Below, in pieces: positions 1 to 64,000 of a DNA stretch of 64,000 bases. Source of the DNA: Nectonema munidae (Eukaryota; Nematomorpha; Nectonematoida; Nectonematidae); contig JAUIRK010001040.1 in NCBI GenBank assembly GCA_030549495.1, positions 1,096,625-1,160,624 on the forward strand, given 5' to 3'. The notes under the pieces are model-generated. The model ran no database searches, was not told where the DNA came from, and was given only the letters and a program-made list of their open reading frames with translations. A program made the translations under genes and the position numbers. Numbering within the stretch: position 1 is the stretch's first letter; each line of letters opens with the position of its first letter.

Positions 1-420
1 ATCATTTCGCCTCTGATCCTACTCATCGTACTAAAACGTTTATTTTTGCCTCTTCCGCGCTTAAATTTTTAAAAATTTTTTTTTAAAATTTTGACTTAAA
101 GCACTCGTGGTCCGTATTTCCAATATTTTCAGTAGCGTAAAAAGGTTTGAATGAAATTTTTATTCCTAATATTTCTTTTTCGATTTTCCAGAAACTTGAC
201 ATCTCTTCTTCTTAATAATTTTGTCAGAATCTCTAGTGAGATTCGTAGCAACGAAAATTGTCAAAATTGTATTTATTTGATCCTTTTTTGGTCTTGTTCT
301 GTTCTTTCGACTTATTAATACCTATTTCTGAAAAAAATTGTGCAAAGAAAAGTTGTGCCAGACATACGTAGAATTTTTAAAAGCAATAAAGTTTTTTTCA
401 ATTTTTTTTAGTTGCCTGTA

Positions 421-521
421 TCGCATCCATAGGGAAGAATAATCTTCCATAAGTGGAATCGAACCCAGACCATCTGGACCAAGACCTTACGCTCGTACCA
501 CTAGGACATCGGCCGACGAAG
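421..521 (-). repeat. tRNA-derived SINE head (relic)
   Basis: Read on the minus strand, this carries a Pol III type-2 promoter layout: an A-box-like TAGTGGTACGAGCG (about 490-503) and a B-box GGTTCGATTCC (455-465), beginning GTCGGCCGATG. The ends do not pair as an acceptor stem, so it is a SINE head and not a working tRNA. The opening GTCGGC...TAGTGGTA is shared with the copy at 10461, so both belong to one family. Confidence 0.6.
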
Positions 522-2506
522 TTATTTTTGAAAATTTAGAAACAAGATATTTATAAAATCAATCCATTATATTGTCAAAAATTGGTTTTTCATCAGAAAA
601 TCACATTGTAAGTCGATGATTTCCAGCTGAAAATTTGATGCTTATTCTGATGTAAAAATAAAAAACTCAAGCTTTAAAGCATTGATTATTTCGTCAACGA
701 GACTCGGCACGCCGAATTGTAACTCTTAGCGGATCAATTATGGTTCGCGAATCGTATGTTTGACACTTCTGCTCTCACATATGGCTGTTTAGCTAAGTGC
801 CGATGGAAAAATACGGAAAAAAAGATGCATCTTTTAACTTACCTAACTATAATTGACTAATTAACACCCTATCTGCCTCACTAATTAAACAAATATATAC
901 TCAAATAATCACTAAAATTTAATTACTAGCTTTTAATTTTTTATTCATTTTGATGAATTATTATTTGCATTATTTTTTCTCACTTTTCCGTGAATTTTGT
1001 CATTTTTTTCGTAAACATTTTGTTACAAAGCGCACTTAAAACGTTTAATTCAACCAACTAACTGCAAGCCAAGTAAATTTATTTTTCCGTCATTTTTCGT
1101 ATTTTCTCGTTATTTCTTTCCCTTGACTTTTTCTCATATTCCACAAGTTAATGTTTTAACTCAACTTAACTATATCTAAAATCAGGGTATGTTTATAAAT
1201 TAATAAAGTATATTATTACAATTATATCTCGAAAAATTAAATTTACACTAAAATTTACATTAATTTTTTAATTAAATATTCTGATTGGGCCCCTCAATTT
1301 CTAGCACCGACCGTGTTCAAAGGTGCCAAAAAAATTATAATAACATTTATTCATTTTTCCCTTCCAATGTTAAAATATAAAAATTAAACATAAAGAAAAC
1401 TCAAGTAGCGATTTACTACGTGATGAAAATAGTGTATACTGGTTGTACAAATATTTCATTGACAGTGTACCATATGTTTTGTGCTTTTTTTTTTTTTAAA
1501 TATATCCGAACGAAGCCTGTGAGGCGCCATTTTCACGTATGAAACAAAATAATGATTACACATATTTGAAAGCAATATATCATTAAAACCTCTTTAAAAA
1601 ATCTTCCAACACCTCAACTAATAAAAAACTAAATTTTAGAAAAATTTATAGATTTTGGTTGGCTGTCTGTAAATATTAATTTTTTTAAATGTGATTTTAA
1701 AATATTTAAAAAAATTTTAAAGATAAAATTTCTTTTTTAAAATTTGAAGCATTGAAAATTGGAAAAAATTGTCATTGCTAAAATATTATGAGGAAGATTG
1801 TCTCACTTTTCGTTTTACGTTTTAAGTAGTATTTTGTATCTCATATAATACAGAAAAAGGCCCACGGGCGCGGAGCCCCTTCAAGGCATGTGGCCCAATT
1901 TGGTAACATCGGTCAAATCGGCTTGCAACCGGTGAATGATGCTATCAAATATGTAAAATGAGATTTCCTAGATAAAAAGCGCTGTAACTTTAATTCAACT
2001 GACAAAATTTCAACTGACAAAATGTCAACTTTAAAAAATTAATTACACTTAAATTTGACACACCGAACAACATTAATCATCTAAACTTTTATGGATGTTT
2101 TTGGTTCAGCCCGTATAGGATGTTTTCTGTTATCATCATCATCATCATCATCATCATCATAATCTTACTAAAATCTCAAATGTTTTTTAAAAATGATTTC
2201 CTGCTACGCTCAATCTACGATCAACTTTCAATCTTATTCACTTCTTCCTCATTTTAACCGTTTTTTATTTAATATCCATTATTTTTTCTTATTGGACCTT
2301 TCCAAAAATAATAAATTTATAATAGCATATTGATTAATATGTTTTGACTGTTTTACATTTTGTTAAATGCAACATTCGTGGGAGCAATAATATAAATTAA
2401 AATTAAAAGTTTGTTTCAAGCGAATAAAAATTAAACTAAGTTTTCACGTCTTTTTTTAAATTGAGAATTTTTGAGTGTAATCAATTTAAACTATTTTTAT
2501 ATGTAG
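522..2506. other. AT-rich non-coding, probably intron of the SLC22-like gene
   Basis: No convincing exon or RNA gene was found. If the exon at 2507 belongs to a gene starting off the left edge, this stretch is its last intron. A GC-richer patch at about 1860-1940 (GGCCCACGGGCGCGGAGCC) and another near 1288-1310 look like transposon ends but could not be assigned. A perfect (ATC)n tract lies at 2131-2160. Confidence 0.4.
2131..2160. repeat. (ATC)n microsatellite
   Basis: Ten uninterrupted ATC units. A related imperfect TTA/ATC tract lies downstream at about 2778-2803 in the transporter 3' UTR. Confidence 0.9.
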
Positions 2507-2641
2507 AAAGTTGGTGGAAAATCAATAGCTTTCATTTTGTTCGGTGTTGTCGCTATAGCATCCGCTACTTGCTTAATGAAGCTTCCAGAAACAAAAGGAC
2601 GTCCCCTTCCAGAAACAATGGAAGACAGTGAAAACTTCTGA
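2507..2641 (+). CDS. Last exon of an SLC22-like organic cation/anion transporter (partial)
   Basis: The exon follows an acceptor ATGTAG and reads 44 residues to TGA. The TAG at the acceptor is in frame, so the reading frame must be entered by splicing. Residues 1-27 hold one hydrophobic segment (SIAFILFGVVAIASATCLM), matching the last membrane helix of the major facilitator superfamily. It is followed by LPETKGRPLPETMED, the signature that closes SLC22 organic ion transporters and related sugar-transporter-like proteins. Those proteins sit in the plasma membrane with 12 helices and a cytoplasmic C-terminus. Only helix 12 and the tail are here; the other 11 helices lie upstream, mostly or wholly off the window. 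An AATAAA lies 172 bp past the stop. The family call is confident, the substrate is unknown. Confidence 0.82.
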   Translation, partial: KVGGKSIAFILFGVVAIASATCLMKLPETKGRPLPETMEDSENF

Positions 2642-2812
2642 CATAACTCAATTCCGAGAAGACAAATGCTCGTCGTTTATCAAGTTTAGCGTTATTTATT
2701 TCATTTTGTTCGTGTGAACATCGAAAATTTCTTTCTATATTCATTCATCTATTTTACATATATAAAGAATTATACCATTATTATTATTATCATCATCATC
2801 ATCCCATGGTTG

Positions 2813-2818
2813 AATAAA
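2813..2818 (+). terminator. Poly(A) signal of the SLC22-like gene
   Basis: AATAAA, 172 bp after the TGA, followed by TATTTGTAATTT. This implies a 3' UTR of roughly 190 bases. Confidence 0.6.
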
Positions 2819-2841
2819 TATTTGTAATTTACAAAGATGGG

Positions 2842-3318
2842 GTATTGTGATTGGTGCTTAGAGCTCAATTTCTACATCTTTCAAAAAACTTCTCACTTTT
2901 TGTACTAAATCAAAACCACTGAAATCATTTTTTTTAAAGAGTGGTAAAATTTCAGTTTATTTTTAAAAAAGATCTTCTGATAAATTATAGTGTGATCGAC
3001 TGAAACAATAAAATCAGATGTTGAATGTGAAGATTAAGTTTGTGATGTTGAGAGTGACTGGCAGAAGAATGAAAAAACTTTCAGATGCAGAAGTGAAAAG
3101 ATCTTAAAGCGTTTGCAAGAGATTTTTTGAATGCAGTAATCTTAATAATATTTCTTTTTTGTTTAAACTCCCCCTCCACTCAAAAGATGAAGAACAATTT
3201 TTAAGTTCCTGTTATTTCAAACTAAAGTAAATGTTTGTTTATAAAAATTTCAAACATTCATCATCCAATGTATCCCCTTTTTTATTTCTTCTTTTTATGT
3301 ACTAATTAATAAAATGCC
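2842..3318. other. Intergenic, no gene seen
   Basis: AT-rich sequence with no open frame of note, between the transporter 3' UTR and a short transposable element. Confidence 0.5.
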
Positions 3319-3591
3319 CAGTGGCGGATCCAGAGTGGGGGGGGGGGGGGGGGGGGGGCTCATGGCTCGAAAATTACCCTTACTAATGTATTACCCTTAC
3401 ATGTATAAAGAATTTTTGCAATTTATTCATGGCAAAATAATGTTAAAAATATGAAAACATAGGTAATTAGTGATTCTAAAAGACATAATACAGCTGTCGT
3501 ATTCTCTGAAGACTTTTAGCAAAATTGCAAAAAATTTTAATTGATTTCCCCCCCCCCCCCCCCCTATTAGAAATTTCTGGATGCGCCACTG
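3319..3591. mobile_element. hAT-like MITE with G-tract and C-tract arms
   Basis: The terminal inverted repeats are CAGTGGCGGATCCAG on the left and the complement of CCAGTGGCGCATCCAG on the right. Just inside them are a 22-base G run (3337-3358) and a 17-base C run (3548-3564), which could pair with each other. The left terminus is shared with the element at 12508. No clear 8-bp target duplication remains (aaaatgcc and gctcctac). There is no coding capacity, so it is a non-autonomous element. Confidence 0.72.
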
Positions 3592-3727
3592 GCTCCTACT
3601 CTTTGATCCATCCATCCTCTGAATTGCATTGAATTTTAGCTTAAAACTATTTTACCTAGATTGCTTTTGACGCTGTAATCACTTTTCAATTCTAAGCTTA
3701 ACTTACCCGACTCAGAAAGTAAAATGT

Positions 3728-3944
3728 TTATTCAAAGCAATTTCTAACAATCTCAATTTGCGAGCATTCTGTTCTTTCTCAGGTAAACACACACAAACGT
3801 TAAATGCAAGGAGTGGAAAAATAAGGAACAGAGGGTGCAAAAAAAGTGTTTTCAATTCTTTGCATTTAACGTTTGTGTGTTTTACCTGAAGAAGATTAGA
3901 ATTCTCGAAAATAAATTGAGATTACTAGAAATTGCTTTGAATAA
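3728..3944. repeat. Foldback inverted repeat
   Basis: The sequence from 3728 to about 3810 (TTATTCAAAGCAATTTCTA ... AACGTTAAATGCAA) recurs as its reverse complement from about 3858 to 3944, with small indels, around a spacer of about 45 bp. Its transcript could form a long hairpin. It is probably a decayed MITE, but no target duplication was recognised. Confidence 0.65.
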
Positions 3945-6900
3945 AATGTTTACGTATTATTTCCTCATTTACATCTTTAAATTTCATTCATTTCCTAAAA
4001 AAAAAAACTTTCTTTCTTATGAAGTTGGACTTTAATTCGTATTACATTCAATTTCTAATGTAGATCTATTTACAAAAATAACTATTTTAAATAAACGGAA
4101 AATCAAACATGTAAGATCGATACTTCATTTTAAGATAGGGGCTATCACCCAATGCCCTCTCCCCCACCCCCCACCCAACCACCCCTGAATACGCCATCTC
4201 CCTACCAGTGTTTTCCTATCTTGTTGGTCCACTTTGGCCGAAAGAAATTTTGCATATGGAGATTCTTTTATATTTAACGAGCTTGTGAGCAAAGTCTAAA
4301 ATTTCTCAAGCTCAGATAAATCACATTTCTAAATTTTATTCCAATTCTTCTAATGCGAGAAATTTGGCGCTTTTCAAATGCAGTAGTGTCAGCTTCTTTT
4401 ATACGAAAATGCTCTGTACTTATCTGAAAATTCTCAGGCGCGCCCCAAAATACGGTGATGGCTTTGAAACAGGGTTTCTTAAATTTTTCATATGGTTGAT
4501 CTGAAAACGTGTTTTATTCTGCAAGAAACAATATCGTGATTGACATTGAACATTCCTTGTATATTTTTACCAAATAACAAATTTCCAGGTGCATTAGAAA
4601 TTTGTAAAACTAAAATTTCGTCGCAAATAAATTTGCTGTGATTTATCGAATTACAAAATATGTCTAAGTCATAATCAATTCATAATAATCGATGTGGACA
4701 CACACACAATCGTTTTCGCACGGGCAATTTGAGTAGCACTCGTAGACTCAATAAAATTATACATCAATTTGAAAAAAATGATCAATTTCATTTCTATTTT
4801 TTTAATTATTATTATTCGCTAAATAAAAAAAGTCAGTAAGAGCTTTTTCATCTCAGAATTCTTGCACACGCACAAATTTTTTTTGGAAATGAGAAAAGAG
4901 AGTCTGGCAAAAATTCCCTGAAGGCATGAACTATTTTATTTATCACTTTTTGAAAGAAGTGCATTTAAAGTTTCTCGTTGAAGAAGAAAACAGTGTTATG
5001 AAAGAGTTATTTCATTCAAGAATATTTTCGTAAAGCTTTAGGTCTTTTTCCCAAAGTTATTGCTTTTCTTCTTTCGCACTCTCATTAGAACAAATGTGAT
5101 TTTTTCATATGGCTTCAGTTTTTTATCCCCTTTTTTGGAATAAAAGTGAAAAAAGATAGAGTAGAATCGAAAAAAACTAAATTGAATCGAAAAAAGCTAA
5201 AATTTAATCGAAAAAAATTTTAATGAATGGAAAAAGTTAAGAATATAAGTGAATATTTGGTATGAGTTTAAGAATATAAGTCTGAAGAAGTTGTTGAATA
5301 AATTAGGATTTGAAGTAAACAACAAAATATTTTTCGAAACTGAAGAATTGAAACAAGATTAGTGCTAATGCGCTGATATATATATATATGTCTCTGTGTG
5401 TGAGCTATTTTTATATATAAATTTCTCAAATTTTTAATTAAAAAATTTTAGTTTTTATAATTAATTATTGTAATATTGATTAACTAAGTGCCAAGATGCA
5501 ATGGATAAGGATTTCATGATCATATGAGCCATTATTTTGACCTAGATTCTTGTATTATTCGCCATTTTCTTCCCGACTTGATTAAAGAGTATAGAATTAA
5601 TGTCTTTTTCGAATTTTCTTATTCAATCAATTTCTTCACTTTCAGCAATTCTAAACATATTTGTTTTGAAAGGTAAATATCTTCGCTAATTGATTCTCTC
5701 TGTAGATTCATTAAAAATCGATGTAGATAATTTGAATGATTAAAAAGCGTTTTGCCTTCTTACTTACGCTGTCTCGTGTGATTCTTCGTCATGTCATGTC
5801 AAAACGAAAATCGATGCACGACGACTCATCACAATCACGAGATTCATTACACTCCCAAATTTGAACAATTTTTATCACGTCAAATTCTTCATGAGGAATA
5901 AACGTAAACTGCACTCACGCGATTTCATTTAAAAGTAAGTAAGTTGAAAAAAACTTTCATCCATTCGTTCGTGCATCGATGTATTCATCTCATATTTGGC
6001 CATTTGTATGAGACTTTTTCACAATTAAGGCTTATTCATTTTGTCCCTGTATAGAATTTATAATTTTGCATCTTGATTGAGTGCTGGAATTTCAAAACCA
6101 CTTTTAAAAAAAAGTGTTTTTTTCTTAAGTTTATCTTATCAAAAAATACTTTACATTCAATTTGGAAAAAATGTACAAAAAATTTAACTTTTCATTTTTT
6201 CAAACTCTTTTACCAACTTCTTTAAAAGGATAGATATATTCAAAGCTTTTGCCTCTTAATTCTGATCTCAATTTTGTGATGAAATGTCTTTTACCACACT
6301 TTCAAACTCAAATGAGGTTGAAGATTTTTTCAAATTTCTGAAAATAAATTTATCATCAATTTCAATTAATTTCTTGCTTTTAATAAAAGAAGAAAGAAAG
6401 AAAGTTTATTTAGTCGAGTTAAAGTTTCGCAAAAAAATATCAATTGAAAATAATATTCATAAATACAAAAACATTTGTTCTCTTCAACTGAAAGTAAAAT
6501 TGCGTTGTTCATTGTTCTTGAGAGGAACCTCAAAACCAAAGGAACCTCGAGTTCTTTCGGGAATACTTCCAATTTGAAGGAGTCCCAGTTGTAAGAACAT
6601 ACAGTATATAAAAGGAAGTAAAGTTTTATTTTAGGCTTTTATAAAGAATGAGTTTGAAAAATATTCTATAGCAAAAACACACGAAAAAATGTACTAATCA
6701 TGAATAAAAAATTCTTTTTGTTTGAATATGGTATTATTATTATAACAATAAGTGGATGTTAATGAAGAAAAAAAATAATTAAAAAAACATACATTTTAAT
6801 GATTTGTGATAGTCATAGTTTTTTGAATAATAATTTCTACGGATTTAATTTTATCTATAATTCTTTCATATATTTTTCCAATTTTATGTTTGAGTGATCA

Positions 6901-7200
6901 GGCAAGACTACAGGGGAAAATAAAATGAAAGAAGGAAGAGGTTGGAAAATGCTACTCTTCTAATAGTTAAATGAGGCTAGGGTTTCCAGAAGTTTCGGTT
7001 TTGCGTTGGTGTTCCTCGTTCATTATCTTCGCTTAATAACAGAATCCAGGGCGAATTAGAGGAATCCCAAAGAAGTTCTACAAAGCAGTTTATATGAAAA
7101 TTAAACTTCAAGTATGATTGATTATTATTATTCTTTTTTTTTAGTATAAAAACTCTTCTTACCTTTCAAAGTATTTTTCATATTAATTATTTTTGTTGCT
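3945..7200. other. AT-rich intergenic, no gene seen
   Basis: Open frames here are short and have noise-like composition. A C-rich patch at about 4150-4195 ending TACGCCATCTCCCTACCAGTG resembles a MITE end without a partner. A (TA)n/(TG)n patch lies at about 5380-5402. Confidence 0.45.
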
Positions 7201-7214
7201 TTTTTTGCTATTGA

Positions 7215-7320
7215 GAGAGAATGGAGTGAAGTAGATTATTTTTGAGTAGATTTATTCGTTTATTTAGGATCGTTGAAAATCTACGACACTAAAACTTCCC
7301 AACATTCACTCCATTCTCTC
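7215..7320. repeat. 16-bp perfect inverted repeat
   Basis: GAGAGAATGGAGTGAA (7215-7230) is exactly complemented at 7305-7320 with a 74-base spacer. It could be a hairpin or the ends of a tiny MITE. No function can be assigned. Confidence 0.5.
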
Positions 7321-7430
7321 CGCATTACGTTTGAAAAAGCCAACTGTCGGCAAAAATTCACTTTTCGTCTTTTTTATAACCCAATAAATTTTTCACTCTT
7401 CCTCTGTATCTAACTAAGTATTGATTTTTA

Positions 7431-8220
7431 ATTCCTTCTTTTTTTCCTTCGACCTTAAACCTGACAACGTTTAGCCTCTTCCCTGCATATACTCAAAGAA
7501 TAAAGTGTCCGGCTACTGGAGGCAGCCCCATATGTCGAAAATCCATGCCAACTTGACCCCTCCACTTCCCAATGTGTGTGTGTGTGTTCGTGAAAAGAGT
7601 TCATGACTCTCCTCAACAAAAGTTCACACACATTTACAAAATTTGGCTTCACTATGCTCACACTTTGTTGACTTTCTTTGATTGAGGGGCAAAGAGGCGT
7701 CTCGAATACGCGTTATCTGCTAGCGTTTTTCCACTCCACTTACAAAATACACAGGGTGTGTTCCGATATGTTATCGTTTTCATGATTGGCGCCATTATTT
7801 GATTATGAAGATAAAAAAAAAGGTAATCTGTATTATAATAAAAATAATAATAATGGATGAAGTGTGTGTTCACATCCCACACACTCCTACCTATTTGTTT
7901 TTCTGCGTCCTATCACACTGCTCCAAGCTCCGGTGATAGACAATACGCGATTCGCATGTACGCGCACCTGAAAGGAGAGTATTTCAACTATAGCAAATTC
8001 GTAATCCCCCCGCCCTTATTTATATGCGCAAAGAAGGAAAAGGGAGGGGGGAGATAAAGAAAAGACAATTACTTTTATTTTTCAAATTCTTGATTTCAAG
8101 GTGAGGGAGTGTAAGTGTCGAAGGATACACACGCCTGCCTCCTCTAATTCCACCTCCTCGTCACGATTCAACGTTGTTGGCATTGAAGCACGAATCCGTT
8201 TTGGTGCGTGAGAAAACGAA
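7431..8220. other. GC-richer non-coding block, possible regulatory region
   Basis: Base composition rises clearly above the flanks, with scattered CpGs (ACGCGTTATC, TACGCGATTCGC, TACGCGCACC) and a (TG)n run at about 7573-7586. Open frames exist on both strands but none shows a recognisable protein. It may be a promoter or 5' UTR of an unrecognised gene, or unmapped repeat. Confidence 0.25.
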
Positions 8221-10460
8221 GATCACTGTTAGCTTTTTTTTAGCCTTTGAAACATTTTCAAAACTCTCTTCTCTCAAATTTGATTCCTTAACTGCAAAGT
8301 CGTATTTGTAAGGTCATTGCTAATTACTCTAAATCTTTTGCACCCTAAATTTTCCCCCCAAAAAATAGGTCAAAAGGCAAATGTTTCAATCAAAAATTGA
8401 ATTTCTAGAACGAATTGAAATAATAGATAAGCTTATTTGTAAAATAGCCATAAAAAATTTTAAAATTTTAATTTGGAATCGTCCCTTGTTTTGAAAGCTA
8501 AAAAAACGTGTTTATCTATCAAAAACAAGATTAAATTTATTTCGGCCTTGCTTTCAATTTTATTCCCAGCGACAAAAAGTTTCAATTTTTTGAAGTGTAT
8601 TCTCTGAGATCGTTATAAATTTGAGATGCTTTATTTTTAGTAAATTTTATGCGATAAATTGACTTCTGTAACACTTGGAAATGTAGAATATTTAGTTTTC
8701 ATTTATTGAATAAAATGTTTACATTGTGGGAAATTAAAACTTTTGGACAGAACAAACCAGTACTGTGCCGAACTAATGGATCAACATATCGTAAGCTTGA
8801 TTTCATTTCATACACACTTTAGAAGTGTTATATACTCATCTATTTTTTGCTTCATCCCATAACAATCATTATCTAGCACCCAGCCACCTTACAGACTCCC
8901 ATCGTACTAATTATTATCTTTTGATCAATTATTATTTAAGTATTAACACAAATGCAAAAAAATTGCTAGAAAAGCAGAAAATAAAATGAATCTCGGAAAC
9001 AAAATTTGGCCAATTTAGGGTTCAATAACCGAAATCAAAATTCCTCGCAAAAATTTGCAAAAAAGGGGTACAAATTCAGAAAAGAGAAAAATGCTCTTAA
9101 AATTCTGTTCAATTCAAATGGATCATAAAATGAATGAAGCTACTGAAAACTTTCGTGAAGCTTCATGAATGTCTCAATAACTTTACCTAAAAGTCTGGAC
9201 ATAGAAAATGACAAAGTTATTGACATGTGAAAGCGAAACGTTCAGATTTGCTACCTTGAATAACTTCTAGAGATAACTCAGTTGTCACAACATTTCTATT
9301 GCTAAATTTTCAAGTCAAACTTCTCTCCCTAACTTCTCCTTGTGTGCTTCAAAAAGCGGAAAAATATGAGCTTTCTCCTCTTTATAAATTCCGTGACTCG
9401 AGGCATGAACATTTAGGTTCGTAATTTTTCGTAATATATATACAATTAAATAAATAAGTAACTGAATTATTATTAGTGTTGTGGCATAAAAATCTCGTTT
9501 TTGCTTTCAATCAACTCTCCCGTTTTGTCGAGGTATTTTCAAATTTTTTTTTACTTATTTCATGTAGCTTTTCAAACTCATTTTCAAAATGTCTTGGTTA
9601 TGTGAATGATCTTGAAGTCGAATTTGATGCTTTGAAGTTATGATTGGGGCAATGCATAGATCGCCCAAAATGAATGGCCGGCCATATATATATAATCACT
9701 AATGTTGGATTACGCGACGTTTAGTGCTCAAAGATGAAATAAATGACGTAATTGCTTCAAGTAGAAATCAATTAGGATATTTTTTGGGCATCTTATTGGT
9801 CTTTTCGGCAGCTTCATTGACATGTCATGTTTTTCCTAAGTCACTCCACACTTAGTAATTTTGAATAATTTTGTAAAATTGATGAAAATTTGTTAAAGCA
9901 GAAATATTAAAAAATAAAAAAAAATTGTATTGAAATTTTCTATCATACTTTTTTTTTATTTTAATTTTCCCACAATAATTTGCATTTCATAAATTGCTTT
10001 CTATTCAGAAACTGCATTCTCTGTTTATTAATGACGTAATTAGTTCATAGAATCAAGATATTGTGATTGTTTTGCTCTCTTCATTGAAGAAGAAGAAAAA
10101 AGTTATCTTCAAACAGTGAACAAAAAAAAATTCAAAATTAAACTAAAAAATATTTTTATTTAATTTAAATATACATTTTAATAAAATTAACAGATGGAGT
10201 TTGAGGGTCCGTTTAAAAACCAAAAAAATCTGAAATATAATAGATTAGAATTCATGACAGGTAACTATTTGTAAAAGAATTCACAGTGTGAAACAGTGTT
10301 AAGAACAATAAGGATGTATTCAAGAAGAAAGAAGAAGAAAGATTTTAGGGGGTTACTTTTAAGCTTACAAAACAATGTAATGGGATACGTGAGCACATTC
10401 AAGACTAATTAAAGTCGCTTATACTGTATATGTCAAGCAAGGTAGAAAATACTCACTGAA
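8221..10460. other. AT-rich intergenic, no gene seen
   Basis: No supported exon, RNA gene or repeat boundary was found, apart from short A/T runs and a (TA)n tract near 9686. Confidence 0.45.
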
Positions 10461-10545
10461 TGTCGGCAGATGGCTTAGTGGTAGGAGCTTGAGATCTCGA
10501 ACCAGTAGGTCTCGGGTCAATTCCCGATCGTGACTAACGCAAAAA
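10461..10545 (+). repeat. tRNA-derived SINE head (relic)
   Basis: It begins GTCGGCAGATGGC and has an A-box-like TTAGTGGTAGGAGCTTG and a B-box-like GGGTCAATTCCCG. The same opening occurs on the minus strand at 421-521, so the two are copies of one SINE family. No full cloverleaf can be drawn, so it is not called as a tRNA gene. Confidence 0.6.
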
Positions 10546-12507
10546 ACTCCGTGCTTGGTTTCAAAAGTTATTCTAGGATAATATATCCGGAATTGTCAAC
10601 CCTAGTAGATTGGATAAGGATTTTCTTTAGAACGCCAATTCATGTAAGAAGGGCAATTTTTTTATTAAAAAAAATTATTATTTTTTATATAAATTTCCAA
10701 ATTGTTAGCTGATAGCCAGTTCAATATATTATTTATACTAGCACGCAAATAATAATCTTTAGTCAAATTATTTTGGGATAAAGTAATACTGTTATCTCCA
10801 GCATGGAAGAAAGTGGTGCCAATTGTTAAAACATAAAGCAAATCGAATAGAAGAGGTCCAAAATTCACCCTAAGTTCTCCTGAAATTACACTAGCTAAGA
10901 CAATCATTTATAAAGACATATCTTTATAACATCTATCAGTTAAGTATGAATCAAAGAAAATCCTATAAAATTTAGTTTACTGAGTAAGATCGTGTGTGAA
11001 ATTGTATTGAATGCAGAGCTCTAAGAATAGAGAGATCACTTCTTTTTTAGGCTCTGAAGAATTTATGATTATGTTTATGAAACAAGTTATTGTGTATTAT
11101 TCTGTAGAGAAAGAAGAACGAAAGCCAAAATGAAAATTTGAAATTGAATTATAGCTGTAAATTTGAACTTGGAATACCTTTTCAAAAACGAGACACAGCT
11201 CATTATAGCAATTAGTTTCCGATTTTTAACTTTTTTTGAAATGGAGATTATTTTGGTGAGTTTTAATATACTTGAAACGACAGCTTGAGTCAGAAAAGCG
11301 TTGAAAATGACCATTAAGAAAGGTGAAATATTATTTAAAATAATTTTAAGGTCATGTGGAGATGAGCAAAATAATCAATACAATGTGTGTCATTCATTTT
11401 CGAAAAGGCTGATAAGACGTGTCTGTAAGAGAAAAATGGAAATGGCTGATTGAAGTGTGTAAAATTTTTTGAAAAGAATTTTTCAAAGTAGTCTGAGATA
11501 GCGCTACATAATAATGAGTTTGCTTGAGGGATTATTTTGTCTCGAGCTCAAGGGATATAGGAGTGTTAGAACAATTTTTGAGAATTGAGTTTCTATTTTG
11601 AAGTGCTTTTATAGTCACGATTTTGCGGTATCTGGTCCAAATTACCGAAAACAAAGTGCGGATTTTGGTTCCGGGGATTTTACTTTTCGGGCATTTTGGA
11701 AAAGGGGATTTAAATTGTCGGCGATTTTGACTAGGAACAGGACTTTATGATTTTATTTAAAAATTAATACATAATAAAAAAGATTTCTAGTTCAAAATTT
11801 TTTCAAAAATTCATGGCGGTTCACGTAAAAAGTCTTTTCATGTTTGGATGCATCATGAGTTGACGCTTTGGATGGAGAGAGTAGAGATATCTTCCTGTCA
11901 CCATCCACACTTTCTGCGTCGCAACGACAATCAAGAAACCTTTTTGACAATGAAAAAAGGATGATAAGTCATCTTCTATCTCTGACATCTTTGCATGTCG
12001 TGTCGTCCGTCCATCAAAATTTGCACTTTTTTTCCTTTGTGGATTCTTCTGTTTTTTTCATTTATCCCCTTTTGACGTAAATTTTATTTACAACTTTGCT
12101 GTCTTGTCCCAGCAGCGTCTTCTAGCAAACAAACACATGGGTATGCGCATTCATTGTTATTTTTCATCTTTTTTGTATACGAGCACTCATATCATCTTAT
12201 GAGCATACGATTTTGTGCCATTTTTCGGTTTATTACTCTTAAAATTATTCTTTTCTGCTACTCCAAACATCGGGGTTAATTGCTCGGATGTCCTTTGAAC
12301 ATTTTTATTCCGCTACGGTTCGTATGTCAGTAGTATTCCATTTTTAATACGTTTTTCCATTATGTTTGCTTTAGCTACTCATTTCCATTGTTTCTGTGTT
12401 GAATTGGTAATTTACTCAAAAATGCTGAATCATAAGTTAATTTTATTACAGAGTGATATCTTTCTTAAACGTTTTTATGTAATGTATGCGGATGAATAGA
12501 TTGCATC
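10546..12507. other. AT-rich intergenic, no gene seen
   Basis: The only visible structure is a low-grade repeat of GATTTT-like words at about 11615-11735 (GCGGATTTTGG, GGGGATTTTAC, GGCGATTTTG). Confidence 0.45.
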
Positions 12508-12759
12508 CAGTGGCGGATCCAGAAATCGACTATATGGGGCCCTAATTTGAAATATTGATTTTGTTAGTTTTTTAAAGTTCAGACCTTGTCATCATCGTCT
12601 CCGTCAACATTAACACAAACTAATTTTGCAAAACCAAATAGACGAAATTTCAATACCATAGAAATTCTGATAAATGGTCCGGGAAAATTGAAACAAGGAT
12701 CTTTGAGGCCTCACTCCATAGTGGGTCGAGGGCTAGGATCCCCTTTGGATCCGCCAGTG
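12508..12759. mobile_element. hAT-like MITE, 252 bp, with 8-bp target duplication
   Basis: The left end is CAGTGGCGGATCCAG and the right end is GGATCCGCCAGTG, an imperfect inverted pair. The flanks are attgcatc (12500-12507) and attgcagc (12760-12767), an 8-bp duplication with one mismatch, which is the hAT size. The interior has no transposase, although a spurious open frame runs through the right half. Confidence 0.8.
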
Positions 12760-12767
12760 ATTGCAGC

Positions 12768-13295
12768 AGGGAAGGAGGAATATCATTGGGAATGTCGTTC
12801 GTTGATTGTTGATGTTTGAAGAATGACTAAGACTTGTTATTATACTATTAGAAACAAAGTACACAACAGTAGCTTTACTATTTTAGATTGTCTTTAATTT
12901 TTAAAATTATTACACTTTATGATATATTCAAACTACCTAGAAAAAATTAATTCAATTTTTCGAAAGTCTAAATAATTGATTTAATTTTCGGAACATTTTT
13001 CAAAAAATTGGAAAAAAAAGTGTCATGTGCATTGATATTTGCATCTTACAAATTCTAAAAGATATGTAATTGGAAAATTTACATAAAACTTGATTAAAAT
13101 GAAAAGGTATAGTCTTTGTCCTAAGTTTCAAAATAAATCAAACATGATATAAAATTTAATGTGTGAGAAAAAAGTTTGTATTCATTGAGAAATAATAGAA
13201 AGGCATATTTATTGAATAGAGATCAATCAAACATCTTGATTGATTAGCTTTCCACAAACATGACGCGAACGATTTATCATCTCCAACACTTCAAC
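12768..13295. other. AT-rich, no gene seen
   Basis: Spacer between two MITEs, with no open frame or RNA structure of note. Confidence 0.45.
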
Positions 13296-13298
13296 TAA

Positions 13299-13463
13299 GG
13301 GATCATACATATATGACGTCCCCTACCAGGGATGGGGGTGGCGTAAACTAATTCTAGACACTCTGTATTAAAAAATAGAGTTGGAGGGGTAAAAATAACG
13401 AAGTGGGGGGGGGGGGGGGTCGAAAACTAAAAAATTTTGGGGATGTCATTTATGTATGATCCC
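13299..13463. mobile_element. PIF/Harbinger-like MITE, 165 bp
   Basis: The inverted ends are GGGATCATACATATATGACG on the left and, complemented, GGGATCATACATAAATGACA on the right, about 25 bp long in all. They are flanked by TAA on both sides (13296-13298 and 13464-13466), the 3-bp TWA duplication typical of PIF/Harbinger. A 15-base G run lies inside at 13405-13419. There is no coding capacity. The superfamily is inferred from the 3-bp duplication only. Confidence 0.6.
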
Positions 13464-13466
13464 TAA

Positions 13467-13955
13467 GAAAAAGATTTTTGTCAATGAAGAAAGATTTATA
13501 TTAAAATTTTGATGCTATGGATCTGGTTACGGAGTTAACCTCTGAAGTAAAAGCATAACATGGGGCTTCACTTTGGGATATAAGTAATTAAGGGCAATTA
13601 ATCGTTTAAATAAAAAAACTATAATATATTAGAAAAAAAGGATCTTTTTTTTTACTTTTATAAAAATTAACCAAAGCGTATTATTTTTGTTAGTCATTTG
13701 GTTAGTTAGAGATTTAATTATTTAAAAAATTGTAAAAAATAATTTTGTTAGTTGCAAAGGTGCCATATGATTAAACTAAAAGGTCTCATCATTATATTGA
13801 AAACACAATTTAAGTCTTTAAAAATCAAAAATATAATCAAATCTATTTTGCAATCGATATTTTGCTTCCAGATAAAAACATTTTACAGGTTAAAATGTAC
13901 AACACATTCACTTGTAAAACAATCTTTCTTCTTCATCGATCTTTGGTAACTCTTA
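13467..13955. other. AT-rich, no gene seen
   Basis: Non-coding spacer between the MITE and a LINE relic. Confidence 0.4.
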
Positions 13956-14806
13956 TTAGCTTTCAAATTTTTTTTTTATAAAATTTTTCCTGCTTTTTTC
14001 ATCTTCTGTCAATTTGAAAATTTCTTCTAGCTTTTTTTTGCCAGTCATTTCTTTGATATCATCAATCCACAATGTTTTTCGTCTTCCTCTTCCTACTTTT
14101 TTCCCATTATCTTCAACTATTGACTTTAGTGCATCGCTGACTGAAGCTCTCGCTATATGCCCAAAGAATTTTGCCTTTCTTTCAAGTATCATGTTAAGTA
14201 GTTTTGCTTTTGTTTCTTTAATACAGCTTCTTCATCTTATCTGTCCAGCTAACTCGTAGAATCCTTCGGTAACACCACATCTCAAACGCATCTATTTTCT
14301 TTTTTCAAAGCACTTGTTAATGAAAAGACTTCAGATCCATACCTAAAAACAGACCAAACTTGTGAATTCCATTTAAGACCAATGTTCCCAAAGGGAACGC
14401 AGACGAATCTTACTTTAACCTTTTCGTGAGCAGAAAAATCAGACGATATTTATTAAAAAGCAGAAGATTCATATACAAAACTATTTGAAAAAGCAGACGA
14501 AGGTAAAATTGTTTACGTGACGAAAGATTTAAATAGAATTTAATAGGAATTACTAAAGTCGTCTGCTTTGTTCGGTCCGGGAAGCTTCTTTTTTGTCTTG
14601 ATAGGGAGATTATTTCTCATCAGTTCTTTATGTTTGCAAAAACTTTGCTTAGCTCTTGCAATCCCAGTTTTTACGTCAGCTTCATTTTGTAAATTTTCTT
14701 CTATTATAGCGCCAAGATATTGAAATCTTTTTACCTGTTCTACTTTTTCAAATGAGATGGTGACGTTTTTATGTCCTTTGTTTGTTATTAGCATGCACAA
14801 GCACAA
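13956..14806 (-). pseudogene. RTE/CR1-like LINE reverse-transcriptase C-terminal relic
   Basis: On the minus strand, broken frames spell the region after the RT palm, in the expected order. First VEQVKRFQYLGAIIEENLQN then ARAKQSF (14806 down to about 14580); then YGSEVFSLTSAL and EMWCYRRILRVSWTD (about 14345-14235, frameshifted); then KAKFFGHIARAS, GRGRRKTLWIDDIKEMTG (14192-13956). This set (FxYLG, LYGSE, MWCYRR, GRGRxxxW) is typical of RTE-type and related non-LTR retrotransposons. Endonuclease and palm are missing. The relic is interrupted at 14368-14577 by a nested MITE. It is not functional. Confidence 0.82.
14368..14577. mobile_element. Self-nested piggyBac-like MITE inside a LINE
   Basis: The inner copy (14419-14528, 110 bp) is flanked by TTAA at 14415-14418 and 14529-14532. 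Its ends are near-complementary: CCTTTTCGTGA and complement TCTTTCGTCAC. Its right half (AGCAGAAGATTCATAT ... AGCAGACGAAGG) aligns with the copy at 34462. The surrounding sequence on both sides also matches the ends of that family: GACCAATGTTCCC on the left and, complemented, AACAAAGCAGACGA on the right. So one family member appears to have landed in another. The LINE frame resumes beyond both edges. Confidence 0.65.
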
Positions 14807-15059
14807 TTATATCAGTCTATAATAAAAACATTTTTTGAATGGCTCAATAATAAAAAAATTACTTTCATTACTTTAAAATTTTAAATATTCAAAGTATATC
14901 TATTTCCTTTGCAATCAGTAAGCTACTCAATAAATTGTTAATACGATTTATATTCAACCAAATATGTTCCTCTTACTCCCATTCTGGCGTAAAAATTTCT
15001 CCAATCTTACTCTTACTTTTCTACCGAGTAAAAAATATTTTTTAAATTACTTACATCCC

Positions 15060-15188
15060 TATAAAAAAAATAAAAAAATATCAAATAAAAATAAAAAAAT
15101 CAAATTAAAAAAAACAAAAAATATCAAATTAAAAAAAATCAAAAAATCTCAAATAAAAAAAATTCTAAACGGAAAAATCATCAAGTAA
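15060..15188. repeat. A-rich low-complexity tandem repeat
   Basis: Runs of A broken by ATCAAAT at a loose period near 20 bases. Any lysine-rich frame through it is an artefact of composition. Confidence 0.75.
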
Positions 15189-15929
15189 AATTTAAGACTT
15201 CAGTAGTTTAAGTTACATATGAGAATAAAAATCTCAATGATATGTTATCCCCCATCTCTAACTATCAAGTTAAGATTTATAGTATATTATTTTTACAAGA
15301 ATAAATTGAAATTTGGTATATTTAAAAGCTTTAATAAAATACCATTATACTCATTTCATTTAGGCTTTGGAAGCAAAGATGTGTGAATTAAAATGGAATA
15401 TTCTGAACTTATGGATTTATCCACTTCACTTTTTAGTGATGATCCTTTGATAGCCAAAAAAATTGAGTGATTCCCAAAAAGGTGTGTGATATCTAGTTAT
15501 ATTTAAATGCTGACTATAGAAATTCAAAAAGATTTAAAACAGGAAAGGGAAAAAAGAAAGCCATTTTAGACGAGAATCTTTGAACCAATCATTGATCGCG
15601 TAGCATGAAAATATTCCAATTTTTTGCCACCAATGACAGCAAAGTAATGGTGAATGAGTTTAAATAACTTTAAACGGTACGCTTATTTGAGCGGACCGCA
15701 ATAAAATCCATGTCGTGCAGTCGTTTGGCCACTCCCTTTGAACGAAATAAGTTAATGATTTACTAATCATATAAATGAATATAAATCAATCGCTTTTACG
15801 GCTATTTTCCCAGCAAGCTAGGGTGTAGCAGGTGTCGCAACTATGAAAGCACATATAGAAAGACTAACTAATTTTTCATTTCGAAAATTCCCTATTTTTA
15901 AATTTCTTTTTTTCATATCCTTAAGAAAG
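15189..15929. other. Non-coding, no gene seen
   Basis: AT-rich spacer between two LINE relics. A slightly GC-richer stretch at about 15590-15750 shows no protein or RNA signature. Confidence 0.4.
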
Positions 15930-16860
15930 AACTACTTCTTTGGTCTACCCTTAGATTTACCTACATAGTTTCCTATTTTTACGCCACATTAATTAACTCT
16001 CCAGCTATGCCTTCTATTTACATATCCCAAACACAATAATCTTTGTCTCTCTATTACTTTATTGATTTCATTTACATTACATTGCTTAATTTGTCTTTTC
16101 AATTACATTAACAAATAATTCTTGACATTCTCATCTCAGTTGTGTTTAGCCAATTTTTCTCAACTTCTTTTGATGCCCAACTTTGACTACTGTATACTAA
16201 ACTAGATTCAATGCAACTTTTATAAAGATAAGTTTAAAGAAAAAGTACTATCACATAGAACACTACTTAAAGATTTTAATTTCTTCCAAGCTATCTTTAT
16301 TCTGTGTTCTATACTGAGTTACTAACACCACCTATCTGATCTATAACCTCTCCCAAGTAACAAAATTGATTAACCTTTTCTAGTTCTATATCTTTTATTA
16401 CTAATTTTAACTTTTTTAAAATCAGAACAACTAGTACACTTAAAATTTTTAACTTTTAATTAATGAACTACCTTTAATACCAGAGCACCTTTTATGTATT
16501 CATTTTCTACAAGATGTACAAAAATAGAATTTCTTTTAGCTCTTATCCCACAAACACGACATGGATCTATTTTTGAAACTATATTTTGTATATTTGAAGA
16601 ATCACCTATTTTCATCCACTTCTTAGACTTACTAAAGTTCATCCTTAAGCCCTTATTTTTCAAAGTTGTATCCCAAAAACGTATCTTCTAACTAAAATCT
16701 TCAAGAGAATCTGCAATTAAAATGATATCATCAGCACATAAAATTTCGTTCCCATATCTTCTTTGCTAGCATCTTTAAGCATTTCGTCAATGCTCTTATA
16801 TTAAAAAGAAATGGACTTAAAATATCGATCCTATTTAGTAATCATATCACAAATATTAGC
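15930..16860 (-). pseudogene. LINE reverse-transcriptase relic with zinc-finger-like tail
   Basis: Minus-strand frames, broken by shifts and stops, give in order: a palm remnant resembling GSILSPFLFNI (about 16840-16790); LCADDIILIADS at about 16740-16700, the YxDD box with Cys in the first position (ADD codons 16727-16735); KNKGLRMNFSKSKKW; DPCRVCGIRAKRNSIFVHL (about 16570-16510), a CxxC motif that follows the palm in several mollusc and arthropod LINEs; and FCYLGEVIDQIGGV (about 16360-16310). A GRPKK-like tail may lie near 15940. The element is decayed. Confidence 0.75.
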
Positions 16861-17560
16861 TATTTTTGACTCATGTGGCTCGCAAAGCGTTTTATTGTAC
16901 TCGTGATCAAAGGCTGTCTTTGGGAACTTTGTCCTACTAGCCTGAAGATACGCAAGTTTGATAAGTTAAAAGTGCTAATTTGAAGTTTTTACGATATTTT
17001 CATGGATCCTAAATGTTAATCCTAATGCTATCTATAAAATTCCGGTGTCAGAGTCGCATTCGAATACTTATAAGTATTTTAAACATCAAAAAATGCTTTA
17101 ATTTTGGTAAACGGTGTATACACTATGGAGTGATAAACGACTAAGCAATATACGATAGAGCGACATATGTTAAAGCTCCAATGTGTATCGCCCTATATAA
17201 TGTATTATGAGTGCCTTTGTAAACACATATGTACTGCCTCTTCTTTATTCGAAGGCCAGAGTGAAGGGTTGGGTCTAAACATTTATTATATTTTAAAGAA
17301 TTTGCCTTTTTGAATTCTAAATTCTCTATTTTTAATGCCAAATACTTCTAAATTGCCTTTTTTTCATTTATTTTGTATTCTGCATTGAAAAGGACGGAGT
17401 CAAATGAGCATATTTATAAGTTTTTTTTTTCGTAGTTTTCCTTTCACTATTTTCTTTTTGAACTCATCAACCCGTCTATAAGATCCATTTCAAATATTTA
17501 AACTCTGCAATAACACGTGGAATTTTTTTTAGACTTGAAAAACATATACTTTTAGAGAAG
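16861..17560. other. Intergenic upstream of the 17561 gene
   Basis: No gene was recognised. Just before the next open frame there is a T-run ending TTTTTTTTAG at about 17523-17532, a possible splice acceptor. If it is used, the 17561 frame is the last exon of a longer gene. Confidence 0.35.
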
Positions 17561-17980
17561 ATGATGGAAGAGCAGGAATTCACACTTTCATTTTCTTCCC
17601 AAGATCCCAAGCACACTGACGAATCTTCGAAGCAAGTGGTGAACGCGAAATGTCAATTGTTCAAGGATCGCGTTGCTCACAACGAAAAATTCTGCAGCGT
17701 TTTGCAAGAACTCAACCGAAAAAACACACAAAATTTTTGTCGGAATCAAGCAGATTTTCTCAAAAGCAAGAATTCTATGCTACAAAGGGAGCGCTCTGAA
17801 GCCTTCGTTTTGAAGGAGCAAAAGGCTTTTCCGAATTTGCCGGTAAAAATGACGAAAATCAAAATCCACGACGCAAAACACGACTCCAACTGGATCATGA
17901 CTTTTCGCAATAACTTGAAAAGCATGCCCTACACAGAATGCTACGTTAAAGAAGTTAGAAAAATTAAAAAGACTAAGTGA
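17561..17980 (+). CDS. Unrecognised 139-residue protein or last exon
   Basis: Two methionines in tandem open a 139-residue frame ending TGA, which stands out from its AT-rich surroundings by higher GC and mixed codon choice. The product is basic, rich in Lys, Asn and Gln, with a probable helical middle (KCQLFKDRVAHNEKFCSVLQ) and a Lys-rich end (EVRKIKKTK). No signal peptide, membrane segment or known domain is seen. The frame stays open upstream through an AG preceded by eight T residues (about 17532), so the ATG may be internal to a last exon. A downstream AATAAA at 18068 would give a 3' UTR of about 110 bases. I do not recognise the family; a small nuclear, cytoskeletal or germline protein are all possible. 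It is likely a real gene, function unknown. Confidence 0.55.
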   Translation: MMEEQEFTLSFSSQDPKHTDESSKQVVNAKCQLFKDRVAHNEKFCSVLQELNRKNTQNFCRNQADFLKSKNSMLQRERSEAFVLKEQKAFPNLPVKMTKIKIHDAKHDSNWIMTFRNNLKSMPYTECYVKEVRKIKKTK

Positions 17981-18067
17981 AATAATGAATGGCCAGTATT
18001 TTTTTTCATCACAACGAATGAAAGAAAGTTTACTTATTATGCTAATTCGAAGACCGCAAATATTCAC

Positions 18068-18073
18068 AATAAA
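18068..18073 (+). terminator. Candidate poly(A) signal for the 17561 gene
   Basis: AATAAA, 88 bp after the stop codon. A second AATAAA-containing stretch lies at about 18262. Confidence 0.35.
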
Positions 18074-18079
18074 ATTATA

Positions 18080-18669
18080 TCAATCAATATCAATGTCAAT
18101 AATAATTCATTTTGGCGCCACTTTTTCCTCTTTATGGCGCGCATTCTTTCGTGTTGAGAGAGCGCGTGTCATTCATATCAGGTTTGAAAAAATTAGCATC
18201 GCTTGTTGTATTCATGCTTTCCCATTTGTAGCAGTTTATGTAATACACCATAACATGCTATAAATAAATTTAATGGCTCTACGACAAGGGCATATTTGCC
18301 CAAACAATGACCCTTTCCCTCCTCTGGAAAACTGCCTCCGATATATTTTTTTACAAAATCTGATTTTTTGAAGAAAATGTTTAATTATAAAATATGAAAA
18401 AAACATTTAAAAATTTAAAAAAAATTTAATAATTTCAAATTTTGAGCTATACAATTTAATCACAATTAAATAATCAAATCAAAAATACTAATTCTAAAAT
18501 TAATCATGTCACAAACACTAACTCAAATGAATCATATTTTTTTAAGTGATCGTATTTACTAAAAATATCAGGGAGATTTTATATATAGGGTAATTGTCTA
18601 AAAGATTATAATTTAATTTAAAACAAAAAATACTCAATTTTTGATAGTTACCTTATCTAATGAGTCTTT
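18080..18669. other. Intergenic, no gene seen
   Basis: It starts with a GC-richer patch (TGGCGCCAC, ATGGCGCGCATTC, GAGAGCGCG at about 18111-18170) and then becomes plain AT-rich sequence. Confidence 0.4.
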
Positions 18670-18796
18670 ATCAATCAAGTTGGGCTTGAAGTTGGTTAGT
18701 CACAATTTTGTTTTTAAGAGTCGGGAGCCTTGGGGATCGAACCCGTGACCTTTAACTGTTAAGCTGAGAGGTGCACCCTAACAACCTACTTCAACA
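18670..18796 (-). repeat. tRNA-derived SINE, family shared with 24450
   Basis: On the minus strand: TAGGTTGTTAGGGTGCACC, then AGCTTAACAGTTAAAGGTCA and a B-box GGGTTCGATCCCC (complement at about 18732-18745). A 3' body CCAAGGCTCCCGACTCTTAA follows. Both head and body align with the plus-strand copy at 24450-24590, so this is a dispersed family and not a single tRNA pseudogene. Confidence 0.7.
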
Positions 18797-18904
18797 ACAA
18801 TACAGTGTTGACGAAAACATAAGGCTTTTCTGTGGCGTGATGGATGGTCTCGCTTACCTTTTATTGGATAAAATGTCAGATGGGTTTAATTATTTAAGAC
18901 AAAA

Positions 18905-19370
18905 CTTATCATAACTTAACAGAGATATTAGACTACTTGGACAAGACTTACTTCTCTGGAAGATATCGTTACATTCAAGCACCCGCTCTTATTGATGTAC
19001 TAGCACCTCAAATGCGTATGCATCGAATGGGAACACTTTTTCCCCAAAGATATGGAATGTTCTTCGATTACATTGTAAAATTTATCTTGAACTAATAATT
19101 TTTCCGAGGCATGGAATAACAGTTGTAAACAAATACTTCAACATCATCATCCATCCATTTGGGTAGCTATTGAAGGCATTAAAAATATGCTGCTATTGTT
19201 TCGACAGAAATTTTGCCAGATACTCAAGGTCAACCCCATAAAAGCGCATCAAGAAAACAATAAAGTTTTGGAGCTCAAATTGCAAAGCTTGTGCAAAATT
19301 ACGTTGATGGTCGCAAAACGATAGAAGTATTTCTAAAAGGTGTCACCCACTTTATTAGATGGAAGTGACA
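18905..19370 (+). pseudogene. MULE transposase C-terminal relic
   Basis: Plus-strand frames read ILDYLDKTYFSGRYR, ALIDVLAPQMRMHRMGTLFP then QRYGMFFD (about 18925-19070). After stops and shifts come NKYFNIIIHP and SIWVAIEGIKNMLLLFRQ (about 19125-19210). The order 'DYFxxTYxxG ... FPxxxWNVFD ... HPSIWxFIExLK' is the C-terminal block of Mutator-like element transposases common in invertebrates. The catalytic core is not visible and the RTNNxxEGWH block between the two parts is lost. It is a dead fragment. Confidence 0.7.
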
Positions 19371-19679
19371 TTTAAATTTATTTAATCATTAATATTTTTA
19401 TTATGTATAATTAACGCTTTTATTAGAGATTTTTTTTAAATAAAATTAAAAAAAATTTTTAGCCCTTTGTTAGGCAGGATAAATAGTAAGTTTTAATGGT
19501 ACACTTCTAATGCAGAAGGGTTTTCTGCCAGCCTTAGAAAAAATGAAAATAAATATAAGAATAAAAAATCAATTGAAAAATGAAAGTTTTTTTTAATATA
19601 TTTCAAACATTCTGAATATAAGTATAGTATTTGTTTTGCGATTTTTTTACGTATTGGTTTTCAACCAAAATTGAAATAA

Positions 19680-20260
19680 GCTCTAAAAATGTAATATATA
19701 GGCAAAAAATTTCTTAATGTAAAATACATCTTTAATAAAATTTTCAGATACACTGATTATATTCTTGGTTCTTATTTCATGCAAAATATTCTTGAATACG
19801 TCCCAACTTCAATCAAATTTGGCCAAATCTTTTTAAATGTCTTACATATAAAAAACTTTTTCTTGTGTAGAATACATCTTAAATACCATTTCGAAATATG
19901 CTGAATTGATTGGTGTTGCTAATTTTTTATAAAATAATTTGTAAGCAAACTGTCAAAATGGAACATCAATCAAATTTGACAAGCAGACAAAATGTGGTAT
20001 ATGTGAAAATAACCCTTTCTAATCTTAGTAGCATTATTGAACACACCAGAATTGATTGTTAGGGCCTTTTTTTAAATAATTTGTAGTAAATTCAAAAAAT
20101 AAATAAATTTGAGTAATAGTTTATAAGAAGATTTTTCAAAAGCGAAATTAGTATTGTTAAGACTATATTAATGTAAAATATATTGTTGCTTTTCTCATAA
20201 CTTCACTCAAAACTTATCAAACCTGACCAAAGAGTGAAAATTGTCCGTATGTAGGAAGTG
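19680..20260. repeat. Degenerate tandem repeats of roughly 150-170 bp
   Basis: Related phrases recur in order: TAAAATACATCTTTAATAAA, TAGAATACATCTTAAATACC and TAAAATATATTGTTGC. Each is followed by a TGATT-rich stretch and a TTCAATCAAATTTG-like stretch (ATCAATCAAATTTGACAAG in the second). The units are strongly diverged, so this looks like an old satellite or transposon array. Confidence 0.45.
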
Positions 20261-20949
20261 TTTAAATACATATTTGTGATCTTATCGTTTTTTAACATGT
20301 CTAATAAATTTTTTATATATTTGAATATATAATCATAAAATTTAAATTTTCCTAGTTACATAGAATAAAAAAATATATTTTATGTATTGTATTAACTAAG
20401 TTATCTATATATCTATGTATTTATAATACACATCGGCTACATATGGCCGGTGAATCTATTTTATGTTTCAGTTGATTTAACATAAATTTATATAATTTTA
20501 ATTTAAAGGTATTTTTCATAAACTTTTCAAAACATGACCTCAAAAACATGAACATTTTGTCACGTTATAAAATAAATGCAAATCCTAGTATTCAAAATTA
20601 ATGAAAAAGTGTTTAAAACGACGCAAAATAAAAGCGGATAATTAATAAATTATATTTTTTGCCTAAAAACATTGATTGGGAAATATGAATTTATAATTTG
20701 ATAAAATCTTTTTAAAATTTTCATAGAAAAAATTTTATTGCTACTTGCTAAACTTTAATTCGGCCCGCAGCTCAAAATTATTCAATTTTAACTGATAAAT
20801 TATAAAATATTTTAAGGTATGTATGTGTGTATTAGAATATTCTAGCTTGAAAGAAAAGGTTTATTTAATCGGCAAGCCACAACGAAATATCTCAACGCAA
20901 AGAATACACAATTTTGGTAGTGTTGGAACTTGGACGTTGCAAAATATAA
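20261..20949. other. AT-rich, no gene seen
   Basis: Very AT-rich spacer between degenerate repeats and the 3' end of a LINE relic on the minus strand. Confidence 0.4.
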
Positions 20950-22700
20950 TTTAACATAACATAACATAATTTTATTGGCGAAAAAGGAGGCAAAAAAAGC
21001 TTATAAAAATATTTGCATCATTTTTTATAGAAAAGAAAAAAAATTTAACCATGATAAACATTTTCAATAAATGATTGCAAAGAATTCCAATCATTTATCA
21101 TACGTTGTAAAAAAAAATCTTCTCAAAAATGACTTTTTGCATTGACTCTTTCTAAACTTGTAAGAGTGAAATCTTTGCAATCTTTTGGAGAATTCTGGTA
21201 AAACTTGTGAAATTATTCTTAAATTACCATTTGCAATATTGAATACAGTAAACATATCATTCCTTTTGAACATCATCGAGGGCAAATTCAACCTTTTTAG
21301 CCTGTCGTTATATTTCAGATGATTCATTCCAAGATTATTTTCGGTGATGGTTCTTTGGACTATTTCAATGTTTGCATCATCACAGGAATAAAAGGGATAA
21401 ACAATGACGTTTCCATACTTTAAAATCGGTCCAATAAGTGTTTTTATTATATTATATAGAAGTGCAGCTGTGTTGGCATCAAACAAAGCGAAGCATTTGT
21501 GCACTTTATGAAAACTTGGAAAGACTTTGACACCCCCATTGAGATATTTTCTCTAGAATCAAGATTAGTGTTGACAATTACACCAAGATCTTTCTGTATA
21601 TCCACTTTTTTCAGTTTATGTCCTCTAATGAGGAATGATTCATCATTTTATAAACCAATTTGTAGGTGGGTACACTTGTCTAGATTCAGTTTAATTCTCC
21701 ATCTACTACACCAATGAAAGATGCTAATTAAGTCACTCTGCAAGCTAGTTTACCAGCAGAATTAGTTGTAAATTTTAATATCATCGGCAAACACTTTTAG
21801 TTGGAGCTAAATGTGTTTAAGAGGTCATTCAGGAAAATATTAAATAGCAAGGAACCTGAACAATTACCTTGCTGCACACCACTTGTAACTGGGTTTTCTT
21901 TAGAATAACTTCCATTTACAACAATAATTTGTTTTCTATCTTTAAAGAAATCGGCTAATAATGACAGTAAGTTTCCTTTTATGCAAAATGATTCTAGCTT
22001 ATCAATCAAATATTTATGTGGAATGGAGTCAAAAGCTTTGTGAAAATCAAGGTAAATCACATCAATTTTATCATTCAGCTCAAATAGATGAACCAAATCG
22101 TTTTAAAACTCTAATAGGTTCGTTATAGTAGATTTACCATTCATAAATCCATGCTGATTCAAATTAAAAAACTGAAGACTTTCTATATGGATCGTAATTT
22201 TCTCAGCTATAAAAGACTCAACAACCTTACAGAGAATTGGGTTAAGGCTTATAGGTATATAATTGTGACAAAATTTACTATCTCAGTTTTAAGTACAGAA
22301 ATGACTAAAGCTGTTTTCCATAAATAAAAAATTTTTTTCCTCTAAAGACTTTTCAAAAAACATTTAAATTGGAACAGCTAAAATATCATGTAATTTACTG
22401 ATAATGTAAGGATGTATGTTATCAATACCAGGGGACTTGAACTTTCTAAGCTTTTCAACTTATTACATATTGTGCCTATATCAAAATTAATAGAGTCAAT
22501 TGTAACGTTACAAGGGGCCAAAAAGTAGCATTTATAAATGCATGGATTCGAAAAACAAGAACTAAAGTACTCACATAATGTATTAGCTCTCTCAACATCT
22601 GTCAATAAACGGAACCCATCAGATCCAACTAGTCTTTTCATGAAATGCCATAGCTTTGCGAGTCTCTTTTCTTAAAACATTCAATACTTGTTTATACATG
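20950..22700 (-). pseudogene. CR1/L2-like LINE, 5'-truncated and decayed
   Basis: Minus-strand frames give a collinear reverse transcriptase. YKQVLNVLRKETRKAM and LTDVERANTLCEYFSSCF (22690-22540) are followed by KSPGIDNIHPYIISKLHDI (about 22440-22380). Palm block A is DVIYLDFHKAFDSIPH and block B is SGVQQGNCSGSLLFNIFLN (both within 22096-21797), and block C is KVFADDIKIY with FADD at 21780-21791. The C-terminal NNLGMNHLKYNDRLKRLNLP occurs within 21504-21091. Several frameshifts and stops separate them. The 3' end is marked by AATAAAATTATGTTATGTTA at about 20970-20950, a short-repeat tail of the kind CR1/L2-clade LINEs carry in place of poly(A). Confidence 0.85.
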
Positions 22701-23337
22701 GAGAAATTTATTAACATTTCTGTGAAAAAAATTAAAAATTAAGAGGGAATTTAAAAAATAAAGCAAAAGTATCAAAAATGAGATGAACCTTATTCAAATG
22801 AACATCCTGTCATTCAATACTAACAATATTTTAATATGTACACTTTTGATTTTAATATCAATATATTTGTTAAAAAATATTAGAAATTATCAAAAAAATT
22901 ATTAATGTTATATTTCTATAAGTCTGGCCAACTTTTAATGTTTTTTATAGCTATAGATAGGACGTATTTTTTAAAAAAAAAGTATCACAAGTGAAATTGG
23001 CGTATCTGAAAATGCCTTATAGTTTAGTTTATATATACCACTTTTTGACAGGTTCGGTCAATTTTAATTAATTTTGTGACATAACTAGGATATATATTGT
23101 GAAAATAAGTATTACTAATGAATTCAGCGCATCTAAAAATGGTAGTTTAACACATGTACATAAAGAAAAAAATATATAATATTCATTCATTTCTCTAATC
23201 CCCCAAAGTTTCGACAATATTACTTACTTTCTTTCTATCAATTTTTGATAGACAAAAATGTATATGCTCAAATAATTTTTAAAAGAAATTCTAGGTGCTT
23301 TTTTCGTATTTTTTTCCTAAGGGGGTCTTAATGCGCC
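22701..23337. repeat. AT-rich with a weak two-copy repeat
   Basis: No gene. AAAAAGTATCACAAGTGAA ... GGCGTATCTGAAAATG (about 22976-23015) is echoed by AAATAAGTATTACTAATGAA ... GCGCATCTAAAAATGG (about 23103-23143), a diverged duplication of about 125 bp. Confidence 0.35.
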
Positions 23338-23943
23338 CAGTGCCCGCGCTAAGAAAAAATTTTTAGAGGGGGCTTCTTTTGAACTGTCAGATTAATGTGC
23401 TTCAATGCGAAAAAAAAACATATTATGTATTTGTCAAGCCATATCTATACAGTTAACATTTTCCTGAAAGAAATTATTATGAATGGTTGATGTTTGTCAT
23501 ATTTTTTTAGGGTAATGAAAAATTTTTAGGGGAGTTTGAAAAATAGCTTGAGAAATAGTTGGAGGGGAGGAGCTTGTGCCCAGTGCCCGCGCTACCTATA
23601 TAATTTTTGGGTACGTGCCCCCCCCCCCCCCCTGTATTAATCTTTATCCCCCCCCCCCCCCCCCCCTAAAATTTTTGGTTTTGCTCCATGCACTTTTTAA
23701 ATGAAAAATAAATAAGCAAAAATTGTACACAATAATCTTATATAAATGCTGGTGTATGTGTATGTATAATATGAGATTTCTATAGGTTTTTATACAGAAG
23801 TACTTCATTCTTTTCAGCAAAGTAATATAGGAAATAAATTTTTTGCAAATGTGTTTCTTTGCCCCATTTCAGCCCCCCTTGAAATTTAGCTTTAGCGCGG
23901 GCACTGCTTGTGCCCCAAAATTTAATAAATAGCGCGGGCTCTG
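23338..23943. mobile_element. hAT-like MITE (outer), split by a second MITE
   Basis: The ends are CAGTGCCCGCGCTAAG and, complemented, CAGAGCCCGCGCTATT. Perfect 8-bp target duplications aatgcgcc flank it (23330-23337 and 23944-23951). Removing the inner insertion and its duplicated target leaves about 272 bp. No transposase is present. It inserted before the inner element. Confidence 0.88.
23581..23906. mobile_element. hAT-like MITE (inner, nested), 326 bp
   Basis: The ends are CAGTGCCCGCGCTACC and, complemented, CAGTGCCCGCGCTAAAG. The perfect 8-bp duplication cttgtgcc lies at 23573-23580 and 23907-23914, inside the outer element. C runs of 15 and 19 bases lie at 23618-23632 and 23648-23666. 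The shared termini say that both elements were moved by the same or a closely related transposase. Confidence 0.9.
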
Positions 23944-23951
23944 AATGCGCC

Positions 23952-24449
23952 TCAGATTTAATAGATATAAAGAGTAACTGCAAAATCTAGAATAACAAAC
24001 TTATTTTTATAATCAAATAGAGCATGATAGATTTACTGCATATAGATAAGTTAAACCTTTAAGTCACAAGTGAAAGATAATTTACTGAAAGTTGAAATAT
24101 TTTTAGTGAATTAAAAACTAAAAGCTTCTTTACTTTCGAATTTCTAAAATCAAAGTCATCAATTTAAATTAAAATAAGGGAGTTTTTAAAAAATAACAAA
24201 TAATTTGATATTAAAATCTATATTCCCTAATTATTCCAACCTTTTTTTAAACTTTTTTATTTTAAAATGAAGAAAAGCTTACAAGAAAAATAATGGATGA
24301 ATTGATTTGAAATTTAACATATTGATAAAATGCGAGAAAATATATAATTTGGTAAGGTTATATGACAATCTATTCTGTAAATTTTATATTAGTATCTCTC
24401 AAAATTTTTCCTGCAGCCATTTTTATGGTAAAATGAGTTGATAGATTCA
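23952..24449. other. Non-coding; holds a dispersed repeat also found at the satellite edge
   Basis: Bases about 24255-24355 (AAGCTTACAAGAAAAA ... GATTTGAAATTTAACATATT ... AAAATATATAATT) align at roughly 80% by eye with 50045-50155, just before the 77-bp satellite begins. No gene was seen. Confidence 0.45.
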
Positions 24450-24590
24450 ACAGCTATTTTATCAAGCCTCAATAGTTCTTAGAGTGTACCTCTAAGCTTA
24501 GCAGTTGAAGGTCAGGAGTTCGATCCCCAAGGATCTTGACTCTTAATCACAAAACTGGCATTAACCATCTTGAACATAATGCGAGTATCT
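24450..24590 (+). repeat. tRNA-derived SINE, same family as 18670
   Basis: An A-box region TAGTTCTTAGAGTGTACC, then AGCTTAGCAGTTGAAGGTCA and the B-box GAGTTCGATCCCC (about 24517-24529), then the body CCAAGGATCTTGACTCTTAA. Head and body match the minus-strand copy at 18670-18796. Confidence 0.7.
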
Positions 24591-25628
24591 GAAAGTCCCA
24601 ATCCATGTTATCGGTTTTTTAAAAATGGAGATTTTTATAATTTTCTTTTGCTTTCATTTTCAATCTTAATTTCATTTTTGTTACTTGCAAGTTCGCTTAA
24701 CAATCTTTACACGTTTTTTACTTTAGGGCATGTAATATAGGAATTTTTAAATACTATAATTTTTTTAATTATTTATTTTAAAGAATCTGCTCTAATATTT
24801 TTAATTTTTATCTTCTAGTTATAATATTAACATCACATATAAGACATTTTCTACTATTTAGAATATTTTAAACTTTTGTAAGAAAGTTATTTCTATCTTT
24901 TGGTTGTATTAATAACTTCATATTTAATATATTTACATTTTTTAAGAACAGCTCCCACCTTTTGTAGGATAAGACATCTTTTGGTTGTATTGTACATTTA
25001 CTTTTTTCTATCTACCAAATATTTATCTGACTTCTGCTGATTTAACCCTGAACAAATTTTAGACACGTATAATGTGGACACAAACTACATTCCCTCAACT
25101 ACTACAGGTAGTTGTAAAATTTTTGTAAAATAAAAAAAAACATTTTAATTTAAAAAAAAGCTTTAAATTTTTTTTAAAAAAGCTTAAATTCAAAGGAATA
25201 TAAACAGAATCAAAGAATCTCAAAAAACAAATTCCTTACTTTTGTAAAAATTTGAACCCTAATTGCAAAATTAAAATGATAATGATTTAAAAATTTATTT
25301 TTAAGCCTTCTCTGTAAATATTTCCAATTTGCAAGTTTTTATATTTTTTGAAAGATTTTTTAATTATACTTTTTCTTTGATAATAAAAATTGTTAAACAA
25401 AATAACAAGATAACCGGTAAATCTTGCCTAATATTCGGATCTTTTCAAAGGCCGAATGGTTTTGAGATCGGTTTTGTGGAGATATTCGCGATATAGCGTT
25501 GATTTGTTGGTTCTAAGTTGTGCAAGTCATGTGTCTCGGTAGTATTAGCTTTGATTCATCGATTTATGGCGGCGAAATATTTATAACCTTAGCCTTAAAG
25601 TGTAGGTGCTTCTGTGCTTTAGTGGGTG
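24591..25628. other. AT-rich, no gene seen
   Basis: No supported gene. From about 25420 the GC content rises slightly, leading into a coding-like stretch. Confidence 0.4.
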
Positions 25629-25825
25629 TTCTAAAGAGATTGCAATAGAGAAGAACTGCTAGATTGGAATCAGTTAAAGGAATATAGCAAAGACATAACG
25701 AAACATTGGCATCAAATTTGGAAAGAGTGTCTAAAATGTTTCATCCTTGATGCAATGCGTTTATTCTCTCTCTCTCTCTCTCATCCTTCTGTCAATCAAT
25801 GTAGAATTTATAAACTGCAAAGTAA
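25629..25825 (+). other. Coding-like open stretch without ATG (possible exon or relic)
   Basis: One frame reads REELLDWNQLKEYSKD then ITKHWHQIWKECLKCFILDA without stops for about 65 codons, until it passes a (TC)n tract (25765-25782) that may have corrupted its end. The sequence looks like an amphipathic protein segment and not like translated AT-rich noise, but no family was recognised and no clear splice sites bound it. Confidence 0.25.
25765..25782. repeat. (TC)n microsatellite
   Basis: Nine TC units in a row. Confidence 0.85.
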
Positions 25826-26367
25826 ATTCTAGTTGCATGTTTTTTTGCAAAATATTGGCTTAATTTTGATAAACCAAATTTTGGCATTTAGTTCACCTGT
25901 CAGTGTATTTGTTTCACAGGTGTCTTAACGTGGAACATTTTTTTCAATATTTAAAAATAAACTGATATATATTACACACATACTTAATCGATCATGCTCA
26001 TTTTCATTCTAAAAATATTTTTGCCACTTTACATTTTAAATTTCCATTACTTTTTACATATGGGTAATTTTTGGTCAGATTCATTTTAATTTTTGTACAA
26101 TTTTACAAATCGAGCTTTTTCTATTTAATCATAGTAATTTTGGCAATCCATACATTCTCGAATGTATCAATAAGGATGCGACCAAATCTAGGCCATCCCC
26201 TCACCCTGTGATTTATTTTGCCGACTCCGCACCCCACAACTCCCTTGAATGTATACACATTCCTATAGTGCATATTCCATTAAAATCAGTTTCGCCCCCC
26301 CCCCCCCCCCCTCTGTACTTGGAGTCTTCGCACGGGACAGTTAACATAAATTGGTTTCCATTTCCAG
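25826..26367. promoter_or_regulatory. Upstream region of the C2orf69 homologue
   Basis: AT-rich to about 26160, then a GC-richer stretch with a 17-base C run at 26295-26311, directly before the first candidate exon. It is a reasonable place for the promoter, but no TATA box, initiator or other element can be pointed to with confidence. Confidence 0.25.
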
Positions 26368-26428
26368 GGGTAGAAATTCTCCAGGAGATATCCATTGGAT
26401 TGGAATTCTTCATGAGATACAGAAAATT
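26368..26428 (+). other. Candidate 5' exon of the C2orf69 homologue
   Basis: It is bounded by a good acceptor (TTTCCATTTCCAG) and a strong donor (GTAAGAAC). Spliced to the acceptor TTTTATAG at 26566-26567, it would join in frame to the ATG at 26572 (ATG AGA TAC AGA AAA TTG AAG ATG). It therefore adds either 5' UTR or a few N-terminal residues from the ATG at 26412. Positions are consistent, but there is no independent proof that it is used. Confidence 0.4.
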
Positions 26429-26571
26429 GTAAGAACTTTTTTAGTTTTCAAATTTCGATTCACCAAGCAAACTTTTTTCCTCAAAATTTTCCGTGTTTTT
26501 AAATGTGAAAAAAAAGGTATTTGGCTTGTATTTTTCAATAAAATTGAATTGATATTATATTTTATAGGAAG

Positions 26572-26700
26572 ATGAATACCTATACGCCAGTGTTGATGAA
26601 AAGCATAGCAGGCTTCAAAAATTGCTTGAATGACGTCATCTTTCTCAAAAATTGTGAGAAGCCGAGCAAAGTGTTGTTGTATTTTGGTGGAGATTTACAG
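26572..26700 (+). CDS. C2orf69: C2orf69 homologue, coding exon 1
   Basis: The ATG context is GAAGATGA, with an in-frame TGA upstream at 26545, so 26572 is the first ATG of this frame unless the 26368 exon is spliced on. It encodes 43 residues ending LLYFGGDLQ at a donor CAG|GTTTGC, phase 0. Confidence 0.82.
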
Positions 26701-29700
26701 GTTTGCTTTCTTGCATATCGATTTTCAGAAATGAGCTAACCCCAAGCTCTTATTTTAGAAGTTCAAGTTAATCTATATGCCTTTCTTTTATACCTCTAGG
26801 TTTTTGGTTTGAACGCAACATGAAGCTTTTTTACTATAAATACCGGCAGCGCACATCATGCATCCTTCTTTTTATCTATAATCTTGCTTTTTTTTCACTT
26901 TTTTGATTTTTTTTCTTTGAAAACACAATATTCCTGATTCTTGCTTTATGTATGTACTCTTTTTTTTACTTTTTTATTCGTCTTTCATACTTCATTTAAA
27001 GCATATCGCTGACGGTGGCCCATTTTAGCCTCGTGTCCCTATATTAAAGCTTCTATTGCATGAAATCCAATGAATCATATCTTTTCAAATTTCGTGACGT
27101 TTTTTAAAATCGCTAGCTGCATCTTTTGATGCCATTTTCATCGTAGTTGAACGACCCTTTCCTGTCAGAAACGGTAAATTAAACATTTTTCCACCAAATT
27201 TTGATATAATGTCTATAAGTTATTAGTTATAGCTTAGTGTCTAAATTAGATGCACTCTTCAAAATTTATAATCAAATAAACCAGTTTTCCGAATTCGAGA
27301 CTATTTGGGGAAGATAAATAAGCTATACCGCTGTTTTTGAGATTTAAGTACTTCAGTGCAAGGGTATCTAATGTCCGTATGTATGTATGTTTAGATGTTT
27401 ATTTTATGTCAGACATGTATTGATACAAATAATAAATAGGAAAGTGTGTCAAGAATTTCAAAAAATGTATATGTAAATGTATGTATGTACAATTGCGCTA
27501 ATACTAAACCCAATCTCAACAACACTAACTCTACACTATACACTAATCCTACCCTGGGCAATACGTTTCCTAAATGTTACAGAGTAACGCCCATTTAGTT
27601 GAACACTTGTCAATCAACTATTATGCAGATTGAGACAAAAATTTGAATAGTCAAAATAAACGATAGAGTTTGATTTTTACAATTAAAAAAAAAATCTTTA
27701 CAACTTTTAAACAATGGCAGTTAGTATTCAATCTGAGAAAAACCTTTACAGCGGAGTTTATTTGAGCTTCAAGATATCGTTGATTAATACTCTAGCTTAC
27801 AACTTCAAGAAGAAAATAAAAACATCATTGACATTTTAAGCGCTCAAAGAAGCTTTCAAGTTTACCTACACTTAAATTGAAGGAAAGGGCAAAGGAGCAT
27901 GAATTCAGACATCTCCCACATGTTCACCTCTTGAAAAAGACCGCTTTGCTGTTCCCAATTCTAAAACATCGATTAGTCAATGAAGGCGCATAATAGTGCG
28001 GAGAATGCAATAAAATTGAAATATACAGGATTTTCTAAAGTTGGAGTTGTTTTGTCATTTTTCAGATATCCATTTCATAACAATTTGACGTGTTTCAAGG
28101 GAATTTTTTTTCTTTATTTGATATAAGTCAAAATCATTATATTTTAAAATTCCACCTTTCTGCAAACTTTCCAGGTTCCTGCCTTCGCTTAGCTTCTCGA
28201 TTGCGCGACGAGAGTAAACAGTGTCAGCCATAGCATTATTTTTTTTACCTAATCTCTTAGAGGTAAATAAGTTTACCATAATTCAAATATCGACTTTCAA
28301 AGTCTTTGATCCACTGCTGCTTCCTTTTCAGTATTTTTAATGCTTGTTTGTAATGTTTTGATTCAAATACAACTAATTGATAATAAATCCTTCAAATTTT
28401 GGGCAATTCAGCTTGTATGAACCAAATCTGAAAAACTGGAAATCTTCAACTAAAGTACCTAAATGCTTTCAAGTGTTCCTTAAGTATAAAACCAGAAATG
28501 TCGTTAAAAGGAAATAAATTTGTTGGAACTGTCCGAATCTTCCATTATAATTATAATTACATTTATGTTCATCATTCCAAAATTAGCTAATTAAAAAAAA
28601 GACGAAAATAGAATTAACTTTTCATTTGGATAAGAAAATGTTTTGTAATATTTTTATTGTATTTGATTAAAAATATTTTGGGTAAAAATTGCTCCTAAAA
28701 AATGTGTCCAAAAAGTGGGTCATGAAATCACGGAAAGGAAAAATCATTACGTCAATTCCCTGCTGTATAAAATAAAGTGAGAAGTATAAACTCAATTTAG
28801 AAATTTTGATTACGTGTGTTTAAACTGTAAATGTGTTTTACATAATTCAAAAATCAAGACATACATAAAACTCGCCGAGATGAAAATCGCCTGATTTAAT
28901 TATATAAAATTCACTTGGAAAAGATATAAATATTCAGAAAAAAAATAATGGAAAGATGATACTAATATGAACGAAGATAGCAACACAGGAGTGATGCGCT
29001 CCTTTGAGCGCTTTCCACCGCCAAGAGAAGCCTTAGAAGAAAAGCCTAGTTGCATCCATGTTTAAGATGTCACGGAGGTCGTAGTCGCTGCACAGTTTGG
29101 GCAGTCTCTGCTTCCAGTCGTCCACAACAGCCATATCGATTCCACCACTCTCGCCAAAAATAAGGTCGTGTTGCCGACGGAAAGCATCTAGCCAGCCGTT
29201 TGATGCCTTGAAGTCGTGGAGTTCTGGCTGCAGTGCCCCTCCCGAAGAAGAGGGCTGATCACAGGAAGACGCCGGCCGTGCAATCTTTAAAGCATTAGTA
29301 GACAATGGCGTTCCGTCCATCATTTACTTATTATTGGATCTTTCGCTTTCGAGTGGTAGGTTGCTTTCAAACTCCTAGATCCCAAACCTTGCTGAAATGA
29401 CCAATCTTTTTGCATTTAAAACATGTTTGAGTTTTTGCTGGACAGAGTTCTCTTTGGTCCTTGCAATGTCGTTTGCCACCACAAAAATAACATTTACCAA
29501 CTTTAGACGGCGTTGTAAAGGAGGTACAAACTTCTTGTTGAGTGTGATTACTAGTAGAATCTTCAAGATGCTCGTCCTTTGAAGCTGCGGCTAATTGTGT
29601 GGAATTTGTATCATAACTTTCGTTTCTATTGATTGCTTGCTCCATAGCTCTTGTTTGATTTGTTGCTGTTTCAAGGTCCAACTTTGGATTCTCCAACAAA

Positions 29701-32582
29701 CGGCTTCGGATCGCAGTATTCCTGAGACCAGAAATTAAGGAATCCCTTATAAATAGATTTTTGTGTTCATCCGCAGTAACTGCTTTAAAATTGCAATTAA
29801 TGGATAAAACCTTTAATGAATGAAAAAAAGAGTCTATAGTTTCCCCGGGTTGTTGGATTCTTGTTGCGAGAAGATGTCTTGCGTGAACTTCGTTGGGTGT
29901 TTTGACATATGCGGTTTCCAGTTGTTCAATAGCCAACTCGTAACTGGTAGCGTCTTGAACAGTCTCTGCAACGTCAGCTCCCAAATGCAGAAGTAATAAT
30001 TCTAGTTTGTTTGGGTTAAGCCCTTCTAAACATTCGAGATAGTAGGCGAAACCTCTAAACCAGTGTTTCCAAAGTTTTCCGCTTTGTTCATCGTCGGTTG
30101 ATATAGTGAATTCCTTAGGTTTGATGATCTTGTCGATAAAAAAATAGTTTATTTGTTGAATAAAATTGTGATGAAAACAAAAGTGAAAAGCTGGAGCTTT
30201 TATTCAACAAAAGAACGTTGTAAGGAAAGTGAATGATATCAAAATAACATGCATATATATACAAGGAAAAATGAATAAAAGTTGCAGAAGAAAGGACGAT
30301 CAGAGTAGTATTTAAATTAAGAATTATAAAAGTTATAACAGAGATAAATAGGGAATATATAACATTCAAATGATAAAATTATAGAAAAGACATGCATTCA
30401 AATAAAGGTAAAAAAGAATCACACAAAGGAATTCCACAATTTGAATATTACAATTATTAAATATGTAATAGAGTATTAAAACGTCACTTTCATGTATTAT
30501 TTTTTATTAAAACTTTTTCGTAAAAGGTCCACATTTAAATGATGGTAAAGTAAGATGTTAATATACTTTAGCGTTTTAAAGAACCCAGCAATATTTTTAG
30601 GTTTTAAAGAACCGAACAATATGCTTTTGTTAATATTTTAAAAAATTAAGTTAAATTTCATTCATTGAAAATTTATTGATTCAGTTTTTTAGCATATGAA
30701 AAAATTATATGCAAATATAATTCTACAAATATAATATTACTTGTAAGAAAGTGTAATTTTAAAACTTATTTTAAAAATAAATACCAGATTCGCGTTTATT
30801 ATACACTTGAAACGATGACTTTAAATCAAAATTTAAAATACGACTTCATCTGCGAAAATTAAAACGAAAAAGAAAAAATGAGCCATTTTCGTGAAAATAG
30901 TAAATTAACCAGCAATGAGCTGATAACTTATACCTGATAATTTTATGCGCTCTTGAAAATTTTGATCTCTGGGCAAGTGTCCTTTTTTAGAATTATTAGC
31001 TTGGAAAATGTTAATTGCACTCAAAACACTTGCAGGATGTGGAGAGTCAAATGCTGAGCAAAAGTACCTCATCACCTTACACGAAATGGAGTCTGGAGCA
31101 AAGTCTTCGCTACATTCAGCGAAAATTTCCGAACGCCTTCCTCTTTGCCATCTCTCCGAATCACTTTACGAGGGATGGAGCTGCGGTGTTCTCAAATTTT
31201 GTGTCATTTGATTGGTCAAGCACTTCTTCCTACAACATCACTCCTGCTTCCTCAAAGCACAAAGAAAGTCAAGCTTGTATGCATTTGTATCACTTGCTCC
31301 AGTCTCTTTCAGCAAAAATTCGCTTTGACCTACTCCAACCACGTCACTTGATATTCATTGGCTTTAGCAAAGGTATGCCTACCCTTTCACTCGTTAAGAG
31401 TTTAATACAATTCTTTTGCTTTACATTAGATGTTGTCTGATTATTCTGGTCGTTAACAGGTTAATCGACAAATTTCTGATCCGCAAGTATCATTTTATGA
31501 GTATCTTTTCTATGCAGCTATTTACAGTGCTGATATCTTGCTCTGAGCGAGACATTTTGAAGTAAAATTTAAAAAGTTGCTAAATAACAAAAATCATGTA
31601 AATGATTTGATAATTAAAAAAATATATAAGCAAAGTTAGAGTCGCATACTCGTAGATAATTTTGGTTTTTTTTTAATTAAAAAATATCTTATTTCAGTTC
31701 AAAAGCTATGCAATTTTAAGTTCGAACAATCTTTTTACTTTTAAACTAAACAGTTACTGCTTTGCAGCAAATATGATCATACGCCCAATTCTTCTAAGGC
31801 AAAAGTAAAAAAAAATGAAAATAAAGAAATCAAATATAAAATTAAAAACGGGTATTACCGTCCATGGTTATAATTGAGAAAATTTAACGAAGAAAAGTTA
31901 ATCCTTGAAGGAAATACTTTTTAGAGGGAGGCACAATTACATAAGATTGCACTTAGCTATGATTAGAATGATAATAAGGATATCAAATCCAAAAGCTTTC
32001 AATTTTTTATTTTTTTAATTGACTATGAGTTAGGTAATAGCAAGCTGAAGCGTAGATAAATTATCTAGTAACCACCTAAATATGGAAAGAAAATTCCAAA
32101 GCCTATGAAAAGTACACACTTTTTTTATTATAGGATGCATGGTTCTTAATGAGATGATTCGCGAATTTTCAAGAAGTATGGACGAGGAAAGCACAACTGG
32201 TGTTGTGATGAACTCTGAAGCAGTGGATCTCGTGGAGCGGATAAAAGAAATGTACTGGCTGGACCCTGGGCACAACGGCCAAAACCACTACTGGCCCACC
32301 GACGCATTCGCCATTCGCACCTTTTTCGCCCTAACGAAAAACGTTTTCGTTGGCATCCATATCACTCCCTATCAAATGTGTCACAAAGGCCCCACATGGC
32401 AAAAGGAAGAATCCAGATTCACCGAAACTCTCACTCAACTTGGCCACTCCTTCCAAAGGCGCTTCCACTTCTTTACCGGCAATGAGGAGGAAAAAGGCGT
32501 AAGAGCTTCATCTCGCTCCGGTCTCTTGTTAAACCACTTTACAGTGATTGAAGCCTTCTCTGATCCATCTCTTGCTTGTTGA
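26572..32582 (+). CDS. C2orf69: C2orf69 family protein (UPF0565), three coding exons, 304 residues
   Basis: Coding segments 26572-26700, 31036-31372 and 32134-32582 join in phases 0 and 1 to give 304 codons plus stop (human protein about 385). Residues 33-43 read KVLLYFGGDLQ, matching the conserved 'VLYFPGDVQ' start. KWSLE and KFPNAFLF follow. GFSKG (152-156) is a G-x-S-x-G nucleophile elbow with Ser154. YWLDPGHNG holds Asp199 and His202, then IHITPYQ, and NHFTVIEAF ends with His290. Ser154/Asp199/His290 is my guess at the triad. Vertebrate C2orf69 is a mitochondrial, esterase/lipase-like protein needed for normal respiration; human loss causes a fatal multisystem disease. The substrate is unknown. 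The N-terminus is short and could be extended by a 5' exon at 26368. Intron 1 (4335 bp) is full of transposon relics on the opposite strand; intron 2 falls inside the GFSKG codons. Confidence 0.9.
28055..28380 (-). pseudogene. Unassigned coding-like relic, antisense in the intron
   Basis: Minus-strand frames read ESKHYKQALKILKRKQQWIK then DFESRYLNYGK (about 28375-28275). After a shift they read YSRRAIEKLSEGRNLESLQK then GGILKYNDFDLYQIKKK (about 28225-28110). The composition is protein-like and the segments are adjacent, suggesting a decayed open reading frame. I cannot name its family; a transposon product is likely given the neighbours. Confidence 0.3.
28960..29323 (-). pseudogene. Tigger/pogo-like transposase relic
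   Basis: The minus-strand frame 29323-29033 contains DFKASNGWLDAFRRQHDL, the end of a CENP-B-type DNA-binding domain, followed by LPKLCSDYDLRDILNMDATR then LFF. This corresponds to the start of the DDE catalytic domain, where the family usually reads 'IFNADETGLFYR'. The usual D-E-T is A-T-R here, following Asp. After a stop and frameshift, LGGGKRSKERITPVLL (about 29000-28970) continues the family order. Both ends and most of the catalytic domain are missing. GC content is higher than its surroundings, suggesting a younger insertion. Confidence 0.82.
29367..30147 (-). pseudogene. Gypsy-type retrotransposon Gag fragment
   Basis: A single open minus-strand frame runs from about 30147 to a stop at 29367. 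It reads KEFTISTDDEQSGKLWKHWF then RGFAYYLECL, then YELAIEQLETAYVKTPNEVH, RIQQPGETIDSFFHSL, FIRDSLISGLRNTAIRSRLL, and ends in two zinc-knuckle-like motifs, CYFCGGKRHCKDQREL and CFKCKKIGHFSKVW. This is the capsid-nucleocapsid layout of gypsy/Ty3 Gag. The first knuckle has an unusual spacing before its last Cys and the second lacks its final Cys. No in-frame ATG was found at the 5' end. Protease, RT and integrase are absent: the frame ends 44 bp from the Tigger relic. Confidence 0.85.
30154..30437 (-). repeat. Putative 5' LTR of the gag element
   Basis: In minus orientation this starts TGTGGAATTCC and ends TTATTCAACA, just before the gag frame, and contains TTGAATAAAAGC, a possible polyadenylation site. 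The TG...CA ends and position fit an LTR, but there is no second LTR to compare and no convincing primer-binding site. Confidence 0.35.
31036..31372 (+). CDS. C2orf69: C2orf69 homologue, coding exon 2
   Basis: Acceptor ACACTTGCAG|GATGTG, phase 0. It encodes DVESQML, KWSLEQSLRYIQRKFPNAFL and IGFSKG up to the first base of the last Gly codon. Donor AAAG|GTATGC, phase 1. GC content is visibly higher than in the intron. Confidence 0.92.
31373..32133 (+). other. C2orf69 intron 2
   Basis: 761 bp, GTATGC...TTATTATAG, AT-rich, no features. It splits the Gly codon that ends GFSKG. Confidence 0.85.
32134..32582 (+). CDS. C2orf69: C2orf69 homologue, last coding exon
   Basis: It begins by completing Gly156 and continues CMVLNEMIREF, parallel to the human 'GCVVLNQLLFEL'. 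It carries EMYWLDPGHNG, GIHITPYQM and LLNHFTVIEAF and stops at TGA 32580-32582. The residues before NHF (EEEKGVRASSRSG) are a lineage-specific loop. Confidence 0.92.
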
Positions 32583-34461
32583 GCTGGAGTTGTTTTTCTT
32601 TGTAGACAAATTCATTGTACCTGTTCAAAACAAGTGCGAAATTTCCTTTTGTATGGGTTCACCACATATTGACAAATCGTATCGTGTGTTTCGATATCAG
32701 CTTTGTAAGGCTGTAGCACGTACATGAAAATGAAAACACATAATTAAGACTTACACTAGATGCGTTTTTGAGAAAACTGTGTTCCGAATACCAGTCGAGT
32801 CGAGTCTTTTCACAGAATTATTTCTCAATAAACGTTATACTTTGAATGAATTCTTTACCTACCATCATTAAAAGCCAAAAAAAAATGTGGTATTATAATA
32901 TAGTTTTAAGTTAATATATTTGACATTGATTGACAGGTTTGACTGATTTTCATGAAAAATAAATTACACTTATCAGAAAGTTCGCGCGAGAAATTTGTAA
33001 ACTATTTAATATTTTAAGAAAAAAAGAAAATTTAATTTTTTTGTGATTGTTTGCATCAATTTTTACTCAAAACAAGAATCAACTAATTACTTTAACTCAC
33101 TATCTAACTAGCAAAGAGGATTTTTACAATACCTTAAACATTCGTGTTTAATCCGCTAACTAGGAGAAAAACGTGTGAATAATCGGGAATGTAACTTTTG
33201 AAACATTGAGCTTCAAATATTTAATCAATTACATTTAAAATTTAGAAGGAAAACATGGTTTTTGAAAAAATGATTTACATGGCTTCTTTCTATTCATTCA
33301 TTTTATAAATGATATCATTCCAATACCAAAAATTAAAGTTTCAATCTTTGAAAAAACTAGTCAGATATACTTCAATCGAAGAGCTATTTGTGGATGGAAT
33401 TCTTTGCCTGTAAACTCTTCTATAAAAACTAATTCAAAAACAAAGTTAATTAATTATAAAAAAAATGTTCTTCCAACCAAATCGCTAATGCAAACATGAA
33501 CTTTTGCTTTTACTCTTCTTAGTAAAATGGAATGCTAGGTTATGTTGATAACTATTTTCATAGAATTAAACAAAAACACAATGGAGTGACAAATTATCCT
33601 AAAGTGTAAAGAGTAAAAGACAAATTATCCTAAATGTAAAGGGCTGAATTGAATGAAGTTAGAGGCATATTACGCCTTTATTGATTTTCCATTTTAAAAT
33701 ATTCGCAATTCAAACCAAATTTTTGGATAAAGTTTTATTATTTAGACATTTTTATGCATAAAATAAAGTACAAACATTTATTGTTTTTATAATTAATTAT
33801 TCACATTAATATTCTTTTTATTAAAAAATAATTATTAAAGAAATTTTTAGCCCATTTGTTTGCAGCTCATACAGTCAATTTTGAATTTTTTTTATAAATT
33901 TGAGCAAAAAGTATTTCATACAGAAAGCATTGATTGCACCGCTTCTGTTGAACTATGAACAAAAAAGGTGTAATGCTGAATCGAAGCCAAGACCTTGTGA
34001 TATGAAAGCCATGTATAAAAGTCGTTAATTTATTCTGCTTTATCTGGCATCAAATTGGTTAGAAGTATTTTCATATCAAACTACTTATTCTCGCCTGAAT
34101 TTAGCGGAATCGAATGACAAACGAACAAATAAACCTCTTGACCAGGATTTTTGTATTAAAAATAAAGACAATGATTATTCATATTTGAAGCTGGATATTT
34201 TAAACCCTTTTTTTATAAAAAATAAAATAAGGAAATGCAGTCGGGATTTTCCTATTACCCGAAATTCTGTTATTAATCTTCTGCTAAAACCGGAACATCC
34301 ATGCATTTCATTTTTAACTGTGCAATGGCCAATAACTGTATACTTTTACTTTTTATAAATTATCTGCCATGCTACGGTTAATTTAGTATTTTATTAAGTA
34401 TTTAAAAAAATTATGGTATTTTTATTATTTTTTCATCAGAAGTTGAAAAATTTCGATTTAA
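32583..34461. other. C2orf69 3' UTR and convergent intergenic space
   Basis: The likely poly(A) signal is AATAAA at 32827-32832. The rest is AT-rich. A short direct repeat (GACAAATTATCCTAAA, at about 33588 and 33619) is the only structure noticed, and no gene was seen. Confidence 0.5.
32827..32832 (+). terminator. Candidate poly(A) signal of the C2orf69 homologue
   Basis: AATAAA about 245 bp after the stop codon, the first one in that direction. Confidence 0.45.
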
Positions 34462-34570
34462 CCCATTTAAGGCCAAGCAAAGCAGACGATTTATATTCAA
34501 AGTCATTGAAAAAAGCAGACGAAGATGAAATTACTTATGTTCCAAAATAGGAACATTGGCCGTAAATGGG
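34462..34570. mobile_element. piggyBac-like MITE, 109 bp
   Basis: Perfect TTAA on both sides (34458-34461, 34571-34574). The ends are CCCATTTAAGGCC and, complemented, CCCATTTACGGCC. The interior has two AGCAGACGA words. TTAA targets with CCC-starting ends are the mark of piggyBac elements. Related copies lie at 14419-14528 and, inverted, at 36942. Confidence 0.82.
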
Positions 34571-34644
34571 TTAAGCTGAACGATCAGATTCTGACAGCTC
34601 TGAATGAATTCTGAAAAAGAAATATATAAAGCACTGTAAATAAT

Positions 34645-34650
34645 TTTATT
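34645..34650 (-). terminator. Poly(A) signal of the minus-strand gene
   Basis: AATAAA on the minus strand (TTTATT on plus), 14 bp past the stop codon of the exon at 34664-34834. Confidence 0.5.
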
Positions 34651-34663
34651 ATTGAAAGGAAGA

Positions 34664-34834
34664 TCAGTAATAGATGGAGCTAGGTTTTGCTTTGTCTGGA
34701 GGATTATTCCATGCCTTTTTGATTTTTAAGGACTGAAATGCGAAGATGAGAGACTCGCCTTTCAAGAACTTTTGCTTTTCCCACTTTTTCTGCCAAGTTT
34801 CCTGGGGTTTCGCTGGAAGGAACTTTTCCTGCTC
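34664..34834 (-). CDS. Unrecognised gene, last exon
   Basis: The acceptor AAATGATTTTTAG opens a 171-base exon, phase 0, encoding 56 residues and TGA. It reads EQEKFLPAKPQETWQKKWEK, then QKFLKGESLIFAFQSLKIKK and AWNNPPDKAKPSSIYY. It is rich in Lys, Trp and Phe, with no membrane segment. A poly(A) signal follows at once. The preceding exon at 36519-36630 ends in the same phase, which supports the model. I do not recognise the family. It converges on the C2orf69 homologue, with about 2.1 kb between the stop codons. Codon composition stands out from the AT-rich flanks. Confidence 0.68.
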   Translation of the reverse strand, partial: EQEKFLPAKPQETWQKKWEKQKFLKGESLIFAFQSLKIKKAWNNPPDKAKPSSIYY

Positions 34835-36518
34835 CTAAAAATCATTTGAAAATCGGAAGTAAATTCATCAGCATGTTCCTCTTCTCTTACTCCACAACCG
34901 ATGATTTAAACAGGCCTAAACGGGTGATAGATCAGGAAACAGTAAACAGTGGTGCCAAAGATGAGACGCAACTACCAACACTTGTAATCAACAACGCCAT
35001 GATTCTTGGGCAATTAATCCTAAAACAACTGACCCTTAAAGAGTTATATATAGACTAAAACTAACTAAACTACTACTTGCCATTTATCTCTTAAACTAGC
35101 TAATAATGGTGCACCACCGATCTGAATTTTTCAAGTAAGAAAATATTTTAATTTTAAATTATGCTGTATTAATAACTTTTCAACATCATAATCAAAGTTT
35201 TATCAAATTATAACATTTAGGAAAACTTCAATGTGTAAAATGAGGCATTAAATTTTAATGTAAAAACAAATGTTTTTCATGTGGTTCCTTCTCTAATTCA
35301 GTGGTTCTCAACCGCGACCCTCATAACCGTTGCCAAAAAATAGACTCACAATATTATATCAAAACTGTCGGGATTTTGCAAAATTACTTATCTATTAATT
35401 TTACTGTACTGTATATGTTTTGAAGCAGTTTTGTATCTATGATATGCTCTCAAATTTTTTACACACCAAGTGTCTATGGCAGTAGTAGATTTAGACGGTG
35501 CAAGCACCCATCCTCTATTTTTGAGTATATCAATGCGCACCATTTTTTGATTTTGTTTAGGCCCTCTAGCCAATGTTGGTCCTTAATATGCAACCTTTGT
35601 TAAAAAAAAAGGTTGATAACCGCTGTTCTAATTTGTTTCTTCTAGGAGAGTAAACTTGTCCACCACAACTGAAACTGGGGTGAGGTAAAACAAAATTGAT
35701 ATACTATGCTAAAAAAGTAGAAATATAAATGTTCAAAAGTTGAGAAGAGAGGTCGAAACTGAAGGAAAATTTGTTTCCGTTACTTGTGAACGAAAACGCT
35801 TAGATAGAATCTAGCTGAGGGGTCCCTAACTAGATTCATGGATTTAGTAGTAGTGTATAAAATTAAGCCTAACGATATATTTAAAATAAGAAAAATTACA
35901 TAAAATTTGTATGTAATTGAAAAAGTAAGAGTGAATAAGTTTGGCTTATGGGAAAAAGCATAGAAAAAGAGTGAAAAAGCATTGAAAAGGAAAAAGCTCT
36001 AGATGAGATTCTCAAAGTGACACGAATCTTTTACATACAAACAAATATTTTAGTATGAGAATAGAAAAGTGTTTAAAATTTGTGTTAACATTTCATTTTT
36101 AAAATTAAGAGTCAACTTATAGAAAAAATTGAATAAAAGTTGTGAATTCAGAATCAAGAAGTAATTTTGAATGGTGTTGCTTTGAATTAAGACTTCTAAG
36201 ATTATTTTTAGTCTGAAAATATCTATATGTAATGATGGATTGATTTTCTCATTTCTATATATTCTTCATTTTGAAGCTAGGAGGAATAGAGTAATGGAAT
36301 GAATGGTAATTGTTTTGTTGAGAAGAACTGCTATTGCCTATTGGGGCATTTAAAAAAATCTGCTGTGACGCCCATATGGTGCAGTTTATTCAGCTAATTT
36401 TAGTTGACGGTTCTCAAGTGAGGTGGAGCTTTTTCAGCTTATACATAAATACAGCAGTGAGAGTATTACAAAGTTTATATTGAAAGCTTATCCCTATCAA
36501 GAGTGTGAGAGGAGAAAC
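34835..36518 (-). other. Intron of the minus-strand gene
   Basis: 1684 bp between donor CAG|GTTTCTCC and acceptor TTTTTAG, phase 0. It contains a Charlie-like hAT element. Otherwise AT-rich. Confidence 0.62.
35299..35625. mobile_element. hAT-Charlie-like element, 327 bp
   Basis: The ends are CAGTGGTTCTCAACC and, complemented, CAGCGGTTATCAACC, the terminus known from Charlie-group hAT elements. The flanks ctctaatt (35291-35298) and ttctaatt (35626-35633) form an 8-bp duplication with one mismatch, fitting that group's NTCTA-type targets. The interior has no recognisable transposase. Confidence 0.82.
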
Positions 36519-36630
36519 CTGTGATAGGTATGGCGTGCTGATGGCCTTCATCGTCTCCATTTCCCAGTCCAGTCTCAAAAGCGTTTCCTTGACATCTCGG
36601 GCCGTTATAGGAGTCCAAACACGCCATTTT
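36519..36630 (-). CDS. Unrecognised gene, penultimate exon
   Basis: Bounded by an acceptor CTTGTTTTAG and a donor TCACAG|GTTTCT. After one base completing a split codon it encodes KWRVWTPITARDVKETLLRL then DWEMETMKAISTPYLSQ, phase 0 at the end, which agrees with the exon at 34664-34834. The mixed codon use and GC-richness argue for real coding sequence. Exons further upstream (to the right) were not identified. The combined 93 residues look soluble and helical. No known domain was recognised. Confidence 0.68.
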
Positions 36631-36941
36631 CTAAAACAAGCAAAGAATGAGTTATTCACCTTCTACACGTTTTAGATGGAACAGTTCTATTTTTTCATAT
36701 ATTTTGAAGGTCCCATCTTCTTTTCCTGTTTTACTATAACTATAATATGAGTATGATATAAAAATCAATTGAATGTTACTACGTTATATTCAGTGACAAG
36801 ATTTCTGGATTTACCCCGATGTGTGGATTTTCTTTAAAAAAATTCTATTTCCGTCTTTTTTGCTTTCAAAACATAAAATGTGTGCTTTTTTGCTTTTAAA
36901 TAGATACATTGTGATTTGGAAAATTTTGTGATCTTTCTTAA

Positions 36942-37053
36942 CCCATTTGGGAACATAAGTAATTTCATCTTCGTCTGCTTTTTTCAATGACTTTGAATAT
37001 AAATCGTCTGCGTTTTTTTTAGATATCGTCTGATTTCTATGGTACTTAATGGG
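36942..37053. mobile_element. piggyBac-like MITE, inverted copy
   Basis: TTAA (36938-36941) then CCCATTTGGGAACATAAG. The interior TCTTCGTCTGCTTTTTTCAA is the reverse complement of the 34462 copy. The right end is ATGGGTAAA, the expected TTAA having mutated. It has lost the GGCCAATG segment near its left end. Confidence 0.75.
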
Positions 37054-39439
37054 TAAAATAAAAAAATGAATTATGTGACAACGTTTATTCTAAAACTTTA
37101 AAAGACGAAAAATTATTGCGAAAAGTTATTTCATCAGAAAAATAAGATAAAAAGCATATTTAACATAAAAAATCTATAAAAAAAATTTAGGCATATTTTT
37201 TTAGTATGTATAAAATTTATTTTATCATACTGTTATTAAGTTTGTTTTCAATTTACCTTCAACCAAAACTACTTTTGAAAATTATCTCGTTTTTGTCACA
37301 AAATAAGCGTGGCAAGCTTACTTATAAATAACATGCAATATATAGATAACAATTTCTAATAACTAGAAAAAAATTCTCAATAAAAACCATAGCATGATAT
37401 ATTTTATCGCATCAAATCTACTTCACCTATATACTTGTAATATTCAGACGCCATTAATGGGCACATGAGAATTTCATTATCTTTGGGTCTTGTTTTTTGC
37501 CCACAATTTTGTTTATTTTGAGATCAATAAAGTTATGGATTATAACCACCTCACCACTCCAAAGCTCTTATAAACAAGGAAGTCTGAATAGCCTTTTTCT
37601 GACGATTTATCAGAAATACAATGATCAAAAAATTAACAGAAAGTAAATATCCGTATATATTTCAGCCAATAGGACTTTTTGCAAGAAATTTAACAACTTG
37701 CTCACCCAATAAGTCTCCATTATTTTCTCATTTTTTGCACGTTAACAAATATAACTCATATAAATAACCTGTTTTACTGTCGCATCTTATTGATAAATCA
37801 AGCCCCTTTATAGGTTTGTTTAAAAAAATGGTGACCTTTAAATTCAATCATATGCTTCTTAAAATGTTCGAAAAGGACTCTTAATGAACAATAATAATTA
37901 CGATTCTCTCTAGGTAATCACTTTGATTGTCGTTAAAATGTAGGATAGAGCCCAAAAAGATGAATCGGGCTCTATGCAAGATTAACAAGAGAAACTATCA
38001 TGCTTTCTGAATTTGACGAGTAACCTTTTATTTTGGATTGGATATATTTTGCATAGAAATTTTTAGGCTATTTATCTTACTCTATTAACAAAAAGTAAAA
38101 GAGTATATAGGAAGACAAATAAAAATAACATTAACAGCTTCGCTCGCTAAAATAAATACTTTGTTTTGAGGTATTCATAAAAGATTATCAAAGATTCAAA
38201 TGATAAAGTAATATTTATTGCTGTGAAATTAGTTGATTGATGGATGGATATCAGAAAATATGTTTTAACAGGGTAGCTCTTGCACAAACAATTGTTTAAT
38301 TTTGCTATATGTATTCAAGAAAGATGTTGAAAGATGCATTTCATTTCAGACATCTATTTGTGATTTATGTATGTCCCCATACATAAATCCAACATTTTGA
38401 CACCAAAGAAAAGGACATTATAGTTTATTAATGCAGATAAATTTTTATTATACAAAGAATGGAAAATAATTCACAATTTGTTCAAAATGAAAAATTTATT
38501 AAAGCATACAATTTTGAAGGGTAAAAGCATTAAATGAGCAAATCATTTTGAACAAGTTAGGAATATAATTGAATACGCTTTCCAAAAATGTGGACATGCG
38601 ACATGTGTCCAATAAAGAATTAAATGAACGGACTGTTCAATGAGTTTTCAACAGAGCATTTGAAAAATGTACATTTAATCAAAAAGTATAGACTAAAGCA
38701 CATCCTCGAAATTATTGGGGGTGAAATTTTTTTGTTGCAATTTTCGAAATTAGTGGTCTAGAAATGCCACGGGAGACCAAATATCCAAGCCTTGAATATA
38801 AAAAATTCAAGTGTATTCAGCGCATACCTAAATTTATAAGACTACCTTATATTTTTTTTTTACAAATTTGGTGATTTTAAATACTATACTTCCAGCGAAA
38901 ATATTTTAATTAAATTTGCAGAATATACACTAGTTTAAAAAAATCTAAAATTGTTGGGGGAGGGGGGTGGGGGTGGAATAGGCTTTTCATTTGAAAATGA
39001 AGTAGTCTACCAGGCACATTACAGGAATTGATGAAAGGATATTTGATTCATAGAGAAAACAAATAACTGAAGGTTGGATAGTTTTATATGAGTGAATGTA
39101 GCCTGAAGGCAAGGAGTCTACTAGACACCCTGTGATCTTTATATGAAAAAATGTGATTGATTCAGGGGCAAGGGTATAAAATAAAGTTATAATTGTGCAA
39201 ACAAAAATAAAACAATAAATTAAGATTGCATTATTTCATTTTTCTCAGCATCATTCAAAAATAGGTTAAAAGCTAAATTGATGCAAGCTACAAAAAGTAA
39301 AATAACTTTTAACATTTTGCAATGATTTGCCTTTTATAATAACTTTTAAGGAAAAAAAAGTTATAGAACTTCAACAAAAACTAAAAAATTTTACAGCATA
39401 ACTAAGTTTTTTGAAAACTAATTTGACGTATCCCCTACA
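37054..39439. other. AT-rich, no gene seen
   Basis: The upstream exons of the minus-strand gene should lie here or further right, but none could be picked out. A G-rich patch (GGGGGAGGGGGGTGGGGGTGG) at about 38955-38975 and CTACCAGGCAC/CTACTAGACACCC at about 39010 and 39120 may be transposon ends. Confidence 0.35.
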
Positions 39440-39600
39440 GCATACTCTATGGGTGGCATGACAGGTTGGTTGAGATGATGAACTAAGCACGGAAGCCTCT
39501 GGATTCGATTCCTCATCGATACGAATTTGTTCATAGTTTGACAAAAGCGATACATCAGTGCCTTGTCAATAAAAATACACCCGCTGCACCTTACCTTTTA
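39440..39600 (+). repeat. tRNA-derived SINE relic
   Basis: GGGTGGCATGACAGGTTGG, an A-box-like TGGTTGAGATGATG and a B-box GGATTCGATTCC (about 39501-39512), then a body ending near ACACCCGCTGCACC. No acceptor stem, so it is not a tRNA gene. Confidence 0.55.
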
Positions 39601-39777
39601 CTCAAAATTGAAAAATTTGCTACATAATTAACATAAGAGAGAAAGGAAACAAAATAAACTAATAAAGCAATTTTCACTATTTTAAAATGGGACCGTCTTT
39701 GTAACGAACTGTAACGTGTGAAAATTGTAACGATTGAAAATATTTTAATTTAACGCTAAATGCAAATTAGACAGAAG

Positions 39778-39978
39778 CAGTGGTGTAGCCAGAAAAAAAG
39801 TTTATAGGCGGGGGGCACAATTTAAAAACAAAAAACTTGAGTAACATTATATATACTTTCTTGATCCTTTCATTGGAGAAATTTTCGAAAACTGATATCG
39901 CATAAGATGCATGGGGGCACCATGAGGTACATAGGAGAGTGGGCACGGCCCCTCATGACCAGCCCAGCTACGTCATTG
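39778..39978. mobile_element. hAT-like MITE, 201 bp
   Basis: The ends are CAGTGGTGTAGCCAG and, complemented, CAATGACGTAGCTGG. The flanks gacagaag (39770-39777) and gagagaag (39979-39986) match at 7 of 8. The interior is purine-rich and non-coding. Confidence 0.7.
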
Positions 39979-39986
39979 GAGAGAAG

Positions 39987-41387
39987 AGAACTGAATGAGA
40001 TAGGAGAGCTTAACAAGAGAAGAGGGCTTGAATGAAAAAAGAGAGCTTGAATGAGCCTGAGTAAATGATTGAGTTTTAGCAGAGAAAGCGGAAGAGAAAA
40101 ACAGGGGAGACAGAAAGAGAAATAGAATCATTGTGACAGATGAGAAAATCTAGTGGATCATCAACATGTGTTTGCTCAAAAATACTACAAGGAGGAGACA
40201 CTGTGATAAGCATTGCTTACTTATTGTGTGAATATTGAAACAATGGATTTATTATTACACAGCCCTGCGTTAAAAAAAATTTTTCTACGGTTTAAAGTTT
40301 TTCTGCTGATTCTTATGTATTTTCATGCATAGAATTCAAATATAACCTTCGTTTTCATCAATCACCTCCCGTTTTCTCACAAAAAGAAATTTTTAGTAAA
40401 TCTAGAAATCTAAAATTAAATCTATTTAAAATTATGGTGGAAAAATAAAAGAAATAAGGAATTCATCAAGTTTTATGAAATCAATAACAAATTTTGATAT
40501 TATTAACATTTATAAACACATGTCCAAATAAACAAATTAAATTATTTTGGTAAAAATGAAGATTTTAGAGATTTTCTCTTATTTTTTAATAGTGAATGTC
40601 TTTTCAAGCACCAGCAATAATCTGATTGCATGTTCACGTCCCATCTTTCTTCCATGCACTTATGTCTTGGTGGACTATCTCCCTGTTCCTCACTATAATC
40701 ACCGCAATTATCCTAACCCTTCGCCCCTGGACTAAAGTTGTTGAACAGTAAAAAAATAGAGCAAAAACTTTTAGAAATTCTGCAACCCTAATTTTTGCCT
40801 TCCGCCAAAAAAACTGTTTTTGCCTATTGATGAAAAAATCACATAAATTAAAAGTGTATAACACAGAAGAGAAATAATAAATCGTAGGTTAATAAATCAC
40901 GCTTTAGATACGTTTTACAAAAATCAATTAACAACACTTAATAACAATATTGAATAGAAATTTACTAATAAATAGATTTCTTCAAACGAATCTTTTTAGT
41001 ACAGCGTACAAATATATATCATAATAAAATAATGCCCCTCTTCCCCGAGTTTAACACATCAAAATTTGGTTTCTGATGAAAAATCTAAATAATTACATTC
41101 TAAAAATCTCATGAAAAAAAGATAATTTAAAAATTAAATAGTTACCCGGTATATTGGAGGCCTCTTCCCTTAACAAAAAGAGAACATAAAATATTAGTCA
41201 GTTTCATTATGGGATTTGGAGATAAGAAGCACCAAAAAATAAAACAAAAATAATTTTTTATGTCTGTGTATATCAGAATATTTAGCCAATAATCTATATT
41301 CATGCAAAAAGTTTGTTGATACTTAATATCAGATTATTTTGATTTTAAATTTAAGAGTTTAGATCTCTGTTGATCGAACCATTAAAA
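39987..41387. other. Mostly non-coding; one short ORF
   Basis: A purine-rich stretch (GAGAGAAGAGAA-like) runs to about 40130. AT-rich sequence follows. The only open frame worth listing is at 40556. Confidence 0.4.
40556..40735 (+). CDS. Short ORF with a possible signal peptide (59 residues)
   Basis: From the second methionine it reads MKILEIFSYFLIVNVFSSTS, shaped like a cleavable signal peptide. A Pro/Tyr/His-rich tail with two Cys follows (CSRPIFLPCTYVLVDYLPVP, then HYNHRNYPNPSPLD). The ORF may begin one methionine earlier, at 40547. Higher GC in the tail is mildly in favour of coding. No family was recognised, there is no other gene beside it, and an open frame on the opposite strand covers the same bases, so chance or transposon origin remains likely. 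Confidence 0.25.
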   Translation: MKILEIFSYFLIVNVFSSTSNNLIACSRPIFLPCTYVLVDYLPVPHYNHRNYPNPSPLD

Positions 41388-41475
41388 TGGGAGTGTGAGT
41401 AAAGTTGGTTAGATTCAGGTTTTGATAACTCAAGGTCTTAGGTTCGATATCGCATCAAGCCTACTCTCCTCATCG
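41388..41475 (+). repeat. tRNA-derived SINE relic
   Basis: An A-box-like AGTTGGTTAGATTCAGG and a B-box-like TAGGTTCGATATCGCA (about 41439-41454). Same kind of tRNA-like head as the other SINEs, though more diverged. Confidence 0.45.
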
Positions 41476-41715
41476 TTCGATTCATGTAGTGCAATCGTGA
41501 CATGATGATTTCCTCTAAATGTCTGACACATAGTAATAAATTTGAATTTGGGAAAGAACATTGAAAATTTTTTATAAAACGTAGAAAAACTTGAATCGAA
41601 ATGCAAAAAAGAGGTCCCATCAAAATGGGATTTGTTTTTGTTGATCTTTTTATGATTTTATAATCTTGGTATACAGTAAAAGTCACATCCAAGATTGAAG
41701 GTTTCGTCAACTCCA

Positions 41716-43340
41716 TGTAAGTAAGTAAGTAAGTTTATTAGGTCTATTAGAAAAAAATTTTCGTGCAGAAACATATGCTTATAGGCTCGAATGGGAAAAA
41801 AATCTATCATCTTTCCAACTACAATGAGAATTATTGTTTGAATTTTTGAAATATTTCAGTATGAAAAAAAAGAAATGGTGAATCAAATTTAATTGAAGTG
41901 AAATGATGATAGATTAAAAAAAACCCCATGATGAGAGTAAGAAAAGTACAAAAACATATCGAATAAATATATGAATATATAAAATTTTATGATATTGTTG
42001 TTGATTATATTTTCTGAGGAGTAAGTGTTGAACTTTGGAGATTGAGAGTGGCTTTGATCATTCATGAAGGGAGAATAGTGTAGGCAATTCTAAATGATAA
42101 AAACAAAAAAAGGCAGCGAAAAGAGAGATTATCGTTAAAATAATTATGTAAAAATTAATTACAATACAGATTTGATTCTAAGAAAAAAAATATATAAAAA
42201 TTATGATAGGAAAAAAAAAATTCATATGTTAAAAGAAAGTAAAAAAGATCGTAGTTTTTTTTTGAATGATTTTATATGTTTTAAATAACGAATTTTTAGT
42301 GGAATAGTGTTCCATGTAACCATAGAGTTGAAAAGAAAACAATTACGTCTAGGCATGTTGGGGAAACGCTGTAAGAAAATGTTGTCATTATTTCTCAGGT
42401 TGTGAGAATGAATGTTTTCGTTACAAAAAATGTATTTAGAGAAATGGATTGAATTAAAATTTTTGTATATGAAAGTAGAAGCACTCAAAGACCTTATTTG
42501 TTTAACATCTAATATATTGTGTATCTTTTTAATGTCTGCGGAATGGCTGATCTCAATGAATTTGAGAGCGCGATTTTGCTTAGATTGCAATTTAAAATGT
42601 ATTATTACTAAAAGCCCAAAGAGAGGTACAATAGTTTAGTTTAGATTGAAAAAAAGAATGGAAAAAAAGAAGTCTTGAATGAATTGTTAACATATTTCTC
42701 ACACTATATGCAATGCCTATGAAGATTGAGAGATCTCTAATAAATTTATTAAAATGCAATGTAAAAGAAAGGTTAGATTGTAAAATAATTCCTAAATAGT
42801 TATAAGAATCTGTTTTTTTCAATATTAGTACCAGAGAGAGGGAGATTCAATTGAGAAGAAGAGTGTTGAGAGTTGTATATCATGTATTTAGTTTTATCAA
42901 AATTAATATGAAGAAAGTTTTCATTGCACCAATTGGAAAATTTATTTAGAAGAAAGTGAAAGTGATTAATATAACTTTTCAAATTAAGATTTCTATAAAT
43001 AATAACACAATCGTCCGCATAAAAATAAAAAGTGGAATTTAAAGTTTGAAGAGAAAATATATCATTTATATAAAGGTTGAAAAAAAGAGGTGCTAAAATA
43101 GAGCCTTGTGGAACACCACTAGTTATAGATTTAATTTCGGATTTTTTACCATTAACTTTTACAAAATATTTTCAATTGGATAAATAATTTTTAATCAAAT
43201 CTAAAAATTTACCCCTAAATCCAAATTTTTCTAGTTTAAAAAGAAGCAATTTATGGTTAACTTTGTCAAATGCCTTGCTGAAGTCAATGAAAATAGAGCA
43301 TGTTTCAAGTTTGTTGGCATATGTATATTGCTTTCGTTTG
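41716..43340 (-). pseudogene. LINE reverse-transcriptase relic with (TTAC)n tail
   Basis: Minus-strand order: palm block A CSIFIDFSKAFDKVNHKLL (about 43300-43245); block B SITSGVPQGSILAPLFFNLY (about 43130-43075); block C YFYADDCVIIY with YADD at 43010-43021; FSNWCNENFLHINFDKTKYM then IY; YNYLGIILQSNLSFTLHFNK; and KLNYCTSLWAF followed by a C-terminal domain to 42222. Frameshifts and stops lie between some blocks. The 3' end is AATAAACTTACTTACTTAC at about 41740-41716, a short tandem tail. Its sequence differs from the LINE at 21 kb. Only the C-terminal part of ORF2 survives. Confidence 0.87.
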
Positions 43341-43540
43341 ATAATTCATTTTATTTGCTCCTTGATTGAATTTTTTGTTTCTTTCTGGCATCCAGGCATA
43401 TTCATAAAATATTTTAGAATTTTCGTGTAAACAAATATTTTCTTTTCGATATTCTCAAAGATATTCATACGGAAACTAATCTTTGATATTTTTTTCATTT
43501 CCTGTAAATTGAGAAAAACAAGTAATAATTCGTTTATAAT

Positions 43541-44140
43541 TTTTGCTTTTTTTCAGGGCAGTATAGTATCGATTTAAAATAATTAAATTGCTATGCACAG
43601 GCTGCCACTCGAGGTTGAAATTCCTTTTTTTAATCGTTCCAAATATACCAGATGGATTCTTTTTTAAGAAAGTATAAGAATCGCCTTTATTTTTAATATA
43701 AAAATATTTCTTGCTTGATTTAATTTTTTTTTCACAATTACATTTTTTAATTATAATAAAAAATTAATTTTCCTACGTGTTGGTATACTAGATATGACTT
43801 TTCCATTATTATCAAACAACTTAAACAGACTTGAAACAGATAAAAAAAATATTTTGGTATAATATCCAATATTGCAAAAAAGGTGGATTATTTTTGACAG
43901 TATTTTGATAACTTGTAGAATTTTTTTTGATTTTCTTTGCTTAAACATGAATTTTCTTTGTGTTCTTCAACCAAAAAGCAAGTTTTTGTATCCTTTCCAT
44001 TGATTTGATAGAGCTTCATGCAAATTCATTTATAATTTGAATGCACTTTGGTAGAGGTAAACTATTTTTCACTGTTGCTGAGGGAAAATTGTGAAAATGC
44101 CTGATTTGCATAAGCTACTTTTATAACAGTATTTAATATA
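43541..44140 (-). pseudogene. Unassigned coding-like relic, possibly transposase
   Basis: Minus-strand frames give VAYANQAFSQFSLSNSEK, then (shifted) LPKCIQIINEF, then SSLFKLFDNNGKVISSIPTR (43948-43751) and GDSYTFLKKNPSGIFGTIKK then RNFNLEWQPVHSNLIILN (about 43690-43570). The protein-like composition in one orientation over 600 bp suggests a dead open reading frame. P-element/THAP-type transposase is a weak guess from the 'IINEF' region; it could equally be the upstream part of the neighbouring LINE. Confidence 0.3.
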
Positions 44141-44344
44141 CCAAATATCTTATCATTTTTTTCATTAACAGCAGGTTAAATTGATTGTATTGGTTGATCA
44201 ACAACTGTGGCCAAAAATTTTATTGAGTAAGATGAGCACCAGCTTTTGTCTAATATATAATAATTTCAAGAGAATCATATATCAGAGGTCTGGCAAGACC
44301 TCCGGGGAGACAACACGCAAAACTTGCCAGCCTTATTATATATT

Positions 44345-44892
44345 TAAATGTGTAAATCGTAAAATGCTTAAAAAATATACTTAAAATAAAAATTTTCAAA
44401 AAATATTTTACATACATATTGAAAGCCACATTTCAAAAATTCTACCTAAAAGTTCAAAAAATTTAACTTTGAAATTGCAGTTTTATTTCATAAAAACTAT
44501 ATGATTGGTTGAAATGTTTATGTAATATATAATAATAATAATAATACTACTACTAATACTACCAATACTACTTTTTGAAAATTTTTACTTGTTTGATTTG
44601 AAGAAAGAATTCAACTGTTTTTCAATATTTCTTTTTCATGATATATATATCATTAGAAAGCTTATCGTTTGCTACATACTCTAGAATAATTTATTTTTGA
44701 AAAAGTTTTAACAAATTTTAATAAATGGACTTTACTTCGAAAAATTTTGTCTAAATTTTTGAAAAAATTACGGACCACCTTTTTGTTTACGCATAATGTG
44801 AAGATTTTTAAAAAAAATTGAATGAAAATGATATCATTGGAAAGGTATACTCTTTGTGGTTAACATAGGCTAGGTTATACAAATAAATATAT
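44345..44892. repeat. 548-bp direct repeat, copy 1
   Basis: It aligns without gaps to 47585-48132 (offset 3240). Only two mismatches were noticed by eye, near 44700 and 44845. It contains an (AAT)n tract at 44529-44545 and an ACT/ATACTACC-type tract after it. It has no coding capacity. Confidence 0.92.
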
Positions 44893-45537
44893 TTTCATTT
44901 TTCCAAAATCTGCTTTTATGTGAGGTCAGTCAAGTTTTATCTAGTTTCAAAAAATACCAATAATAATTAACGTTCTTAATTTATATAATATTTTTTCAAT
45001 ATTTTATATTCACAAAGGTAAAATATGATTTTTTACATTTTAAAATTTCATAGTTGAAGAAAACTGTCGAAAATTAATATATATTTTTTACTTTTTTATG
45101 GGTCAGTAGTACAGGTCAGTATAATGTTTTTCTAATAAATTTAAAATTATTTTTAAAGTGAAAAATGTTGATCGAATGTACAAGATTTGAAGCTATACTC
45201 TTTGTGGGTAAAATAGGCTAGGTTTTACAAATAAATATATTTTTATTTTTCCAAAATCCGCTTTTATGTGAGGTCAGTCAACTTTTATCTAGTTTCAAAA
45301 AATACCAATAATTAACGTGATGAGTTTATATATTATTTCTTCAAAATTTTATATTCACAAAGGCAGAATATGGTTTTTAACATTTTAAAATGTCATAGTT
45401 AAATAAAACTGTCGAAAATTAATATTTATTTTTTACTTTTTATGGGTCAGTAGTATAGGTCAGTATAATATTTTTCTAATAAATTTTAAATTATTTTTCA
45501 AGTGAAAAATGTCGATTAAATGTATGAGTTTTGTTTG
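44846..45537. repeat. Tandem duplication of about 348 bp
   Basis: TATACTCTTTGTGG begins both units (44846 and 45194). Each carries GCTTTTATGTGAGGTCAGTC and GGGTCAGTAGTA. The second copy is diverged by several per cent with small indels. It overlaps the end of the 548-bp repeat. Confidence 0.82.
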
Positions 45538-46035
45538 ATAATCGTAGTTTACTTTTATTTAGTTTAGATACAACCTTTCTAATTTTTAACGAAGGGCATT
45601 CGTTATATTTATACCGACAGTGTGCGAGGAATAAATCACATTATTGATTGATTTTAGAGCATAATTATGCGAAGAAAGATGAACACATGTTGCATTACGC
45701 GTTTGTGAGCGCAGTGAATTCTTATCTCGCATACGCTTCACCACATCTTTAGCACGCGTGTGTGGTTTATTAATGTCGATTGAATGTACGAATTTTGTTT
45801 GATAATCGTAGTCTACTTTTATTTAGTTTAGATACAACCTTTCTAATTTTTAACGAAGGGCATTCGTTATATTTATACCGACAGTGTGCGAATAATAAAT
45901 CACATTATTGATTGATTTTAGAGCATAACTATGCGAAGAAAGATGAACACATGTTGCATTACGCGTTTGTGAGCGCAGTGAATTCTTATCTCGCATACGC
46001 TTCACCACATCTTTAGCACGCGTGTGTGGTTTATT
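45508..46035. repeat. Tandem duplication, 264-bp unit, two copies
   Basis: AATGTCGATT starts both units (45508 and 45772). The copies are nearly identical through ATTTATACCGACAGTGTGCG and TAGCACGCGTGTGTGGTTTA. A partial third start (AATGTAGATCGAATGTACAA) lies at about 46500. GC and CpG content are higher than the surroundings. Confidence 0.9.
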
Positions 46036-47077
46036 TTATCGGGCTAGTGTACGCTAAGTTTATTTGTAGTGTTCCTAGCTTAAATCTTAGTCAAATATTG
46101 AAACGCTTATAACTTTCACATTTCTCAACAAAATGCATCATGCGATATACCAAATTAAAGCATTTTTTATGGGCTTTCAGAATACATTACTTATATCACA
46201 AGTACTTAAGAAATACCATTTTACTGTTTTTATTTTCCATGGGCTTCATACCATTAATTAGCAGATAAGGGATGCATTTTAAACTAAAGCTCCTTTCATT
46301 AGGACAAATTTTTATCTATATTATGTGACAATTTCCAGCACAATTATAAAGCGACTCTACTCTCAGAATCTAAATTTATTTGTAGATTTTTATAAAATAG
46401 TATTAGTTTTTCCATTTTTTTTATAAATTAACCTTCGTTTTTTTTATTGGTCAGTATAATGTTTTTCTAATAAATTTAAAATTATTTTTGAAGTTAAAAA
46501 TGTAGATCGAATGTACAAGTTTTGTTGGATAATCGTAGTCCACTATTTATTTTTAGATTTTTATAAAATCATTTTAGTTTTTGGTTTTTTATAAATTAAC
46601 ATTCGTTTTTTACTTCTTTTGAATAATCATCCAAAATTTAAGTGCGGGTTTGATTTACACTTTGATTCGAAAAAAATATGTTTTGGATAAATATTTTTTT
46701 TATTATTGTTTACTGCATATAAATTTCTAAAGAGAAGATAAATAGATCAAAATATGTGTTTTAATCAATTTTTCTCAATAAGTATTGAAGCTATGAGGTA
46801 GCAAAATATGAACAGAAAGTTTGATATTTTTTGATTTTTTAAAGAATATTTTTCGATTCTTTGATCACAGAATTTTATTTTGATTATTTGACAAATATAA
46901 TATTTAAAATCGTCCAAATTGCAAAGTATAGGTATTTTAAACAAAGCAGTAATATATTTGAAGAAATAATTTTCAGTATAAAGAGTTTAGAAAACTCTTC
47001 TCTAATATGTAATGATATATTCTCATAACCTGTACGGTTGAACGCGGGTAGACAACTTGCGTTTTATCTCCAACCCG
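46036..47077. other. AT-rich, with a partial copy of the inverted-repeat arm
   Basis: 46790-46865 (ATGAGGTAGCAAAATATGAA ... TTTTTCGATTCTTTGAT) and 46890-46935 (AAATCGTCCAAATTGCAAAG) are diverged copies of pieces of the arm at 48133. No gene. Confidence 0.55.
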
Positions 47078-47528
47078 TATATTACGATGATTCTTCTCCA
47101 ACCTGTATTCTACGATGATTCATCTCCAAACTATATACTACAATGATTCATCTCTAACCTGTATACTACGATGATTCATCTCTAACCTGTATACTACGAT
47201 GATTCATCTTCAACCTGTATACTACGATGGTTTCTATTCCATGTACAAATAACTAGGGAGACAATGTTCAACTTTCTGTTCACATTCTGCTAGATGTAAG
47301 ATTTGATATACCTCATTCGGGGAGACGATGCTACATAAGTTATTACCTATATACATTATACCTGTATACTACGATGGTTCATCTCCAACCTGTATACCGC
47401 GATAATTCATATCAAAGAATCGAAAAATATTTTTTAAAAAATAAAAAAATATCAAACTTTCTGTTCATATTTTGCTACCTCATACGATGTTACAAAAGTT
47501 ATTACCTATACTTTGCAATTTGCACGAT
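47078..47528 (+). repeat. 451-bp inverted repeat, left arm
   Basis: It is the reverse complement of 48133-48583, equal in length, with at most a few mismatches seen (one at about 47321). Its outer part (47078-47232) is a 28-bp minisatellite with unit ACGATGATTCATCTCTAACC plus TGTATACT. The spacer to the right arm is 604 bp. Confidence 0.93.
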
Positions 47529-47584
47529 TTTAAATATTATATTTGTCGAATAATCAAAGAATCGAAAAATGTTCAAATCAAAAA

Positions 47585-48132
47585 TAAATGTGTAAATCGT
47601 AAAATGCTTAAAAAATATACTTAAAATAAAAATTTTCAAAAAATATTTTACATACATATTGAAAGCCACATTTCAAAAATTCTACCTAAAAGTTCAAAAA
47701 ATTTAACTTTGAAATTGCAGTTTTATTTCATAAAAACTATATGATTGGTTGAAATGTTTATGTAATATATAATAATAATAATAATACTACTACTAATACT
47801 ACCAATACTACTTTTTGAAAATTTTTACTTGTTTGATTTGAAGAAAGAATTCAACTGTTTTTCAATATTTCTTTTTCATGATATATATATCATTAGAAAG
47901 CTTATCGTTTGCTACATACTCTAGAATAATTTATTTTTGCAAAAGTTTTAACAAATTTTAATAAATGGACTTTACTTCGAAAAATTTTGTCTAAATTTTT
48001 GAAAAAATTACGGACCACCTTTTTGTTTACGCATAATGTGAAGATTTTTAAAAAAAATTGAATGAAAATGATATCATTGGAAAGATATACTCTTTGTGGT
48101 TAACATAGGCTAGGTTATACAAATAAATATAT
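47585..48132. repeat. 548-bp direct repeat, copy 2, in the loop of the inverted repeat
   Basis: Near-identical to 44345-44892. Its right end touches the right arm exactly (48132/48133), while a 56-base AT-rich bridge separates it from the left arm. Confidence 0.92.
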
Positions 48133-48583
48133 ATCGTGCAAATTGCAAAGTATAGGTAATAACTTTTGTAACATCGTATGAGGTAGCAAAATATGAACAG
48201 AAAGTTTGATATTTTTTTATTTTTTAAAAAATATTTTTCGATTCTTTGATATGAATTATCGCGGTATACAGGTTGGAGATGAACCATCGTAGTATACAGG
48301 TATAATGTATATAGGTAATAACTTATGTAGCATCGTCTCCCCCAATGAGGTATATCAAATCTTACATCTAGCAGAATGTGAACAGAAAGTTGAACATTGT
48401 CTCCCTAGTTATTTGTACATGGAATAGAAACCATCGTAGTATACAGGTTGAAGATGAATCATCGTAGTATACAGGTTAGAGATGAATCATCGTAGTATAC
48501 AGGTTAGAGATGAATCATTGTAGTATATAGTTTGGAGATGAATCATCGTAGAATACAGGTTGGAGAAGAATCATCGTAATATA
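48133..48583 (-). repeat. 451-bp inverted repeat, right arm
   Basis: Complementary to 47078-47528. It starts ATCGTGCAAATTGCAAAG, carries the minisatellite as CATCGTAGTATACAGGTT units (about 48430-48583), and fades into ATATATATATTTATTTATTT. Confidence 0.93.
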
Positions 48584-50150
48584 TATATATTTATTTATTT
48601 ATATGTCATCACGAACCTTTTTTCTTTTACTTTTAGCATTTAAAGTCAAATAACTTTTATAATAAAAAAGTTTTTTCCAAGCTATAAAATGTTCATCCAC
48701 CTCATTTCTGGAGCGCTATCACGTGGTCTAAGTTAAATGACCTGAGAGTGAGTTCATTGACCCGCACTTGAACTATAAATTTTCTCACTTTTTCAATTCC
48801 CGCGAGATGTTTCAAAATTTTTTAAAAAAATTTCAAGTGAGTTAAAGTACTTTTATAAATAAATGATTTTGTAAAAAAAATTTCGAAAAAAAAAATATCA
48901 TTTTTTATAAAAAAAGGTTTGAATTTTCAAAAAGTTGACATATTTGATTCAAAAATTTTACATCAAAAGAAAATTATTTTTTTCTAATTTTTACATCATC
49001 TTATTCAAAATTGCTTAAATTTTATTTTAGAAATTTAAAATTTTGAAAAAAAATTATTTTTGATATATTATTTTTGATTTTAACAAATTTTTTAAAATTT
49101 TTGGGTCAAAAATGACAAATTTTAACTTTCGAACAAAACTTTATGCGAGAAATTTTTTAAAAAATATTTTAAACCATGCCTATCTTAAAGAGCATCCTTT
49201 TACCTATATTTTTGAATTATTTTTGGTTTTGATACAAATTCAAATTTTTTTTTATAAGCCCTTGAACAATATGCACAATTTTGCTATGTTTCACTATATT
49301 TTGGCGTGTAAAATAAAGAATTAAATATTTTTTTACATTTTTTTGCATATTCATAAAATAAACCTATTATTTAAACATACTACGGTGAAAAAATTGGAAA
49401 ATAATTTTTTTAATTTTTTTTTAAAATTGTAAGGGTGACCCATACAAAATTTTTGAAAAATTTCAAACTCATCCAATTTTTAATTTTAATATCTCATTTT
49501 AAAGCAAATTTTATACTGATTACGAAAATGTAAAAATATTTTAAATTAATTTTTTTTTAAATACTTTTTTTAGCCTTTGAACTTGAAAAAATGACAAAAA
49601 TTCCAACTTTGACCTCAAAAAAATTAAAAAATCAATCGATTCATTTCAAACAAATTACATATTCGGAATCAGCGTATCAAACTCTATCAGAATACGTTTT
49701 AAAATTTTTAAATTTTCCATTTTTTTAATTTTCGATTTTTCAGGCCCTTTCAAACGACCTCAAAATTATGACTTCACATATATTCAACAAAAAAGGAAGT
49801 TTTATATATTTTTAGAATCCTCTAATCATTCTAAATAACAATATTAACTTTAATTTATCATAAATGTTTTAATTCAAAAAAATTTCATATATATTTGTAT
49901 ATTTTGTATATACGTATATAATGTACTTAATTTAACCAATCAAAAAAAAACTCATTTTCATTAAAAAAAAATTTCTTTCTCAATATATCCAATTCAATTA
50001 ATGGTTGATGGGTTTATTCATTCTTCTCAAAAACGGTCTTGGCAAAATGAGCTGACAGAAAAGCTTACAAGAAAAACTTTAATAACTTTTAAAATAATCA
50101 ATGAATTGACTTGAAATTTTAAATACTAATAAAACATTATAAAATATATA
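48584..50150. other. Very AT-rich spacer before the satellite
   Basis: No gene. Open frames are composition noise. The last 100 bases (AAAAGCTTACAAGAAAAA ... AAAATATATAATT) are a dispersed repeat, with a relative at 24255-24355. Confidence 0.55.
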
Positions 50151-53100
50151 ATTCCGTATATAGTCTCGGAACAGAATAGGACTATTGCATGACCTGCATG
50201 TCGTAAGAGGCGACTAAAAACATGAAATAATTCCGTATAGTCTCGGAACAGAATAGGACTATTGCATGACCTGCATGTCGTAAGAGGCGACTAAAAACAT
50301 GAAATAATTCCGTATAGTCTCGGAACAGAATAGGACTATTGCATGACCTGCATGTCGTAAGAGGCGACTAAAAACATGAAATAATTCCGTATAGTCTCGG
50401 AACAGAATAGGACTATTGCATGACCTGCATGTCGTAAGAGGCGACTAAAAACATGAAATAATTCCGTATAGTCTCGGAACAGAATAGGACTATTGCATGA
50501 CCTGCATGTCGTAAGAGGCGACTAAAAACAAGAAATAATTCCGTATAGTCTCGGAACAGAATAGGACTATTGCATGACCTGCATGTCGTAAGAGGCGACT
50601 AAAAACATGAAATAATTCCGTATAGTCTCGGAACAGAATAGGACTATTGCATGACCTGCATGTCGTAAGAGGCGACTAAAAACATGAAATAATTCCGTAT
50701 AGTCTCGGAACAGAATAGGACTATTGCATGACCTGCATGTCGTAAGAGGCGACTAAAAACATGAAATAATTCCGTATAGTCTCGGAACAGAATAGGACTA
50801 TTGCATGACCTGCATGTCGTAAGAGGCGACTAAAAACATGAAATAATTCCGTATAGTCTCGGAACAGAATAGGACTATTGCATGACCTGCATGTCGTAAG
50901 AGGCGACTAAAAACATGAAATAATTCCGTATAGTCTCGGAACAGAATAGGACTATTGCATGACCTGCATGTCGTAAGAGGCGACTAAAAACATGAAATAA
51001 TTCCGTATAGTCTCGGAACAGAATAGGACTATTGCATGACCTGCATGTCGTAAGAGGCGACTAAAAACATGAAATAATTCCGTATAGTCTCGGAACAGAA
51101 TAGGACTATTGCATGACCTGCATGTCGTAAGAGGCGACTAAAAACATGAAATAATTCCGTATAGTGTCGGGGAGAGTAGGATTTTGCATGACCTGCATGT
51201 CGTAAGAGGCGACTAAAAACATGAAATAATTCCGTATAGTCTCGGAACAGAATAGGACTATTGCATGACCTGCATGTCGTAAGAGGCGACTAAAAACATG
51301 AAATAATTCCGTATAGTCTCGGAACAGAATAGGACTATTGCATGACCTGCATGTCGTAAGAGGCGACTAAAAACATGAAATAATTCCGTATAGTCTCGGA
51401 ACAGAATAGGACTATTGCATGACATGCATGTCGTAATAGGCGACTAAAAACATGAAATAATTCCGTATAGTCTCGGAACAGAATAGGACTATTGCATGAC
51501 CTGCATGTCGTAAGATGCGACTAAAAACATGAAATAATTCCATATAGTCTCGGAACAGAATAGGACTATTGCATGACCTGCATGTCGTAAGAGGCGACTA
51601 AAAACATGAAATAATTCCGTATAGTCTCGGAACAGAATAGGACTATTGCATGACCTGCATGTCGTAAGAGGCGACTAAAAACATGAAATAATTCCGTATA
51701 GTCTCGGAACAGAATAGGACTATTGCATGACCTGCATGTCGTAAGAGGCGACTAAAAACATGAAATAATTCCGTATAGTCTCGGAACAGAATAGGACTAT
51801 TGCATGACCTGCATGTCGTAAGAGGCGACTAAAAACATGAAATAATTCCGTATAGTCTCGGAACAGAATAGGACTATTGCATGACCTGCATGTCGTAAGA
51901 TGCGACTAAAAACATGAAATAATTCCATATAGTCTCGGAACAGAATAGGACTATTGCATGACCTGCATGTCGTAAGAGGCGACTAAAAACATGAAATAAT
52001 TCCGTATAGTCTCGGAACAGAATAGGACTATTGCATGACCTGCATGTCGTAAGAGGCGACTAAAAACATGAAATAATTCCGTATAGTCTCGGAACAGAAT
52101 AGGACTATTGCATGACCTGCATGTCGTAAGAGGCGACTAAAAACATGAAATAATTCCGTATAGTCTCGGAACAGAATAGGACTATTGCATGACCTGCATG
52201 TCGTAAGAGGCGACTAAAAACATGAAATAATTCCGTATAGTCTCGGAACAGAATAGGACTATTGCATGACCTGCATGTCGTAAGAGGCGACTAAAAACAT
52301 GAAATAATTCCGTATAGTCTCGGAACAGAATAGGACTATTGCATGACCTGCATGTCGTAAGAGGCGACTAAAAACATGAAATAATTCCGTATAGTCTCGG
52401 AACAGAATAGGACTATTGCATGACCTGCATGTCGTAAGAGGCGACTAAAAACATGAAATAATTCCGTATAGTCTCGGAACAGAATAGGACTATTGCATGA
52501 CCTGCATGTCGTAAGAGGCGACTAAAAACAATGAAATAATTCCGTATAGTCTCGGAACAGAATAGGACTATTGCATGACCTGCATGTCGTAAGAGGCGAC
52601 TAAAAACATGAAATAATTCCGTATAGTCTCGGAACAGAATAGGACTATTGCATGACCTGCATGTCGTAAGAGGCGACTAAAAACATGAAATAATTCCGTA
52701 TAGTCTCGGAACAGAATAGGACTATTGCATGACCTGCATGTCGTAAGAGGCGACTAAAAACATGAAATAATTCCGTATAGTCTCGGAACAGAATAGGACT
52801 ATTGCATGACCTGCATGTCGTAAGAGGCGACTAAAAACATGAAATAATTCCGTATAGTCTCGGAACAGAATAGGACTATTGCATGACCTGCATGTCGTAA
52901 GAGGCGACTAAAAACATGAAATAATTCCGTATAGTCTCGGAACAGAATAGGACTATTGCATGACCTGCATGTCGTAAGAGGCGACTAAAAACATGAAATA
53001 ATTCCGTATAGTCTCGGAACAGAATAGGACTATTGCATGACCTGCATGTCGTAAGAGGCGACTAAAAACATGAAATAATTCCGTATAGTCTCGGAACAGA

Positions 53101-56100
53101 ATAGGACTATTGCATGACCTGCATGTCGTAAGAGGCGACTAAAAACATGAAATAATTCCGTATAGTCTCGGAACAGAATAGGACTATTGCATGACCTGCA
53201 TGTCGTAAGAGGCGACTAAAAACATGAAATAATTCCGTATAGTCTCGGAACAGAATAGGACTATTGCATGACCTGCATGTCGTAAGAGGCGACTAAAAAC
53301 ATGAAATAATTCCGTATAGTCTCGGAACAGAATAGGACTATTGCATGACCTGCATGTCGTAAGAGGCGACTAAAAACATGAAATAATTCCGTATAGTCTC
53401 GGAACAGAATAGGACTATTGCATGACCTGCATGTCGTAAGAGGCGACTAAAAACATGAAATAATTCCGTATAGTCTCGGAACAGAATAGGACTATTGCAT
53501 GACCTGCATGTCGTAAGAGGCGACTAAAAACATGAAATAATTCCGTATAGTCTCGGAACAGAATAGGACTATTGCATGACCTGCATGTCGTAAGAGGCGA
53601 CTAAAAACATGAAATAATTCCGTATAGTCTCGGAACAGAATAGGACTATTGCATGACCTGCATGTCGTAAGAGGCGACTAAAAACATGAAATAATTCCGT
53701 ATAGTCTCGGAACAGAATAGGACTATTGCATGACCTGCATGTCGTAAGAGGCGACTAAAAACATGAAATAATTCCGTATAGTCTCGGAACAGAATAGGAC
53801 TATTGCATGACCTGCATGTCGTAAGAGGCGACTAAAAACATGAAATAATTCCGTATAGTCTCGGAACAGAATAGGACTATTGCATGACCTGCATGTCGTA
53901 AGAGGCGACTAAAAACATGAAATAATTCCGTATAGTCTCGGAACAGAATAGGACTATTGCATGACCTGCATGTCGTAAGAGGCGACTAAAAACATGAAAT
54001 AATTCCGTATAGTCTCGGAACAGAATAGGACTATTGCATGACCTGCATGTCGTAAGAGGCGACTAAAAACATGAAATAATTCCGTATAGTCTCGGAACAG
54101 AATAGGACTATTGCATGACCTGCATGTCGTAAGAGGCGACTAAAAACATGAAATAATTCCGTATAGTCTCGGAACAGAATAGGACTATTGCATGACCTGC
54201 ATGTCGTAAGAGGCGACTAAAAACATGAAATAATTCCGTATAGTCTCGGAACAGAATAGGACTATTGCATGACCTGCATGTCGTAAGAGGCGACTAAAAA
54301 CATGAAATAATTCCGTATAGTCTCGGAACAGAATAGGACTATTGCATGACCTGCATGTCGTAAGAGGCGACTAAAAACATGAAATAATTCCGTATAGTCT
54401 CGGAACAGAATAGGACTATTGCATGACCTGCATGTCGTAAGAGGCGACTAAAAACATGAAATAATTCCGTATAGTCTCGGAACAGAATAGGACTATTTCA
54501 TGACCTGCATGTCGTAAGAGGCGACTAAAAACATGAAATAATTCCGTATAGTCTCGGAACAGAATAGGACTATTGCATGACCTGCATGTCGTAAGAGGCG
54601 ACTAAAAACATGAAATAATTCCGTATAGTCTCGGAACAGAATAGGACTATTGCATGACCTGCATGTCGTAAGAGGCGACTAAAAACAAGAAATAATTCCG
54701 TATAGTCTCGGAACAGAATAGGACTATTGCATGACCTGCATGTCGTAAGAGGCGACTAAAAACAAGAAATAATTCCGTATAGTCTCGGAACAGAATAGGA
54801 CTATTGCATGACCTGCATGTCGTAAGAGGCGACTAAAAACATGAAATAATTCCGTATAGTCTCGGAACAGAATAGGACTATTGCATGACCTGCATGTCGT
54901 AAGAGGCGACTAAAAACAAGAAATAATTCCGTATAGTCTCGGAACAGAATAGGACTATTGCATGACCTGCATGTCGTAAGAGGCGACTAAAAACATGAAA
55001 TAATTCCGTATAGTCTCGGAACAGAATAGGACTATTGCATGACCTGCATGTCGTAAGAGGCGACTAAAAACATGAAATAATTCCGTATAGTCTCGGAACA
55101 GAATAGGACTATTGCATGACCTGCATGTCGTAAGAGGCGACTAAAAACATGAAATAATTCCGTATAGTCTCGGAACAGAATAGGACTATTGCATGACCTG
55201 CATGTCGTAAGAGGCGACTAAAAACATGAAATAATTCCGTATAGTCTCGGAACAGAATAGGACTATTGCATGACCTGCATGTCGTAAGAGGCGACTAAAA
55301 ACATGAAATAATTCCGTATAGTCTCGGAACAGAATAGGACTATTGCATGACCTGCATGTCGTAAGAGGCGACTAAAAACATGAAATAATTCCGTATAGTC
55401 TCGGAACAGAATAGGACTATTGCATGACCTGCATGTCGTAAGAGGCGACTAAAAACATGAAATAATTCCGTATAGTCTCGGAACAGAATAGGACTATTGC
55501 ATGACCTGCATGTCGTAAGAGGCGACTAAAAACATGAAATAATTCCGTATAGTCTCGGAACAGAATAGGACTATTGCATGACCTGCATGTCGTAAGAGGC
55601 GACTAAAAACATGAAATAATTCCGTATAGTCTCGGAACAGAATAGGACTATTGCATGACCTGCATGTCGTAAGAGGCGACTAAAAACATGAAATAATTCC
55701 GTATAGTCTCGGAACAGAATAGGACTATTGCATGACCTGCATGTCGTAAGAGGCGACTAAAAACATGAAATAATTCCGTATAGTCTCGGAACAGAATAGG
55801 ACTATTGCATGACCTGCATTTCGTAAGAGGCGACTAAAAACAAGAAATAATTCCGTATAGTCTCGGAACAGAATAGGACTATTGCATGACCTGCATGTCG
55901 TAAGAGGCGACTAAAAACATGAAATAATTCCGTATAGTCTCGGAACAGAATAGGACTATTGCATGACCTGCATGTCGTAAGAGGCGACTAAAAACATGAA
56001 ATAATTCCGTATAGTCTCGGAACAGAATAGGACTATTGCATGACCTGCATGTCGTAAGAGGCGACTAAAAACAATAAATAATTCCGTATAGTCTCGGAAC

Positions 56101-59100
56101 AGAATAGGACTATTGCATGACCTGCATGTCGTAAGAGGCGACTAAAAACATGAAATAATTCCGTATAGTCTCGGAACAGAATAGGACTATTGCATGACCT
56201 GCATGTCGTAAGAGGCGACTAAAAACATGAAATAATTCCGTATAGTCTCGGAACAGAATAGGACTATTGCATGACCTGCATGTCGTAAGAGGCGACTAAA
56301 AACATGAAATAATTCCGTATAGTCTCGGAACAGAATAGGACTATTGCATGACCTGCATGTCGTAAGAGGCGACTAAAAACATGAAATAATTCCGTATAGT
56401 CTCGGAACAGAATAGGACTATTGCATGACCTGCATGTCGTAAGAGGCGACTAAAAACATGAAATAATTCCGTATAGTCTCGGAACAGAATAGGACTATTG
56501 CATGACCTGCATGTCGTAAGAGGCGACTAAAAACATGAAATAATTCCGTATAGTCTCGGAACAGAATAGGACTATTGCATGACCTGCATGTCGTAAGAGG
56601 CGACTAAAAACATTAAATAATTCCGTATAGTCTCGGAACAGAATAGGACTATTGCATGACCTGCATGTCGTAAGAGGCGACTAAAAACATGAAATAATTC
56701 CGTATAGTCTCGGAACAGAATAGGACTATTGCATGACCTGCATGTCGTAAGAGGCGACTAAAAACATGAAATAATTCCGTATATCTCGGAACAGAATAGG
56801 ACTATTGCATGACCTGCATGTCGTAAGAGGCGGCTAAAAACAATAAATAATTCCGTATAGTCTCGGAACAGAATAGGACTATTGCATGACCTGCATGTCG
56901 TAAGAGGCGACTAAAAACATGAAATAATTCCGTATAGTCTCGGAACAGAATAGGACTATTGCATGACCTGCATGTCGTAAGAGGCGACTAAAAACATGAA
57001 ATAATTCCGTATAGTCTCGGAACAGAATAGGACTATTGCATGACCTGCATTTCGTAAGAGGCGACTAAAAACAAGAAATAATTCCGTATAGTCTCGGAAC
57101 AGAATAGGACTATTGCATGACCTGCATGTCGTAAGAGGCGACTAAAAACATGAAATAATTCCGTATAGTCTCGGAACAGAATAGGACTATTGCATGACCT
57201 GCATGTCGTAAGAGGCGACTAAAAACATGAAATAATTCCGTATAGTCTCGGAACAGAATAGGACTATTGCATGACCTGCATGACGTAAGAGGCGACTAAA
57301 AACAATAAATAATTCCGTATAGTCTCGGAACAGAATAGGACTATTGCATGACCTGCATGTCGTAAGAGGCGACTAAAAACATGAAATAATTCCGTTTGTC
57401 TCGGAACAGAATAGGACTATTGCATGACCTGCATGTCGTAAGAGGCGACTAAAAACATGAAATAATTCCGTATAGTCTCGGAACAGAATAGGACTATTGC
57501 ATGACCTGCATGTCGTAAGAGGCGACTAAAAACATGAAATAATTCCGTATAGTCTCGGAACAGAATAGGACTATTGCATGACCTGCATGTCGTAAGAGGC
57601 GACTAAAAACATGAAATAATTCCGTATAGTCTCGGAACAGAATAGGACTATTGCATGACCTGCATGTCGTAAGAGGCGACTAAAACATGAAATAATTCCA
57701 TATTCTCGGAACAGAATAGGACTATTGCATGACCTGCATGTCGTAAGAGGCGACTAAAAACATGAAATAATTCCGTATAGTCTCGGAACAGAATAGGACT
57801 ATTGCATGACCTGCATGTCGTAAGAGGCGACTAAAAACATGAAATAATTCCGTATAGTCTCGGAACAGAATAGGACTATTGCATGACCTGCATGTCGTAA
57901 GAGGCGACTAAAAACATGAAATAATTCCGTATAGTCTCGGAACAGAATAGGACTATTGCATGACCTGCATGTCGTAAGAGGCGACTAAAAACATGAAATA
58001 ATTCCGTATAGTCTCGGAACAGAATAGGACTATTGCATGACCTGCATGTCGTAAGAGGCGACTAAAAACATGAAATAATTCCGTATAGTCTCGGAACAGA
58101 ATAGGACTATTGCATGACCTGCATGTCGTAAGAGGCGACTAAAAACATGAAATAATTCCGTATAGTCTCGGAACAGAATAGGACTATTGCATGACCTGCA
58201 TGTCGTAAGAGGCGACTAAAAACATGAAATAATTCCGTATAGTCTCGGAACAGAATAGGACTATTGCATGACCTGCATGTCGTAAGAGGCGACTAAAAAC
58301 ATGAAATAATTCCGTATAGTCTCGGAACAGAATAGGACTATTGCATGACCTGCATGTCGTAAGAGGCGACTAAAAACATGAAATAATTCCGTATAGTCTC
58401 GGAACAGAATAGGACTATTGCATGACCTGCATGTCGTAAGAGGCGACTAAAAACATGAAATAATTCCGTATAGTCTCGGAACAGAATAGGACTATTGCAT
58501 GACCTGCATGTCGTAAGAGGCGACTAAAAACATGAAATAATTCCGTATAGTCTCGGAACAGAATAGGACTATTGCATGACCTGCATGTCGTAAGAGGCGA
58601 CTAAAAACATGAAATAATTCCGTATAGTCTCGGAACAGAATAGGACTATTGCATGACCTGCATGTCGTAAGAGGCGACTAAAAACATGAAATAATTCCGT
58701 ATAGTCTCGGAACAGAATAGGACTATTGCATGACCTGCATGTCGTAAGAGGCGACTAAAAACATGAAATAATTCCGTATAGTCTCGGAACAGAATAGGAC
58801 TATTGCATGACCTGCATGTCGTAAGAGGCGACTAAAAACATGAAATAATTCCGTATAGTCTCGGAACAGAATAGGACTATTGCATGACCTGCATGTCGTA
58901 AGAGGCGACTAAAAACATGAAATAATTCCGTATAGTCTCGGAACAGAATAGGACTATTGCATGACCTGCATGTCGTAAGAGGCGACTAAAAACATGAAAT
59001 AATTCCGTATAGTCTCGGAACAGAATAGGACTATTGCATGACCTGCATGTCGTAAGAGGCGACTAAAAACAAGAAATAATTCCGTATAGTCTCGGAACAG

Positions 59101-62100
59101 AATAGGACTATTGCATGACCTGCATGTCGTAAGAGGCGACTAAAAACATGAAATAATTCCGTATAGTCTCGGAACAGAATAGGACTATTGCATGACCTGC
59201 ATGTCGTAAGAGGCGACTAAAAACATGAAATAATTCCGTATAGTCTCGGAACAGAATAGGACTATTGCATGACCTGCATGTCGTAAGAGGCGACTAAAAA
59301 CAAGAAATAATTCCGTATAGTCTCGGAACAGAATAGGACTATTGCATGACCTGCATGTCGTAAGAGGCGACTAAAAACATGAAATAATTCCGTATAGTCT
59401 CGGAACAGAATAGGACTATTGCATGACCTGCATGTCGTAAGAGGCGACTAAAAACATGAAATAATTCCGTATAGTCTCGGAACAGAATAGGACTATTGCA
59501 TGACCTGCATGTCGTAAGAGGCGACTAAAAACATGAAATAATTCCGTATAGTCTCGGAACAGAATAGGACTATTGCATGACCTGCATGTCGTAAGAGGCG
59601 ACTAAAAACATGAAATAATTCCGTATAGTCTCGGAACAGAATAGGACTATTGCATGACCTGCATGTCGTAAGAGGCGACTAAAAACATGAAATAATTCCG
59701 TATAGTCTCGGAACAGAATAGGACTATTGCATGACCTGCATGTCGTAAGAGGCGACTAAAAACATGAAATAATTCCGTATAGTCTCGGAACAGAATAGGA
59801 CTATTGCATGACCTGCATGTCGTAAGAGGCGACTAAAAACATGAAATAATTCCGTATAGTCTCGGAACAGAATAGGACTATTGCATGACCTGCATGTCGT
59901 AAGAGGCGACTAAAAACAAGAAATAATTCCGTATAGTCTCGGAACAGAATAGGACTATTGCATGACCTGCATGTCGTAAGAGGCGACTAAAAACATGAAA
60001 TAATTCCGTATAGTCTCGGAACAGAATAGGACTATTGCATGACCTGCATGTCGTAAGAGGCGACTAAAAACATGAAATAATTCCGTATAGTCTCGGAACA
60101 GAATAGGACTATTGCATGACCTGCATGTCGTAAGAGGCGACTAAAAACATGAAATAATTCCGTATAGTCTCGGAACAGAATAGGACTATTGCATGACCTG
60201 CATGTCGTAAGAGGCGACTAAAAACATGAAATAATTCCGTATAGTCTCGGAACAGAATAGGACTATTGCATGACCTGCATGTCGTAAGAGGCGACTAAAA
60301 ACATGAAATAATTCCGTATAGTCTCGGAACAGAATAGGACTATTGCATGACCTGCATGTCGTAAGAGGCGACTAAAAACATGAAATAATTCCGTATAGTC
60401 TCGGAACAGAATAGGACTATTGCATGACCTGCATGTCGTAAGAGGCGACTAAAAACATGAAATAATTCCGTATAGTCTCGGAACAGAATAGGACTATTGC
60501 ATGACCTGCATGTCGTAAGAGGCGACTAAAAACATGAAATAATTCCGTATAGTCTCGGAACAGAATAGGACTATTGCATGACCTGCATGTCGTAAGAGGC
60601 GACTAAAAACATGAAATAATTCCGTATAGTCTCGGAACAGAATAGGACTATTGCATGACCTGCATGTCGTAAGAGGCGACTAAAAACATGAAATAATTCC
60701 GTATCTCGGAACAGAATAGGACTATTGCATGACCTGCATGTCGTAAGAGGCGACTAAAAACATGAAATAATTCCGTATAGTCTCGGAACAGAATAGGACT
60801 ATTGCATGACCTGCATGTCGTAAGAGGCGACTAAAAACATGAAATAATTCCGTATAGTCTCGGAACAGAATAGGACTATTGCATGACCTGCATGTCGTAA
60901 GAGGCGACTAAAAACATGAAATAATTCCGTATAGTCTCGGAACAGAATAGGACTATTGCATGACCTGCATGTCGTAAGAGGCGACTAAAAACATGAAATA
61001 ATTCCGTATAGTCTCGGAACAGAATAGGACTATTGCATGACCTGCATGTCGTAAGAGGCGACTAAAAACAAGAAATAATTCCATATAGTCTCGGAACAGA
61101 ATAGGATTACGGCATGACCTGCATGTCGTAAGAGGCGACTAAAAACATGAAATAATTCCGTATAGTCTCGGAACAGAATAGGACTATTGCATGACCTGCA
61201 TGTCGTAAGAGGCGACTAAAAACATGAAATAATTCCGTATCTCGGAACAGAATAGGACTATTGCATGACCTGCATGTCGTAAGAGGCGGCTAAAAACAAT
61301 AAATAATTCCGTATAGTCTCGGAACAGAATAGGACTATTGCATGACCTGCATTTCGTAAGAGGCGACTAAAAACATGAAATAATTCCGTATAGTCTCGGA
61401 ACAGAATAGGACTATTGCATGACCTGCATGTCGTAAGAGGCGACTAAAAACATGAAATAATTCCGTATAGTCTCGGAACAGAATAGGACTATTGCATGAC
61501 CTGCATGTCGTAAGAGGCGACTAAAAACATGAAATAATTCCGTATAGTCTCGGAACAGAATAGGACTATTGCATGACCTGCATGTCGTAAGAGGCGACTA
61601 AAAACATGAAATAATTCCGTATAGTCTCGGAACAGAATAGGACTATTGCATGACCTGCATGTCGTAAGATGCGACTAAAAACATGAAATAATTCCATATA
61701 GTCTCGGAACAGAATAGGACTATTGCATGACCTGCATGTCGTAAGAGGCGACTAAAAACATGAAATAATTCCGTATAGTCTCGGAACAGAATAGGACTAT
61801 TGCATGACCTGCATGTCGTAAGAGGCGACTAAAAACATGAAATAATTCCGTATAGTCTCGGAACAGAATAGGACTATTGCATGACCTGCATGTCGTAAGA
61901 GGCGACTAAAAACATGAAATAATTCCGTATAGTCTCGGAACAGAATAGGACTATTGCATGACCTGCATGTCGTAAGAGGCGACTAAAAACATGAAATAAT
62001 TCCGTATAGTCTCGGAACAGAATAGGACTATTGCATGACCTGCATGTCGTAAGAGGCGACTAAAAACATGAAATAATTCCGTATAGTCTCGGAACAGAAT

Positions 62101-64000
62101 AGGACTATTGCATGACCTGCATGTCGTAAGAGGCGACTAAAAACATGAAATAATTCCGTATAGTCTCGGAACAGAATAGGACTATTGCATGACCTGCATG
62201 TCGTAAGAGGCGACTAAAAACATGAAATAATTCCGTATAGTCTCGGAACAGAATAGGACTATTGCATGACCTGCATGTCGTAAGAGGCGACTAAAAACAT
62301 GAAATAATTCCGTATAGTCTCGGAACAGAATAGGACTATTGCATGACCTGCATGTCGTAAGAGGCGACTAAAAACATGAAATAATTCCGTATAGTCTCGG
62401 AACAGAATAGGACTATTGCATGACCTGCATGTCGTAAGAGGCGACTAAAAACATGAAATAATTCCGTATAGTCTCGGAACAGAATAGGACTATTGCATGA
62501 CCTGCATGTCGTAAGAGGCGACTAAAAACATGAAATAATTCCGTATAGTCTCGGAACAGAATAGGACTATTGCATGACCTGCATGTCGTAAGAGGCGACT
62601 AAAAACATGAAATAATTCCGTATAGTCTCGGAACAGAATAGGACTATTGCATGACCTGCATGTCGTAAGAGGCGACTAAAAACATGAAATAATTCCGTAT
62701 AGTCTCGGAACAGAATAGGACTATTGCATGACCTGCATGTCGTAAGAGGCGACTAAAAACATGAAATAATTCCGTATAGTCTCGGAACAGAATAGGACTA
62801 TTGCATGACCTGCATGTCGTAAGAGGCGACTAAAAACATGAAATAATTCCGTATAGTCTCGGAACAGAATAGGACTATTGCATGACCTGCATGTCGTAAG
62901 AGGCGACTAAAAACATGAAATAATTCCGTATAGTCTCGGAACAGAATAGGACTATTGCATGACCTGCATGTCGTAAGAGGCGACTAAAAACATGAAATAA
63001 TTCCGTATAGTCTCGGAACAGAATAGGACTATTGCATGACCTGCATGTCGTAAGAGGCGACTAAAAACATGAAATAATTCCGTATAGTCTCGGAACAGAA
63101 TAGGACTATTGCATGACCTGCATGTCGTAAGAGGCGACTAAAAACATGAAATAATTCCGTATAGTCTCGGAACAGAATAGGACTATTGCATGACCTGCAT
63201 GTCGTAAGAGGCGACTAAAAACATGAAATAATTCCGTATAGTCTCGGAACAGAATAGGACTATTGCATGACCTGCATGTCGTAAGAGGCGACTAAAAACA
63301 TGAAATAATTCCGTATAGTCTCGGAACAGAATAGGACTATTGCATGACCTGCATGTCGTAAGAGGCGACTAAAAACATGAAATAATTCCGTATAGTCTCG
63401 GAACAGAATAGGACTATTGCATGACCTGCATGTCGTAAGAGGCGACTAAAAACAAGAAATAATTCCGTATAGTCTCGGAACAGAATAGGACTATTGCATG
63501 ACCTGCATGTCGTAAGAGGCGACTAAAAACATGAAATAATTCCGTATAGTCTCGGAACAGAATAGGACTATTGCATGACCTGCATGTCGTAAGAGGCGAC
63601 TAAAAACATGAAATAATTCCGTATAGTCTCGGAACAGAATAGGACTATTGCATGACCTGCATGTCGTAAGAGGCGACTAAAAACAAGAAATAATTCCGTA
63701 TAGTCTCGGAACAGAATAGGACTATTGCATGACCTGCATGTCGTAAGAGGCGACTAAAAACATGAAATAATTCCGTATAGTCTCGGAACAGAATAGGACT
63801 ATTGCATGACCTGCATGTCGTAAGAGGCGACTAAAAACATAAAATAATTCCGAATAGTCTCGGAACAGAATAGGACTATTGCATGACCTGCATGTCGTAA
63901 GAGGCGACTAAAAACATGAAATAATTCCGTATAGTCTCGGAACAGAATAGGACTATTGCATGACCTGCATGTCGTAAGAGGCGACTAAAAACATGAAATA
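50151..64000. repeat. 77-bp tandem satellite, about 180 monomers, runs off the window
   Basis: The unit reads ATTCCGTATAGTCTCGGAAC, AGAATAGGACTATTGCATGA, CCTGCATGTCGTAAGAGGCG, ACTAAAAACATGAAATA, 77 bases. It repeats head to tail with no spacers from 50151 (first unit 79 bp with a TA insertion) to 64000. Most monomers are identical; a minority carry point changes (ACATG to ACAAG in ACATGAAAT is commonest) or 1-4 base deletions around TATAGTC (for example near 56782, 57396, 57702, 60704 and 61241). One strongly changed unit is at about 51164-51185. GC content is near 40%, above the host background. Each unit has stops in every frame or shifts frame (77 is not a multiple of 3), so it is non-coding. 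Such homogeneity suggests recent or ongoing homogenisation, as in centromeric or heterochromatic satellites. Confidence 0.98.

Follow-up and report, generated by a model that had tools for sequence, protein, structure and literature searches.

The window, a stretch of 64,000 nucleotides, ends on the right in a young satellite array, and with a probability of roughly four in five nearly all of its unit (66 of the 77 bp) is a single copy of a short non-coding module that retroelements of this genome carry, Penelope-like ones among them. This reading draws on homology between the unit and dispersed copies, a single-copy intermediate on contig C168, the presence of the unit at many loci, duplication in blocks and flanks shared between arrays, all of which can be observed in the assembly.

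The array at the contig's right end

The array occupies positions 50148..64000 on the forward strand and consists of 180 head-to-tail units of 77 bp, truncated by the end of the contig, as found both by TRF (period 77, 180.0 copies, 99% matches, span 50148-64000) and by parsing the sequence into units. The parse (n=180) assigns a length of 77 bp to 170 of the 180 units and finds 143 identical to the consensus, with 24 distinct types and a mean divergence of 0.48%. A typical monomer of the consensus type lies at 50304..50380 (forward strand), and the most divergent unit, 75 bp long with 7 differences, at 51151..51225 on the same strand. When allowing up to 3 mismatches, an 18-bp core pattern gives 180 matches compared to 0.08 expected, so that the array is not a product of chance. 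Near-identical non-coding units repeated head to tail over a long stretch are the mark of satellite DNA. An earlier note on this DNA had described about 180 such units from position 50151, and both methods bear this out with a start 3 bases further to the left; its statement that no spacer or insert interrupts the repeats also holds for 50148-64000.

Contig C728 (1,160,624 bp) ends at the right edge of the window, and since the array reaches this end, its 13.85 kb is a minimum length. To the left it is bordered by an AT-rich edge (50088..50147, no strand assigned), which is unmatched at E 1e-20 in the fetched flanks of the six other mapped contigs. Variant types 5 and 6 stand as neighbours, in that order, at three places in the array, and this recurring pair points to duplication in blocks larger than one unit. 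The recent expansion or strong homogenisation proposed in the earlier note is supported by this block duplication, by the near-identity of the units and by the finding of the 77-bp unit on six further contigs. The same note placed the array beside old transposon relics, which is right only in part: positions 29383-30456 of the window are 98.0% identical to a stretch of contig C80 overlapping an open gag-pol frame of 1,178 amino acids, and at least one neighbour of the array is thus young.

A module shared with dispersed retroelement copies

A model, R1, made from 16 dispersed copies and no satellite rows, matches the window 180 times (E <=0.01), always within 50150-63988 and with E-values from 1.6e-12 to 9.7e-17, and gives no match at this threshold in positions 1-50149. 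In one monomer the match covers 50306..50371 on the forward strand, which is 66 of the 77 bases and the full length of the model (64 bits, E 9.7e-17). When the satellite is compared with single dispersed copies, 59 of 68 aligned bases agree for a copy on C168, 60 of 66 for one on C735 and 56 of 62 for family D, with scores of 81, 73 and 65 compared to maxima of 25, 26 and 24 for shuffles in two-base blocks. The unit is in other words homologous to dispersed transposable-element copies of the same genome, as would be expected of a satellite derived from such elements.

The copies from which R1 was made include sequence downstream of the coding frames of two families, A and D, plus composite elements, where the module is followed by a second structured domain. 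On C168 a dispersed single copy has a satellite-like module joined to this second domain, and this copy, together with a diverged 74-bp array on contig C600, links element and satellite. Dispersed copies numbered 31 in one search and 13/19 places in another; a further composite copy (L064, C342:257 kb) is missed by R1. They differ in their flanks, in the type of the outer pair of a hairpin termed P2 (three types), and in the spacer between the motif AGAATAG and P2, which is 18-24 bases long. A coding role for the core was rejected, as the spacers between its two conserved blocks vary by one or two bases (19, 20, 21). A viral or phage source was likewise dropped, as an 18-mer gave two hits of the same context in viral contigs, a longer pattern gave none, and phages gave none.

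Family A was initially a candidate SINE, an assignment abandoned after frames resembling reverse transcriptase and GIY-YIG were found upstream: in copy L030 RVT_1 matches at 2.1e-9 upstream of the module, and in copy L033 the module is preceded by a GIY-YIG-like frame. In family D an open frame with a GIY-YIG-like end is followed, about 90 bp on, by the AGAATAG of the module; the RVT_1 evidence comes from family A (L030), as the D stretches examined do not span the reverse transcriptase region. Matches to PF01541 (GIY-YIG) lie below the Pfam curated cut-off (E 0.049 in A; 0.016 and 0.057 in D), and none of the further A and D frames searched matches it. A protein search with the reverse transcriptase piece found nothing among 105 candidates, and its best match to a solved structure is weak (E 0.0046). 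Given these weak matches, the term Penelope-like is based on RVT_1, on the motif order, which we take to be Penelope-like in families A and D, and on inverted partial copies such as the reversed segments of family D at L068:157-363 and L073:469-573. We apply it to families A and D, with family B and the composite copies outside it. Near the 3' end of family D we read by eye CTGAAGA..GAAA as presumably a hammerhead-type core; no hammerhead is among the Rfam matches at E <=5 for six D and three A loci.

Predicted folds of the module and the adjoining domain

Within the elements the most likely role of the module is that of an RNA signal that works in folded form, as the bases of the outer P2 pair differ between copies and yet remain able to pair. 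P2 (GTCG-7-CGAC; 50354..50368, forward strand, in one monomer) switches the type of this pair in dispersed copies. Where the first base is not G, a standard pair is retained in 34 of 39 copies (31 C-G, 2 U-A and 1 U.G), a count that covers copies with a first base other than G and that includes, among the 31 C-G copies, 15 with an identical 42-base core that are not independent. The A1, A3 and A4 alignment rows were picked by patterns that fix much of the core (for A3, also both P2 forms) and are therefore biased, and the argument from P2 rests instead on the counts of copies given here. Among satellites, five distinct modules have a changed outer pair, one being G.U and four unpaired; given these unpaired changes, nothing shows that the arrays themselves need the fold.

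A second putative hairpin, P1 (TTCCG-8-CGGAA; 50308..50325, forward strand, in one monomer), has a pattern found 169 times in the array. As a feature shared with dispersed copies it is not significant over 21 rows (78, where single-base shuffles average 69 and reach 92 at most), and a generic P1 stem-loop common to all copies was rejected for this reason. The fold energy of a lone monomer is no better than that of shuffles (z -0.43). At gathering scores Rfam gave no match in the window or in the dispersed loci scanned, and nothing was found at E 5 on 50140-51000. Below gathering scores the dispersed loci match miRNA, snoRNA and other unrelated names, and one weak match (L061:3-96, E 0.15) overlaps a module in part. 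On these scans of array and dispersed loci we rejected the idea that the unit contains a hammerhead or another known ribozyme.

The domain that follows the module in the composite elements forms arrays of its own, with a period of 147-148 bp. It is predicted to adopt a nested RNA-like fold of five helices with 97.2% of cells paired, 21 of the 22 pairs being predicted from the alignment. Changes on both sides of a pair number 13 compared to 3.3 when shuffled, and compensatory changes are seen in three of the five helices. With no Rfam match at gathering scores, module and second domain are candidates for new RNA families.

Though we favour RNA, it might instead be the DNA of the module that is conserved, perhaps a dyad to which a protein binds, the pair changes then reflecting an inverted DNA site. 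The unit does contain short perfect dyads, those of P1 and P2, which would suit this unlikely alternative. The five nested helices of the adjoining domain argue against it, though they bear on that domain and not directly on the module.

Distribution across the genome and origin of the satellite

Searching the 211.6-Mb assembly for the exact 42-bp core gives 2,579 occurrences, and 0 for a backward control, and the possibility that the monomer is confined to one locus, which would have counted against the earlier note, fails on this count. The 77-bp unit was mapped on seven contigs (C728 and six further). On the six, local unit matches average 99.3-99.9%, except for one 29-base match at 93%, and the arrays of four contigs have flanks in common, mostly at 94-98% identity. 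By arithmetic from the core count, the satellite totals about 0.2 Mb or 0.09% of the assembly, a lower bound if arrays were collapsed. The COX1 of contig C107 in the same assembly, read with genetic code table 5, shares 45-52% identity with the 120 best proteins listed of 7,998, which by their names, as far as these tell, come from arthropods.

The earlier note allowed for a centromeric, heterochromatic or sex-linked satellite. Many contigs carry long homogeneous arrays, several of which break off at contig ends and one of which (C391) has an inverted junction; these are features that a functional centromere or other selected chromosome structure would show, the origin of the unit then being incidental. 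We consider this improbable, given the low total, the presence of the sister 147-bp satellite and the absence of a CENP-B box from the array (0 matches on both strands), though many centromeres lack this box. A still less probable alternative is that the satellite came first and retroelements acquired one unit within their 3' region. The 2,579 cores far outnumber the dispersed copies counted, as this would predict, but the dispersed modules are far more diverse than the satellite of the window, and in two families their position is 3' of coding frames. An assembly artefact, by false extension or by copying of one array to several contigs, is very improbable: four contigs do end inside arrays (C17, C391, C586 and C728), but on C80, C563 and C607 non-array sequence flanks the arrays on both sides, and variants are specific to particular arrays (74-mers on C600, 82-84-mers on C78).

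For the origin of the satellite from the retroelement module, we infer a direction from element to array. The module may first have been duplicated in tandem by an aberrant Penelope-type insertion or by unequal exchange; the former would be in keeping with reports of Penelope-type elements in tandem, with reverse transcription starting inside their own RNA. Unequal exchange or rolling-circle amplification could later have enlarged the arrays, which would now be essentially passive, with a structural role.

Satellites from retrotransposon 3' untranslated or 3' end regions are known, and PMC9659126 gives PisTR-A from Ogre, the common cetacean satellite from LINE-1, HinfI from CR1 and 18HT from HeT-A/TART. 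The present case resembles those examples in the tandem amplification of a retroelement 3' piece, and differs from them in that the source includes Penelope-like elements and what has been amplified is a short conserved module found in several unlike elements; term searches of PMC9659126 and PMC12628747 gave 0 occurrences of the word Penelope. PMC11167929 describes Penelope-like elements that carry hammerhead ribozymes and tandem pseudo-LTRs. Ours are similar in their reverse transcriptase, putative GIY-YIG-like domain and inverted partial copies, whereas the module is not a hammerhead, as the Rfam scans of the array and of dispersed loci list none. A ribozyme-bearing satellite, pDo500 of Dolichopoda, is reported in PMC2837043; both satellite units carry structured RNA, predicted in ours, but the 77-bp unit has no known ribozyme and no compensatory pairing inside its arrays. 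A short conserved domain common to otherwise different retroelements also recalls the SINE superfamilies with conserved central domains, such as MetaSINE (PMC8010984). A 17-mer of the unit had no printed occurrence in the literature searched, and four 14-base strings had 0 occurrences in the listed papers (27 of 28) that contain any of six short strings, the titles of which concern other subjects. Satellites derived from transposable elements are on record; within this literature both the module and a Penelope source seem to be new.

How satellites originate is a long-standing question, and a genome that holds likely parents, a single-copy intermediate and arrays is a useful case. The amplified piece is not random: a conserved module accounts for almost all of the unit, and the adjoining domain has given a sister satellite. 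If the module is a binding site of the element's protein, its amplification in tandem offers a direct way to test how retrotransposition and satellite birth are linked. If it is an RNA signal, thousands of tandem copies could act as decoys, give rise to piRNAs or offer landing sites to the element's own protein. More tentatively, the unit could be an undescribed folded RNA signal near the 3' ends of several unrelated retroelements, Penelope-like ones included, with one composite parent of both satellites, its first half having given the 77-bp one and its second half the 147-bp one. Such a signal is possibly old and widespread in animals, and moth and mollusc repeats may contain similar pieces.

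The satellite unit in dispersed retroelements

The right edge of the window (50148-64000) is one array of period 77 with 180.0 copies by TRF. Cut unit by unit, 143 of the 180 units are identical, with 24 types and a mean divergence of 0.48%, and a variant block two units long is seen three times. The contig (C728, in an assembly of 211,562,693 bases and 748 contigs) stops at the window's right edge, so the array is truncated. We built a model of the module, the short non-coding stretch common to satellite and dispersed copies, from 16 dispersed rows and zero satellite units, with only the four P2 pairs as structure. It gave 180 matches in the 64-kb window at E 0.01 or better, all on the plus strand, at full model length and within 50150-63988, and none in 1-50149. 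The model was also run on 26 other loci, a mixture of relatives and neighbours in which a match was not expected throughout; 21 of them gave 47 matches, 26 of them in an array on C600; there was no match in L041, L049, L050, L064 or L095. In L064, a composite copy, the module has decayed; L095 (C107) holds a fast-evolving COX1 frame with six TGA codons and 45-52% identity to the best-listed proteins, from arthropods.

A pattern of the P2 hairpin (GTCG-7-CGAC), built to leave out the main satellite, found 15 places (control 0), 10 dispersed and 5 in arrays (C80 three, C78 and C600 one each); their surroundings show the satellite core to be common to other repeats. Patterns running from AGAATAG to P2 found 19, 7 and 31 places (every control 0), of which 13, 1 and all 31 are dispersed by their letters; 20 of these last 31 were read with their surroundings. 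By count from the listing, 15 of the 31 are identical over a 42-base core, that of family D. One fold-back repeat (L032:1271-1653, on C385) carries oppositely oriented modules on its two arms, and on C381 (L077) a short TTAGGG-like repeat run lies directly 3' of a module copy.

In family A the module stands some 150-320 bp 3' of the last frame piece, downstream of a reverse transcriptase piece in one copy (L030; RVT_1, 2.1e-9) and of a GIY-YIG-like frame in another (L033; E 0.049, below cut-off); a protein search with the reverse transcriptase piece found no relative. The open frame of family D closes with a GIY-YIG-like domain and a stop, and AGAATAG stands about 90 bp downstream; the domain matches below cut-off in L074 (E 0.016) and L071 (E 0.057) and not in L072, and some insertions are flanked by reversed partial copies. 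We take the layout of both families to be that of Penelope-like elements, although their GIY-YIG scores are below cut-off and the protein search gave no relative. Near the family D 3' end (L068, L069, L070, L071, L073, L074) lies a CTGAAGA..GAAA core around a short stem, presumably hammerhead-like, whose first letters differ between copies and which gave no Rfam hammerhead match.

The same module is present in family B (C641, C501; L042-L048). Upstream of one such module a 506-aa open frame (L049:368-1888, C641:717767-719287) contains a ubiquitin carboxyl-terminal hydrolase (UCH) domain (PF00443, 2.5e-13), and the part downstream of that module has seven copies on C641 at 94-100%. On C168 (L051) a single module is close to the satellite unit in sequence (59 of 68 aligned bases), and after it comes the domain that also follows the family B module. 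The same order is found on C735, C717 and C100, so the satellite unit corresponds to the first half of a dispersed composite element.

Pairing in the module and the second domain

The first stem base of P2 is not G in 52 matches. Thirty-four start with C and end with G (31), A (2) or C (1); four dispersed copies start with T, and the three of them read end with A (2) or G (1, a wobble); two have A first and G last; the remaining 12 are satellite units. A standard outer pair is kept in 34 of the 39 dispersed copies read in which the first base is not G, though many of the 34 are near-identical family D copies, so the number of independent pair changes is small. With G-C copies included, three outer pair types occur among dispersed copies. 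In the satellite loci read, the outer pair is altered in five distinct modules, to G.U in one and to unpaired bases in four. Pairing is found in 48 of 53 distinct dispersed-class modules (shuffle mean 26.5, maximum 39 in 20,000), a set that may include some satellite variants and has many rows from patterns fixing the pair. The other hairpin, P1 (TTCCG-8-CGGAA), is perfect in the satellite and re-paired in some copies, such as C228 compared with other family A copies, and over 21 rows is not better than shuffles. The module's evidence for a fold that matters is P2.

Searched by itself, the second domain (about 97 bp) has at least 115 matches, with 40 of 230 candidates scored. On C570, C38, C127, C18 and C376 it recurs in series at about 147 bp, a sister satellite read on C570 (L056), C38 (L057) and C376 (L058) and seen as match series on C18 and C127; on L056 and L058, the two stretches given to TRF, the period came out as 147 and 148. 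A longer-period series on C398 (165-166 kb, 193-195 kb) has the domain about every 675 bp. The predicted fold, contained in the sister unit, has five nested helices with 97.2% of cells paired over 18 rows, while slid controls pair 29-52%. Both-side changes occur in 13 cells, in three of the five helices, against 3.3 when shuffled (none of 500 shuffles reaches 13), and RNAalifold recovers 21 of 22 pairs. Support for this modelled fold is strong but not independent, because the structure was drawn from the same 18 related rows. The second domain of the sister satellite has no Rfam match at gathering score.

Spread and origin of the arrays

The 77-bp unit also occurs on C17, C80, C391, C563, C586 and C607, where local unit matches have per-array means of 99.3-99.9%, except for one 29-base match at 93%, and, by pattern matches and short stretches read, on C78, C79, C119, C600 and C671. 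The exact 42-bp core has 968 forward and 1,611 reverse occurrences (backward-read control, 0), which multiplied by 77 amounts to about 0.2 Mb, or 0.09% of the assembly. Stretches read on C391 place the array at 478.0-478.3 kb and not at 470.0-470.3 kb, with an inverted junction near 498.35 kb. The C78 array mixes units of 76-77 bp with units of 82-84 bp, and C600 carries a more diverged 74-bp array with a different linker (25 units in the stretch read, more pattern matches up to 164.5 kb). The lack of any insert, claimed in the earlier note, holds for the C728 array but not for arrays generally, as those on C17 and C586 are each broken by a 2.7-kb segment built of roughly 500-bp inner repeats. 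The two segments (L010, C17:15365-18064; L014, C586:5666-8338) are related and 89.5% alike.

Several kb of flank are common to C17, C80, C563 and C607, for the most part at 94-98% and in some pieces at 90-93%; C17, C80 and C607 also have their array edge in common. These copies are more than two haplotypes would give, and whole blocks therefore seem to have been duplicated.

The homology with dispersed elements, the intermediate on C168, the spread over many loci and the block duplication are what the sequences show. On the proposed route, the 3' region of an element would have supplied a module that was duplicated in tandem, and the copies may then have multiplied through unequal exchange or rolling circle. 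In PMC11167929, Penelope-like elements are described as arranged in tandem or partial tandem and as starting reverse transcription inside their own RNA, which by analogy could offer a route to short tandem copies. The same paper maps the RNA segment that insertion requires to the reading frame, within its first 172 nt, and not to a 3' region, so a direct carry-over of that mechanism is disfavoured.

Satellites derived from retroelement 3' regions are already known, according to the review PMC9659126; a search for the term "Penelope" gave 0 occurrences there and in PMC12628747. Sequence strings had no match in the searchable literature, and none of the papers listed reports, by title or abstract start, a satellite from a Penelope-like element, in a search that most subscription literature lies outside.

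Surroundings of the array in the window

The window has no match to an RNA family at gathering score. Three of its eight open frames of at least 120 aa have Pfam matches, one to RVT_1 and two to different parts of C2orf69 (PF10561; 31015-31440 and 32109-32582), the latter probably exons of a host gene. A Gag-like piece of an LTR retrotransposon (29367-30203) is 98% identical to a C80 stretch overlapping an open 1,178-aa gag-pol frame (L018:5984-9517). Left of the array are recent local duplications (44345-44892 and 47585-48132, 99.6% alike), a 264-bp tandem pair (45508-46035) and two oppositely oriented 28-bp minisatellites (47066-47229 and 48432-48583).
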